In this document: piece by piece, positions 1-64,000 of the stretch
Position numbering within the stretch: the first letter of the stretch is position 1
Layout of the letters: every line of letters starts with the position of its first letter
Origin: Cephalotus follicularis
Lineage: Eukaryota; Streptophyta; Magnoliopsida; Oxalidales; Cephalotaceae
Direction: 5' to 3'
Assembly: GCA_001972305.1 (NCBI GenBank)
Contig: BDDD01002123.1
Coordinates: 90,503-154,502, forward strand
Length of the DNA stretch: 64,000 nucleotides
Made by a program: the position numbers and the translations under genes
The notes under the pieces: generated by a model
The model's input: only the letters and a program-made list of their open reading frames with translations
Told to the model about the DNA's origin: nothing
Databases searched by the model: none

Positions 1-499
1 GTATACATCCAAATCAGTACGTTCACATTATGGTATAACCATAACAACATAAGTGAGCTCGGATTAGTGGCTTACCAGGAACAATCAAGCTCTAATCTCC
101 ACTTTGAACTCACTAGCTCCAACATGCAAGTTCAGAAATTACTCCACCAAAAATCCTCTCTTCTCAGTGTTTCTAGCACTCAATTTCAGCTCTCAACAGC
201 TGATATAGAAGGTTTAAATGCTTAGGAATTCATCATACTCCATTAACTTTAGTAGCCAGCATTTTCCTTTCTCTCACTCACATGCACATCTTCTTACTCC
301 TTTCAATTTCTGTTTTGCAGGTTTGCAGGTCTGCAGATGGAATAGAGCATATGCAAGACACCACTCTTGCATGTTACACAGCTGGTGGCACGCCTTAGCT
401 TGGCATGACACGTTTTAGGACACTTGTCATCAACTGCCAAGACTTTAGTGCCACTACTCTATTTCACACGCCATGCACAGACACATGTCTGAGCTATAC

Positions 500-577
500 C
501 AGTCGACTGTCTTTAACCGGCAGTCGAGTATCCACTTATGGAAGACCAGTCGACTGTTACCCTGTGACAGTCGACTG
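500..577. repeat. cluster of cagtcgactg palindromes
   Basis: The 10-bp palindrome cagtcgactg occurs at 500-509, 547-556 and 568-577, with a near copy at 521. Similar GTCGA-centred clusters occur in two unrelated LTRs of this window (23305-23430 and 52805-52880). Its role is unknown to me. Confidence 0.7.
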
Positions 578-782
578 TAATGCCAATTTCCTGATCCTTT
601 ACTCTTTAATCCTCCAACTTGCAACTTAATTCAATTTACCCTTAACTATACATCCAAATCAACCTTCAACAATTTAAAATAACCATACACATGACAAATG
701 GAACAAAATCTCAATATAATGTATATTTTATTCATCAATGACACAGTATACATTAATTAAAAATTACGGTTATTAAAGTGGG

Positions 783-869
783 CTTCTCCGTTCGACTCCA
801 TCCTCGCTGTTCGTCAACACCATGTCGTCACCGCCACAATCTCCGGCCTCTTTCCTTAGTCCAACAGAG
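783..869 (+). other. short coding-like island, possible captured exon
   Basis: This is a GC-richer island in AT-rich DNA. An ATG at 822 opens 16 codons rich in Ser and Pro and ends at an AG|GT that could be a splice donor (869/870). Another frame is also open across the island until near 860. I do not recognise the protein. It may be a captured gene scrap or chance, so this is a weak call. Confidence 0.15.
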
Positions 870-928
870 GTATCGACCAATTATATATAGTACATATATT
901 AATCTAGTATGTATTTATTATGTATATA

Positions 929-1398
929 TGATATGGGGAAATTCTTAGATAAATAATTTACTGACACGTGTCACCTGGAGTCATAGACACAAGGGAAAAT
1001 CACCCAAGATCATGGTGATAATGGAGAGATAACTCCTCCATTCAAAAATAAGGAAACGGTCGAGAATTTCGGCCTAATCCAAGGGACCAATAACCTCCTC
1101 CATGATGTTAGCAGTTCAGAGACAATTACGGCCAGATAAGGCTATAAATACCCCCAAGAAAGACTATGGGAGGTCGAACAATTGACCATACACTCGTATT
1201 AACTTCTCTGCTATCAACTGCTATCGAAGTGTCCCGGGGTGTAAAACCTCATGGACTTTCAATAGTTTGCTTGTTTTATGTGCTGGAAAGACCAGAAGAC
1301 CAAAATCCAATACATTCTTCTGACCATCTGATGCTTTTCCCAACAAATCAAACCTCCACACATGGAGGACTGTTGTGAAGTTTATTTACGCAATAACA
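929..1398 (+). repeat. 5' LTR of the Tat-like element
   Basis: The LTR begins TGATA and ends AACA, 470 bp long. It matches 18699-19102 along its length. Target duplication ATATA lies immediately outside. A TATA box is inside at 1143. Confidence 0.9.
1143..1150 (+). promoter_or_regulatory. TATA box of the Tat-like LTR promoter
   Basis: The string tataaata lies about 215 bp into the 470-bp LTR. The second Tat-like element has the same string at 57162-57169, in a comparable place. Position and conservation support an LTR promoter. Confidence 0.6.
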
Positions 1399-1399
1399 G

Positions 1400-1419
1400 T
1401 TGGCGCCATCTGTGGGAAA
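1400..1419 (+). other. primer-binding region of the Tat-like element
   Basis: The sequence ttggcgccatctgtgggaaa begins one base after the 5' LTR. The other Tat-like element has a near-identical tract at 57423. Placement right behind the LTR marks it as the minus-strand primer site. I did not assign the tRNA. Confidence 0.7.
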
Positions 1420-1441
1420 CGTGACGTGATTTGTTTCAACA

Positions 1442-2795
1442 ATGCCTTCGAAGAGAACCAACCCTGCGGTAGATCCCGGTCAAGCTCCTCTCACCAGTGA
1501 GCAATTTAAGCAGCTCCTCCAAGAGATGGGGAGGCTCACTACTTTGTTGACAAACAATTTGGCCAACCAGAATCAGGCTGGACTAAGCCGACCAACCCCA
1601 GAACAATCACAGCCTCAGAGGCCAGGAGAAATCCGCAGAGGGGGGCCACGCGCCCTCCAAGGGGGTCAAAGATTGATACATCTCTAAGAGCAGAGTCTTC
1701 TAGTGCAAGGGATTATAATTATGATCCCCAGCAGGACCTACCAGAGCAGGATCCTATGGAAGAAGACTACTCAGACTCCTACGCAGACGAGGAGGAACAC
1801 CGTGCACATTCGTACGGGTCTCGTAGGACTGAATCACGATCGAGGAGTAGGTCAGACCAACTGCAGGGCCATCTCAGGTCTCTAGCATGTCTAGGGACCA
1901 AGAAGATATCGAGAAGACCATGAACAGGAGGTTTACAGAGATGGAGAAAAGGCTTAGAGGAACCGAGCAAGCAAATGGATACCTGTCAGAGGTGCGGAAC
2001 CTAAACTACACTCCCTTCGCTCCAGAGATAGTAAGGGAGCATGTGCCGAGAGGGTTCAGGTTCCCAACGTTCAGAGAATATAACGGGTCCTCTAACCCAA
2101 TACAACATGTGAGGTATTACACCCAGATGATGCTAGTGTACCAGGCTTCAAACACATTCCTTTGCCGAGGTCTTCTGACGACCCTTACGGGTGTAGCTTA
2201 AACGTGGTACTCCACGTTGCCCCTGAAGTCAGTGGCAAACTTCGAGCACTTCAGCGAGATGTTCGTCACAAAATTCCTTAACAGCACCACCCAGAAAAAG
2301 AACTATAATCATCTGATCAATGTGATGCAAGGGAAAAATGAATCCCTCAGAGACTACCTGACTCAATTCAACAAGGAATCTCTAAGGGTAAAAGACCTGG
2401 AACCTTCCTTTGCCCTGACAGCCTTGAACAGTAGGTTAAGAGATAACTCAGCTTTCACTTTCTCCTTGATGAAGAAGTCTGCTCTAGATATGGCAAACCT
2501 TCTTAGAAGAGCCAAAAAGTATGTAAATGCAGAGGAGGCTCTGGCGGCTAGAAAGGAGAAGACCTCCTGGTCTGGTTATCAAGAGAAAGAAGAGCAACCA
2601 AGAAGTGGTCAAAGGAAGAAGCAGAAGAGGAAAGGGGGGCCAGAGCTAACAGAAGGTGACCTGAGGGGTAAACTTTCCAAGAGGGATGACTCACCAAAAG
2701 GGGGATCACCAATCCCCAATTACAATACTTTCGCCTCTATCTTGGAGACGCGGACCAGAATTCTAGCAGTGGAGAAGGAAAAAGTTCCAATCTAG
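1442..2795 (+). pseudogene. gag (capsid region) of the Tat-like element, broken
   Basis: The first ATG after the primer site is at 1442 and opens a Gag-like protein with a basic, Pro/Gln-rich N-terminal part. The conserved Retrotrans_gag region lies at about 2040-2560. Its landmarks include FEHFSEMFVTKFLN, SLRDYLTQFNKESL and a DLEPSFALTALNS-like stretch. They match the Gag of the second Tat-like element at 58150-58720, so family assignment is firm. Gag would form the cytoplasmic virus-like particle that holds the RNA. The reading frame is broken several times, so this is a fossil. Confidence 0.8.
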
Positions 2796-2807
2796 TGTCC
2801 AGCTCCT

Positions 2808-3960
2808 TTGAGATCCCCAGCAGACAAGAGGGACTCAAGAAAGAACTGCCAATACCACCATGATCATGGGCATGATACGGAGGAGTGTAGGCAGTTGAAA
2901 AATCAGATAGAGGACCTGATCCGTAAGGGTCATCTGAGGAAGTATGTGGATAGGGATGCTTCTCAGGAAAGAAGGGAGCAAAGAAGAAGCTCCACAACAT
3001 GGAGCAGAGCAACAACCTATAGGTGTGATACACACCATTTCTGGAGGGATCGCGTCCGGAGACAATCACAGTCAGTCCAGAAAGGCCTATGCAATATAGA
3101 CCTTTTCCATCCAGCAACAACACACGCAGGGAAAAGGTTGAAGAATGGTGGAGAAGAGGAGCTGATATCCTTCTCGGAGTCGGATTTGGAGGGAGTACGT
3201 CTCCCTCATGATGACCTAGTGGTGGTCACTCTTCTGGTGGAGTTGTTCACCATAAAGAGAATCCTCTTAGACAGTGGGAGCTCAGTAGACATCCTCTACG
3301 AACCGGCCTTTGATCAACTGAGAATTCTAGAAGACCGACTGAAGCTGATGAAGGCTCTTCTGATAGGTTTTGCTAGAGAGATAGTCTATCCATTGGGATC
3401 CATTGCCTTATCTGTCATTGCAGGCTCATCCCCCAGCTAAACCCAGGTGCATATGACTTTCCTTGTGGTTGATTCACCAAGCCCTTACAACGCAATAATC
3501 GGACGTCCAGGACTGAATGCAATGGAGGTGATAATGTCAACAAGGCACCTGCTGGTGAAATTCCCAACCGAGTTTGGTGTGGGACAGATCAGCGGAGATC
3601 AGCAAGCTGTAAGGCAGTGTTATCAGACTGCTACAAAGAATAAGGGGAAGGGAAAGGCTCTTCCCATAGGGAATGTGGAGCTCTGAGTAGAGGTAGAGCC
3701 CGAGCAGCCACGACCAGGAGAGGATGTGGAGCAAGTGCCTTTAGAAGAAGGCAATTCAGACAAGGTCTTCTAGATTGGTTCCCAACTCGGAGAGGTGGAG
3801 AAAGAGGAACTGACTAAGTTCCTCAAAGATGATAAAGATGTATTCGCCTGGTCTGCAGAAGATGACCCAGGGATCAGCCCCGAGATAATGCTTCACAAAC
3901 TCAGTGTAGATCCAACGTGGATCCCGACCAGGTAGAAGAAGAAAGATACTTGGGGCTTGG
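2808..3960 (+). pseudogene. zinc-knuckle, retropepsin and start of reverse transcriptase of the Tat-like element, broken
   Basis: A Cys/His cluster CQYHHDHGHDTEEC lies near 2848-2890, the knuckle form typical of this gypsy group. An aspartic protease follows near 3260-3310 with the active-site context LLDSGSSVDILY. A later conserved block, NAIIGRPGLNAMEVIMSTRH, lies near 3490-3550. Around 3800-3920 the sequence resembles the linker leading into reverse transcriptase, with a counterpart at 59950-60080 in the second element. The tandem array begins after that. The protease would mature Gag and Pol in the particle. The region is broken. Confidence 0.75.
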
Positions 3961-4179
3961 AACACTGAGCACTTAAGGAAATACTATCAGTGAATGTACA
4001 AATGTTCAATCCATTCAATAAAGATGATGTTTCTTTAACACAAGAATCAATTCCAAGTTTGCAAGGGACAGGAGGTTCATTGTTCATGTCCTTAAACCTC
4101 TGAACAGCCTTCAAAAGTTCCCACAATAAAAGACTCCCAAGGGAGCAGTCAGAGCAGGAGATTCAATGTTCACGTCCTT

Positions 4180-5060
4180 AAACCTCTGAACAGCCTTCAA
4201 TAGTTCCCACAATAAAAGACTCCCAAGGGAGCAATCAGAGCAGACCTTGATAAAAGGCCATAGCTCTCAAAGCTTTAATACAAGCTTATTCAAGAGTCCC
4301 AAGGGAGTAGTTAGAGCAAGTCCTTGATATAGGACCATAGCTCTCCAAGGTTTAATACAAGCTTATTCAAGACTCTCAAGGGAGCAATCAGAGCAGACCC
4401 TTGATACAGGACCATAGCTCTCAAAGCTTTAATACAAGCTTATTCAAGACTCCCAATGGAGCAATCAAAACAGTCCCTTGATACATGACCATAGCTCTCA
4501 AAGCTTTAATACAAGCTTATTAAAGACTCCCAATAGAGCAATCAGAGCAGGCCCTTGATACAGGACCATAGCTCTCCAAGTTTTAATACAAGCTTGTTAA
4601 AGACTCCAAATGGAGCAATCAGAGCAGGCCCTGTATACAATACCATAGCTCTCAAAGCTTTAATACAAACTTATTCAAGACTCCCAATGGAGCAATCAGA
4701 GTAGGCCCTTGATACAAGACCATAGCTCTCAAAGCTTTAATACAAACTTATTAAAGGCTCCCAAAGGAGCAATCAGAGTAGGCCCTTGATACAGGACCAT
4801 AGCTCTCCAAACTTTAATACAAGCTTATTCAAGACTCCCAAGGGAGAAATCAGAGCAAGCCCTTGATGCAGGACTATAACTCTCCAAGCGTTAATACAAG
4901 CTTATTTAAGACTCCTAAGGAGCAGTCAGAGCAGACCCTTGATACAAAATCATAGCTCTCCAAGTTTTAATACAAGCTTATTCAAGACTCCCAAGGGAGC
5001 AGTCAAAGCAAGCCCTTGATACAGGACCATAACTTTACAAGTTTTAATACAAGCTTATTC
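4180..5060 (+). repeat. 77-bp tandem array inside the Tat-like element
   Basis: About eleven or twelve diverged units of 76-78 bp share a block like ccatagctctcaaagcttta (for example at 4259, 4335, 4412 and 4490). A related but larger duplication, with units starting near 4063 and 4155, leads into it. Hypervariable tandem repeats in the 3' part are known for Tat/Ogre elements and can seed satellites. Confidence 0.9.
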
Positions 5061-5596
5061 AAAGGTTAAACATCTTAGAGCAAGGACTTAATACAGCAAC
5101 CCAGCTCTCTGAGACCAAAAAGCCTAAAAGAGTCATAAAATGGAGTCTTAGCTACAAAATGAATACTAGTCTGCAAACCCATAGGAACTTATCAGACCAG
5201 ATCTAAAACATGTATTGATAGGCGAACACGTAAGAACTCGCAACGATAAAGGCAAGTCTCGTTGGTTGAGCGCTTTGATACAAGTGCCCTCATGGAAGCT
5301 AAAAAGCTCAAATCGACAAAAGAAAGTTTGGAGACACCAGACTAAATGAAACAAATATTATATTTTATTGCATTTTCCTGAGTAAAAATACAAAGGTACA
5401 ATGTAAAGAAAAGAAAAATGCATAAACTAAATAGGAACAGGGTCCTGAACATCCTCGAGGGGAGGAGCAGCAATGGTCTCTGAAGCAGGCTCACAGGAAG
5501 GGACATCAAAAGCGGAGGAAGAAAGCTCTCTAGCATCACCGACCGAGGACAGGACAATCAGATCTGGTAGTTTTGTCCTCTGTGACTTTTTCTCCG
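5061..5596. other. spacer between tandem array and antisense gene
   Basis: I see no domain here. The tract is the transition from the array to the 3' end of the antisense gene, and the tail or 3' untranslated part of that gene may lie within it. Confidence 0.3.
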
Positions 5597-6681
5597 CTAG
5601 GGCAAGGCGAACTTTGCCTCATCGGGAAGAAAGTCAAAGTTTCCTGCTGACTCACCATATATGAAAGGAGTCAGAGGAACCTCAAGATGAAGAGTAGCCC
5701 CCCAGTTCAAGCAAGTGTAGAAGCCTCGATGAAAGTATCTCGCAGACTCCTTGAAGACTTCTTCCTCAAAAGCTAGTGAAGCCTTATACTGGTCTACGGC
5801 TTCGTCTATTGTTCCCCAAAACTCGGTTGAAGCCTTGAAGTCTTTCACGGCCCCAGCCAAAGCACCTTGAAACTCAGACAAAGCTTTGAATTCCATAAGA
5901 GCTTTGTCAACTGCCTCATGAACTCAAGTAGCTTCCCTTTCTCAGAATTGAGAGAACCTTTCCTCCGTAGTCTGCAGCAAAGCACGGACTCTGATATGGC
6001 TCTCGAGAAGTTTCTCTCTTTCCATCTTCTCCTTTGCCAAAGATTTAAGCGCCTGCCTATTCTCTTCCAAAACTGACTCTTGAGCCCCAAGAACCGCCTC
6101 CAGTCGGGCGTGGGCCAAGTCAGCTGGCCCTTTAAGCTCTGCATTCTCTTGGCGTAGCTGGTTGAGGAGTTCATGGTCTGCCTTGGAGTTGTTCACCATC
6201 AAGTGGATGTCATTCAGGACCTATCCAAAATGAAAGACTCGGGTCAGAGGAAGAGTAGGAAGAGTTTCGAAAAAGAAAAAGAGGAAAAAGTCACATACTC
6301 GGATACAGCTCCGACCGTAGTGATTCCAGAACTGCTCATGGGCTCTCTGGCATGCAACTCTAAAGGAAGGAAGAACAATCTGCTAAGCTTGAAAGGTGTC
6401 CCTGGAGCATTCAAGTCCATGCCAGAGCTGCCCAAGGCCTCATGCTCTTCCTCAGCCTTGTTGATATCCCTTGGAAAACCAAGGCGGATTGGGTCCCAAG
6501 AACTCACAACGGGAGGAACAGCAGCTTGGCCACAAGAAGAGCCTTCTCCACCTCTTCCTCCCTTCTGTTTCTTTGCTACAGGGGTGGGCAGAGCTGGAGG
6601 GGGATGATCCTCGGTAGCTCTTTTGCCACGGTCAGACTTCTTGGCAACCTCATCAGCCTCCTTCTCTGCTATCTTCTTCAC
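5597..6681 (-). pseudogene. antisense gene of the Tat-like element, downstream coiled-coil part, broken
   Basis: Minus-strand reading frames encode a Lys/Glu-rich protein with a long charged heptad-like stretch. One stretch (about 5942-6202) includes ENAELKGPADLAHARLEAVL followed by further Glu/Lys/Leu-rich residues, which suggests a coiled coil. The part at 6244-6681 is low-complexity and basic, with a KKQKGGRGGEG-like run that could be a nuclear-localisation type sequence. It is the same gene as 17248-18195, cut by the copia insertion. Antisense genes between pol and the 3' LTR are described for Retand and Grande; their role is unknown. The frame is broken. Confidence 0.6.
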
Positions 6682-6759
6682 CCCCGCAGCGGCTTCCCTT
6701 TAGACTCTTTACCTCACCTCTTCGGCAGGGCCCCTCTCAGCGATTTCTGGTCCTGGGGC

Positions 6760-9237
6760 TGTTAGATTATGGGTGTCCCTACATTCCACGTGGAGTGGTG
6801 TTTGTATATATACACTCTTGATTTATACAGTTCTACATTTAAAATTTATTTCTATTGGCATGATTATATGGCTCACCCAACCAACCAAAAGGAATAGAAT
6901 AATTAATCTTAATTAATTGTATGCCATATATAGCCCTATCACATCAAAGGGTTGGATCTCTTGCCATGGAGGCCATGAGAATGGGATCCTTATTCCCTGT
7001 GACTAAACTGTTCCAAGTCAAAGGTTCACTTTCTTTGGGCCATTGTTGAACCCTGTTAAAGACTTGCCATATTATGCTTGCTCCCAGGCAGGGAGGATGG
7101 ATATTCTCATGGACCATTCGATATTATCCTAAAGCTAATGTGGGATGCATGTGCGGATGCATGATGCTGAACTGACCCACCAATAGGATTCCTATTTGGA
7201 TAGTCAAAACCCATGTTAATAGGGATACCTATGGTCTCGGTAGTGTATAGTCTATGGTGACTAGTAGGTCCACGCCTGCGTTGTCTCCTTTGACCTGAAC
7301 GACTAGCATACATTGTGTGGTGACTGCTTGACTTTGATTTTCGCCTTCCCTAGCACTAGCCACGTGATGGCAAAAGGGTTGTCTTTGGGTCTTGTGGACG
7401 CTGCATTGAGATGTATGAGCGACTGCGCAACAAGGGATCGTCACACCCGGGCTGAGGGTGACTAGCTCTATTTATCTATGTACACTGCAGACTTAAAATC
7501 CTGTACAAGTTATACACAGACTGGAGATGGGGTAGTTTCCATGGGAGGTCTGTCATGGTCTCAGTGCGATCATAGATATTTAGCATCATGGCTAAATCTA
7601 GGGATGGCATTCATCCAAACCCTAGACCGTTGATCGGAGCTAAGTATGACGAGGGAAACAAGACACATATACCGATGGCTGGATAAAGCGACTGGCTATT
7701 CGGTCCCTGATTGATAGATGTGGTAATACACAAATCCGGTGGGTGACTGGAGATCACACCGGAGCTATTTTAATGGTCGGTGACTATTGAAATAGTCGTA
7801 CCAGACAAACGGGATGATCTGGGAATTTATCATCATACTGGAGATTGACAGGCTTTCGGGTCCTGCTTGACTTTGAATTTGTTGACGTGTGAGGGAAACA
7901 TGTCATTTAGTGAAAGATTGACATCAAGGAGATGTTACTTTGCTAGTGAATATTTTATTTGCTGGATTCGGGTCCTTGCAATGCCACGAGAGAATATTCC
8001 AAGCGAAAGGTTGATATGTATTTTATGATAAGTGCATTGGGAACTTATTGTAGAGAGAGAGCTTTGGAATATCTTTGGGCTTGGGATTAATTCCCTTGTC
8101 TTGGCTGAATATTGGCCCAAGGAGTGGACAATTTTTTGGCTTGTCATTTGGGCTCAATATTGTCAAATGTTGGGAGGCCCAAATGATGCCCAAATAGTAG
8201 TCTTCATTAGTTGACATTGTCAACTCTTTTCTTCATTTTAGCATCACACGGCAATGCTCCATTTCTTGCATAGTGTGGCCGGCCAAAGTGAAAAATAAAT
8301 GAAGTTATGTGAGATGATTGAGAGATGTCTTGGTTGTTATCAAATGCTAGAGGACAAAAGGAAAATTGTAATGATTCACAAAAGACAAAAAGCCAAAAAG
8401 TAAGACTTGTCTTACTTAACACACTTGGTTTTTCACTTTTGTTTTTTGGACGACACTTTGGACTCTCTCTTGCAATCTCTCCCTCTCACATTGTTGCTCT
8501 CTATCCCATCTCTCCTTTTTTGCCGTGTTTTTCCTTTTTCCAAAAGAGAAGACGCCATTGTCTCTTTTCTTGGAGAGTTTACATATCAACTAAATCTTTC
8601 ACACTTCCTTAGTCATTTTAGGTGGAGATTTCTTTGTGCATTATATTGAATCTTTACCTAGATTGATTTAGTCTAGGTTAAACACAAAACCTCTCCATAT
8701 TCTCCTCCTTTCCGTGGTCAAAGGAAGTTCTTGGAGCAATTTTGGTTTTGGATTAAAGAGTTGAGGGAGCTTGACTTGAAGGAAGGAGTTCTTCACTTTG
8801 GTAAAGTTTTCTTCTCCTTCTTTTTCCTTGGAGCTTCAGGTTTGAGGGGTGGGATTGCCATCATAGCCGAGCCCGTGTTTAAAGGTTGAGCAAACCTTTC
8901 AAACCCTTAGGGTTGGGGTTGTTGGGTTCAGGTTATTGAGGGTTTTGGCGTTAGGGCTTGTGTGTTCCCCCAATGTCAATTTTGTGCCCTTTGCATTCGG
9001 GTTTATGGCAACCCTAATGCAACCCGCCCCTTCTTCTTGCTTGGTGATGGTTTAGGTTTTATTTGTATGTTTAATTAGTGATATTGGGCATTTATTGGGA
9101 CTCTTTGAAATTAGGATTTAGGGTTTTCCCATTACTTGAGATTTAACTATTCGGTTGGAATTAAAGTTGATCACCCTAAAGCCGAAAATTCAAATTGAGT
9201 GCTTTTGCTGCCCTATAAGCCATAGGTTCCCAAAAAG
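6760..9237 (+). repeat. 5' LTR of the plus-strand copia element
   Basis: About 2.48 kb, beginning TGTTAGATTA and ending just before the tRNA-iMet primer site. It aligns end to end with 14604-17099. A TATATATA string at 6805-6812 may serve as a core promoter, but its position so near the LTR start makes that uncertain. Confidence 0.9.
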
Positions 9238-9249
9238 TGGTATCAGAGC
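9238..9249 (+). other. tRNA-iMet primer-binding site
   Basis: The sequence tggtatcagagc is the standard copia primer site complementary to the 3' end of initiator tRNA-Met. It directly follows the 5' LTR. Confidence 0.9.
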
Positions 9250-10576
9250 AACCTTATTTGCATCGATCAAATCTCTATTTGATGTCTAATGGCTTTATGG
9301 TTGGTTTCTCTTTATTTGTCGATTTTACTATAACCCTAGATTTATTGGGAGTTGCAATTTCTTCAGCTTTTGTTGAAATCGACGAGCCATTGAACATTAA
9401 ATTTTTTACGTGTTAATTCATTTATATATATGGCTATATTTTTTGAATTTCCTATGCATGCTGGTAGGCTTGGGACTAGACCTAGTTTTTTTGGTTTCTT
9501 TTATGGATGATTTAAATTCTTTATTACATTTATGGAATTCACTCGTTCTGTAATATGGTTGCCTGCCCGCGCTGTTTTTTTTCTTGTCCTTTATTTTATA
9601 GGGAAAAAAATTCTCTTCTCCCTCTATTGTATTTCTTTTATTTTATTATACAATGGATGTAAATGGAAGAGAGGAGTCTAATCAAGCTTGAAGAGGGGAT
9701 CAGGAAGAATACAAGACCAATTGAAGACCATGTATACGTGGTAGCAAAATGTAATAGAGTTAATTAAATTAGTACACCTAGGAGACCAAGTGGTCATGTT
9801 AGCTCACTTGATCACTTATAGTTTTTTGTCCCAGGTCCGGCCACTTTTAGGATGCATGAGATGGATGTTTTTCTTTTTGCAAACCATCCAAACACATCCA
9901 AGCATGTTCAGCCGTTCCAAAGGGATTGGAAGATAATTAAATTATCTAATAATGGCATTGGTAATTTAATAAAATTGATGAGACCAAATTCCTCCAAATC
10001 ATATAAATAATAAGTTCTTAAGCGGTGGGGCATATGACTGCCCTGTCGTTGGCCTTCCATTATCATCATTGAATGGTGTGGACATATTGGGGATGGCACC
10101 AGCCAAAGTTGAGGTTCCCCGTATGACCATTTATATTCAATTTCAGTGTGAGGTACACTGGAAGGAAATAACCATGTTTTGACATTCTAACAGGCCAAAG
10201 CGTGTGGATGTCAAAATGGGTTACTTTCTTTGAGACCATAAGGGCCGAGAGGCCAAATGTTTTCTATCGGATCTTACAGTTCGAGGGAAGAGACCGAGAA
10301 TGTAAATTGGTACTCGTACCTACCTATTCAGGTATTATGGTTTGTTAGCCAAAGTTAAGGCTATAATATCTGGATAGATTCTGATCCCCACTAGGAAGTG
10401 AGAGGCTTCCCGAATTCCACATGGGGGTGTGAGATAGGATTAGAATAGTGGGAGGAGCTATAATTATAAAAGACCAAGAATTATGGTTATAATATTAAAT
10501 GGAATTATCTGCTAATATTACTCTCTTTTTGTTCCCTCTTTTGTAGGTTATTAAATATATACAGACTCTGCTTAAA
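9250..10576 (+). other. untranslated leader of the plus-strand copia element
   Basis: This stretch of about 1.3 kb between primer site and gag holds no recognisable coding region. It is AT-rich with poly-T tracts. A packaging signal would be expected here but I cannot point to one. Confidence 0.6.
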
Positions 10577-11660
10577 ATGTCAGTTGGCATAACACTTTCA
10601 CTCGTATTGGAAACTAATAAGCTTACGGGTCTGAACTTTATGGATCGGCAACACAATCTGTGCTTAGCACTCATGAGAATGAAGCTTGCTCAAGTCATGA
10701 CTGAGAGCCCCCCTATATTGGGAGCCACTTCGACAGCAGAGCAAAAGGCCAAGAGGGCCAAATGGATTCATGAGCAAGAGCAAGCTCCTTGCCTAGCGAT
10801 TTCGAGTATGGTCCCTAAATTGCAAAGACAGCACGAGAAACTTGTTACCCTTGGATCCATACTTCTCCGTATTTAGGAATTGTATGGATTCCGGTCTAGA
10901 ATCGAGAGGTTTAACTTGTCCCGTCAGCTCTTTTCTGCGAAGATGACCGAGGGAGCTTCAGTCCACGCACATGGACTGAAGATGATAGGTCTCATTAAGC
11001 AGCTCATTCAGTTAGATCTCACCATGGACAATGATTCTTACATTGACCTGGTGCTTTGATCTCTTCCATGGTCATACTCCTAATTCATCACAAATTTCCA
11101 CATGAACAAGCTGGATACATATCTACCTGGACTTGTGGAAATGCTTCGCATGGATCAAGTAGATATAGACCATGGGAAGTCCAAGTATAATGTGATGCTT
11201 CTACCTTCTAATTCTTCCAGGACAGCTCCTAAAAGTGGCAGATCGAGAGGATCTACATCCAAGGGCAAGGCGCCCATGATTCCTAAAGGGAAGAAGAAGA
11301 AGAATGGAAGACAACCAACTAGGCTGGTTGGGCCAGTGGTTGGGGGAGCCATCCTAGACACGATCCGATAGCTTCAGGATGATGGCTGTTGCTTCTATTG
11401 TGGGAAGCATGGTCATTGGAGATCACAGTGTTGTGAGTTCCAACAGTCCAAATCAGGAGGTGCCTCAGGGTCAGGTACTTTTATGATTGAGCTTTTTATA
11501 GCTGAAAATGTTAGTTCAACTTGGGTTTTGGATTCAGGTTGTGAAACTAATATTTGTAACTCTTTGTAGGGACTAAGAGGTGCTAGAAAGTTGGATGCTA
11601 GGGAAGCACTGGACTTATGCCTTGGTGATGGATCGAGGATTCACACCACTTTTGTAGGAG
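10577..11660 (+). pseudogene. copia gag, zinc knuckle and protease, broken
   Basis: The ATG at 10577 starts a Gag N-terminus with the copia signature context LETNKLTGLNFMDRQHNLCL. A zinc knuckle CFYCGKHGHWRSQC lies near 11390-11430. A retropepsin active-site context WVLDSGCETNIC follows near 11525-11560. This is the usual copia order, with protease between Gag and integrase. Gag forms the particle and the protease processes the polyprotein. The frame is broken. Confidence 0.8.
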
Positions 11661-11667
11661 TTTTGAG

Positions 11668-12834
11668 TTGTTTTTGTTGAATGGGAATGTATTAAAACTT
11701 GATCCTTGTTTTTATGTCGGAAACCTTGTAAGGAACATTATATCTATTTCCTATTTGTACAAAATGGGCATGGAGCTCACTTTTACTGCATTTACTTGTA
11801 GTCTTATGCATAACAAAGTTCTTATATGTGAGGGACACATAGACAATGGGATTTATGTTTTAAATACAAATCAACAAATGGCTTTAACAATTCAATATGG
11901 AACTAGCACTAAAAGACAAAGAGAGATAAACGATGTAAATCCTTCTTACATATGGCATTCTAGATTATGTCATCCTAGCGATGCTAGATTAACACGTTTG
12001 GTTAAGGACGATCTTCTCAACATCCAGGACGTGGAGTCCTTTCCTACGTGTGAGCCATGTCTTATTGGCAAGATGACCAAATCTCCCTTCTCAGGGGTAG
12101 GGGAAAGGGCAGTGGACATACTGGGGCTTGTCGACGTCTGCAGACCTAAGTCGGTCAATGCTATTAGAGGTTTTGCCTACTTCATTACCTTCACTGATGA
12201 CTTGTCACGGTATGGGTATGTGTTTCTGATGAAACACAAGTTTGAGGCCTTTGAGAGGTTCAAAGAATTCAGACTAAAAGTAGAAAAGCAAACGGGTAAG
12301 CCCATTAAGATCCTCCAGTCGGATCGAGGGGGCGAATACCTGTCTGCTGAATTCTTGGGTTATCTTAGGGATAACAGAATTCGCTCTTAATGGACACCTC
12401 TTGGAACACCACAGCATAATGGTGTGTCCGAGCGGAGGAATATGACCTTGATGAATATGGTCCGGTCCATGATGTCTTTTGCAGATCTTCCTATGTCATT
12501 CTGGGGTTATGAGCTACAAGAGGCAGTGTACATCCGAAACTGGATTCCTTCTAAATCCATCCCCTTTACTCCTTATGAGGTATTTATAGGGAGGAAACCC
12601 AGCCTAAACCATTTGAAGGTTTGGGGCTGTCCAGCTTATGTGAAGAAGCAAGAGGCTTCTAAGCTGGAGGCACGTGCGGATCGTTGCCGGTTTGTGGGGT
12701 ATCCTAAAGAGACAAAAGGATACTACTTTTACCATGCCAGAACTGCCACATTCCTAGAGAATGAATACCTGCTTGTAGGCAGCAGTGAGAGCATGGTGGA
12801 ACTGAGAAAGTTATCACCTGGTGAAAGCCCATAG
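11668..12834 (+). pseudogene. copia GAG-pre-integrase and integrase, broken
   Basis: The zinc-binding GAG-pre-integrase part is near 11945-12080, with WHSRLCHPSDARL and CEPCLIGK. The rve integrase core follows with FAYFITFTDDLSRYGYVFLM and the context SDRGGEYLSAEFLGYL. The downstream block VSERRNMTLMNMVRSMM and the C-terminal KVWGCPAYVKK motif lie near 12420-12650. Integrase would insert the cDNA into nuclear DNA. The frame is broken. Confidence 0.85.
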
Positions 12835-13057
12835 GATGAGGAGGAATTAGAGGTTGAACCCTCTAGAGACATAATTGGGGAAGGATACCAACCTGTGAAA
12901 GGATCTCAGGAAGGACTCCCCTGGATAAGAGATCAGACCGAGTTTCAACAACGCTTAAGAGATATGGTTTTCTCATTGAGGGCACTGATGAACTCAACGA
13001 CATCGATGATGCGAGCTTGTCAGCTACGAGGAAGCAGTGAAGAGCACTGAATCCGGG

Positions 13058-14195
13058 TCATGGCTTAAAGCCATGAAATCTGAGATGGACTCCATGTACG
13101 CCAACCAAGTATGGAACTTGGTGGATGCACCTGAGGGTGTTAACCCTATTGGTTGCAAATGGATCTTCAAGAGGAAGATTGGCGTTGATGGTAAGATAGA
13201 GACTTATAAAGCATAATTGGTCGCAAAACGGTATAGGCAAAGACATGGAGTCGACTATACTGAAACTTTCTTACCAGTCGCTATGCTTAAGTCCATTCGG
13301 ATACTGCTTGCTATAGCCACTCATTATGATTATGAGATATGACGGATGTCAAGACGGCATTCTTGAATGGCTATCTTGAAGAGGATATTTATATGTCCCA
13401 ACCTGAGGGGTTTACATCCGGGGAGCATCCACAGAGAGTGTGCAAGCTCCAAAGGTCTATTTATGGCCTTAGGCAAGCATCCCAAAGCTGGAATATCCGT
13501 TTTGACAAGACCGTTAAAACTTTCAGTTTCATCAAAAACGTAGATGAGCCTTGTGTCTACCGGAAACAGGATGGCCCAAACATCACTTTCTTGGTACTAT
13601 ACGTGGGCGACATACTAATCATAGGGAATGATATGGGTATGTTGCAGTCCGTTAAAGTATGGTTATCCAAGAACTTCTCCATGAAGGATTTGGGAGAGAC
13701 TTCCTATATATTGGGATAAATATCTATAGAGATAGATCTAATAGGTTGCTAGGGATCTCCCAAAGCCAGTACATCAGTAAGGTGCTGAAACAGTATGGCC
13801 TTGAGAATTACAAGCGTGGCCTACTACCAATTGGTCAGGGAATTCACCTCTGCAAGAGGATGTCTCCACAGACAAATGAGGAGAGGGCTCGCATGAGTAG
13901 GCAACCATATGCTTCGGTTGTTGGCTCCATCATGTATGTCATGCTGTGTACTTGGCCTGATGTAGCTTATGCCTTAAGTATGGATAGTCAATTTCAGTTC
14001 GACCCCGGCGAGAAACACTGGGAAATAGTCAAAGGGGTTCTCAAATACCTGAGAATGACTCAGGATACCTTTTTGACTTATGGAGGAGACAGTGAATTGA
14101 AATTAGAGGGTTATACCGACTCTAGTTTCAACAGTGATCTGGATGATCACAAGTCCATTTCAGGATTCATTTTTGTCCTAAATGGCGGTGTGTGA
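13058..14195 (+). pseudogene. copia reverse transcriptase (RVT_2), broken
   Basis: The RVT_2 domain begins near 13060 with the context LKAMKSEMDSMYANQVWNLV on the plus strand. It continues through the blocks [20 protein letters not shown] (13339), KLQRSIYGLRQASQSWNIRF (about 13445) and FLVLYVGDILIIGNDM (about 13590). The later LGISQSQYISKVLKQYGL and VVGSIMYVM blocks are also present. The enzyme would copy the RNA inside the particle. The segment 12835-13057 is the variable linker between integrase and this domain. The frame is broken. Confidence 0.85.
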
Positions 14196-14506
14196 GCTGG
14201 AGGAGTTCGAAGCAGGAAACTACTGCGGACTCCCCCACAGAAGCAGAGTATGTTGCAGCCTCCGATGCCGCTAAGGAAGCTGTTTGGATGCGAAAGTTCA
14301 TTGCTGAACTCTACGTGGTTCCTACCATTGCACGTCCGGTTGTGGTATTCTGTGACAATGATTGGGTTGTTGCACAAGCCAAAGAGCCACGGTCTCATCA
14401 TCACTCCAAACACATATTATGGCGATATCATCTTATCCTGGAGATCATTGACAGAGGAGACATCACCTTAGAGAGAGTTTCCACAGAGGCAAACTTAGCA
14501 AACTGA
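14192..14506 (+). pseudogene. copia RNase H, broken
   Basis: The stretch contains TEAEYVAASDAAKEAVWMRK, followed by VVFCDNDWVVAQAKEPRSHH and the SKHI motif typical of the copia RNase H end. It removes RNA from the RNA-DNA hybrid. It lies directly upstream of the polypurine tract and 3' LTR. Confidence 0.85.
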
Positions 14507-14592
14507 CTTACCAAGGCTTTGAGCAGCATTGTACTTGAGAGACACAGAAGTGCAATGGGCTTAGGTTACAGGTCTTTGTGGCTTGAAGGACC

Positions 14593-14603
14593 AAGTGGGA
14601 GAT
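14593..14603 (+). other. polypurine tract before the 3' LTR
   Basis: The sequence aagtgggagat lies immediately upstream of the TGTTAGATTA start of the 3' LTR. This is the standard copia plus-strand primer form. Confidence 0.8.
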
Positions 14604-17099
14604 TGTTAGATTAGGGGTGTCCCTACATGCCACGTGGAATGGTGTTTGTATATATACACTCTTGATTTATACAGTTATGCATTCCATTTATGTTCTATGT
14701 GCAAAATTTATTTATATTGGCATGATTATAAGGCTCATCCCAACCAACCAAAAGGAACCGAATAATTAATCTTAATTAACTGTATGCCATATATAGCCCT
14801 GTCACATCAAATGGTTGGATCTTTTTCCATGGAGGCCATGAGAATGGGATCCTTATTCCTTGTGACTAAACTGTTCCAAGTCAAAGGTTCACTTTCTTTG
14901 GGCCATTGTTGAACCATGTTAAAGACTTTCCATATTATGCTTGCTCCCAAGGAAGGAGGATGGATCTTCTCATGAACTGTTCGGTATTATCCTAAAGCTA
15001 ATGTGGGGTGCATGCGCGGATGCGTGATATTGAACTACCCACCAATAGGATCCCTATTTGGATAGTCAATACCCATGTCAATAGGGATTCCTATTGTCTC
15101 GGTAGTGTATAGTGTATGGTGACTAGTAGGTCCACGCCTGCGTTGTCTCCTTTGACCTGAGCGGCTAGCATACATTGTGTGGTGACTGCTTGACTTTGAT
15201 TTCTGCCTTCCCCAGCACTAGCCACATGCTGGCAAAAAGGTTGTCTTTGGGTATTGTGGAAGCTGTATTGAGATATATGAGCGAGTGCGCAACAAGGGAT
15301 CATCATATCCAGGCTGAGGGTGACCAGCTCTACTTATCTATGTACGTTGCAGACTTAAAATCCTGTATAAGTTATAGAAGGACCGGAGACGGGGTAGTTT
15401 CCATGGGGGGTCTGTCATAGTCTCAGTGCGATCATAGATATTTAGGATCACTGCTAAATCTAGGGATGACATTCATCCAAACCCTAGACCGTTGATCGGA
15501 GCTAAGTATGACAAGGGAAACAAGACACTTATGCCGATGACTGGATAAAGCGACTGGCTATTCGGTCCCTGATTGATAGACATGGTAATACATGAATCTG
15601 GGGGGTGACTGGAGATCACACTGGGGCTATTTTAATGGTCGATGACTATTGAAATAGTCGTACCAGACAAACGGGATGATTTGGGAATTTATCATCATAT
15701 TGGAGATCGACAGGGGTTCGGGTCGTGCCTGACTTTGAACTCATTGACGTGTGAGGGAAACATGTCATTTAGTGAAAGGTTGACATCAAGGAGATGTTAC
15801 TTTTCTAATGAATATTTTATTTGCTGGATTCGGGTCCTTGCAGTGCCACGATAAAATATTCCAAGCGAATGGTTGATATGTATTTTATGATAAGTGCATT
15901 GGGAACTTATTTTAGAGAGAGAGCTTTGGACTATCTTTGGGCTTGGGATTAATTCCCCTGTCTTGGCCGAATATTGGCCCAAGGAGTGGACCATTTTTTG
16001 GCTTGTCATTTGGGCTCAATATTGTCAAATGTTGGGAGGCCCAAATGATGCCCAAATAGTAGTTTTCATTAGTTGACTTTGTCAACTATTTTCTTCATTT
16101 TAGCATCACACGGCAATGCTCCATTTCTTGCATAGTGTGGCCGGCCAAAGTGACAAATGAATGATGTTATGTGAGATGATTGAGAGATGTCTTGGTTGTT
16201 ATTAAATGCTAGAGGACAAAAGGACAATTGTGATGATTCACAAAAGACAAAAAGCCAAAAAGTAAGACTTGTCTTACTTAACACACTTGGTTTTTCACTT
16301 TTGTTTTTTGGACGGCACTTTGGGTTCTCTCTTGCAATATCTCCCTCTCACATTGTTGCTCTCTCTGCCATCTATCCTTTTTGGCCATGTTTTTCCTTTT
16401 TCCCAAAGAGAAGACACCTTTGTCTCTTTTCTTGGAGAGTTTACATATCAACTAAATCTTTCAGACTCCCTTAGTCATTTTAGGTCAAGATTTTTTTGTG
16501 CATTACATTGAATCTTTACCTAGATTGATTTAGTCTAGGTTAAACACAAAACCTCTCCATCTTCCCCTCATTTCCATGGTCAAAGGAAGTTCTTGGACCA
16601 ATTTTGGTTTTGGATTAAAGAGTTGAGGGAGCTTGACTTGAAGGAATGAGTTCTTCACTTTGGTAAAGTTTTCTTCTTCTTATTATTCCTTGGAGCTTCG
16701 GGTTTGAGGGTTGGGATTGCCATCCCACCCGAGCCCATGTTTGAAGGTTGAGAAAACTTTTCAAACCCTTAGGGTTAGGGTTGTTGGGTTCGGGTTCTTG
16801 AGGGTTTTGGCGTTAGGGCTTGTGTGTTCCCCCAATGTCAATTTTGTGCCCTTTACATTAGGATTTATGGCAACCCTAATGCAACCTGCCCCTTCTTCTT
16901 GATTGTTGATGGTTTACGTTTTGTTTGTATGTTTAATTAGTGATCTTGGAAATTTATTAGGACTCTTTGAAATTAGGATTTAGGGTTTTCCCATTACTTG
17001 GGATTTAACTATTCGGTTGGAATTAAAGTTAATCACCCTAAAGCCGAAAATTCAAATTGAGTGCTTCCGTTGCCCTATGAGCCCCAGGTTCCCAAAAAG
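14604..17099 (+). repeat. 3' LTR of the plus-strand copia element
   Basis: It starts TGTTAGATTA and ends near cccaaaaag, matching 6760-9237 with scattered differences. The right flank resumes the antisense gene of the Tat-like element. Confidence 0.9.
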
Positions 17100-17247
17100 G
17101 TCAGCAGTCGAACTCCTCTCCTCCTCTGCCTTAATATCCCTTAGCACATCAGTGAAAGAGCATTGAGGAGCCATTGCTTCAGAGAACAATGAAAATAAAG
17201 TTAAAATCATAAATCACAAGAAGTAAAGAATGAACAGAATGAAAACG

Positions 17248-18195
17248 TTAAAAGCAGAGGAGGGGACGAAGGCTTAATACATCTTTCCCCCTCGTTTCTG
17301 GGCTCAGCTCTGGGTTCTTCTCTACTTTATTCAGCTCTCTCTCAATCCCCACCAGGACCTCATCTGCATCATCGAAGGTGTTCCTATGACCTCTAGACAT
17401 GCTCAGTCCAACACTGCACAGACGGTCCTCGACCACAGCGAAGTTGACCTCCTCTGGCTCTAGCACTAACAGCTTGGTCAGGTCTACCTTCTTCGCCTCA
17501 GATAAGTTTGTCCTCTGGTTCAAACGCTGTGTATCCAATGAATCACACCAGCAGGGGAAATAAAGCCAGAGAGATTTGTAATGAGGAATTACCTTTCCCT
17601 CAAGTTCTTAATGGATTTCGTAGGATCCACCAGCAGTTTCTTGGTCAGACCAGCGCGAGAATTAGTACCCATGTTTGATAGGTGATGCAGTGAAGGTATG
17701 AAACTCCTTGAAGAGCCCCACTGTAGCTGTCACCTCTGCTTCCAGACATTTCACTATGAAGCCCATGATGAAGCTCCAGGACTGCGTTTGAAGTAGTGAA
17801 TGATGAATTGGAAGCTCAGCAAGACCGGAACAGCGAAGGGATGCAAAGCAAGTCTCAGATTATGAGTGAGAGCATCCTTGTAAACCTCGAATAGGCCAGG
17901 TTTGCTCTCTGTGGCTTCCTTGGGATCTAGGGGGATAGAGATCACCAAGCCTCTGGGAAAGCAATATGATTTCACCAACTTCTCTGCTTTCTTGCGAACA
18001 AGCACGCTCCTCCCATGGTGGGTTCTAAAAACTTGGGTCCCAGCTCCGGAAGAAGTGACTTCAGGTCCGCCCACTACTATGGCATCAAAGGTATCCTCCT
18101 AGCCAAGAGGACGCTCAGCAACAGTCACCACCTCGGCCATGCGGCCTCTTTTCTCAGGAGTAGCTACTCTGCTAGTCTGCTTGACTCTAGCCATC
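17248..18195 (-). pseudogene. antisense gene of the Tat-like element, N-terminal part with Transposase_28-like region, broken
   Basis: A minus-strand ATG at about 18194 begins a basic leader (MARVKQTSRVATPEKRGRM). Further along, the minus strand encodes FEVYKDALTHNLRLALHPFA and following hydrophobic residues. This resembles the Pfam family Transposase_28 (PF04195, 'putative gypsy type transposon'), known from antisense genes of plant gypsy elements; the match is from memory and needs a profile search. The gene would be transcribed towards pol. The copia insertion separates it from 5597-6681. Function is unknown and the frame is broken. Confidence 0.6.
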
Positions 18196-18698
18196 TAGAA
18201 ACTCAAGAAGAGAGATAGAGAGAGGGGGAATGAGAAGCAGAAAAACCCAAAGAGACGCCCAAATCAGCTTAGAGAAATGAATAATAGAGCACGACTCACC
18301 TGAAATTTTGCAAGTAGAGATTCGAAGAAAAATCGACTGAAAGTTTGGGGAATCAAAAAGCTGTAGAAGAAGAAGAATTTTGAAATTTGAAAAGACTAAA
18401 GTGAGGAAACCGTAAGAAAGAAGAGGCGATTTAAAGGGTTGTCAGAAGGAGAATTGATCCGGACCACACGATCTCTACGAGATCAAACGGTCTAAATTAA
18501 TCCATCAATCAGACACATGAAACGAAGAGAATGTTGGTAAGAGTCGCAGCTGTCTTCCCGTGTAAAACCAAAACTGGGCTGAAAAGTGAGAAGCCAAAAC
18601 AGGCCTAATTGAGCATCAAAGATCTGCTCAAGCAAAACCACCTCATAAATGCTCGTCCTCCTCTGCAAAGTACAAAGAAGAAGGGCCGGTGGGGCATC
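18196..18698. other. upstream region of the antisense gene and purine tract
   Basis: This is non-coding as far as I can see. It would hold the promoter of the antisense gene. A purine-rich run near 18671-18695 (aagaagaagggccggtgggg) sits just before the 3' LTR and is a candidate polypurine tract. Confidence 0.5.
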
Positions 18699-19102
18699 TG
18701 ATAAGGAAAAATTCTTAGATAAATAAGGCACTGACACGTGTCACATGGAGCCATAGACACATGGGCAAATCGCCCAAGATCATGGTGATATGGGGAGATA
18801 ACTCCTCCATTCAAAAATAAGGAAACGACCGAGAATTCTGGCATAATCCAAGGGACCAATAACCTCCTCCATGATGTTAGCAATTCAGAGACAAATAAGG
18901 TCAGGTAAGGCTATTAATACCCCTAAGAAAGACTATGGGGGGGAGTAAAACCTCCTGAATTTTTGATAATTTGCTTGTTTTGTGTAAAAGGAAGACCAGA
19001 GAACCAAAATCCAATACATTCTTCAGACCATCCGACGCTTTTCCCAATAAATCAAATCTCCACACGTTGAGGACTGTTGTGAAGTTTATTTATGCATCAA
19101 CA
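18699..19102 (+). repeat. 3' LTR of the Tat-like element
   Basis: It begins TGATAAGG and ends CAACA, matching 929-1398. The ATATA duplication follows at 19103. Confidence 0.9.
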
Positions 19103-19304
19103 ATATATAATGATTTAGGAGAACCAATTCTTAACCGAGATAATGAAACAATTGAAGATGCAGTAGCAACATTAATTTATAATATTACTGAATATTTTAT
19201 AGGATCCAATACATTCTTCAGACCATCCGACGCTTTTCCCAATAAATCAAATCTCCACACGTTGAGGACTGTTGTGAAGTTTATTTATGCATCAACAATA
19301 TATA
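19009..19304 (+). repeat. exact 101-bp duplication of the LTR end around a 94-bp filler
   Basis: Positions 19009-19109 and 19204-19304 are identical base for base by eye. They cover the last 94 bases of the 3' LTR, the ATATA duplication and two more bases. Between them is unrelated sequence (19110-19203). The arrangement looks like templated double-strand-break repair with filler, and it is recent because the copies are identical. Confidence 0.85.
19110..19203 (+). other. 94-bp filler with a coding-like open frame
   Basis: The filler is open in the plus frame and encodes about 31 residues including NRDNETIEDAVATLIYNITE. Tone and composition faintly recall the coat-protein region of endogenous pararetroviruses (Caulimoviridae), but this is a memory-level resemblance only. 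It could equally be a scrap of any gene. Confidence 0.2.
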
Positions 19305-19311
19305 TATACAT

Positions 19312-19367
<56 letters not shown>

Positions 19368-19385
19368 TTATTTATTTATATATAT
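19303..19385. repeat. (TA)n microsatellite
   Basis: A nearly pure TA run of about 80 bp, with a few tac and tta interruptions, begins at the ATATA edge of the duplicated LTR end. Confidence 0.95.
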
Positions 19386-20564
19386 GATTAATTTTTAAAG
19401 AGAAGAATTATGTTTTTAATTATGTTTGTTTAATGTTTGAAAATAAATGGATCATCTGTTTATGTTGCCTTTTTGTGTTTGTACTAAATCAATCTATAAC
19501 CTTCAATTCCTTTCTTGAGATAAATGATTAATAATCATGTGTATGAAGACTCTTGAGATAAAAGAGTTTGATTTGTTATTCTAACAGGTCTACTCTTGTG
19601 CTAACAAGTTAACTTGTTAGAGGTTGGAAGCAAAAATTAGACAATTTGACTTGTTATTCAATACATGTCAACTTCTTAGGGCTATCAAAAATACGAAAAA
19701 TACCCTAAAAACTTCAACTCTTGTATTTCTAATCAATACTAATCTGCCTTACACAACTCTGATTTCATTGACCTAAAAGACCCCATCTACTACAAATATT
19801 GTGTTTAAAACATTTCGACCATAAATTCATACCAATAATTCATTTGAAAATGTCTTTCTTTAAAACATGAGGGAAAAAAAATGCAATTTCTCACTACATA
19901 TCACACAACTTTCAATCAACTTACATTCCAATCAATCCAACACTCAATTCAAAACATCTATTCCTTTTAAAAAATACCAAGATCATAATAAATACCAAAA
20001 TCATCAAAATGAAGTTAATTCAAAGAATATGCAGAACTCATACTTTGTATATTAGAATTCTTGAAACATTAAGCAACAACAAGCGTTTAATCAACTTCTA
20101 TCATTTTAAACCTTCAAGATCTAGACAAGAACTTCAAAATCTGATTCTCTCCCTTTCTCAAATTCTCAAATACATTTTGCTTATGATTTTCTTATTACAA
20201 TATGATTCTTATCACGTTCTTAAATACATACACACAATAATTACTCAAGAAGAATAGTTGATGGGATTGTAATTCTATTGGTACAGGCTAGGTTGGTCAA
20301 TGTGGATAGATTATTTTAGCCTAAGATAAATCTAATATGATTGTCTGATTAATCTGTTGAGTATACAAAACAATGTAATTCAGGTCTCTTGGCACAGAGC
20401 CAAGAGTGAGTTGTTAAAATTATATATGTGGTGGTGTTTTACTGTAGGTTTGTTTGTAAATGCATAAGTCCAGTTTATGAGGAGACTTTGTATGATACTC
20501 AAGTTAAAATTAAACCTTAGATTTCCATTCATGATTCATTCAATAGGTATGAATCATGAAATTT
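19386..20564. other. AT-rich spacer without a recognisable gene
   Basis: I see no supported coding region, RNA gene or element ends. This is the DNA into which the minus-strand copia inserted. A perfect hairpin lies at its right edge. Confidence 0.5.
20528..20560. repeat. perfect 12-bp hairpin beside a copia insertion site
   Basis: The arms ttcatgattcat (20528-20539) and atgaatcatgaa (20549-20560) are exact inverted copies around a 9-base loop. The copia target duplication starts four bases later. Confidence 0.85.
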
Positions 20565-22519
20565 CCAAGTGTTTGTTTCATTAAAAAGTGGATAGATTAA
20601 CACTTAATCTAACACAAACTAGCAAACCCTAAAACGGAATAGATTTACTACAAACAAAACCTATTGCCAAGATCACTTTGATCAACACTTTAATATACTA
20701 AAACAAAAGAAAAATGAGAAGACAAAGATGAATGTAACACTTACTTTAAAGTTTCTTTACTCCACCAAATCTTTTCAAATCCTATTTCACTTCAAGGCAC
20801 TTAAAATAGGAAAATGTATGATATCGCCAAGATGATCCACACCAAGAGAGAAGAAGAGTGAGTGTATGGGAGAGAGAGTAGAAATTTCTGCCTAAGGGAG
20901 AAAAAACCAAGGAGGAGATTCTAGTCTCTAATGCCTTAGTCTCTTTTTTCCTTATGGTGAAGTGAACTTTTAAGTTTTAACTCATAATACACTTCCTTTA
21001 TATAGTAAGTGATGGTCAAAGCCTACTACCATATGACTTCACTAAGTCAAAGGTAAATAAGTCATGAGAATAGCCAACACGATTAATCTTATTAATCATA
21101 TAGCTTATCTCATAAGCTAATTCAATTAAACTAATCACATTAGTATAATTAATTAATCATTTAATTAATTATCTCTCTCAAATTCTCTTGCATTCTCACA
21201 TTTGTATTGTGTGTGACTCTATGCATTCATAATTATGCAGGACATAGGCATAATCATAACTCTTATGATTGTCTAATTAGACATTCCTAATCGAATTTGA
21301 AACTTATAATCAAAATAAAAGAATTAACCCTGGTTTTAATTCTTTGTTACACGTGATTAATAATCAATTAATCCCGGTTATCCTAATGATCATGTCACGC
21401 CCCGAACCGTGGGTTGGGCCCACGACTCAACACGTGGCATTCCATGTACTTCCTTAATTTATTTCCATTATGTAAATACCAGCCAAAATAAAACTTTTAA
21501 TATAAAACCATTTATCCAATGTGTGGATATATACCCAGATCCAAAACAGTACATATAAAATACACTGCCACAGCCCGGCAGGATATAAAAAAAAACAATA
21601 CATAAGTATCCTCTACAATTCTATCCACTGGAGCGCACTACTGAGGAGGAGGAACTTACATTTCTCTTTGTCTTAGCTGCTGCCGAGGTGCTCCACTGAA
21701 GTCTGCACCTGTACCTGAACCTGGCCCATTCAGAGAATGGGTCAGCAACCCTGGGGGTTGTGTAGGTAACCACATGTACGGCACATACCAGAGGAACAAA
21801 CAATACAAGCAGAGGAAGAATGCGTAACATAAGCGTAAACCTTGACATAACACATAAGCCAATCCTTTGTCCTCGGACTACTCTACTCAAGTCATACATA
21901 CCAACCACATACATAAACATTACAAAGGAGTCAAGTCCGGTATCCTATGGTCTGGTCATCTACATGGTTCACCTTCAGGCTCACCTGCCAGCGGAATTCA
22001 CTCTCGGGATCCCCAGCTGAGCGGAATTCACCCTTTGCTCACCTGCCCGAGGAAGTCTCCCTTAAGATCACTTGCTAACGGCGGAATTCACCCTTAGGTT
22101 CACCATTTACAATTTTGCCCGAGGATCACCTGCCTAGCGGAGTTCACCCCTTTGGTTCACCTGCTCGAAGAAATTCTCCCTAGTTGGGCTCACTGCTTGG
22201 GACAATCACTATGTGGATTCGCTCCTTAAGCTCACCTACTATAGGACGTCTCATACCAATCATATATCATTTGGCAGAGGAGGAACTCTGCTCAGCAATG
22301 CACTGACCCTTTGTCAGATTGGCTCCCTTAGCACTGGGCATTGCTCCCATACGCATACTTGGTCTGCTCTTATACTTATCCTTCGGCAGAGGAGGAACTC
22401 TGCTCTGCTCGGACTCCTGGTCCGGCTTGGCACTCCTCAGGCGCCCTGCCTTACTCTTCATTCTTTCTTGTACTTGGGAAAAAGATCCTCTCAAAGCATT
22501 AATCACCTCTAGCCTTTAT

Positions 22520-24183
22520 TGTTAGATATAGTGACCCGACAAGCCATTAGATGGACTGTCATTTTATATATGTTATTGTATGAAACAATCTTATTCCTTA
22601 TATATGATGCGTGCTAAATTTGTTATGGCTATATCACTTGTATTTTATCACATAATTGAAGTAGTTTATTAATTACCTACTTATACTTGTGATGCCCTGA
22701 CATAAGGTTGGATGCCTGGCATGGAGGCTATGAGACTTGTTACCTTATTCTTTATATCAAATTAGTTCCAAGTCATAGGTTCACTTTGTGGGCATTAGTG
22801 AACCGGATAGACTTGCGCGTATGTTGCCTGCTCATGGAATTGGAGGATGGATTCTCTCACTACCATATGTGTTGGACACTAGGGCAAATACGTGGTGCGC
22901 GCTAGGAGCGTGTACACTGAACTGAACCGACGACTTAGAAAATCTGGGGTTTATGAGGTGTGGGAAAATTAATTAGATTAATTTTTCCATATGGATAATA
23001 TTTGGATATTATTCCAATAGCATTTAAATTGGTCAAAGACCATTTAGAAAGGCTAAACTGGACCCAAGGGGTATTTCGGTAATTTATGAACACCTCTTGT
23101 TTTAACCAAGATTTAAAGGGTCCCTGCATTATAATGATTAGATCTTTAATATGTTGGACATATTAAGTCTTGGTGTCAAATATCAGTTATGTGGATTTTG
23201 CATTTTGTGGAAACACATATGTTTGATCTTACTTAACCAATATTCGAAGGGTACATGAGATCACTAAAAGAGTTAGACTCTTAATGCTACACTGGCCAGA
23301 CAAAGCGTCGACGTCTTTTAGAAAGACGTCGATGCTTAACCTTTTTAAAGACGTAGATGTCTTTTAGAAAGTGTCGATGTTTTTAGTGCCACATTGCATG
23401 GGCATCGAAGCCCTTTGGAAGGCATCGACGTCTTTGAGCAGAACGTGCAACCTGTGCACAAGCTCACTTCGTGGGCACGTTTTCTCTCTCATATCCAGTA
23501 GCCATCTCCTGTTCTTGCATGTTATGGGAACGTGGGGATCATGGCCACAGACTCCCTAGGAGTGAGGACCATGATCTTTAGTGAATGGGAGAGTGGGTGA
23601 GAGAAAAAGAGGGCTAGTAATAAGCATTTTATGCATAAAATGCAAAGAGGAGAAGTTTGGTTTTTGCTGGGCAAGTGACTTTGATTTTCTCTCTGAAGAG
23701 TGTGTTCCTTTCATCTGTGATACACTAAGCAAGAGCTTATCTAGGGTGGATTGATTATTGACTTCATTGGTCAATATCAATTTACCTTTTCTAAGCTTAG
23801 TGAGAGAGAGAGAGAGTTCATACACTTTGTTTTTGGTTATTGTTGGTTGGATTGCTTGTTGTTCCAGAGACTTGGAGAAGATTAAAGAGGGAATCTACTC
23901 AAGCGTGTAGCGGCAAAGAAAGAAGGAGCCTTCACCCGCTGGTATATCTCTTGGTCCTTATCTTCTTGCCATGCTTGTGTGTCACCATTGTTTGCTATGG
24001 TGACACCAATTCAATTCTGTTGATGATGTGATGATCCATGTGGTCTGTGGACATGCCTTATGGACTGTTTTTTATTTTAATTGGGTGTTCTTCCGCTACC
24101 ATGTTTGTATGTTTTGTTTTGTTCTACACCCTATATGCCTTTGTCCATCTTAGGCTCCGGATTCGGTTTATCCGTTTCCATCA
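22520..24183 (+). mobile_element. solo copia LTR inside the gypsy LTR
   Basis: The 1,664-bp unit begins TGTTAGATATAG and ends TTTCCATCA, with the target duplication TTTAT at 22515-22519 and 24184-24188. No internal copia sequence accompanies it, so it is a solo LTR left by LTR-LTR recombination. A relative lies at 61813-64000 and was the key to detecting the reversed text there. It is the youngest layer in this nest. Confidence 0.9.
23305..23430. repeat. GTCGA-centred motif cluster in the solo copia LTR
   Basis: Six variants of the gcgtcgacgt type occur at about 20-25 bp spacing, separated by cttttagaaa-like spacers. Compare 500-577 and 52805-52880. Confidence 0.75.
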
Positions 24184-24217
24184 TTTATAACTGAAGAGGT
24201 TCTCGGGCTCATGCTTT

Positions 24218-24405
24218 GGGATCCTCGGACACATGGCAGAGGAGAGCCACGTTTGGGATCCTCGGACACATGGCAGAGGAAAGCCACGTTTGGGATCCTC
24301 GGACGCATGGCAGAGGAGACCATGTTTAGGGTCCTCGGACGCATGGCAGAGGAGACCACGTTTGGGGTCCTCGGATGCTTGGTAGAGGAGACCACGTTTG
24401 GGGAA
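24218..24405 (+). repeat. 36-37-bp tandem repeat in the gypsy LTR (left copy)
   Basis: Five units with starts at 24218, 24255, 24292, 24329 and 24365 share gggatcctcggacgcatggc. The same array sits at 31475-31660 in the partner LTR, so it existed before insertion. Confidence 0.9.
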
Positions 24406-25409
24406 ATCCCTAGTTCCTGGGGAGTACTGGCTCCTCTGCATATGCTCCTTGAGTAATATGCTCAACCCTGGACTTAGTAGCACTGGTAGGACACTTAGTC
24501 CTCCTCGGAAGTATTTGTTCCCCGGGCATTACGCTCCTCAGGCACCATGCTCCTCGAGCATTATGCTTCTCAGGCAATATGTTCCTCAGCATTATACTCC
24601 TCGTGCGTTTACTTCATCTGTAAGTGCTTTCTAAGCACTGAGGCATTTCACATAACGGTTCCAAGGTAAAAGAACAGGATCCTAATCTATCAAACATAAA
24701 CATTCACAAAATAACACACACATGCAATAATCCACCAAGGCAGACAACACACACACAACACAAGCATGCTGGTAGGCACTCGAACATGGAGCAACCTACC
24801 TGGAAAAATGGTTGGAAACGGAGATTGTCTTCTTCCTTCTCAGATTCTGGACTCCCTTCTAGCCGAGGACTGCTACACGCTTAAGCTTGGCTTATTCCTT
24901 TACTCTTGCACGATTTTCTTGCTTCCAGGAGATGGGTGTATATATACAAGGGTAGGAATTCTCCCGAGGAAGGGCCCAACTTGTCTTCTTCTTCATTTCA
25001 CCAGCATCTGGCCCCATCTCCCACTTCTCTCACCTTTCTCTCAATTTCTCTAGACATAAGAGTATGAAAAATGGCAACAGTGTGTCTCTTGGCATTTTCC
25101 TCCTTTTATAGACACAAGTGGAAGAATCCAAAACTTCCTACACAAATCTAACGAATGCAGACCTTGTTTAGCGCCTGGGCAGACCTCTTCCCTTGGGCCT
25201 TCTCTTCTTTACATTTTTAAGCCCAACACATTTTTATCCTATCAACTTCAGCCCAAAAGAGAATAAAACAATGCTTAAGCCCAAGGTCATATATTAAACT
25301 GCATTAAGGCCCAAATAAATACATCATAATTATCGAGCCCAGCCCAAAAAGGAAGAAAATTAATTACAAAGCCCAATAATAATTCTTTATAATATTTAGG
25401 GCTCTTACA

Positions 25410-25426
25410 TCCTCCCCTCCTTAGAG
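25410..25426 (-). other. polypurine tract of the chromodomain gypsy
   Basis: On the minus strand this reads ctctaaggaggggagga, directly upstream of the 3' LTR. Confidence 0.8.
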
Positions 25427-25446
25427 ATTTTTCGTCCTGAGATTTC

Positions 25447-26538
25447 CTAGGATGAAAACAAGTGGGGGTATCTAGCTTGCATATCATCTTCTCTTTCCCA
25501 CGTAGCTTCTTCCACTTCGTGGTATTGCCATAGTACCTTCACTAACGGAATGGTCTTATTCCTCAGCTGTTTAACTTGCCGGTCGAGAATCTGGATAGGT
25601 ATCTCTTCGAAACTCAAATTCGTTCTCAACTCCAGTGGCTCCCATTATAAAACGTGAGAAGGGTCGGGATGGTATTTCCACAGCATCGAAACATGAAACT
25701 CATTGTGTACATCCGCCAGGCTGGGTGGTAAGGCAAGTCGATAAGCAACAGTGCCCACCTTCTCAAGGATCTCAAAAGGTCCTATAAACCGAGGGGTCAA
25801 CTTCCCTTTCTTGCCGAACCTCATAATTCCTTTAGTCGAATAGACTTTAAGGAATACATGATCGCCTACAGCGAACTCCAACTCTCGTCTGTAGTGATCT
25901 GCATAACTTTTCTGTTTTCTTTGTGCTGTACGGAGTCTTTCCCGGATAACCTTTGCCTTCTCAATTGTGTCTTGCACAAGTATGGGTCCCACTAGACTCT
26001 GTTCACCCACTTCGAACCAACAGATCGGGGTTCTGCACTTCCTTCCATAGAGAGCCTCGAACGGTGCCATACCAATACTGGCTTGAAAACTATTGTTGTA
26101 CGATAATTCCACTAACGGTAGATGGTCTTCCCAGCTACCTCCCCAATCTAAAACGCATGCCCGCAGCATGTCTTCCAGAGTCTGAATAGTCCTCTCAGAC
26201 TGTCCATCAGTCTGGGGATGGAAAGCTGTGCTAAAGTTTAGCTGAGTACCAAAAGCTTCTAGCAGTTTTCTCCAAAACCGCGATGTAAAACGGGGGTCTC
26301 TATCAGACACCACACTGTTTGGTACTCCATGGAGCCTTACAATTTCGGCAATATACAAATTTGCTAGTCGTGTGAGAGAAAAGTTCATCTTGATCGCAAG
26401 GAAATGTGCAGACTTGGTAAAGTGATCAACGATTACCCATATAGCATCACGGACATTCCTTGTTCCAGGCAGTCCTGTCACAAAATCCATCGTTATGTGT
26501 TCCCATTTCCACTGTGCCATAGGCAACGGCTGTAACAA
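25447..26538 (-). pseudogene. gypsy integrase core and chromodomain, broken
   Basis: The minus strand encodes an integrase core with ITMDFVTGLPGTRNV, VVSDRDPRFTSRFWRKLLEA and HPQTDGQSERTIQTLEDMLR, which give the D,D,35E layout. Further on are the GPFEILEKVGTVAYRLALP (GPF/Y) region and, near 25450-25560, a chromodomain stretch KVLWQYHEVEEATWERED. Integrase inserts the cDNA. The chromodomain is known in chromoviruses to bias insertion towards heterochromatin, which fits this location. The region is a fossil with few breaks. Confidence 0.9.
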
Positions 26539-26568
26539 TCCTGCTGGTCTTTGGTGTTCTGCTTTAAC

Positions 26569-27360
26569 CTATTGGCATGTCAAACAGGAAGCAACATACT
26601 CAGCTATCTCCCTCTTTATGTTGTTCCACCAATAGTCCATCTTTAGATCCTGGTACATCTTGGTACTTCCCGGATGTATGGAGAAACTGAAGCGATGCGC
26701 TTGTGACAACAGCTCATCCTTCAGCTCCTTGTTGTTAGGAACACATATTCTGCCCTGATATCGGATTAATCCATCACCTTGTATAGAGAAATCCGGTTTT
26801 AAACCTCCATCATTGCTCAAGGCTATCTTAAGCAAATCCCCATCATTGCTCTGCGCTTCACGTAGTCGGTCCATTAACCATGGACGTGTCTGAATATGAG
26901 CAATGGTTAGGCAAGCTAATCGACGACAAAGGGCGTCTGCAATAACATTAGCTTTGCCTGGATGGTACTGTATTTCACAGTTATAGTTGTTGAGCAACTC
27001 CATCCATCTTCGCTGCCTCATATTCAGGTCCTTCTGTGAAAACAAGTACTTTAGGCTCTTGTGATCGGTGTACACCTCGAACTTGGTACCATATAGATAA
27101 TGCCTCCATTTACGCAGAGCGAACACTATCGCAGCTAACTCAAGATCATGAGTAGGATAGTTCTCTTCGTGGGGCTTTAACTTCCTTGAGGCGTATGCGA
27201 TCACTCTTCCGTTCTGCATAAGGACACATCCCAGGCCACTGCCTGATGCGTCACTGTATACAACGAAACCTTTGTTGCCTTCTGGTAAGGCTAGGACTGG
27301 CGCAGTAGTCAGCCGATGCTTTAACTCCTGGAAACTCCATTTACAAGTATCATCCCACAC
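26569..27360 (-). pseudogene. gypsy RNase H and integrase zinc-binding region, broken
   Basis: RNase H is visible as [20 protein letters not shown], then [20 protein letters not shown] and [20 protein letters not shown]. The H2C2 zinc-binding part of integrase follows with [20 protein letters not shown] and VASCLTCQ. Neighbours on both sides belong to the same polyprotein. Confidence 0.9.
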
Positions 27361-27483
27361 AAAAGCTACATTCTTCTATGTCAATCGAGTTAGAGGTGTT
27401 GCTATCTTTGAAAAGCCTTCTACAAACCGACGGTAGTATCCTGCCAAACCGAGAAAGCTCCGGACTTTCGTCACATTCGTTGG

Positions 27484-28740
27484 TCATTTCCAGCTCTTTA
27501 CTACTTCAATCTTCGTAGGATCTACTAACAATCCAGCACTGGGTATAACGTGACCAAGGAATGTCACATCTGATAACCAGAATTCACACTTGCTGAACTT
27601 GGCAAACAACTGGTGGTCTCTGAGAGTCTGTAATGCCATGTGCAGGTGTTCACCATGCTCTTCCATGGACTTCGAATATATCAGAATGTCATCTATAAAC
27701 ACCATGATAAACTGATCCAGATATGTACTGAATATCCTGTTCATCAGACTCATAAATGCAGCAGGGGCATTGGTCACCCCGAAAGGCATTACTACGAATT
27801 CGTAGTGTCCATACCATGATCTGAATGCGGTCTTCGGAATATCCTCTACTCTAGCTCGGAGCTGGTGATATCCGGATCTCAGATCCAACTTAGAAAACAC
27901 TGAAGATCCCTTTAGCTGATCAAATAGATCATCGATGTGCGGCAGTGGATGCTTGTTCTTGACTGTCACTTTGTTCAACTGTCGGTAATCGATACACATT
28001 CTCAGGGATCCATCCTTCTTTTTCACGAACAAGATTGGTGCTCCCCAGGGGGATACACTGGATCTGATGAAGCCCTTGTCCAACAACTCCTGTAGTTTTA
28101 CTTTCAATTCCTTTAACTCAGGAGGGGCCATCCGGGAAGGAGATGTCGATATGGGAGCTATTCCTGGCAAAAGATCTATAGCAAACTCCACATCTCTCTC
28201 AGGAGGTAAGGATGTCAGCTCTTTTGGAAACACGTCCAGGTATTTACAAACCACAGGAACATCCTCCAACTTCGGTATCCATTTACTGTCATCCGTAACA
28301 TGTGCCAGGTAAGCAACACATCCCTGTCTCAAGAGTCTGTCAGCCTGAATAGCAGATATCATGGAAACCGGCTGATGCTCTAACGTCTCGATAAACTGGA
28401 ACGGAGACTGTCCTGGCAAATGGAAGGTTACAACCTTCCTATTACAATCTACATATGCATTATATACTGACAGCCAATCCATACCGAGAATCAAATCAAG
28501 TTTGCCCATCAGCAATATTATAAGGTCTTCCAGAAGAACATGTCCATTAATCTCGATGGCACAAGATCTACACACCCACCGGGAGGTAACCGACTCTCCT
28601 ACCGGGGTGCTGACCTCTATCGTAAAAGGTAAAGGCTCGGGCTCCACATTCATATGACTTATAAAATGAGAAGCAACATATGAATGGGACAAGCCTGGAT
28701 CAATCAAAGTTCGTGCCAAAAGCTGAGATACATAAATCAT
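27484..28740 (-). pseudogene. gypsy protease and reverse transcriptase, broken
   Basis: The minus-strand frame starts in the retropepsin-like region, and [20 protein letters not shown] marks the protease end. The reverse transcriptase shows [60 protein letters not shown] and the catalytic [10 protein letters not shown]. The residues around that motif are the common gypsy form. It copies RNA to DNA in the particle. This is the longest open stretch in the window (418 codons), which fits a fairly recent insertion. Confidence 0.9.
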
Positions 28741-28800
28741 ACCTCAAATCACTGAGGGTGATCCAGCTGCAGCACGCAGATCCATAGCATAAACTCTTCC

Positions 28801-30212
28801 TTATACCATAGGTGCAGATCCCATCGGCTGTTTGCCACGGTCTCCATGTAAACTAGTGCTAGGGCGGCCTTGCTGGAAACTTCCCTGAGGTCGGTTCGAA
28901 CCTTGTCCTGCTTGACCTCCTAGGTTGAACTGATTCTGTGGACACTGAGTAGATATATGATCAGAAGCTCCACAAGTCCAACACCTATCATCTTTCCACC
29001 AGCAATCCTCAGAAGCATGGTTGGTACGACCACAATGCATACAGGGTTCAACAGACTCCTGTTCATCATCGGCAGGTCTAGAGGAACCTCCTTGAGAAGC
29101 TATTCTTCGCTGACGCCGCCATCGTGCATCACGACCGAGTCTTCTCTGTTGAGAACCACGAGATTGTCTTCCCAACCTGAAAGGTCCTGCGGGGCTACCA
29201 ATACTACGGGGAGATTCTCCCTGCCTTGGACTGCTATGGTATCTCGACCTTCTGGATTTATTGCTACTACCAGAACTCCTTCCTGACTGATCACCAGGAG
29301 GGGTAGGTCTTCTTTGGCCTGTCTGGATCTCTAAACTCTGGAACCACTGAGCCAAGGCTTCCACTTCACGTGCCCTATTAGATAACTCAAAAAAGGATCG
29401 TAGGTGTAGGGGCACTAACTTTTCTTGAATGTCGGGTCAAAGTCCTGCAAGGAACTTCTTAGCCTTCCTTGAATCAGTATTCACCAAATATGGAGCTATC
29501 CGTGATAACTCGATGAAGTTGGCCTCATACTGGGCCACAATCATATCTCCCTGTGTCAGTCCCAAGAATTCAGCCTCTCTCTTATCAATTTCTACCTCAG
29601 GATAGAATCAATCATTAAATTATGATTTAAAGGTATCCCAATAATAGGTCGTTACAGATATCTCCCACTGGGATTCAATCATCTTCCACCAGTGTTCAGC
29701 TTCACCTTGTAGCATATACGTTGCGAACACAACCTTCTGAGAGTCAGAACAGTCCATGACTTGAAAGATCTTATCCATTTGCATTAACCACCTCTCCGCC
29801 GATATACCATCAGGATCTCCCATGAAGGCTGGAGGGTTTAACTTCAGAAACCCGATCAAAGGGTTCTCCTGTCGCGAAGGTTGGTCGACTGATCTCCTTG
29901 TAGCTACAGCCTGCCTAGCTGGTCGAGCGGCTGATGTCTGTTCGGAAGCCTCTGCTGCACGTCTAGCTGGTACAGCAGCAGGTGGTTGTTCATCTTCATC
30001 CGATTATCCTTGGAGAAATTCATGCATTTGCTTATCATGGCGTGCATGCTCCTCATGAATCCTCTTCGTTCCTCTCTGGCAGGAGCAGAAGGCTCTACTT
30101 CTTGAGGTGCATTAACTTCTCCTTGTTCTTCGACACCTCTTTTTGAACGGGTACATCTAGCCGACGGCCCAGACCTCTCTCCTCGTACGCTTCTACTTCG
30201 TCGTCCTTCCAT
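28801..30212 (-). pseudogene. gypsy gag with zinc knuckle, broken
   Basis: The ATG near 30212 on the minus strand begins an Arg/Ser-rich N-terminus. The capsid-like core is near 29620-29860 (FLKLNPPAFMGDPDGISAER and VFATYMLQGEAEHWWKM). An Arg/Ser/Gly-rich part follows near 29100-29415, then Cys-rich knuckles near 28960-29050 (CMHCGRTNHASEDCWWKDDR and CWTCGASDHISTQC). Two adjacent CCHC-like clusters are visible. The frame is broken. Confidence 0.85.
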
Positions 30213-30303
30213 TCTGATTCACATACGGGAACGGGTCAGTATCCACACATTTATCTTAATTCCACTTGCCAACAATCCTATTCCGGCATATCCAGAATAG
30301 TAC

Positions 30304-30316
30304 GGCTCTGATACCA
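30304..30316 (-). other. tRNA-iMet primer-binding site of the chromodomain gypsy
   Basis: The plus strand reads ggctctgatacca, the reverse complement of the tRNA-iMet site, five bases from the 5' LTR edge. Confidence 0.85.
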
Positions 30317-30321
30317 AAACT

Positions 30322-32663
30322 TGTCACGCCCCAAACCGTGGGTTGGGCCCATGACTCGACACGTGGCATTCCATGCACTTCCTTAATTTATTTCCATTAT
30401 GTAAATACCAGCCAAAATAAAACTTTTAATATAAAACCATTTATCCAATGTGCGGATATATACCCAGATCCAAACAGTATATATAAAATACACTGCCACA
30501 GCCCGGCAGGATATAAAAAAACAATACATAAGTATCCTCTACAATTCTATCCACTGGAGCGCACTGCCATGGAGGAGGAACTTACATTTCTCTTTGTCTT
30601 AGCTACTACCGAGGTGCTCCACTAAAGTCTGGACCTGTACCTGAACCTGGCCCATTCAGAGAATGGGTCAGCAACCCTGGGGGTTGTGTAGGTAACCACA
30701 TGCACGGCACATACCAGAGGAAAAAACAATACAAGCAGAGGAAGAATGCATAACATAAGCGCAAACCTTGACATAAAACATAAGCCAATCCTTTGTCCTC
30801 AGACTACTCTACTCAAGTCATACATACCAACCACATACATAAACATTACAGAGGAGTCAAGACCGGTATCATATGGTCTGGTCATCTATATGGTTCACCT
30901 TCAGGCTCACCTGTCAGCGGAATTCACTCTCGGGATCCCCAGCTGAACGGAATTCACCCTTTGCTCACCTGCCCCCAGAAGTCTCCCTTAAGATCACCTG
31001 CTAACGGCGGAATTCACCCTTAGGTTCACCATTTGCAAGTTCTCCCGAGGATCACCTGCCTAGCGGAGTTCACCCCTTTGGTTCACTTGCTCGGAGAAAT
31101 TCTCCCTAGTTGGGCTCACTGCTTGGGACAATCACTATGTGGATTCGCTCCTTAAGCTCACCTACTATAGGACGTCTCATACCTATCATATATCCTTTGG
31201 CAGAGGAGAAACTCTACTCAGCAATGCATTGACCCTTCGTCAGATTGGTGCCCTTAGCGCTGGGCATTCCTCCCATACTCATACTTGGTCTGCTCTTATA
31301 CTTATCCTTCGGCAGAGGAGGAACTCTGCTCTGCTCGGACTCCTGGTCCGGCTTGGCGCTCCTTAGGTGCCCTGCCTTACTCTTCATTCTTTCCTGTACT
31401 TGGGAAAAAGATCCTCTCCAAGCATTAACCACCTCTGGCCTTTATAACTGAGGAGGTCCTCGGGCTCATGCTTTGGGATCCTCGGACACATAGCAGAGGA
31501 CAACCACGTTTGGGATCATCAGACGCATGGCAGAGGAAAGCCACGTTTGGGATCCTCGAACGCATGGCAGAGGAGACCACGTTTAGGGTCCTCGGACGCA
31601 TGGCAGAGGAGACCACGTTTGGGGTCCTTGGACGCATGGCAGAGGAGACCACGTTTGGGGAAATCCCCAGCGCCTGGGGAGTACTGGCTCCTCTGCATAT
31701 GCTCCTTGAGCTAAATGCTCAACCCTAGACTTAGTAGAACTGGTAGGACACTTAGTCCTCCTCGGAAGTATTTGTTCCCCGGGCATTACGCTGCTCAGGC
31801 ACCATGCTCCTTGGGCATTATGCTTCTCAGGCAATATGCCCCTCGGCATTATACTCCTTGGGCGTTTACTTCATCTCTAAGTGCTTTCTAAGCACTGAGG
31901 CATTTCACATAACGGTTCCAAGGTAAAAGGACAGGATCCTAATCTATCAAACATAAACATTAACAAAATAACACACACATGCAACAATCGACCAAGGCAG
32001 ACAACACACACACAACACAAGCATGCTGGTAGGCACTCGGACATGGAGCAACCTACCTGAAAAAATGGTTGGAAGAGATTGTCTTCTTCCTTCTCAGATT
32101 CTGGACTCCCTTCTAGCCGAGGACTGCTACACACTTAAGCTTGCCTTATTCCTTTACTCTTGCACGATTTTCTTTCTTCCAGGAGATGGGCGTATATATA
32201 CAGGGGTAGGAATTCCCCCGAGGAAGGCCCCAGCTTGTCTTCTTCTTCATTTCACCAGCATCTGGCCCCATCTCCCACTTCTCTCACCTTTCTCTCGATT
32301 TCTCTAGACACAGGAGTATGAAAAATGGCAACAGTGTGTCCCTCGGCATTTTCCTCCTTTTATGGACACAAGTGGAAGAATCCAGAACTTCCTACACAAA
32401 TCTAACGAATGCAGACCTTGTTTAGTGCTTGGGCCGACCTCTTCCCTTGGGCCTTCTCTTCTTTACATTTTTAAGCCCAACACCTTTTTATCCTATTAAC
32501 TTCGGCCGAAAAGGGAATAAAATAATGCTTAAGCCCAATGTCATATATTAAACTTCATTAAGGCCCAAATAAATACATCATAATTATCGGGCCCAGCCCA
32601 AAAAGGAAGGAAAATAATTACAAAACCCAATAATAATTCTTTATAATATTTAGGGCTCTTACA
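30322..32663 (-). repeat. 5' LTR of the chromodomain gypsy
   Basis: This is the uninterrupted 2,342-bp LTR, starting TGTCACGCCCC and ending GGCTCTTACA on the plus strand. A 36-37-bp array lies at 31475-31660. Target duplication GATCA follows at 32664. Confidence 0.9.
32192..32201 (-). promoter_or_regulatory. possible TATA box of the gypsy LTR
   Basis: A tatatata-type string on the minus strand is kept in both LTR copies (the other near 24938-24950). It lies about 460 bp into the LTR in element sense. Conservation is weak evidence, because the two LTRs were identical at insertion. Confidence 0.3.
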
Positions 32664-33019
32664 GATCAGCATCGATATCTAACAATGCGTATTGACCTCA
32701 AGGTAATAAGAATATAACCTTGAACCTCGAACTACAGTTACGTGTACGAATAATCCCTCTACCAACAATGCTCAAAATAAACCTAGGGCAAGGACATGTG
32801 AGGCCTTAATAGTTCATTCATAAAAATGATATCGTAGGTAATTAGCTATCACGATCAAATTAGAAACTCTTTCTAATTAATTGATCTCTGATATTGGAAT
32901 CATCATTCCAATACCTTTTCATCCTGGCTAAGAAATCTTACAGCTAATAACCCTAAGCATAAACTCCCTTTACTGGGAGCGGCAGATTCCATATTACTTA
33001 CTCACATATCTCCATGCAT

Positions 33020-34650
33020 AATCTATCATACCCAACTAATAACTGTATACTCGTCGTGGTTAGAAGATGTACTTAAGTATTATCAAAGCATGATATCTTA
33101 TACACAAGACATTTAGTGGTGGCTCGGGTCTAAGGACCACTCACACTGCTGCAACACAAGAAGCCTGTCTGACATATAAGTAAAATCCCATACAGGACTT
33201 CTTATAGTGAGTCACTTCAGTGAACTCATAAATGAGCACCCACGTGTATGCCATGTAGTCACTACATGATGACTTGTGAGAACAATCAACCTCTTCAATG
33301 AGCTGGCATACAACGCGCTAGTCTATCCAAATAACATATGTCCAAGTATGTTATGCTATGATTAGGAAGGTTCTAGAATAAAGCTTACGATGTGCTAAGT
33401 CTCACAACATGATCTCATCATGGTCTTAGTCATAAAACTTTATTTCATGGACATTCATTGATTATACATATATTTATAAACACATATTAATGAACTGTTT
33501 TCATTGATTATAATGAAGAACATCCTTTATTGAACTATAATGTTTATTACAAATTACTGTTATTACAAGATATCTATCATACCAACTAATACTTGTATAC
33601 TCCTCCTGGTTACAAGATGTACTTAAGTATTATCAAAACATGATATATTATACACAAGATATCTAGTAGTGGCTCAGTTCTAAGGACCACTCACACTAAT
33701 GCAATACAAGAAGCCTGTCTGACATGTAAGTAAAACTCCATACAAGACTTATTACAGCGAGCCACTTCAGTGAACTCATAAAATAATGAGCACTCACGTG
33801 TATGCCATATAGTCACTACATGATGACTTGTGAGAACAATCAACCTCTTCAACGAGCTGGCATACAACGCGCTAGTCTATCTGGATAACACATGTCCAAG
33901 TATGTTATGCTACGACTAGGAAGGTTCTAGAATAAAGCTTACCGATGTGCTAAGTCTCACAACATGATCTCATCATGGTCTTAGTCATCAAACTTTATTC
34001 CATGAACATTCATTGATTATATATATATATATAAACATATATTAATGAACAGTTTCCATTGATTATAATGAAGAACATCCTTTATTGAACTATAATGTTT
34101 ATTACAAATTACTGTTATTACAAGATATATATTATACCTAACTAATACATGTATACTCCTCGTGGTTAGAAGATGTACATAAGTATTATCAAAGCATGAT
34201 ATCTTATACACAAGTCATCTAATGGTGGCTTACGTCTAAGGACCACTCACACTACTGCAATACAAGAAATTTGTCTACAGCGAACCCCTTCAGTGAACTC
34301 ATAAAATAATGAGCATCCACGTGTATGCCATATAGTCACTACATGATGACTTGTGAAAACAGTCAACCTCTTCAACGAGCTGGTATACAACGTGCTAGCC
34401 TATCCGAATGATATATGTCCAAGTATGTTATGCTACAATTAGGAAGGTTCTAGAATAAAGATTACCGATGTGCTAAGTCTTACAACATGATCTCATCATG
34501 GTCTTAGTCATCAAACTTTATTCCATGGACATTCATTGATTATACATATATTTATAAACACATATTAATGAACAGTTGCCATTGATTATAATGAAGAATA
34601 TCATTTATTGAACTATAATGTTTATTACAAATTATTGTTATTACAAGATA
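33020..34650. repeat. three tandem copies of a unit of about 550 bp within one LTR
   Basis: Unit starts are near 33029, 33589 and 34133, each beginning around cataccaactaatac. The partner LTR has one copy (44953-45500). The copies differ from each other at several percent, so the expansion is not very recent. Confidence 0.9.
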
Positions 34651-34698
34651 ACCTGGCTTGCAGCACTTATCCCGAACAATCTCCCACTAGTACTAAAG

Positions 34699-35090
34699 TC
34701 AGTTACCCATGTGTCTCACACCTATCTTAGAAAGATGTTTATCGAAGACGCTTTTCGATAAGGCTTTGGTAAAGGGGTCTGCTATGTTGTCTTCTCTTGG
34801 TACCTTCTTTATTTTAATATCTCCTCTTCCAATGATGTCTCTAATCAAATAGAAATGCAACAATATATGTTTAGACCTTTGGTGTGACCGGGGTTCCTTG
34901 ACCTGTGCAATAGCCCCATTGTTGTCACAATATAAAGATGCTGGATCATATATGTTAGAAACCACACCAAGATCTGTGATGAACTTTGTCATCCACACAC
35001 CTTCCTTTGCATCTTCTGATGCTGTAATGTATTCAGCCTCAGTGACTAAATCTGCAGTGATTGGTTACTTCAAACTCTTCTAGCTCACTG
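34699..35090 (-). pseudogene. copia RNase H of the minus-strand element, broken
   Basis: The minus strand encodes ASLYCDNNGAIAQVKEPRSH, then QRSKHILLHFYLIRDIIGRG and the end block ADPFTKALSKSVFDKHLSKI. This is the C-terminal end of copia Pol, 20 bases from the 3' LTR. Confidence 0.85.
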
Positions 35091-35290
35091 TACCACCATT
35101 CAAGGTGTGTATGCAACCCAATGTAGATCTAGAATCATCCACATCTGTTTGAAAGTCAGAGTTAATAAAACCCTCTACTTTCAAACTATTTCCTCTATAG
35201 ACTAGGAACATATCTTTAGTCCTTTTTAGGTACCTAAGAATATCCTTAACTACCTTCCAGTGGCTCTCACCTGGATCCGATTGATATCGG

Positions 35291-36168
35291 CTAGTAACGC
35301 TTACAGAAAAAAGCGATATTTGGTCTTATGTACAACACATCATACATGATGCTCCTTATTGCAGAAAGGTAGGGAATGCGCATCATGAGCTCTCTTTCAT
35401 CTGATGTCTTAGGAGACATTGATTTAGAAAGCTTAATCCCATGACAGCGAGGTAGGCAGCCTCTCTTAGAATTTTCCATGCTAAACCACATTAGCATTTT
35501 GTCTATGTATAAGAATTGAGATAGTCCAAGCATCCTCTTAGGTCTATCTCTATATACCTTAATTCCTAAAATGTAGGATGCTTCTCCCAAATCCTTCATG
35601 GAGAAAATTGTGGAAAACCATTTCTTGATTTTAGTTAACATACCTACATCATTCCCAATGAGTAGTATGTCATTGACATAAAGAATCAAGAATACGACTG
35701 TGATTTTACTTAATTTCTTGTACACACATGGTTCATCTTCATTTTTGACAAAATCAAACTCTTTGACCTTTTCATCAAAACAATGTTCCAGCTCCTAGAG
35801 GCTTGCTTCAATCCATAAATGGATCGATTGAGTTTGCACACCTTGTGGTCCTTACTACTAGATATGAAACCCTCAGATTGGGTCATATAGATGTCTTCTT
35901 CAATGTGCCCATTGAGGAAGACAGTCTTCACATCCATATTCCATATCTCATAATCATTGTGCGCAGCAATAGCAAGCAAAATCCGAATGGATTTAAGCAT
36001 AACAACAAGAGAGAAGGTTTCTTCATAGTTGATTACTTCTCTCTGTTTGTAGCCTTTGGCTAATAGCCTTACTTTGAAAGTGTTAACCTTCTCATCCTCA
36101 TCAATCTTTCTCTTAAAGAGCCATTTGCATCCTATAGGAACACTTCTCTCATGTGTATCTACCAAGTG
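35291..36168 (-). pseudogene. copia reverse transcriptase, main part, broken
   Basis: The minus strand shows IGCKWLFKRKIDEDEKVNTF, MDVKTVFLNGHIEEDIYMTQ, VCKLNRSIYGLKQASRSWNI and FLILYVNDILLIGNDVGML. These RVT_2 blocks are in normal order. The domain's beginning lies across a solo LTR insertion, at 38914-39004. Confidence 0.85.
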
Positions 36169-36887
36169 TAACGCCCCAAAACCCCAAGGGTCAATCCCCC
36201 AAGGCTTGACGCGCCACAAGTAGTACCATTCAATATATCAACATTCTGCGGATTTAAAACAATTTATAACACAATAATGCATGCGGAAAATCCAATAAAC
36301 ACTAGCTCATGTGGATAAAACCCAAAGTTATACAACACTGTTTAGAGTCTAGCTCCGCCACAGGCCGACAGGTCACAAAACAATATTCAATCTCATCATT
36401 ATACTCTTGGGTCGTCGAACTGCAACTGGAAGGAGGAGACTTACTCAATGCTTCAATCCTCTGCTTGCTGCGTAGCTCCACCTGCACCTGACACATTACA
36501 TCACAATGCAATGGGTCAGCAACCACTGGTTGTATAGGAACTACTACCTATGCATGCATGGAGATGCAGATGCATCAAGTATATACAATGCAAATGTACA
36601 ACAATACAATTCCAAGGTCCATAACATTAAACCCATTCATTACAGTCACTTATTACTCCTTGGCTTACCTCGCTTAGGGAGGAGCAGGGAACGCACTCTA
36701 GACGTTAAAGGCAGAGGAGCCGAGATGGGATAACATTACATTTTAGGCAGACTGGTTTCTTGGATTCCTCGGCTTTAGGAAGAGCAATATACGTGCTCTA
36801 GGCATTACAGGCAGAGGAGAGGAACATAAACATTCACAATACCTTAACACTATCACATTATACATTATCATTCATTCAATCATTGTG

Positions 36888-37060
36888 GCTCATCTCGATC
36901 GGTGATCCATTGGCTCATCTCAATCGACGATCCATTGACTCATCTCAATCGGTGATCCATTGGGCTATCTCGGTGACCCTCCTGATTCATCTCAGTTGGT
37001 GACCCATTGGTTCATCTCGGGAATAGCCTTACTGGTTCATCTCAATGGTGACCCAGTACA
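36888..37060. repeat. short tandem repeat in the solo gypsy LTR
   Basis: Diverged units of roughly 25-30 bp of the ggctcatctcgatcggtgat type repeat about six times. Confidence 0.7.
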
Positions 37061-37436
37061 TTACATTGCATTACTCATTATTACATTATCATTACAGTGA
37101 CACTACATTTCTATTTCTCTGAGAGGTATGCCTTCACTACATTACACTGCATTCATTTTCCTTTTTACGTTCATTCACTCTGCTACACTAATCCTTCTCG
37201 GACGCCTAGGTTGGCCAAAAATTGGATACACATACTTTAGGGTGTTCAGTGTAAGTCTCGGTACGCTCAAGGCGCACATGCTATGGCACGCACGAGCACA
37301 TAACGCATGCACAAGGCGTACGCTCAAGATGCATGCAACATGGATCTCGGGTGCATGTCACTGCATGCTCGGGACGCATGCTTGTGGAGAGCTCAGCGCA
37401 TTTATCAGCATGCACAGGAAGCACGCTCAGAACACC

Positions 37437-37800
37437 TACGATGGAGAGCACTGATATGACGTTGCATGCTCAGCATACACTGGACACACGCCTACGATGG
37501 AGAGCTCGGCATAATGTTGCATGCTCGGCGTGCACAGGATGCACGCCTATGATGGAGAGCTCAGCATGACGTTGCATGCTTGGCATGTACAGGACGCATG
37601 CTTATGATGGAGAGCTCAACATGACGTTGAATGCTCGGTATGCACAGGACGCACACCTACGATGGAGAGCTCAACCTGACATTGCATGCTCGGCATGCAC
37701 AGGACGCACGGCTACGATGGAGAGCTCGGCTTGACATTGCATGCTCCGCATGCACAGGACACACGCCTATGATGGAGAGCTCGGTATAATGCTCGGCATG
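37437..37800. repeat. 55-bp tandem array in the solo gypsy LTR
   Basis: The block gatggagagctc recurs at 37440, 37496, 37551, 37606, 37661, 37716 and 37771, nearly always 55 bp apart. Units carry a gcatgctcggcatgcacagg-type palindromic core. Confidence 0.95.
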
Positions 37801-37825
37801 CACAGGATACATTCTTAGAACGCAT

Positions 37826-38110
37826 GCTCACACTTGTGCGCCATCTCTGCTTGGACGCATGCATGGTCGGACGCATGCATGGAGTGCTCACTGCTCGGGC
37901 GCATGCATGCTCACACTTGTGCTCCATCTCTGCTTGGACGCATGCATGGAGTGCTCACTGCTCGGGGGCATGCATGCTCACACTTGTGCACCATCTCTGC
38001 TTGGACGCATGCATGGAGCGCTTGAGAGCACTGCTTGGTATGCTCGGGTGCAGGCATGGCGTGATTGGAAGCACTGCTCGGACGCATGCATGGAGCGCAT
38101 AGGGGCACTG
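37826..38110. repeat. 67-bp tandem units rich in gcatgc
   Basis: The block ccatctctgcttggacgcat occurs at 37841, 37924 and 37991. Related gcatgcatggagcgc pieces continue to about 38110. A TA run follows near 38268-38298. Confidence 0.85.
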
Positions 38111-38913
38111 CTCGGCATGCTCGGGTGCATGCGTGTTAGAGCACTCAACTTGGCATGCTCGGCGCTTGGTGTGCTAGGACGTACCACCTTGCAAGCTCGG
38201 ACGCATGACGATAGCGTGCTTGGGAGCAAGGCATGGTCGACGCATAGCAAGGCATGCTCAGCACTTAAAAATGATATATATATATATATATATATATCAT
38301 TCACGACTCAGGTATCCATTTGTTCCAGAACCAGAAGACACATTTCAATCATCCTTCCTTTGCATTATTTGCCTAATTCTAGTATGAGCAATCACATCAT
38401 CATAGTATTCATAAAAATACATATTAAGAGTAAAGGCTCTGAGTAGGAAGTAGATCCTACCTTAAATCCTCTAGAGTTTGATTATGCTTTCCTTTGCTCA
38501 GCTAGTCACGCGCCACTTGCTTCTCCTTTGCTTCCAGGGGCATTCTTTCCTTGTCTTTTTTCAAGGTTGGAGGTGAGGGGATTAAATGAGAGTGGGAGAA
38601 GTGAGACAAGAAGTCTCCAGATACTGTCATCTCCTTGTCTCTTTCTCTCCAAAATAGCAGCAGTCGTCCCCTCACTCACTATTTCTGTTTTTATAACCAA
38701 CCAAGGAAGGCTCTAGAATTCCCTGGACAAATCACTACTGTTTCTTTGCAAAAGTGGCCTAGTAATATTGTGATGGTTGACCCAACGTCTCAATTTTCCT
38801 TATACCAGCTTCGGCCCAGTACCAAGGAATCCATTCCTAAGACCAAAAGTGCTATTCCTTATTAGGAGATTATTTTTACACATGCCTTCATTCATAAAAA
38901 AATTCCAGGTGTT

Positions 38914-39240
38914 ACACCAAGTCCCAGACTTGGTTAGAGTACATAGAGTCTATTTCCGATTTCATGGCCTCCTGCCATTTCTCAGAGTCTATATCTGATA
39001 TATCTCATCGGTAACTAGTTGGATCCTCATTCATAAGATTTACATCTTGGGTTCCCTCTATGAGAAAACTCCCATAGTACTTGTCGGATTTCTTATTTAT
39101 TACACTAGACCTTCGAGGAGGTTGTGTGCCAAAATGTTCCACTGTTACTACAGGCTCAACTGGTTGGTCATTTATCTGGTGAATAGATGAAATCTCATCT
39201 AGCTCAATACTACTCCCATTAGATTCTCCCAATAAAAACT
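38914..39240 (-). pseudogene. copia reverse transcriptase beginning and linker, broken
   Basis: On the minus strand, 38914-39004 reads like the start of RVT_2 (a KSEIDSMYSNQVWDLV-like stretch), matching 13060-13130 of the other copia. The 39005-39232 stretch encodes an acidic linker typical between integrase and reverse transcriptase. Confidence 0.7.
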
Positions 39241-39960
39241 ATTTCTCTAGGAAAGTGGTATGCTTTGAGATAAACACTTTATTCTCATTTGAGTAGTAGA
39301 AGTAGTATCCCATAGAGTTCCTGGGATAGCCTACAAACTTGCATTTAACTGACCTAACCTCTAACTTATTTACTACTGTTATCTTGACATAAGCTAAGAA
39401 ACCCTACATCTTGAAGTAATTAAGATAAGGTTTCTTCCTAATCCATATCTCATATGATGTATTAAGTGTAGATTTCGTTGGCGTGGAGTGCGGTTTCTAG
39501 GTCATGTCCCCATAAAGACAATGGTAGATCTGCATGGCTTATCATGCTTCGCACCATATCTAGTATGGTACGGTTTCTCCTTTCAGATACACCGTTATGC
39601 TTGTGGTGTTCTTGAAGGAGTCCATTGAGAGAGAATCTCATTATCCGTGAGATAACCTAGAAACTCAGTGGAAAGATATTCGCTTTCACAATCTGATCGT
39701 GAAGTTTTAATAATTTTTCCAGTTTGTTTCTCTACTTCGATTCTGAATTCTTTGAACCTTTCAAAGGCCTCAGACTTGTGCTTAATCAAGTACAAGTATC
39801 TGTATCGTGAAAGGTCATCAGTAAATGTTATGAAGTAGGAATAACCGCCTCTTGCATGAATAGGCATTGAGCCACACACATCTGTGTGCACTAGGCCAAT
39901 AAATCTGTAGACCTCTCCTCTTGTCCAATAAAGGGTGATTTAGTCATTTTTCCTTTGAGG
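39241..39960 (-). pseudogene. copia integrase of the minus-strand element, broken
   Basis: The minus strand encodes HTDVCGSMPIHARGGYSYFI, then TFTDDLSRYRYLYLIKHKSE and a GEYLSTEFLGYL-like context near 39640. The integrase C-terminal part lies towards 39241. Copia order holds with its neighbours. Confidence 0.8.
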
Positions 39961-40510
39961 CAGGGTTCACAGGTTGGAAATGATTCACTATAAGAGATAT
40001 CAAGATATCCCCCACTAACCAACCTATGAGCTCTTTTCTCACCGGCGTGACCAAGTCTACAGTGCTAGAGGTATGTCTGGTCATTGTCATCTCTCTTTCT
40101 TTTGGTTCCCTTTTCAATATTTAATAAATTCATGTGTCTATTTAAAATGCACAACCCATTATCAACAAAACATTTAACATACAAAACATCATTCATATAT
40201 AAAAAGCAACTCTTGTCTTTAATAATACAAGTAAAGATATCGGCTATAAATGCAGAAATAGAAATGATGTTCTTCAATAAGGAAGGTACAAAAAGAGTGT
40301 TCTTGAGCTCAAGGCTCTTGCCAGTGGGCAACAAAATACAAGTAGATCCTGTAGCTAATGCTTCAACGCTTGTTCCATCAGCTACTTTTAGGTCCACTTC
40401 TCCCTTTGCAAGGGTTCTACTTCCTTGTAGGTTCTACACATTAACACAAATATGTGAGAAACATTCAGTATCTAATACCCAAGAAGTAGGATAACTCTTA
40501 TCAATAGACA
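39961..40510 (-). pseudogene. copia GAG-pre-integrase and protease region, broken
   Basis: A protease-like active-site context (WVLDTECFSHIC) is near 40450-40495. The stretch SLLKNIISISAFIADIFTCI of the post-protease region lies near 40230-40310. The CEPCLKGK-type zinc-binding end is near 39960. Confidence 0.7.
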
Positions 40511-40517
40511 TATTTAT

Positions 40518-41438
40518 CTAAATCATAAATATAGAAGACTCACCTTTGCCTTGAGGTTTGCCAATGGAAGATAGGAACTTCTTGCAGTTTCTCTTCCAGT
40601 GCCTTGCTACACAGTAGTAAAAACACGGGCCCTTAGGAGGGGGCTCGGTTGAAGCAAAGTCTACATTTTCTGCCACAGGTGCCACCCTTGGCACGGGTAC
40701 AAATGTTTGTGGCCTTGCATAAGGCTGCACTACCTTATGCCATGCATGCTTGCCCTTACTCTTGCCCTTGCCTTTCGCAAAGGCATTCTTCCCCTTTGTT
40801 TTGTTTTGGGATGTGTAGGTCAAGTGCAAAACAGGTTTAGACTTGAGGAGGTGAATCTCAATATCCCTCAACATGTTGAGGAGCTCAGAAAGAAAGACTT
40901 CAACTTTGTTCATGTTGAAGTTGATGATAAACTAAGAGTACGAAGGAGGAAGCGGTAGAAGGATTACATCCGTGCTTAACTCTGCATCTTGGATGAAACC
41001 CAAAGATGCAAGCTGCTCAATGCAGCTGATCATTTTCAAACAATGATCATTGATAAATGCTCCTTCTGGCATCTTGGTGTAGACTAGCTCTTTGAAGAGT
41101 TGATACCTAACAATCCTACTTTTCTCATCGTACAACTCTTATAGGAGAAGCAAGATAGCTTTTGGGTCAGTCATGTGCTCATGTTGACGCTACAGTTCAT
41201 AGCTCATTGGTGTTATCATGTAACATCTAACAATCTCATTATCTTCCTTCCATTTAAGAAAGGTTGTTTTCTCCTCATCACTAGCATCCTCAGCAACACT
41301 TGTAGGGACGCAATAATCAAGCACATAGCCTCTACGATCGATAGAAAGTATTAATCGCAGGTTGCAAATCTGTTCCATAAAATTTGGACTGGTCAATTTG
41401 TTGGTATCTAGTATACCAGATATTGGGTTTGGTGCCAT
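40518..41438 (-). pseudogene. copia gag of the minus-strand element, broken
   Basis: The ATG at 41438 on the minus strand starts Gag with GILDTNKLTSPNFMEQICNL, closely similar to the Gag start at 10577. A Lys/Gly-rich stretch and a knuckle (CFYYCVARHWKRNC) lie near 40570-40630. The frame is broken. Confidence 0.8.
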
Positions 41439-43755
41439 TGCAATATCTATAGATATAAAAGGAAAGGAAAGACAATTAGCATATTGTTCAAATTATGTTA
41501 TTAAAACATTAAAGATTTGGTCTTTAAATTTTTAAGTATAACCTCCCACTATTTTGCGCGAATTTCATAACCTTCAAGTATGGAAAACGGAAACATTTAA
41601 CTTGAATGATCTCATCATAAGTTGTTTCCTATGGGTGATCAGAATCCCATAATATGTACATCAACACTTTGGGTTTACACAACAAGTGTGATATTCCTTA
41701 TGGTTAAACAAAACTCTTTGCCAATTTTATCTCATAAAATTCTCAATATTTGTTTTAGCCTATAGCTACTATATGATCATGAGTTTACTCATCAAGACAT
41801 AAGTATGCTATTTCAAGTTGAACCCATCATTAAACACTATGGTAGACTAAAGATATAACCCTTGGGTTTACCTAACAAGGCTTGATCAATAGCCCATCAC
41901 TAATGCATTTTTCATATTCAATTGATATAAGAAAGATTTCTTAAGCAAACCTTGAGTTTACCCAAAACATTATGAGCTCTTGACAAGGTTCTTCATATCA
42001 AAAGCAATGATGGAAGGCAACGGTCAGATACATGCTTGTGTCCGTGTTCATTATCACTTGATATTGATTTGATTATAGAGGTTTGAAAATCTTTAAGATT
42101 ATTCATCTCATTATTAGTCCGGTTGACAGATAGATGGCATAATATAGAGAGATAGTTGAAATCTCTAGCATGACACATTTACACTAAGCATGCATCTCAT
42201 ACATCTTATCCTAATGGTAGTCATAGACTTGTAAACTAACGGTCTCATTCTAGGTAGTTTATTATAATAATGCTAATATCTCATACAAGCCATGAGGTTA
42301 AAAATATTACAATTAAAGTCTTCTATCTTCTCCTTCAGTCTTTCGCTGCTGCTCTCGCCAAGTAAACAAACTACTTCTTATAAATTAAAAAGAAACTCAA
42401 TTTCAAATCGAGGGATTTACAAAGGGAAGAAAGAATGTTTAAACAGATTACATATTATGAGAGAACAAGCATAAAAGTCTTAATTAAAAGAATATTACAA
42501 CACCCACCATTAAAGTAATAAATCTACCATACATTCAACATATGAATAAATAAAACTATCCATCTAGCCTAAAGTCCATGAACTACCATTATGCATAAAT
42601 ACTTCAATCTCATTGAATAAAAACAACTCTTGTATAAATGTTAAATGCATGAGTATTAATGAGCAAAAGGTAAGTCTATGTCCACACAAGACTATAATCA
42701 ACTATTAAAAAAAATTCAAATATTTAGGCTCAGGTTACTATTCATCATGGGCCAGAGAGGCGTAAGGTTCCATCAAGAATTGAGCCTTCATTACTATTCA
42801 TCATGGGCTCAAGAGATACTAAGGCCCACCAAGAATGGAGCCTTAGTGACTATTCATGATCCAACCATAAAATTAGGGTTAGGAAATAGGGTTAGGGTTA
42901 GGGATAATTAGGGTTTAGTAAAACTCTAACAAGTGTCATATGACATCCATCCACACATGTCACTTGTCCCTTTGTCCAACCCTTCATCACATGATATAAC
43001 TTCAACTCTAAAAGTCAAGATCAAATCCTAGTCATCCGTCTCATAGATTGATCAAAGGGCCAAGATTGAATCTTACATAATAATCTACTTTATTAAAGGG
43101 GGAGACAAGCTTCCTTAAATCAAGGAAAATGTCATAAGGAATGTCATAACACCTAAACCACACTCCAACCTCCCATTTAATGCAAGTTTGGCCGCCCCAC
43201 TCCCTTGCCTTTTACACACTCAATCTTCATCTCACATCACTCATAACTCTTATATCTCACATTAAATATCATGCTTTTATTAAAACCATATAATAAAATT
43301 TTAATATATAACATACATTAAAGTACATAACATTAATGTGACAAGTATGTGAGATTGGTTAAAGATTGAGTATGATCCAAATACTTTAGCTTAAAGGACA
43401 TAATATATTAATGTCTTAAAGGGCCTTTGTCATCTTCTCCATCAAGATGACTTAAGCTTCAAACAAGCTCCATTAATGGAAAATGAAGCTTCATGGGCCG
43501 AAATTTTCAAGCCATTATGGGAGATGGTTAAGTTGATTTTTAGGCTTAAGTCCAAGAGAGAAAAATGTCCCCAACATACACATAATCACATTGGTATCCT
43601 TAAAAATCAAAACAAAACTCTTTTGTTCATCAATATCATGCTTAACCTTAGACTAACATTTAGGTCTCCAAAAAAAGAAATTTGTACATTAATGACAAGC
43701 TCATTACTCATATATTCATCACAACACAAAAATATATCACAGTGTAATCAAAATT
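41439..43755 (-). other. leader region of the minus-strand copia
   Basis: This 2.3-kb stretch between primer site and gag is unusually long and holds no recognisable domain. A partial tandem repeat of about 58 bp (actattcatcatgggc blocks near 42735 and 42795) and a short gggttag run near 42880-42910 are visible. It may contain an unrecognised insertion. Confidence 0.5.
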
Positions 43756-43768
43756 GGCTCTGATATCA
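43756..43768 (-). other. tRNA-iMet primer-binding site of the minus-strand copia
   Basis: The plus strand reads ggctctgatatca, the reverse complement of a tRNA-iMet site, two bases from the 5' LTR. Confidence 0.8.
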
Positions 43769-43770
43769 TT

Positions 43771-45531
43771 TGTTGGTTTCATTAAAAAGTGGCTAGATTA
43801 ACACTTAATCTAACCCAAACTAGCAAACCCTAAAACGGAATGGATTTACTATAAACAAAACCTATTGCCAAGATCACTTTGATCAACACTTTAATATGCT
43901 AAAACAAAAGAAAAATGAGAAGACAAAGATGAATGTAACATTTACTTTAAAGTTTCTTTACTCCACAAAATTTTTTCAAATCTTATCTCACTTCAAGGCA
44001 TTTTGAATAGCAAATGGTATGTTATCTCCAAGATAATCCACACCAAGAGAGAAGCAAGAGTGAGTGTATGAGAGAGAGAATAGAAATTTTGGCCCAAGGG
44101 AGAAAGAACCAAGGAGGAGATACTGGTCTCTAATGCCTTAGTCTATTTTTTCCTTATGGTGAAATGAGCTCTTAAGTCTTAACTTATAATACACTTCCTT
44201 TATATAGTAAGTGATTGTCAAAATTTATTACCTTATGACTTCACCAAGTCAAAGGTAAATAAGTTATGAGAATAGACAACATAATTAATCTCATTAAGCA
44301 TGTAGCTTATATCATAAGTTAATTCAATTAAACTAGTCGCATTAGAATAATTAATTATTCATTTAATTAATTATTTCTCCAATTCTCTTGTATTCTCACA
44401 CTTGTATTGTATGTGACTCTATGGGTTCATAATTACGCAGGACATAGGATTAATCATAACTCTTATGGTTGTCCAATTAGTCATTCCTAATCACATTAGA
44501 AACTTATAATCGAAATAAAAGAATTAAATCCTTATTTTATTTCTTTGTTACACGTGATTAATAATCAATTAATCTCGGTTATCCTAATGATCAATATCGA
44601 AATCTAGCAATGCATATTGACTCCCAGGTAATATGAATAATATCTTGAACCTCGAACTACAGTTACGTGTACGCATAATCCCTCTACCGACAATGCTCGA
44701 ATTAAACTTAGGGCAAAGAACATGTCAGGCCCTAATAGTTCATTCATAAAAATGATATCGTAGGTAATTAGCTATCACGATCAAATTAGAAACTCTTTCT
44801 AATTAACTGATCTCTGATATTAGAATCAACATTTTAATACATTTTCATCATAACCAGGAAATCTTATAGCTAATAACTCTAAGCATATAGTCCATTTATT
44901 GGGAGCGGTAGATTCCATATTGCTCACTCTAATATCTTCATGCATAATATATCATACCTAACTAATACCTGTATACTCCTCGTGGTTATAAGATGTACTT
45001 AAGTATTATCAAAGCATGATATCGTATACACAATACATCTAATGATGGCTCAAGTCTAAGGACCACTTACACTACTGCAATACAAGAAACATGTCTAACA
45101 TGTAAGTAAAACTCCATACAGGACTTCTTACAGTGAGACACTTCAGTGAATTCATAAAATAATGAGCATCCACGTGTATACCATATAGTCACTACATGAT
45201 GACTTGTGAGAACAGTCAACCTCTTCAAAGAGCTGACATACAACACGCTAGTCTATCCGGATAACATATGTCTAAGTATATTATCCTACGACTAGGAATG
45301 TTCTAGAACAAAGCTTACCGATGTGCTAAGTCTCACAGAATGATCTCATCATAGTCTTAGTCATCAAACTTTATTCCATGAACATTCATTGATTATACAT
45401 ATATTTATAAACACATATTAATGAGTAGTTGTCATTGATTATAATGTAGAACATCCTTTATTGAAATATAATATTTATTACAAACTACTCTTATTACAAG
45501 ATAACCTGACTTGCAGAGCTTATCCCTAATA
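43771..45531 (-). repeat. 5' LTR of the minus-strand copia
   Basis: It begins TGTTGGTTTCATT on the plus strand and aligns with 20570-21392 and then 32669 onward. Length is about 1.76 kb, with one copy of the 550-bp unit. The CCAAG duplication follows. Confidence 0.9.
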
Positions 45532-45544
45532 CCAAGTTGGACAG

Positions 45545-45765
45545 TTCTTGAATACGTATTTTAACTATAGGTTATGTTGATATTTTAAAACACCTTTGTT
45601 CCTAGAAATTTTCGATTGCCGTTCTATGACAATTCGCGGGTACATAATTAAGCCTATTTAGTTTGATTCATGTACTTGGAGCATGTAAGGAGATGCTATC
45701 AAAATTTCAAGTAAACAAAAAATGTTTGTGATATATCAATATGAGTGAAAATACGTATTCAAGAA
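45545..45765. repeat. 221-bp element with perfect 18-bp terminal inverted repeats
   Basis: The arms ttcttgaatacgtatttt (45545-45562) and aaaatacgtattcaagaa (45748-45765) are exact inverted copies around 185 bp. Size and structure fit a MITE or a small hairpin element. No target duplication is obvious. Confidence 0.65.
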
Positions 45766-46224
45766 TGAGCTTTCACATTTTGTTAGTAGAGCCTTGTTTG
45801 TGGATTTCATACATCAAGTAAGTTTGGCTTCTCTAAGGATTAAAAAATGAACAATTTGGTGGTTAACCAATTTTGAAGGTGTATATCTTGCACGTGATGG
45901 GTTGCATTTTGAGTAATGGCAGGGGTAGCTCATTTTGATGGATTTTATTTTGAATAGATATGAATTTTGTGTTTGTGTAAGATGAATAAGCAAACGAGAT
46001 ACAAAGGAAGGGAAATAATTCTAATACTACAATACATCACAAGGGCGATGTTTGGTACATTTGTAGTACCATAGTTTTTCCCCAAGGGGATGGCTTTGGA
46101 TTGTGAAAAAAAAAAAGATACGATTAGAAATGATATAGATAAAACGAAAAGTGCATAAAAGAGAAGGTAACAACACTTTTTTTTTATTTTTACTTTTGTT
46201 TAAAAAAAGTTGACGTGGCACACT
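45766..46224. other. AT-rich spacer
   Basis: I see no gene. Poly-A and poly-T runs lie near 46108 and 46180. Confidence 0.4.
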
Positions 46225-46916
46225 TAGGGCCCATTTGTTTGCACTTATTAAAATGCTTATTATTGTTTATGCTGTATGAATAAGTAAAAGATTCAATAAG
46301 TGCATTTGTTTGAATTTTAAAATAAGCGCTGAATATCACTTATTACTTCTTATCCAAAAAGTTTTATTTATATCACTTATTAGATAAGAGAAAGTGCTGA
46401 TTGACTATTTGGACAAAAATATCATCATACTATTTTTAAAATGGTAGATCAACTATTGCGTTTTTTTACATTTTTTTCATTCTTTATCAGACTATCTACT
46501 ATCATTGCGTATTATTTAATTAATTTTATTGTCGGGTGAATTGTTAAAAATGATAACAAATAGAAATATGAAAAAAGAAATTACTCATGCTAATAAATAA
46601 TATTATTATGTTTAAATTGATTATTTATATTATATCAGTAATTAATATAAATTTAAGAATACTTTTATGTTAGAACAGAAATAATAACCAACATTTATAG
46701 ATTACTCAAATTTTTATAAAATAATATATTATTTAATATATAGTTCAGAAGGTCAAAATAGAAAATTATACATATTCAGATATTTTAATCAGCACAGTTA
46801 TAAAACAAATATATTCAGTATTCAGCATTTAGTTACTGCTTCTTAACTATTTAGCATCAATCAGATGTTCATCAGATTCAGTCACTTATCACTTAACGTA
46901 AACAAATACACCCTTA
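46225..46916. mobile_element. probable hAT-type MITE
   Basis: The left end TAGGGCCCATTTGTTTGC and the right end, which reverse-complements to TAAGGGTGTATTTGTTTACG, form imperfect terminal inverted repeats of the hAT form. The 690-bp interior is AT-rich and non-coding, with cacttatta-like subterminal repeats. No clear 8-bp duplication could be read, so the exact ends are uncertain. Confidence 0.55.
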
Positions 46917-47437
46917 GTAAATAATTTTGAACGACGGGTTAACAACGGAGGTTATTTATTGCTTGCTCCTAAAAGTTAGGGAGTGTTCCATATATTTGAA
47001 AAAGTAAAGAGTTAGTGCTAACACCACTAAACCTAAGTTATATTTTGTTGTATTTATATTTTCTTATCTAATAGCATATATTGAAAGCAATAGACAAGAA
47101 AGACGAGAGTTGCCTTTTATAATATTGAAATTCTAATACGTCACGTCATATAAACTTAATGATACATCATTTTAAATTTTTAATAACTAAATTACATCAT
47201 TTTGTCAATTTTATTTTAATAATTGAAATTACGTTAGTTTATAAATTATAATATAATGACTAAAATTACGTTGTGCTACTACATTATGCATCTTCAATTT
47301 ATGATTTTAAACATTTAAAAACAAAAATTACAATAGTTTATCATATTATTCACCCTCTAAATACTAGATTACATTGTTCATTTAATAACAACTATATATA
47401 TTCTATATTTTTTTCTTCTAAGAAATTTTTTCCAATT
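46917..47437. other. AT-rich spacer
   Basis: I see no gene or element ends. The stretch has repeated attacatcattt and attacgtt phrases, possibly a decayed repeat. Confidence 0.4.
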
Positions 47438-48264
47438 GCTTTTGACAACGCTCGGACCCAGCCCTCTGGGATCCGTCGTGCCCACTACGAGGCCAAACCT
47501 CCTATTAGAGACTCACATCGTAGGTTCAGTAAAACAGAACTTCAGGAATACATTTTTAAACAGAATGAATATAAAAAGTTTAACTAAAAACAATTTAATA
47601 AACAGAAGAATTTTTTTGAAAAGTTAAAAATAAACTAAGTATAAAATTTTACGAAATTTAGACATGTAGTATCCGTTTAACGGACTTATAACCGGATTTG
47701 AAAAAAACCTGATAAACACTTCTATCTTAAAACCCAACAATACTGTCGTCCGTCGGCCGATTTCAATAACAAAATAAACATAATAGATTTGGGCCCCGCC
47801 CAACTCATCAGAAACAGAAAACTAATTATCGGACTCAGTCCGCCAACGGAATAAAGTTTTTAAATATAAACAATACAGAAAAAGAGCTCAACTCATTAAA
47901 CATTAAAGCAGTAAATGAAAATTTAAAATCGTAAAATTGAACTTTTCAACAAAAACTTGAAAATAATTCTAACTCTTAAATTTTTAAGAAAATCGGGCAT
48001 GTAGTATCCGTTTATCGGACTATGCCCCCTGTAAAGAAAACACCATTTATAAATTGGGCTCAGCCCTCAGCAGACCACAAGAAAAATAGAAAATATGCAT
48101 GGGTTGGGCTCCGTCTCAACCATATTATCAAAGCACGAATCATAATTAGGGCTCGGCCATTCAAAACAAAACTATAAAAACATTTATCTAAAAACATAAA
48201 TAAATGCATAATTTAAATGCTAACCTCGTGGATGATATGCACGTGTTGAAACTCTGGTAGGCAT

Positions 48265-50520
48265 GCCCTCGTGGTCTCATAGACACATATTCTGTCCTGA
48301 AACTTTATAATTCCGTCACCATGGATAGAGAATTCGGGCTTCTAACCATCCTGTTCATTCAATGCAGCTTTAAGCAAGATTCCATCCACACTTTGCCTCA
48401 TAGACAGGTTCATTGAGGAGGAAAATTGCTTTAAACTTTTGCGATCTGTATATGCATCATTAAACTATGTACCATAAAGATAATGTCTCCATTTGTGTAG
48501 CACACGGACTAACGCTGCAAATTCTAGGTCATGAGTGGAATAACCTACTAATGAGGTTCCCACTTCCTTGAGACATAGGTGCTCACTTCCCCATACAACC
48601 TCAAAACACAATTCAAACCGTTTCCTTTATAACTGTCATCCCATACAACCACTGTCCTTCCTGTATCGATCGGTTCAAAGTGTAGCAATCCGTGAGAATC
48701 ATTCGACAATGCAGCAGTAATAGCCCGCTAAGCCTAAGAAACTACGGATCTTAGTCACATTGGTTGGTCGTTTCCAATCCTTAAGTGCTTCCATCTTTGT
48801 TAGGTCCATAGATGGACCGGCACTGGAGACAATGTGACCAAGGAAAACTACTTCCTATAACCAAAATTCATATTTGTTGAACATGGCATACTACCAACGA
48901 TCTCCCAAGACCTGTCATGCCCAGCGTAAACGCTTCCCATGGCATTCCGTAGACTTGGAATGAACTAACATATCATCGAAGGAGGTCACGATGATTTGGT
49001 CAAGATATGGATTACACACCCTATTTGTAAGGTTCACAAATGTAGTAGGGCATTGGTCACCCCAAACGACATTACAATCCACTCATAAAGTCCATATCGT
49101 GACTTGGAGGCTACTGATAACAATACATATCCATATAGATCCATCCCTGTAATCACTTACAACTCATCCACCGACAACATTAAAAGGTTTGCCATCATAT
49201 AGGGTCGGCTATCTCTATTACACACGACTCACACACCCATTCGAGATGAACAGATTCTCCTATTGGGGTGTTAACTTACATAACATTCTATAAAGATTCG
49301 GGTTTCACATCAACAGGACATAAGAATTACAAGGAAATGCATGAATAGAGTGAACCCAGATCCGTAAGAGCCCGTACTATCTATAATGAGATAAGAATAA
49401 TACCTCCAAATACTTAAACAGACCCTTCTGCAGCCCCTTTGGTCCATAACACAACTCTACTCTTCTGGAGGTGTCGATCCCATAGACTGTTTACCTCGAT
49501 CTCTTCTCACATGAAAAGGTGAACTAGTATCAGGGTGGTTCTGATACCGCTGTCCACAATCACAGCTTGGCTGATAGCCGATACTCAGATCTTGATGAAA
49601 ATCTCCCTATGATTGACCCATACCCTGTCCTTGCTGACTCTCGAAACCATACCGTTCATGGGACACTCTCTAACCATATGATCCGAAGCTCCACAATCCA
49701 TACACTGGCCAGCCTTCCATCAACAGTCACCACATGCATGATTTGTGCATTGGTAATGCACGCACAGGTCAAAGGAAATCTGATTACCACTACTAGCAAG
49801 TCTAGAGTGACCTCGCTGAACTGTCATCCTCCTCTGGTGCCTATGTCGAAAGTCACACCCTTTTCTCCTTTGCTGCAAACCTTAAAGCTATCTTTGGAAT
49901 ATTTTCAGCTCTAACCCTTAGCTGATGATGTTCCAACTTAGAGAACACTGAAGCACCTTTCAATTGATTAAACAATTCATCACTGTGCGGTAACCGGTAC
50001 TTGTTCCTAACAATACTCTGTTGAGTTACGGATAATCAATGCACATTTGGAGGGATCCATCCTTTTTCTTCACAACAAGATAGGTGCTCCCCAAGGAAAA
50101 ACACTTGGTCTAAAGAAACCTTTATTGAATAACTCCTACAATTGAACTTTCAATTCCTTCAACTCAGGAGGGGCCATATGATAGGAACTCTCGATATCGA
50201 TGCCATCCCTGGGAGCAAATCAATCACAAACTATGTATCCCTCTCTGGAGGTAAGGATTTCGACTTATTTGGAAATACATCCGGATATTCATAGACAACT
50301 GGAACATCCTCCAGCCTCGGTACCCATTTCCTGCCATCGATCACATATGTCAGGTATCCACTGTAATCCTGCTTCAAAAGTGTGTCAGCATGGATAGCGG
50401 AAATCGTATGAACTGACTAGTGCTCTAAGGTTCCAATAACTGAAACGGAGACCGTCCTGGCATACTGAAGGTCACAACCTTCCCGTAACAGTCCACGTGA
50501 GCATAACGTGTTGCTAACCC
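48265..50520 (-). pseudogene. decayed gypsy internal region (RNase H, reverse transcriptase, protease, gag pieces)
   Basis: By nucleotide similarity to the chromodomain element, 48265-48700 matches the integrase/RNase H area (cf. 26745), 48700-49110 reverse transcriptase, 49110-49400 protease, 49440-49850 the gag knuckle area, and 49870-50510 the protease to reverse transcriptase area (cf. 27850-28480). The parts are not in the usual order and no long frame remains. It is an old, heavily broken relic. Confidence 0.65.
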
Positions 50521-51048
50521 ATCCATCCCATATCCATCTGTTCCATATCCATCCGTTCCATAACAATAGAAAGGTTAACTAAATACACATACTGTCCCAT
50601 ACCAACATATATAAGTAGTTAACCATTTACTATTGTCTAACTATACCATTCCATACCCACTGTACCATCTCGTAACTGTATCAGTCCTTAACCGTGCCAT
50701 TCTGTAATCATACCATAAGCCCATACCATAAAACCATGGGACTAGGTCAATTTGCCTACCCTTGGTAGCTCCCTTCCTTTTTCCTTCCATATCCACTTGT
50801 ATAAGAGACAAAAGAATCAGCTATCGATTTCCATAATCATTATCCAAGACAATTACAGAACTACAATCCATCAATATCACTCAATTCCATTAATAGCAAA
50901 CTTATCCATATCACTTAACCTCTAAGAACTTAACATATCACTTATTATTATTCCGCAACTCCAAATGTCTTCAAATACCACTTTATTCTCAACCACTTTC
51001 AATTTCCAACAGCCAAGGACCCTATCATGGCGTATCCAGCATAGACCA

Positions 51049-51060
51049 GCTCTGATACCA
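51049..51060 (-). other. tRNA-iMet primer-binding site of the decayed gypsy
   Basis: The plus strand reads gctctgatacca three bases before an LTR edge at 51064, matching the layout at 30304-30322. Confidence 0.75.
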
Positions 51061-52088
51061 AACTATCACACCCTGAACCACGAGGAAACCCCCACGACTT
51101 GACACGTGAGATACCTCCCTTCAATCCCCTCATATCATATCAATCATACTCCAAAAAGTTCTATAAATTTAAAACTTTAAACAATCATATCACATCAGCG
51201 AAACAATCAATTCATAAATATTCTAACTCTTAGAATTTCTCAAAAATTGGGCATGTAATATTCGTTTATCGGACTTATGCCCCCTGTAAAGAAAACACAA
51301 TTTATATCTTGGGCTCAGCCCTCAGCAAACCACACTCCCGTAGGAGAAAAACATAATTATATCAGTCTAATACCTTAAGTGATGAACCCATGCATATCCA
51401 ATACATCAACACACATATCATAAGCACTGCCACATGTCGACAAGTCGATAGCTGAAATAAAACATATCTCTAAGATTGTCTTTGGAATGTCTCCTATACA
51501 TATCATGGGGCTTATAAATCCGTACAAATCAGATATATATACACAAGGCCCAGATAAGAAACTCATACAATTCATATAAGCATCCATAAACAAAACCATA
51601 CATAAGATCTGGTTACCATTCATAATCTGCTACAGAAATCCGTTCGTCTCAATCTTATTTAGTGCAGTCCATCATCTGGGCCTGACCCATTCCATTACAA
51701 TGAAATGGGTCAGTGACATATAGTCGGGTAGGTATACTACATGCTATGTATGCAACAGTATAACAGTGTGCCATGTGATGCAACCGTATAACAGTATGCC
51801 ATGTAATACAACAGTATAACCACATATATATGCGTGGTATGTTATATGCATGAATGCCAGTTGCGGACAGTCCCTAAACGGGGGTATACTTGGCTAGTCC
51901 TAATCACATCAAAGGTCATAGGTCTGCAGACACTCCATAAAATAATCCATCACCATCCATGGGGATAATTAATCCGTAGGTCTGAGTACTACTCTGCCCC
52001 TCCGGCCTGAGATAGTACTGCCATCGACTACCTACCCTTTCGGGGTCGTAACCGAGTGGGGGAGAGATAACGCTGATCACATCATTGC

Positions 52089-52229
52089 TAAGCCGTAAAA
52101 ACGGACATAGCCCATAATATAATGTTATGCCATAAAAACGGTCATAACCCATAGTGAAATGTTATGCTGTTAAAACGGTCATAACCCATAGTAAAATGTT
52201 ATGCCATAAAAACGGTCATAACCCATAGG
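52089..52229. repeat. 37-bp tandem repeat
   Basis: Four units of the ccataaaaacggtcataacc type follow one another, with small differences between units. They lie within the decayed gypsy LTR. Confidence 0.85.
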
Positions 52230-52804
52230 CGCCATTGGTCCATCCCTAAAGAGATGTCCATACCCTCCAGTGATGTAATCTAACACCCATAATCCTCGCA
52301 ACATAAACGAAGATTATGAATGGGTTATCTCATAGGTCTCAAACAACAATATCCATAACCATAACCATACCATACCATACCCGTAACCCATAAACATATT
52401 TTCATTTAAAGGATATGGACCTACTATAAAGGATCACATAAGATCCACTCTGTCAGAACTATTTAAAAACCGTTTCCATAGCCATAAACCATTTTTCGTA
52501 ACCATAACCATTTTCCATTTTGTTGGTCCCTATCGGAGTTGAAAAACAATGGAGAGGAAGTTTAACTAGGATATTCGCGTCCAGATGTCCCAACCGAGCT
52601 ATCCTAACCATTCATTGAAATCCATTTGAATGTTGAAAACCCTTTCATTAACTTATCTTTAAAGATCTATTTGAAAATTGATTTGGAAATTAAAAGTGTC
52701 AAAAGAGGATTTTCGTAGGTTGCAAGGCCTTAGGGACTCTTCCTATGGAATCTGTTTGGGGAGAAAACTATTTGAAATAAAAAAAAACTATATAAAACGC
52801 ATTA

Positions 52805-52880
52805 GGCGTCGACGCTTAGCACTAGGCATCGACACTTAGCACCTAAGCATCGATTGTCTGTGCTGGGCGTCGACCCTTAA
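52805..52880. repeat. GTCGAC motif cluster in the decayed gypsy LTR
   Basis: Variants of gcgtcgacgctta occur about four times at 15-25 bp spacing. Weaker copies follow to about 52990. Compare 500-577 and 23305-23430. Confidence 0.75.
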
Positions 52881-54171
52881 TATTAAGCGTGGCTGGTCTA
52901 AAAGGAAAGAACGCAAAGCGACAACGAGTTTAGTATTAAAAGCCTAAAGCGTCGGCATATTTAGTTTTGAAAGCATAAAATGTCGATAGAAACAACAGTT
53001 TTAGAGATAGTTTGCAATTCAGTGGAAACCATGTCCAAAATCCATAAAATCAGTTTCAATTGCATTAAAATCAGTTCATAAATCCATTTCCCATAACCCT
53101 AGAATTGAGATGGAGTAGAAGATCAACTCCTCTCAATTTTCCATTAAGCCATTATACACATATGCAATACCCAATACATCCATACACTTATCAATCCATA
53201 ACAATAACAGTCCATACAATCCATTCGAATACATGAATGCAAGCAGATAGTATAACTTACCAGTTAGCAATTGAGCTCAGAAACCTCCTATCCTTGGCCA
53301 CTTCTTCACACTGTATACACAATACATTTTTCTTACACTCTATACACAGGAATCAAATATTGTTGCCACCGGAGCTCCGGCCAACACCCCAGGCTCCGAC
53401 TGCGCCATAAACAGGCTCTACATTGGTCGATCTACACAATACTGCCGTGACTCACCGTAAAATGTGCTGTCACAGCCGGCAGTGAGTCCAACTCACTGAG
53501 TTGACTCACCGGACTTCAACAACTCCAGACACTTCACAAATAGGCTTCCACAATGCTCATTATACACATCTCTGCCTGAGACACGCTGAGAATCAGTGTT
53601 GACTAACCTTGCCGGATCTCTGGCCAGGTCGCTCGAGCTCCGATCAGGCCACCATTCGCCTCCAAATCTTGCGATCAACTCATTGGTAATAGAAACTCTC
53701 CGTGACTCGGCGTCAAACGCCGTGTCACAGGCCGCAGTGAGTTAGAACTATTGAGTTGACTCAGTCAGCTAATTCCCGTCGATTCAGGCCGAACAACGCC
53801 TTGACCGACACCAAAATGGGCGTAGATAGTCCTCAAGATGAAAACCAGCTCCACCCGCGATACTATTTGTGGCGAAAACAGCATCGACAGTGGAAAAGCG
53901 TCGGGCGACAGAGAAAAGAAGAGAAGAAAAAAGGAGAAGAGAGAAGGGGAAAGGCTTTACCATCGGTGGCGGAGGACCCGTGCGTATGCCTTCTCTTCCC
54001 GGCGTCTGGCTCCGATCGCTGATGTCTCTCTCGCTCGCTCTCTCCTTTCTTTGCCCGACGCGCTCTATGTCTCCCTCTTTCTATTCATACGAGCGCTTTA
54101 TGCGCCCGTGATTCCTCTTCTCTTTTTTTTATATATACTTCGGGCCATTCTATGAAATTCGGGGCATTACA

Positions 54172-55936
54172 TCAGATTGACTAACTTCGGCTGACAGAGC
54201 TCAGCAGACTAACCTGTCTAAAAAAAAGGGAGGGGATTAGTCCACAGGACTAGTGAGATGGAACAAAAGACTCGAAAATAGTTTTGCTAGCATAAAATGG
54301 TATTTTTGCAGAATAGTTATAAACATAAGTATAAAACAACTTAAACAGAATATCAGAAATAGAATAACAATCTGAAATCTGATTTATAAAATAGATTATA
54401 AAATAAAAATTAACAGAGTCAGAAACTCAGGTATATGTAGTAGTTAACAGAGTTTAAATAGGATAAATATATAAAGATGTAATGGGTCTACAAGATAAGG
54501 TTGAAGCATGGTCTACAAAATAAGGTTGAAGCCTGGACCCCGTCAGGCCGAACGTCTAGCAGATAATAGTGGCAATGACATCATTGTATCAATGTATCAA
54601 CAGATGGTCATACACGTATAGATAGTGCCTCATGGGCAACAAATAGGTAACTAATACAATACCGAGATCACTAGTGCATCGAAACATATTTAAACAGATT
54701 CAATAGGTACATAAATCACCAATGCTTTAAAATAGATTCAAACAGATACATAAATCATTTTCTTATCAAATACAGATATAACTGAATATAACGTCATACT
54801 ATGACTATCGTCATGCGAGCATTTGTAAAACATTAAAGGAATGTATTAGACACTAAAACTTAAACATATTTCAGAAATGAAGTAAATCCAAGTTCATTCA
54901 GATAAAAAAATAAATAAGTGAACATGTTTAAACATTTAAATCAATTAAAAGAATTTTAGAATAAAAGGGTTAAAGAAAGGTGTTTCATTCACTGTACAGA
55001 CGAGCAAGTCCTAAGACTTGTCACCTCCATGGCCGACCTCAAAAGCAGGATCCTCTGCCAACAGACAGACGGCTAGATAGATAACACACAATCAGAATTC
55101 AACACGTCATAAAACATAAACCCAAACATGACTCCAACGTATACTCATTGTCATGAATGCGTTATGGCAACAACCAATAAAATTCCGTTTAAACCTCAAT
55201 TAAACACAGTTTGAAATCACTAAAGCAAGTCCAAATGGTTGTCCATGTTATCCAATTTTGAATTGATTAAACAAGTCAAGTTCTTAATACCACAAAAATA
55301 GATACGGAAATACGGAATTCAACGGAAAGCAAAACTAATGGAGAAGAGTTCAAAGTTTACCAGAATTAGATGGAACGGAGTACGGAGCAGGAATCACGGA
55401 GCGGAACTGGAATGTAACACATCTACGTGGAAAATGGAGTCAGAATGCTGGACGCCTGTCTGAAACTCACTGCCGGAGGCTGCTGGTACGTGGGCTCAAG
55501 CACCGCCACTGACCGGAGCCTGTTAGCCATGCGAGGTGGTCGGACAATAGTGGGGGATCTGGTGCGTCGAAGGTCGGGGATCACGAATCGGAGGAGCATT
55601 GGTCACGACACCGCCGCATTTGGTCGGAACTAGCGCGTTTGATTAGGGTTGTCTTCGTTGTTGCCTTGAGCTGCCGGCGTCGCCATGGGTCGGGGCTGGT
55701 CGTGTTCGACTCGCCTTGACGCGAGGATGCAGGATCTGGGCTCGCCTTGCCGTGACCGTCGCCAGAGACAGATATCTAACCCACGATAGTGGCGGGGAGA
55801 GAAAAACTGGTCACGTGTGCACGAGGGCAGTTTGTAGGTGTTGGGGTGGGGTCCGGTGCGCTGGGGAGGCCACTGTGGTCTCGCCGGTGCCTCGCCAGGG
55901 TCATTTCGACAGTGACGCTACCGGTCGTGAAGGAGA
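54172..55936 (-). repeat. right part of the old gypsy-type LTR
   Basis: This is non-coding LTR-like DNA. A 26-bp direct repeat of the taaggttgaagcatggtcta kind lies near 54487-54538. GC content rises near 55430-55930. The open frames there are not supported by any domain I know. Confidence 0.5.
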
Positions 55937-55949
55937 AAAGAGAGAGAGA

Positions 55950-55989
<40 letters not shown>
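55937..55989. repeat. (GA)n microsatellite
   Basis: A nearly pure GA run of about 50 bp with single ggg interruptions. Confidence 0.95.
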
Positions 55990-55993
<4 letters not shown>

Positions 55994-56321
55994 AACCAAT
56001 TTTGGCATTTTCTTTATACTCAACCATAACGATTTGTCCAGAATTTAACCAATACGAACAAAAATTGGATGTTAAGGATATACCACTTGGCTTATTTTTC
56101 AAATTTAGCAACAATTTCAGTAAAACATCATTTAATTTAAAGCGATGAAAAATTTATTTATTATGTAGATAAACCATCGGAATAAAATCATACTGATAAA
56201 AAATTTATTAATGTCGTGATGCATATGTCATGAATGCCAGAATAATAGACTAGCCGCTAGACAGACAGACCGAACGTCGCGTAAGCTCACATATACAGAC
56301 TACGAGGATACGGATGTCACA

Positions 56322-56926
56322 GCTTTATTCAGCTTTTACACTTCTAAAAGATTGAGTTTTTAGTAGTTAATACTAAGATTTAGTTGTTTTTTTTTATGAC
56401 TTTACTACTATTTATTTTCTAAAACTTCATATTATGTGCTGTAGGATTTAAGGAGATATGGTAATTACAATATTTTTTTTCCTTTTCCATGTATATTAAA
56501 TTAATATAATTTAAACTTTCAATATATGTCTTTCGTTATGTTACTCTAATTCCCAATTGTTTTTTAAATTTATTCTCGTAATATAAAAGATAATTCTATA
56601 TTTTTCTTGAAAGATTTTAATCTATCCCATTATTTAACTTTTATAATTCTAAAATCGAGTTATTATTAGTTAATTCTAATTCTTTTTTGTATGAACTTAC
56701 TCTTATTTATATTCTAAAAAAATCATATTATTTGTATATGATTATATGGTGATATGATAGTTACAACTTGAGATTTATTTTATTTTATTTTTAATATTTT
56801 GATTAATTTTTGTATAATTTTCATCCATATTAAGGCAAATCCCATATATAATGCATGTTGAATGCCACTACCTCCCATAGGTGCTTTGATAATGAATTTG
56901 TATATGATTTTATGGTGATATGATAG
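56322..56926. repeat. AT-rich spacer with a diverged duplication of about 295 bp
   Basis: The text of 56325-56470 recurs in diverged form at 56625-56770, both ending in gatatgatagttacaa-like sequence. A third partial copy precedes the Tat-like LTR at 56896-56926. No gene is seen. Confidence 0.6.
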
Positions 56927-57421
56927 TGATGTGGGTAAAAGTTAGCCCACAAATTATGCCACGTATCCTCAGGCAATTGAGACAGGTGTCATCCAGAGAC
57001 CCTCGCACGTGGTCAAGTGTTACCAATCAACGAATTGCGTTTAATAGGAATACAGGCATCAAATCCGGTGGAGATCAGGGTTATGCCCGTGATCCTCGGG
57101 CATTTCCTTAGGGGATACACATTAGCTCCGATTCTCACGCTCAGCAGTTACAATCAAGGCCTATAAATATTAGAATCAATGACATTAACTAGGTCAGTCA
57201 TTTCTACATACAAAAGAACCTATATCTTCCTGTGCATTGTCTAACTTGAGCGTCGGAGTGTCCCCGGGAGAACAATCTCCTGGACCTTCAACGTGTTCGT
57301 TCCACTTGTGCAGGGATAATCACCATTCAATCTTTCTTCTCGGGCATGTTACAGTGTTTCCTCCAACAAATCAAAGTCCTCCACGTAGGATACTGTTGAA
57401 GGAAGGATTTTTGTATCAACA
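56927..57421 (+). repeat. 5' LTR of the second Tat-like element
   Basis: It starts TGATGTGGG and ends TATCAACA, 495 bp, just before gttggcggcgtctgtgggaa. The partner LTR is outside the visible part, so ends are set by analogy with 929-1398. Confidence 0.75.
57162..57169 (+). promoter_or_regulatory. TATA box of the second Tat-like LTR
   Basis: The string tataaata lies about 235 bp into the LTR, a comparable place to 1143-1150. Confidence 0.6.
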
Positions 57422-57467
57422 GTTGGCGGCGTCTGTGGGAAACGCAGCAAAAAGCTGTTAAACAATC

Positions 57468-59060
57468 ATGCCAAGAAGAATCAACAACCAGTATGGACCC
57501 ACCGGTAGCCGACAACAGGAGATTCCACCTCTTCCTCCTGAAGCCGGTCAAATTACGGCTCCGGAGCAAGCTCCCGTCATTGGGGAGCAACTCAATCAGC
57601 TCCTCTAGGGAATGGAGCATCTCACAAATTTGTTGGCAACCAATCTAGCCAACCAAGTCGAGGCCGGACCGGCTCGGGCAAACAGCCGAGGATAAAGCGG
57701 TCCTGCCAGGCCAGCGGTAGAGGTAGGGTGCCCACGAGGTGCCAGGCAAAACCCGCTGAGGGGAGACATGCTTCCCCCGAGGCGGTCAGGGGATAATATT
57801 CCCCTGAGGAGGATACCTGGGATTGATATATCTCAGAGGACAGAGTCCTCAACTGCCCGGGATCAGCCCAACAATCCTAGAAGAGTGCATCCCGAGCATC
57901 AGGCAGTGGAGGTGGATCCCCAAGGGGAAGCTAGGGGTGCAGAGGAATCACGAGTGCGATCCAATGCTTCACGCAGGGCAGGAATAGTGCAGGGAAGTAG
58001 GATAGACCACCCGGCCATACTGGTCGGGGGATCGCAAGTTTCTAGCAGGGCTAGGAACATTGAGGATGTGGAGCGAGAGATGAACAAAAGGCTTGCCGAG
58101 GTAGAGAGAAGGCTCCAAGGAGCCGAGCAGCCGAAGGGATGACTGTCTGAGGTGAGCAACATTAGCGCCCACCCCTTCGTATCCGAGATCATGACGGAGC
58201 GTATCCCCAGCGGATTCCGGCTCCCAAGTCTCAAAAAATATGATGGGTCCACGGATCCCATCCAACATGTACACACCTACATTCAAACCATGTCGGTGCA
58301 CCAAGCCTCAGACGCCACACTTTACCGAGGATTCCTGACAACATTGACTGGTGCAGCCCAGTCGTGGTTTTCTACCCTGGCTCAGGGATCAGTGGAGAAT
58401 TTTGACCAGTTTACGGAACTGTTCGTAACCAAATTCCTCAATAGTACTACGCATAGGAGGAATTCTACCCATTTGATCAACGTGGTGCAGGGTAGAGATG
58501 AATCATTGAGGGACTACCTCACCATGTTCAACAAGGAGTCTCTCACAGTGAAAGACCTGGAGTCGTCCTTTGCCCTGGTAGCTTTGAATAGTGGATTGAG
58601 GAATAACTGCTCCTTCACTTTCTATCTTTCGAAGAAACCTGCAGTGGACATGGTAGACTTGCTGAAGAGAGCAAAAAAATATGTAAATGCTGAGGAAGAG
58701 ATGGCAGCCAGGAAATAGAAAACACCCTGGTAGGGCCATCAGGCGGAGAAATGGGCGAAATGCGCCCAGAAAAAAAGAGAAGAGGAATGAGAGGTCCGAG
58801 CTGTCTGAGGAAGACCTCAGACACAAGCTCTCCAGGAGGGATGATTCACCCAGGGGAGGGGCGCCGATCCTGGCCTACAACAACTTTGCCCTCCTCCTGG
58901 ATACACGTACCAGGATACTTGTTATGGAAAAGGACAAGGTCCCCATCCAATGGCCTGCGCCACTGAGGTTCCTAGCAGAGAAGAGGGACACAGAGAAATA
59001 TTGTCGGTACCATTGTGACCACGGGCACGATATAGAGGAGTGCAGGCAACTGAAGAATTA
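57468..59060 (+). pseudogene. gag of the second Tat-like element, broken
   Basis: The first ATG after the primer site is at 57468. The capsid-like region at 58150-58720 includes GFRLPSLKKYDGSTDPIQHV, QSWFSTLAQGSVENFDQFTE and SLRDYLTMFNKESLTVKDLE. A knuckle CRYHCDHGHDIEEC lies near 59005-59050. The same landmarks exist at 1442-2890. The frame is broken. Confidence 0.85.
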
Positions 59061-59100
59061 GATTAAGGACCTGATTCGAAAGGGGCACCTACGCAAGTAT

Positions 59101-59947
59101 GTGGATAGAGATGCTCCACAGGCAATGAGGGAGCGAAGAGAAGAGGCTCCTCAGCAACAAGCGGAGCAACAGCAGCAGCAACCCAGGGGTGTTATCCACA
59201 CCATCTCTAGGGGGGTCGCATCTGGTGGCGACCATAAAAATGCCAGAAAGGCCTATGGGAGGCAATCCCTTCCTGTCCAACAAATTCATCATAGCAAAAG
59301 GCTGAAAACAGTTGGAGATGAGGAGGTGATATCCTTCTCCGAGGCAGACTACAAGGGAGTATGTCTCTCTCATGCTGATCCAGTGGTGGTTACTCTCCTG
59401 GTATAACTTTTCACTATGAAGAGAATTCTTATTGATAGCGGGAGCTCGACCGATATCTTGTACAAACAGCATTTGATCAGCTAAAGATACCGATCGACTA
59501 GCTCAGGCTCGTGAAAACCCCACTGGTGGGATTTGTAGGGGAGATGGTCTATCCTCTGGGATCCATCGACCTGTCCGTAGTCGTAGGCACTGCCCCACGC
59601 CAGACCCAGGTACATATGACATTCATGGTGGTGGACACACCAATCCCATACAATGCGATAATTGGGCGACCAGGCCTGAACCTGGTGGAGGCGATAGTGT
59701 CCACGAGGCACTTATTGATGAGTTCTCTACAAGGTTTGGCGTGGGGGAAGCCAGGGGAGATCAACAGGTGGCAATGCAGTGCTACAAAACTGCCATAATG
59801 GATAAAGGGAAGGAAAAGGTACTTCCCATTGCGAATGTGGAGCTCAGAGGGGATGTGGAACCCGAGCCTCCACAACCTGTTGAGGATGTGATCCAAGTGC
59901 CCCTGGAAAAGGGCAATACTGAAAGAGTTTTCCAAGTTGGCTCATAG
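59101..59947 (+). pseudogene. protease region of the second Tat-like element, broken
   Basis: A Gln-rich stretch near 59145-59180 is followed by a DADPVVVTLLV-type lead-in, a retropepsin active-site context DSGSSTDILY near 59430-59465, and the block YNAIIGRPGLNLVEAIVSTR near 59650-59710. It matches 2950-3690. Confidence 0.8.
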
Positions 59948-59956
59948 CTTGGAGAG

Positions 59957-60838
59957 GTGGAGAAGGGGGAATTAATAACATTCCTCCAAAATAACAGAGA
60001 TGTAGTTTCCTGGTCGGCAGAGGAGGTCCCTCGGATCAGCCCAAATGTAATGGTTCATAAGCTAAGTGTGGACCCAATGAGGCCTCCGACCAGGCAAAAG
60101 AAGAGGAACTTCGCTCCTGAGAGGCAGCAGGCGATAGCCGAGGAGGTGAGCAAGCTATTGCAAGCGAAGTTCATTAGGGAGGTGCATTACTCAGACTGGC
60201 TGGCGAATCCAGTCCTGGTCAAAAATGCAAATGGCAAGTGGAGGATGTGCATTGACTTCACAAACCTCAACAAAGCTTGTCCCAAGGATCACTTCCCTCT
60301 CCCCAAAATCGATCAATTGGTGGATGCAACCTCAGGGTACAGAATGTTAAGCTTCTTGGACGTATACTCAAGGTACAATCAAATTCCCATGTATGGGCCC
60401 GACGAGAGCAAGACAACTTTCATCTTAGACTGGGGGATGTATTGCTACAAGGTCATGCCCTTTGGGTTGAAGAATGCAAGAGAAACCTACCAACGATTGG
60501 TCAACAAGATCTTTGAGCCTCAGATCGGGAGAAACATGGAGGTTTACATCGACAACATACTTGTCAAAACGCCATCCAGGAGCCCCCATATTAAAGACTT
60601 GGAAGAAACATTTGAGGTACTGAGAAAATATAAAATGAAACTCAATCCTTCTAAGTGTACTTTCGGGGTCACCTCTGGTAAGTTCCTTGAATTAATGGTC
60701 TCAAGCAGAGGAATAGAGTCCAACCCGGAGAAGATATCAGCATTTCAGAGTATGAGGCCTCCCCAGACCATCAGGGACGTTCAAAAACTGAACGGAAAGA
60801 TAGCAGCCCTGAGCAGGTTTGTTTCAAAATCAGCATAG
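59957..60838 (+). pseudogene. reverse transcriptase of the second Tat-like element, broken
   Basis: A long frame shows FAPERQQAIAEEVSKLLQAK, NGKWRMCIDFTNLNKACPKD, FPLPKIDQLVDATSGYRMLS and VMPFGLKNARETYQRLVNKI. Further on come the catalytic-motif region after 60540, then KYKMKLNPSKCTFGVTSGKF. This is a standard gypsy reverse transcriptase. Confidence 0.9.
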
Positions 60839-60919
60839 AAGTGCCTCCCATTCTTCAAAGTGCTCAAGGATCCCAAGGGATTTTCCTGGTCCGAAGAATG
60901 TTAAGCAGCCTTCGATAAC

Positions 60920-61800
60920 TTGAAGGAACACCTGGCTTCCCCTCCTCTGATCTCAAAACCCAAGGATGGGGAAGACTTGTATTTATACCTTGTGGCCACC
61001 TCGGGGGCAGTGAGTGCAGTGCTAGTCAGGGAGGAGGAGAAAGTACAAAGGCCGGTGTACTACGTAAGCAAGGCCTTAAATGATGCTGATGGGAGATACC
61101 CAAAGGTGGAGAAGTTCGCCTATGCTCTGATCATAGCGACCAGGAAATTAATGCCATATTTTCAAGCCCACACAATCAAGGTTCTGACTGACAAACCACT
61201 CAAACAAGTTCTAGCTAAGGCTGACACCTCAGGAAGATTAATCAAGTGGTCAGTCGAACTAGGCGAGTATGATGTAAAGTCCGATGCTAGGCCAACAATC
61301 AAATCAGAGGTCCTGGCCGACTTTGTTGGAGATAATACACCCACAGAGTGTATGGAGGAGGACCCCTATGAAAGTGAGAGGGGGTTATGGAAGCTATCCA
61401 TGGATGGCTCTTTCTGCATCAATGGCAGTGGAGCAGGGCTGGTAATAACGAGTCCAGATGGTTGGGCTTTGGAGTATGCTCTGAGGTTTGGTTTTAAAGC
61501 TACAAACAACGAAGCTGAGTGAGAAGCTCTGATAGCCAGGCTGACAATTGCAAAGCACTTGGAGGTGCAAAAGATAGAAGCCTCCAGTGATTCTCAGCTA
61601 GTGGTTGGCTTGGCAAGTGGAGAGTACGAAGCCCGAGAAGACTCAATGGCCAAGTACTTATCACACTTCCAGAGTTTGAAGTCAGCCTTTGAAGTTCTAA
61701 GAGTTGTGAAAGTTCCTAGAGCAGAAAACGCTTGAGCAGACCAGTTATCAAAACTAGCCACGACGGAGGAGCTGGAAAAAAATCAAACCGTGCTAGTAGA
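60920..61800 (+). pseudogene. RNase H plus additional archaeal-type RNase H, broken
   Basis: The first RNase H shows LYLYLVATSGAVSAVLVREE, then RKLMPYFQAHTIKVLTDKPL and a WSVELGEYDV-type end. A second domain begins near 61385 with LWKLSMDGSFCINGSGAGLV and ALRFGFKATNNEAE, and continues with SSDSQLVVGLASGEY near 61585-61625. The second domain's DGS..G..GAG layout is that of the extra RNase H captured by Tat elements. Confidence 0.85.
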
Positions 61801-61812
61801 CTACCTGGACAG

Positions 61813-62112
61813 TGATGGAAACGGATAAACCGAATCCGGATCCAAAGATGGACTAAGGCATATGGGGTGTAGAACAAAACAAAACATACAAACATGGCAG
61901 CGGAAGAACACCCAATTAAAATAAAAAACAGTCCACAAGGCATGTCCACAGACCACATGGATCACCACATCATCAACAGAATTGAATTGGTGTCACCATA
62001 GCAAACAATGGTGACACACAAGCATGGCAAGAAGAGAAGGACCAAGAGATATACCAGCGGGTGAAGGCTCCTTCTTTCTTTGCCGCTACACGCTTGAGTA
62101 GATTCCCTCTTT
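61813..62112 (-). repeat. terminal 300 bp of a copia LTR, minus orientation
   Basis: The sequence begins TGATGGAAACGG and is the normal reverse complement of the last part of the LTR at 22520-24183 (up to about 23883). It interrupts the second Tat-like element. Confidence 0.9.
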
Positions 62113-64000
62113 TACCGAACTCCCAGTTCACCCTCTAACAATCTATATCACTGGGCTGTTCGGTAACCTACCTGACAGTAAAATATAGACAAGAACATAC
62201 TTTGTTAGAATAAGGAATATATATACTACGCACGATTTAAACAATACCGATATAGTGAACATAAAATAGTGTATTAACTTCATCAAATAATTAATGGATG
62301 AATATGAACACTACGGGACTGTATTCCAACCTACGGACCGTACCTCCGACACTCTGACCAATGGAATAAGGAATACAGTTTAATCAAGGTTCAGTATCCA
62401 AGTGAAACACCCGTAATCACTTGGCCTATCTGAACGCGCATACAACGGACGAGTACCTTAACCTCCTACCTAAGAGAGTGATGGTAGACACAACCTGTGA
62501 TCCCGTTTATGCCCCACGCGCGACCCTCGCACATGTGACTTGTCCTGGGCGCATCCTCTGTGATAAACCTATCAGCGATAAGAGCACAGTCATCACTGAG
62601 GATGAACAACGCCAACACATATTCACTAGTAGTGAATCGCTCAAGAGTTTGAGCAGACTAGGAATCTGGACTCGCTGATGAGATATAACATACCTCTGCC
62701 AATACGAAACTAGAGGTGGAATGGGTCAGGAATGCGTCCCGACCGTTAGCCCACCAGAAACCCATACTAGCTTAGATATGCTTATATTCACTCACGCGTT
62801 ATACCCTAACAGTGTGGACTCGCTTCCACTAGCCGGGATAATACCAGACTAATATGAAACCTGAATACTTTAGGAACCGGTTCCAACTCCATCTGACCTT
62901 TAATCTAAAGGCCTCTCAAATGGTTTCCAGGATCATTACTAGTCTATAAAATCGGTAACTCCATGATAGATCCCAACTGTGTATAGGAATGGGATCTGGA
63001 GTTAGCCCCGGTTCGTACTGTTCCCTAATATCACGTGCACTTGGCTGCTGAATCTTTTAGACCCCAAATACTCCACACCCTTTTAATTAATCTAATTAAA
63101 AAGGTAGACCTATTATAAACCTATAATAAGGTTATCGTAAATTTAACCAGTTCCTGGTAAATCTTACCGATTTGGCCTGGGTTCCCCATAAAGCCATTAA
63201 ATACTTGTGGAGAACAAAATTGGTTCTAAAATTTCCCAGGGACGGAATATTACTAATCTAGAAATTATACAACCTGTATAATTCAGAACCACAGTTTATA
63301 GCCAATACACCTAAAACGTAAAACACCTTTGTGTATACAAACTAGAATGAATTGGTTATAAGCTTCCCATGTACTCTAGTGATTTTCTCAATCTGAGAAT
63401 TACGAAGTGACCGGTCTGTTTCGCAGCTGCAGAAAATCTTTCTGCAGCTACGAATTGCAAAAATTTCTGCAGCTACAGAAAATCTTTCGCAGCTACAAAA
63501 ATCACGGTGTAACGTACCCGCAGCTACAGGAAACCTTCCGCAGCTGCAGAAACTCGTCTTGCACGTTGGACACGTGCTCGAGTGAAGCACCCGTGTAAAA
63601 GAGAGAGTAGAGGTCGTAGGTAGAGGGTAAGAACGTACAATACCCTTGCACCCCTAGTACCGGTGTCTGAGGGATCCTCACTCCTGGTACTAGGATTCAC
63701 TTACCCTCTCACCCTCTCTCTTTCTCCTCCGATCATTATTCGTAAAAGACGTCTTTTACTTACCCCCTCTTCAAACCAAAAACGATCCGTTCACTGAAGC
63801 TAAAAGAGAGACGTCTCACACAAGGAAAGTAGACACTATGTGGTTCGTTCTCGAATAGATCCCACCTAACTAATAACTGAAGTAACCAGTTATAGTTAAA
63901 TGGAAAAGATTCGAATCACTCTCTCTCTCTCTCAAGTATGTGAAACAAGAACCAATAACGACCAACCTAACGAACAACAAGGTCTCTGAACCTCTTCTAA
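62113..64000. other. text written backwards: rest of the copia LTR in 3'->5' order
   Basis: The plain complement (not reverse complement) of this stretch reads as the polypurine tract and forward copia LTR. Complementing 62138-62157 gives tgttagatatagtgacccga, identical to 22520-22539. Complementing 63936-63955 gives ttcatacactttgttcttgg, against ttcatacactttgtttttgg near 23818. The far end (64000 read backwards) continues exactly where 62112 stops. The stretch is string-reversed, so no reading frame or motif in it is biologically meaningful as printed. Confidence 0.9.

Follow-up and report, generated by a model that had tools for sequence, protein, structure and literature searches.

The final 1,888 letters of a 64-kb window are probably a retrotransposon LTR reversed as text without complementation

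The stretch of DNA analysed here (64,000 nucleotides, hereafter the window) ends in a block, 62113–64000, whose letters run in the wrong order. We put at roughly 0.9 the probability that these last 1,888 letters were reversed as text, without being complemented, after assembly, through either a deliberate edit or a handling bug, with the 64,000-letter window as the most probable place. Reversing the string 62113–64000 once, in place, reproduces the layout exactly at both ends, and we found no other single operation that fits. Such an operation would have its start point as its sole free parameter. The flipped, uncomplemented order of the block (to which we assign no strand) is seen in the alignment of its complement, in the continuity of its junction and in its k-mer polarity. 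The block is very probably an artefact rather than a real biological feature, and nothing in it would be functional in the form printed. As a corrupted stretch of text it has no biological importance; its relevance is to data hygiene.

We compared the block in all four orientations with a solo LTR at 22520–24183 (plus strand), a reference copy bordered by TTTAT target duplications at 22515–22519 and 24184–24188. An initial annotation of this DNA had claimed that the plain complement of 62113–64000 matches this copia LTR. This was confirmed: in local alignment with 22518–24183 the plain complement scored 2374; it was identical at 1319 of the 1362 aligned positions, in runs of up to 131 bases. 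The remaining orientations scored 134 (forward), 163 (reverse complement) and 145 (plain reverse). The maximum over 30 mononucleotide shuffles was 152, so that the reverse complement stood slightly over it and the forward and plain-reverse scores lay inside the shuffle range. In the comparison by which the annotation proposed to judge its claim, the plain complement was far better than the reverse complement. BLAST placed the plain complement in two pieces, 22518–22928 and 22923–23883 (E=0), while the best non-self match of the other orientations reached 41.9 bits (E 5.6e-5) and was a short one in the palindromic GTCGA cluster. A chance or low-complexity resemblance would have to account for the identical runs and for a score of 2374 where no shuffle exceeded 152; its probability is effectively nil.

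The match had been described as spanning nearly the whole length of the block. That holds over the 1362 aligned bases but not for the 496 bases at 62543–63038, which the 22520 copy lacks. These bases belong to the same LTR family, also in wrong polarity: up to 63026, their plain complement matches two diverged LTRs, at 14828–15518 (67.7%) and 6950–7656 (66.3%), by BLAST. A long match of 62270–62500 to 22640–22870 was indeed found, except that 62270 corresponds to about 22650 in the alignments. The phrase "complement without reversal", used in the annotation, is right relative to the 22520 LTR; relative to the minus orientation of the copy itself, the operation is reversal without complement.

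The bases immediately before the block are undisturbed. Positions 61813–62112 are an ordinary reverse complement of LTR 23884–24183 (292 of 300 identical; BLAST 97.3%), as had been claimed, and are, on the minus strand, the 3' end of the LTR copy to which the block belongs. The block and this tail have diverged from the 22520 copy to a similar degree (43/1362 and 8/300), as expected for a single LTR copy. A normal minus-strand LTR at 61813–62112 would also suit an ordinary inversion of LTR sequence or its inverted insertion. Such an event, however, predicts a forward match to the 22520 LTR, and the forward score of 134 lies in the shuffle range; we consider the event vanishingly unlikely. An ordinary genomic inversion of the block was rejected because its forward alignment to the LTR is at shuffle level. 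Among 25 transitions between the block and the 22520 LTR, 10 fall in CpG context when the sequence is read in LTR polarity and 4 when it is read as printed; for CHG the counts are 6 and 3. These counts lean towards an artefact, but they are small and carry little weight.

The annotation had called the junction exact, with base 62112 continuing at 64000 read backwards. We joined the string-reversed tail to the left flank and scored 13 breakpoints. At breakpoint 62112, where the tail starts from 64000 and runs backwards, the spanning 60-mer matched the LTR at 60 of 60 positions, while the twelve other breakpoints between 62106 and 62118 gave 34–41 matches of 60, so the description was accurate to the base. 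String reversal implies that the left flank, at 62112, runs on into the block's far end without a break, and it does so exactly. In the alignment, LTR base 23884 pairs with 62112 and LTR base 23883 with 64000. The LTR's natural 28-mer for the junction site occurs within the window in the 22520 copy only, with up to 3 mismatches allowed. The perfect score at 62112 alone, together with the 62112/64000 pairing, indicates that the block was flipped about its own centre and that its right-hand limit coincides with the window's final base. Because base 64000 pairs with 23883, the segment stops at the window edge; a longer segment would have shifted the pairing upstream of 23883 by its overhang.

By arithmetic, if a reversed segment as long as the block were placed at random in 64 kb, its end would coincide with the last base in about 1 of 62,000 placements. 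Since base 64000 is exactly where the block stops, an edit or a fault on the window file is favoured, and it is from this edge coincidence that we would place the reversal step there and not upstream. The same letters would result from a fault in the source record, if contig or scaffold building had reversed a terminal piece uncomplemented and the window ended where the record ends; a source contig ending at 64000 would explain the edge coincidence equally well. This origin is unlikely, however: it requires that the record, or the fault, end exactly at window base 64000, and it is established knowledge that reads of wrong polarity would fail to overlap normal reads in assembly. The annotation had itself pointed to a file or assembly fault or to a deliberate edit, and it finds support in the complement-only match, the exact junction, the k-mer polarity and the ending at the edge. 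String-handling errors in sequence files take the form of reversal without complement or of complement without reversal. They share with the block the letter operation, the abrupt, base-exact boundary and the ending at a file edge, and we saw no difference between the two. Among the matches listed in a literature search, judged by titles and the starts of abstracts, we recognised no account of reverse-without-complement file errors.

We know of no DNA process that yields reversed polarity, which would require 5'-5' and 3'-3' strand joins or parallel synthesis. The annotation had likewise held that no known process gives a polarity-reversed copy. Established chemistry bears this out, and the layouts expected of an inversion and of swinger DNA are both contradicted here. 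If the printed letters were real DNA, so that 1.9 kb of retrotransposon end had been copied or rejoined with its order flipped and its bases uncomplemented, either synthesis in parallel orientation would be needed, or 5'-5' and 3'-3' joins that were later made normal. We judge this extremely improbable.

Swinger DNA, a claim of Seligmann's, would arise when A<->T and C<->G are systematically exchanged during replication, leaving a stretch complemented but unreversed. Relative to the 22520 copy the block is complemented without reversal, which is the same kind of signature. An in-place exchange, however, predicts that 62113, following on from 62112, corresponds to LTR base 23883 and that LTR positions fall from there. 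Only 99 of the first 400 printed letters are identical to this prediction in ungapped comparison, which is chance level, and the plain-reverse alignment scored 145 against the shuffle maximum of 152. It is 64000, and not 62113, that continues from 62112, and the same segment would, in addition, have had to undergo an ordinary, exact inversion. Swinger replication is highly improbable as the origin of this block.

PMC4942731 (2016) states that swinger DNA had been detected solely for the rule A<->T + C<->G, and the case cited there is the mitochondrial 16S gene of Kamimuria wangi. In PMC4942731 and PMC7027195, swinger replication is an in-place exchange, and the authors argue against swinger sequences being artefacts. 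Swinger DNA under this rule resembles the block in that relatives are described as matching only after complement exchange and in its sharp switches (PMC4942731). It differs in that the exchange occurs in place with the order kept, whereas in the block the whole order is turned round about its midpoint. An error of polarity in a sequence file would mimic the A<->T + C<->G rule when compared with a relative in the other orientation, a reason for caution with the swinger literature. A reversed, uncomplemented tail would resemble the published swinger signature, leave base counts and GC content unchanged and hide the LTR from ordinary similarity searches. The combination of four-orientation alignment, breakpoint continuity and strand-symmetric k-mer polarity separates a string reversal from an in-place exchange or an inversion without reads.

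K-mer polarity was scored independently of homology. Strand-symmetric Markov models of orders 1–4 were trained on the rest of the window; training for the block excluded the matching parts of LTR-family copies, and each of the 64 comparison windows was scored by models trained without it. For orders 1–4, the block had printed-minus-reversed log-likelihoods of −26.5, −36.1, −41.4 and −47.0. None of the other 64 half-overlapping 1888-base windows was negative at any order, the lowest values being +0.7 to +2.7. The observed-to-expected ratios of CpG and GpC were 0.85 and 0.66 in the block as printed, 0.66 and 0.85 in the block reversed, and 0.52 and 0.92 in 1–62112. In a scan made without homology, the maximum-scoring segment of reversed polarity ran from 62086–62096 to 63999–64000 for k=2–5; the training covered most of the scanned sequence, a bias towards normal polarity outside the block. 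In its second quarter, which corresponds to the 496 bases at 62543–63038, the block was neutral to slightly normal in k-mer polarity (−0.6 to −8.1). The reversal of this quarter rests on the alignment to diverged copies (66–68%) and on the continuity of both sides. Apart from this quarter and a weaker segment at 46881–48022, k-mer polarity is reversed in the block and normal in the rest of the window.

The weaker segment was the second-strongest of reversed polarity, at 46881–48022 for k=2 or 46889–47761 for k=4 (score 39.6 versus 100.6 for the block). The score of 39.6 for 46889–47761 exceeded those of all 10 simulated order-3 Markov sequences (16.4–30.9), so an order-3 Markov null does not explain that segment. 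Aligned with 47757–52000, the part 46881–47756 is related in normal polarity (score 64; the other three orientations, 28–31), and 46881–48022 was rejected as a second reversed block because this part aligns to its neighbours in normal polarity. The segment 46881–48022 is AT-rich. When the whole window was searched against its own mirror (BLAST, E 1e-3, low-complexity filter on), the one match outside the block was 38257–38309. This is a 53-base, imperfect mirror-symmetric repeat (81%) that matches itself reversed.

Read in reverse, the block appears as an unremarkable minus-strand LTR beside a putative polypurine tract. The underlying sequence most likely represents the 3' LTR of a copia-type element that lies on the minus strand and whose interior would be beyond 64000. 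The annotation had placed the LTR start at 62138, correctly: TGTTAG is read there in the plain complement, and the complement alignments give 62138–64000 as the rest of the LTR, in wrong polarity. The remaining bases, 62113–62137, lie outside the LTR on the polypurine-tract side of the element; they probably represent the end of its interior with the tract, also in wrong polarity. None of these parts of the block is assigned a strand. The plain complement of 62114–62164 matches 14579–14632 in a related element (82% over 55 columns), with an ungapped identity of 17/24 for 62114–62137. In element polarity the 25 bases end in GTGGGAGAT and are followed by TGTTAG, the LTR start. Standing beside the LTR start, GTGGGAGAT is what we take to be a polypurine tract of copia type. 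The same arrangement of tract and LTR start is printed normally at 14579–14632 of the related element.

Copia-type plant LTR retrotransposons resemble the block in their TG...CA termini and in the GTGGGAGAT tract adjoining the LTR start; as far as the window shows, the block differs from them in the polarity of its printed letters alone. TG...CA ends and a 5-bp target duplication are present in the reference copy at 22520–24183, and the block copy has one flank inside the window. The copia-type element was most likely inserted into a gypsy-type element, whose domains are gag at 58143–58715, RT at 59948–60835 and RNase H at 60905–61519. Within the LTR, a CAGCT cluster at 63419–63503 (GTCGA in LTR polarity) is an imperfect tandem repeat of about 25 bases; by eye, a similar cluster is present in the 22520 copy.

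The related element, 6760–17099, resembles a copia-type retrotransposon that has long LTRs, and it is related to the block's LTR. It has a gag_pre-integrase match (E 2.5e-13) and, at 11629–12387, an integrase match that reaches 30.4 bits, just under the Pfam cut-off of 32.6. Positions 6760–9237 and 14604–17099 are a direct repeat pair of about 2.5 kb, 92% identical, on either side of the interior that carries these two matches.

The repeat that flanks the solo LTR (22515–24188) recurs at about 30322–32663 (94–95%) without the LTR, where 31441–31445 is the natural empty site. Exact scans of viral_contigs with the LTR's natural letters and with the printed junction gave 0 matches, which says little because the window, by its retrotransposons, looks like plant nuclear DNA. 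Elsewhere, a 101-base direct duplication (19009–19109 and 19204–19304) is 100% identical, and its second copy runs into an AT microsatellite at 19298–19385. At 25645–29436, four long minus-strand open frames stand in a row and, by eye, resemble a gypsy-type polyprotein interrupted by stops.
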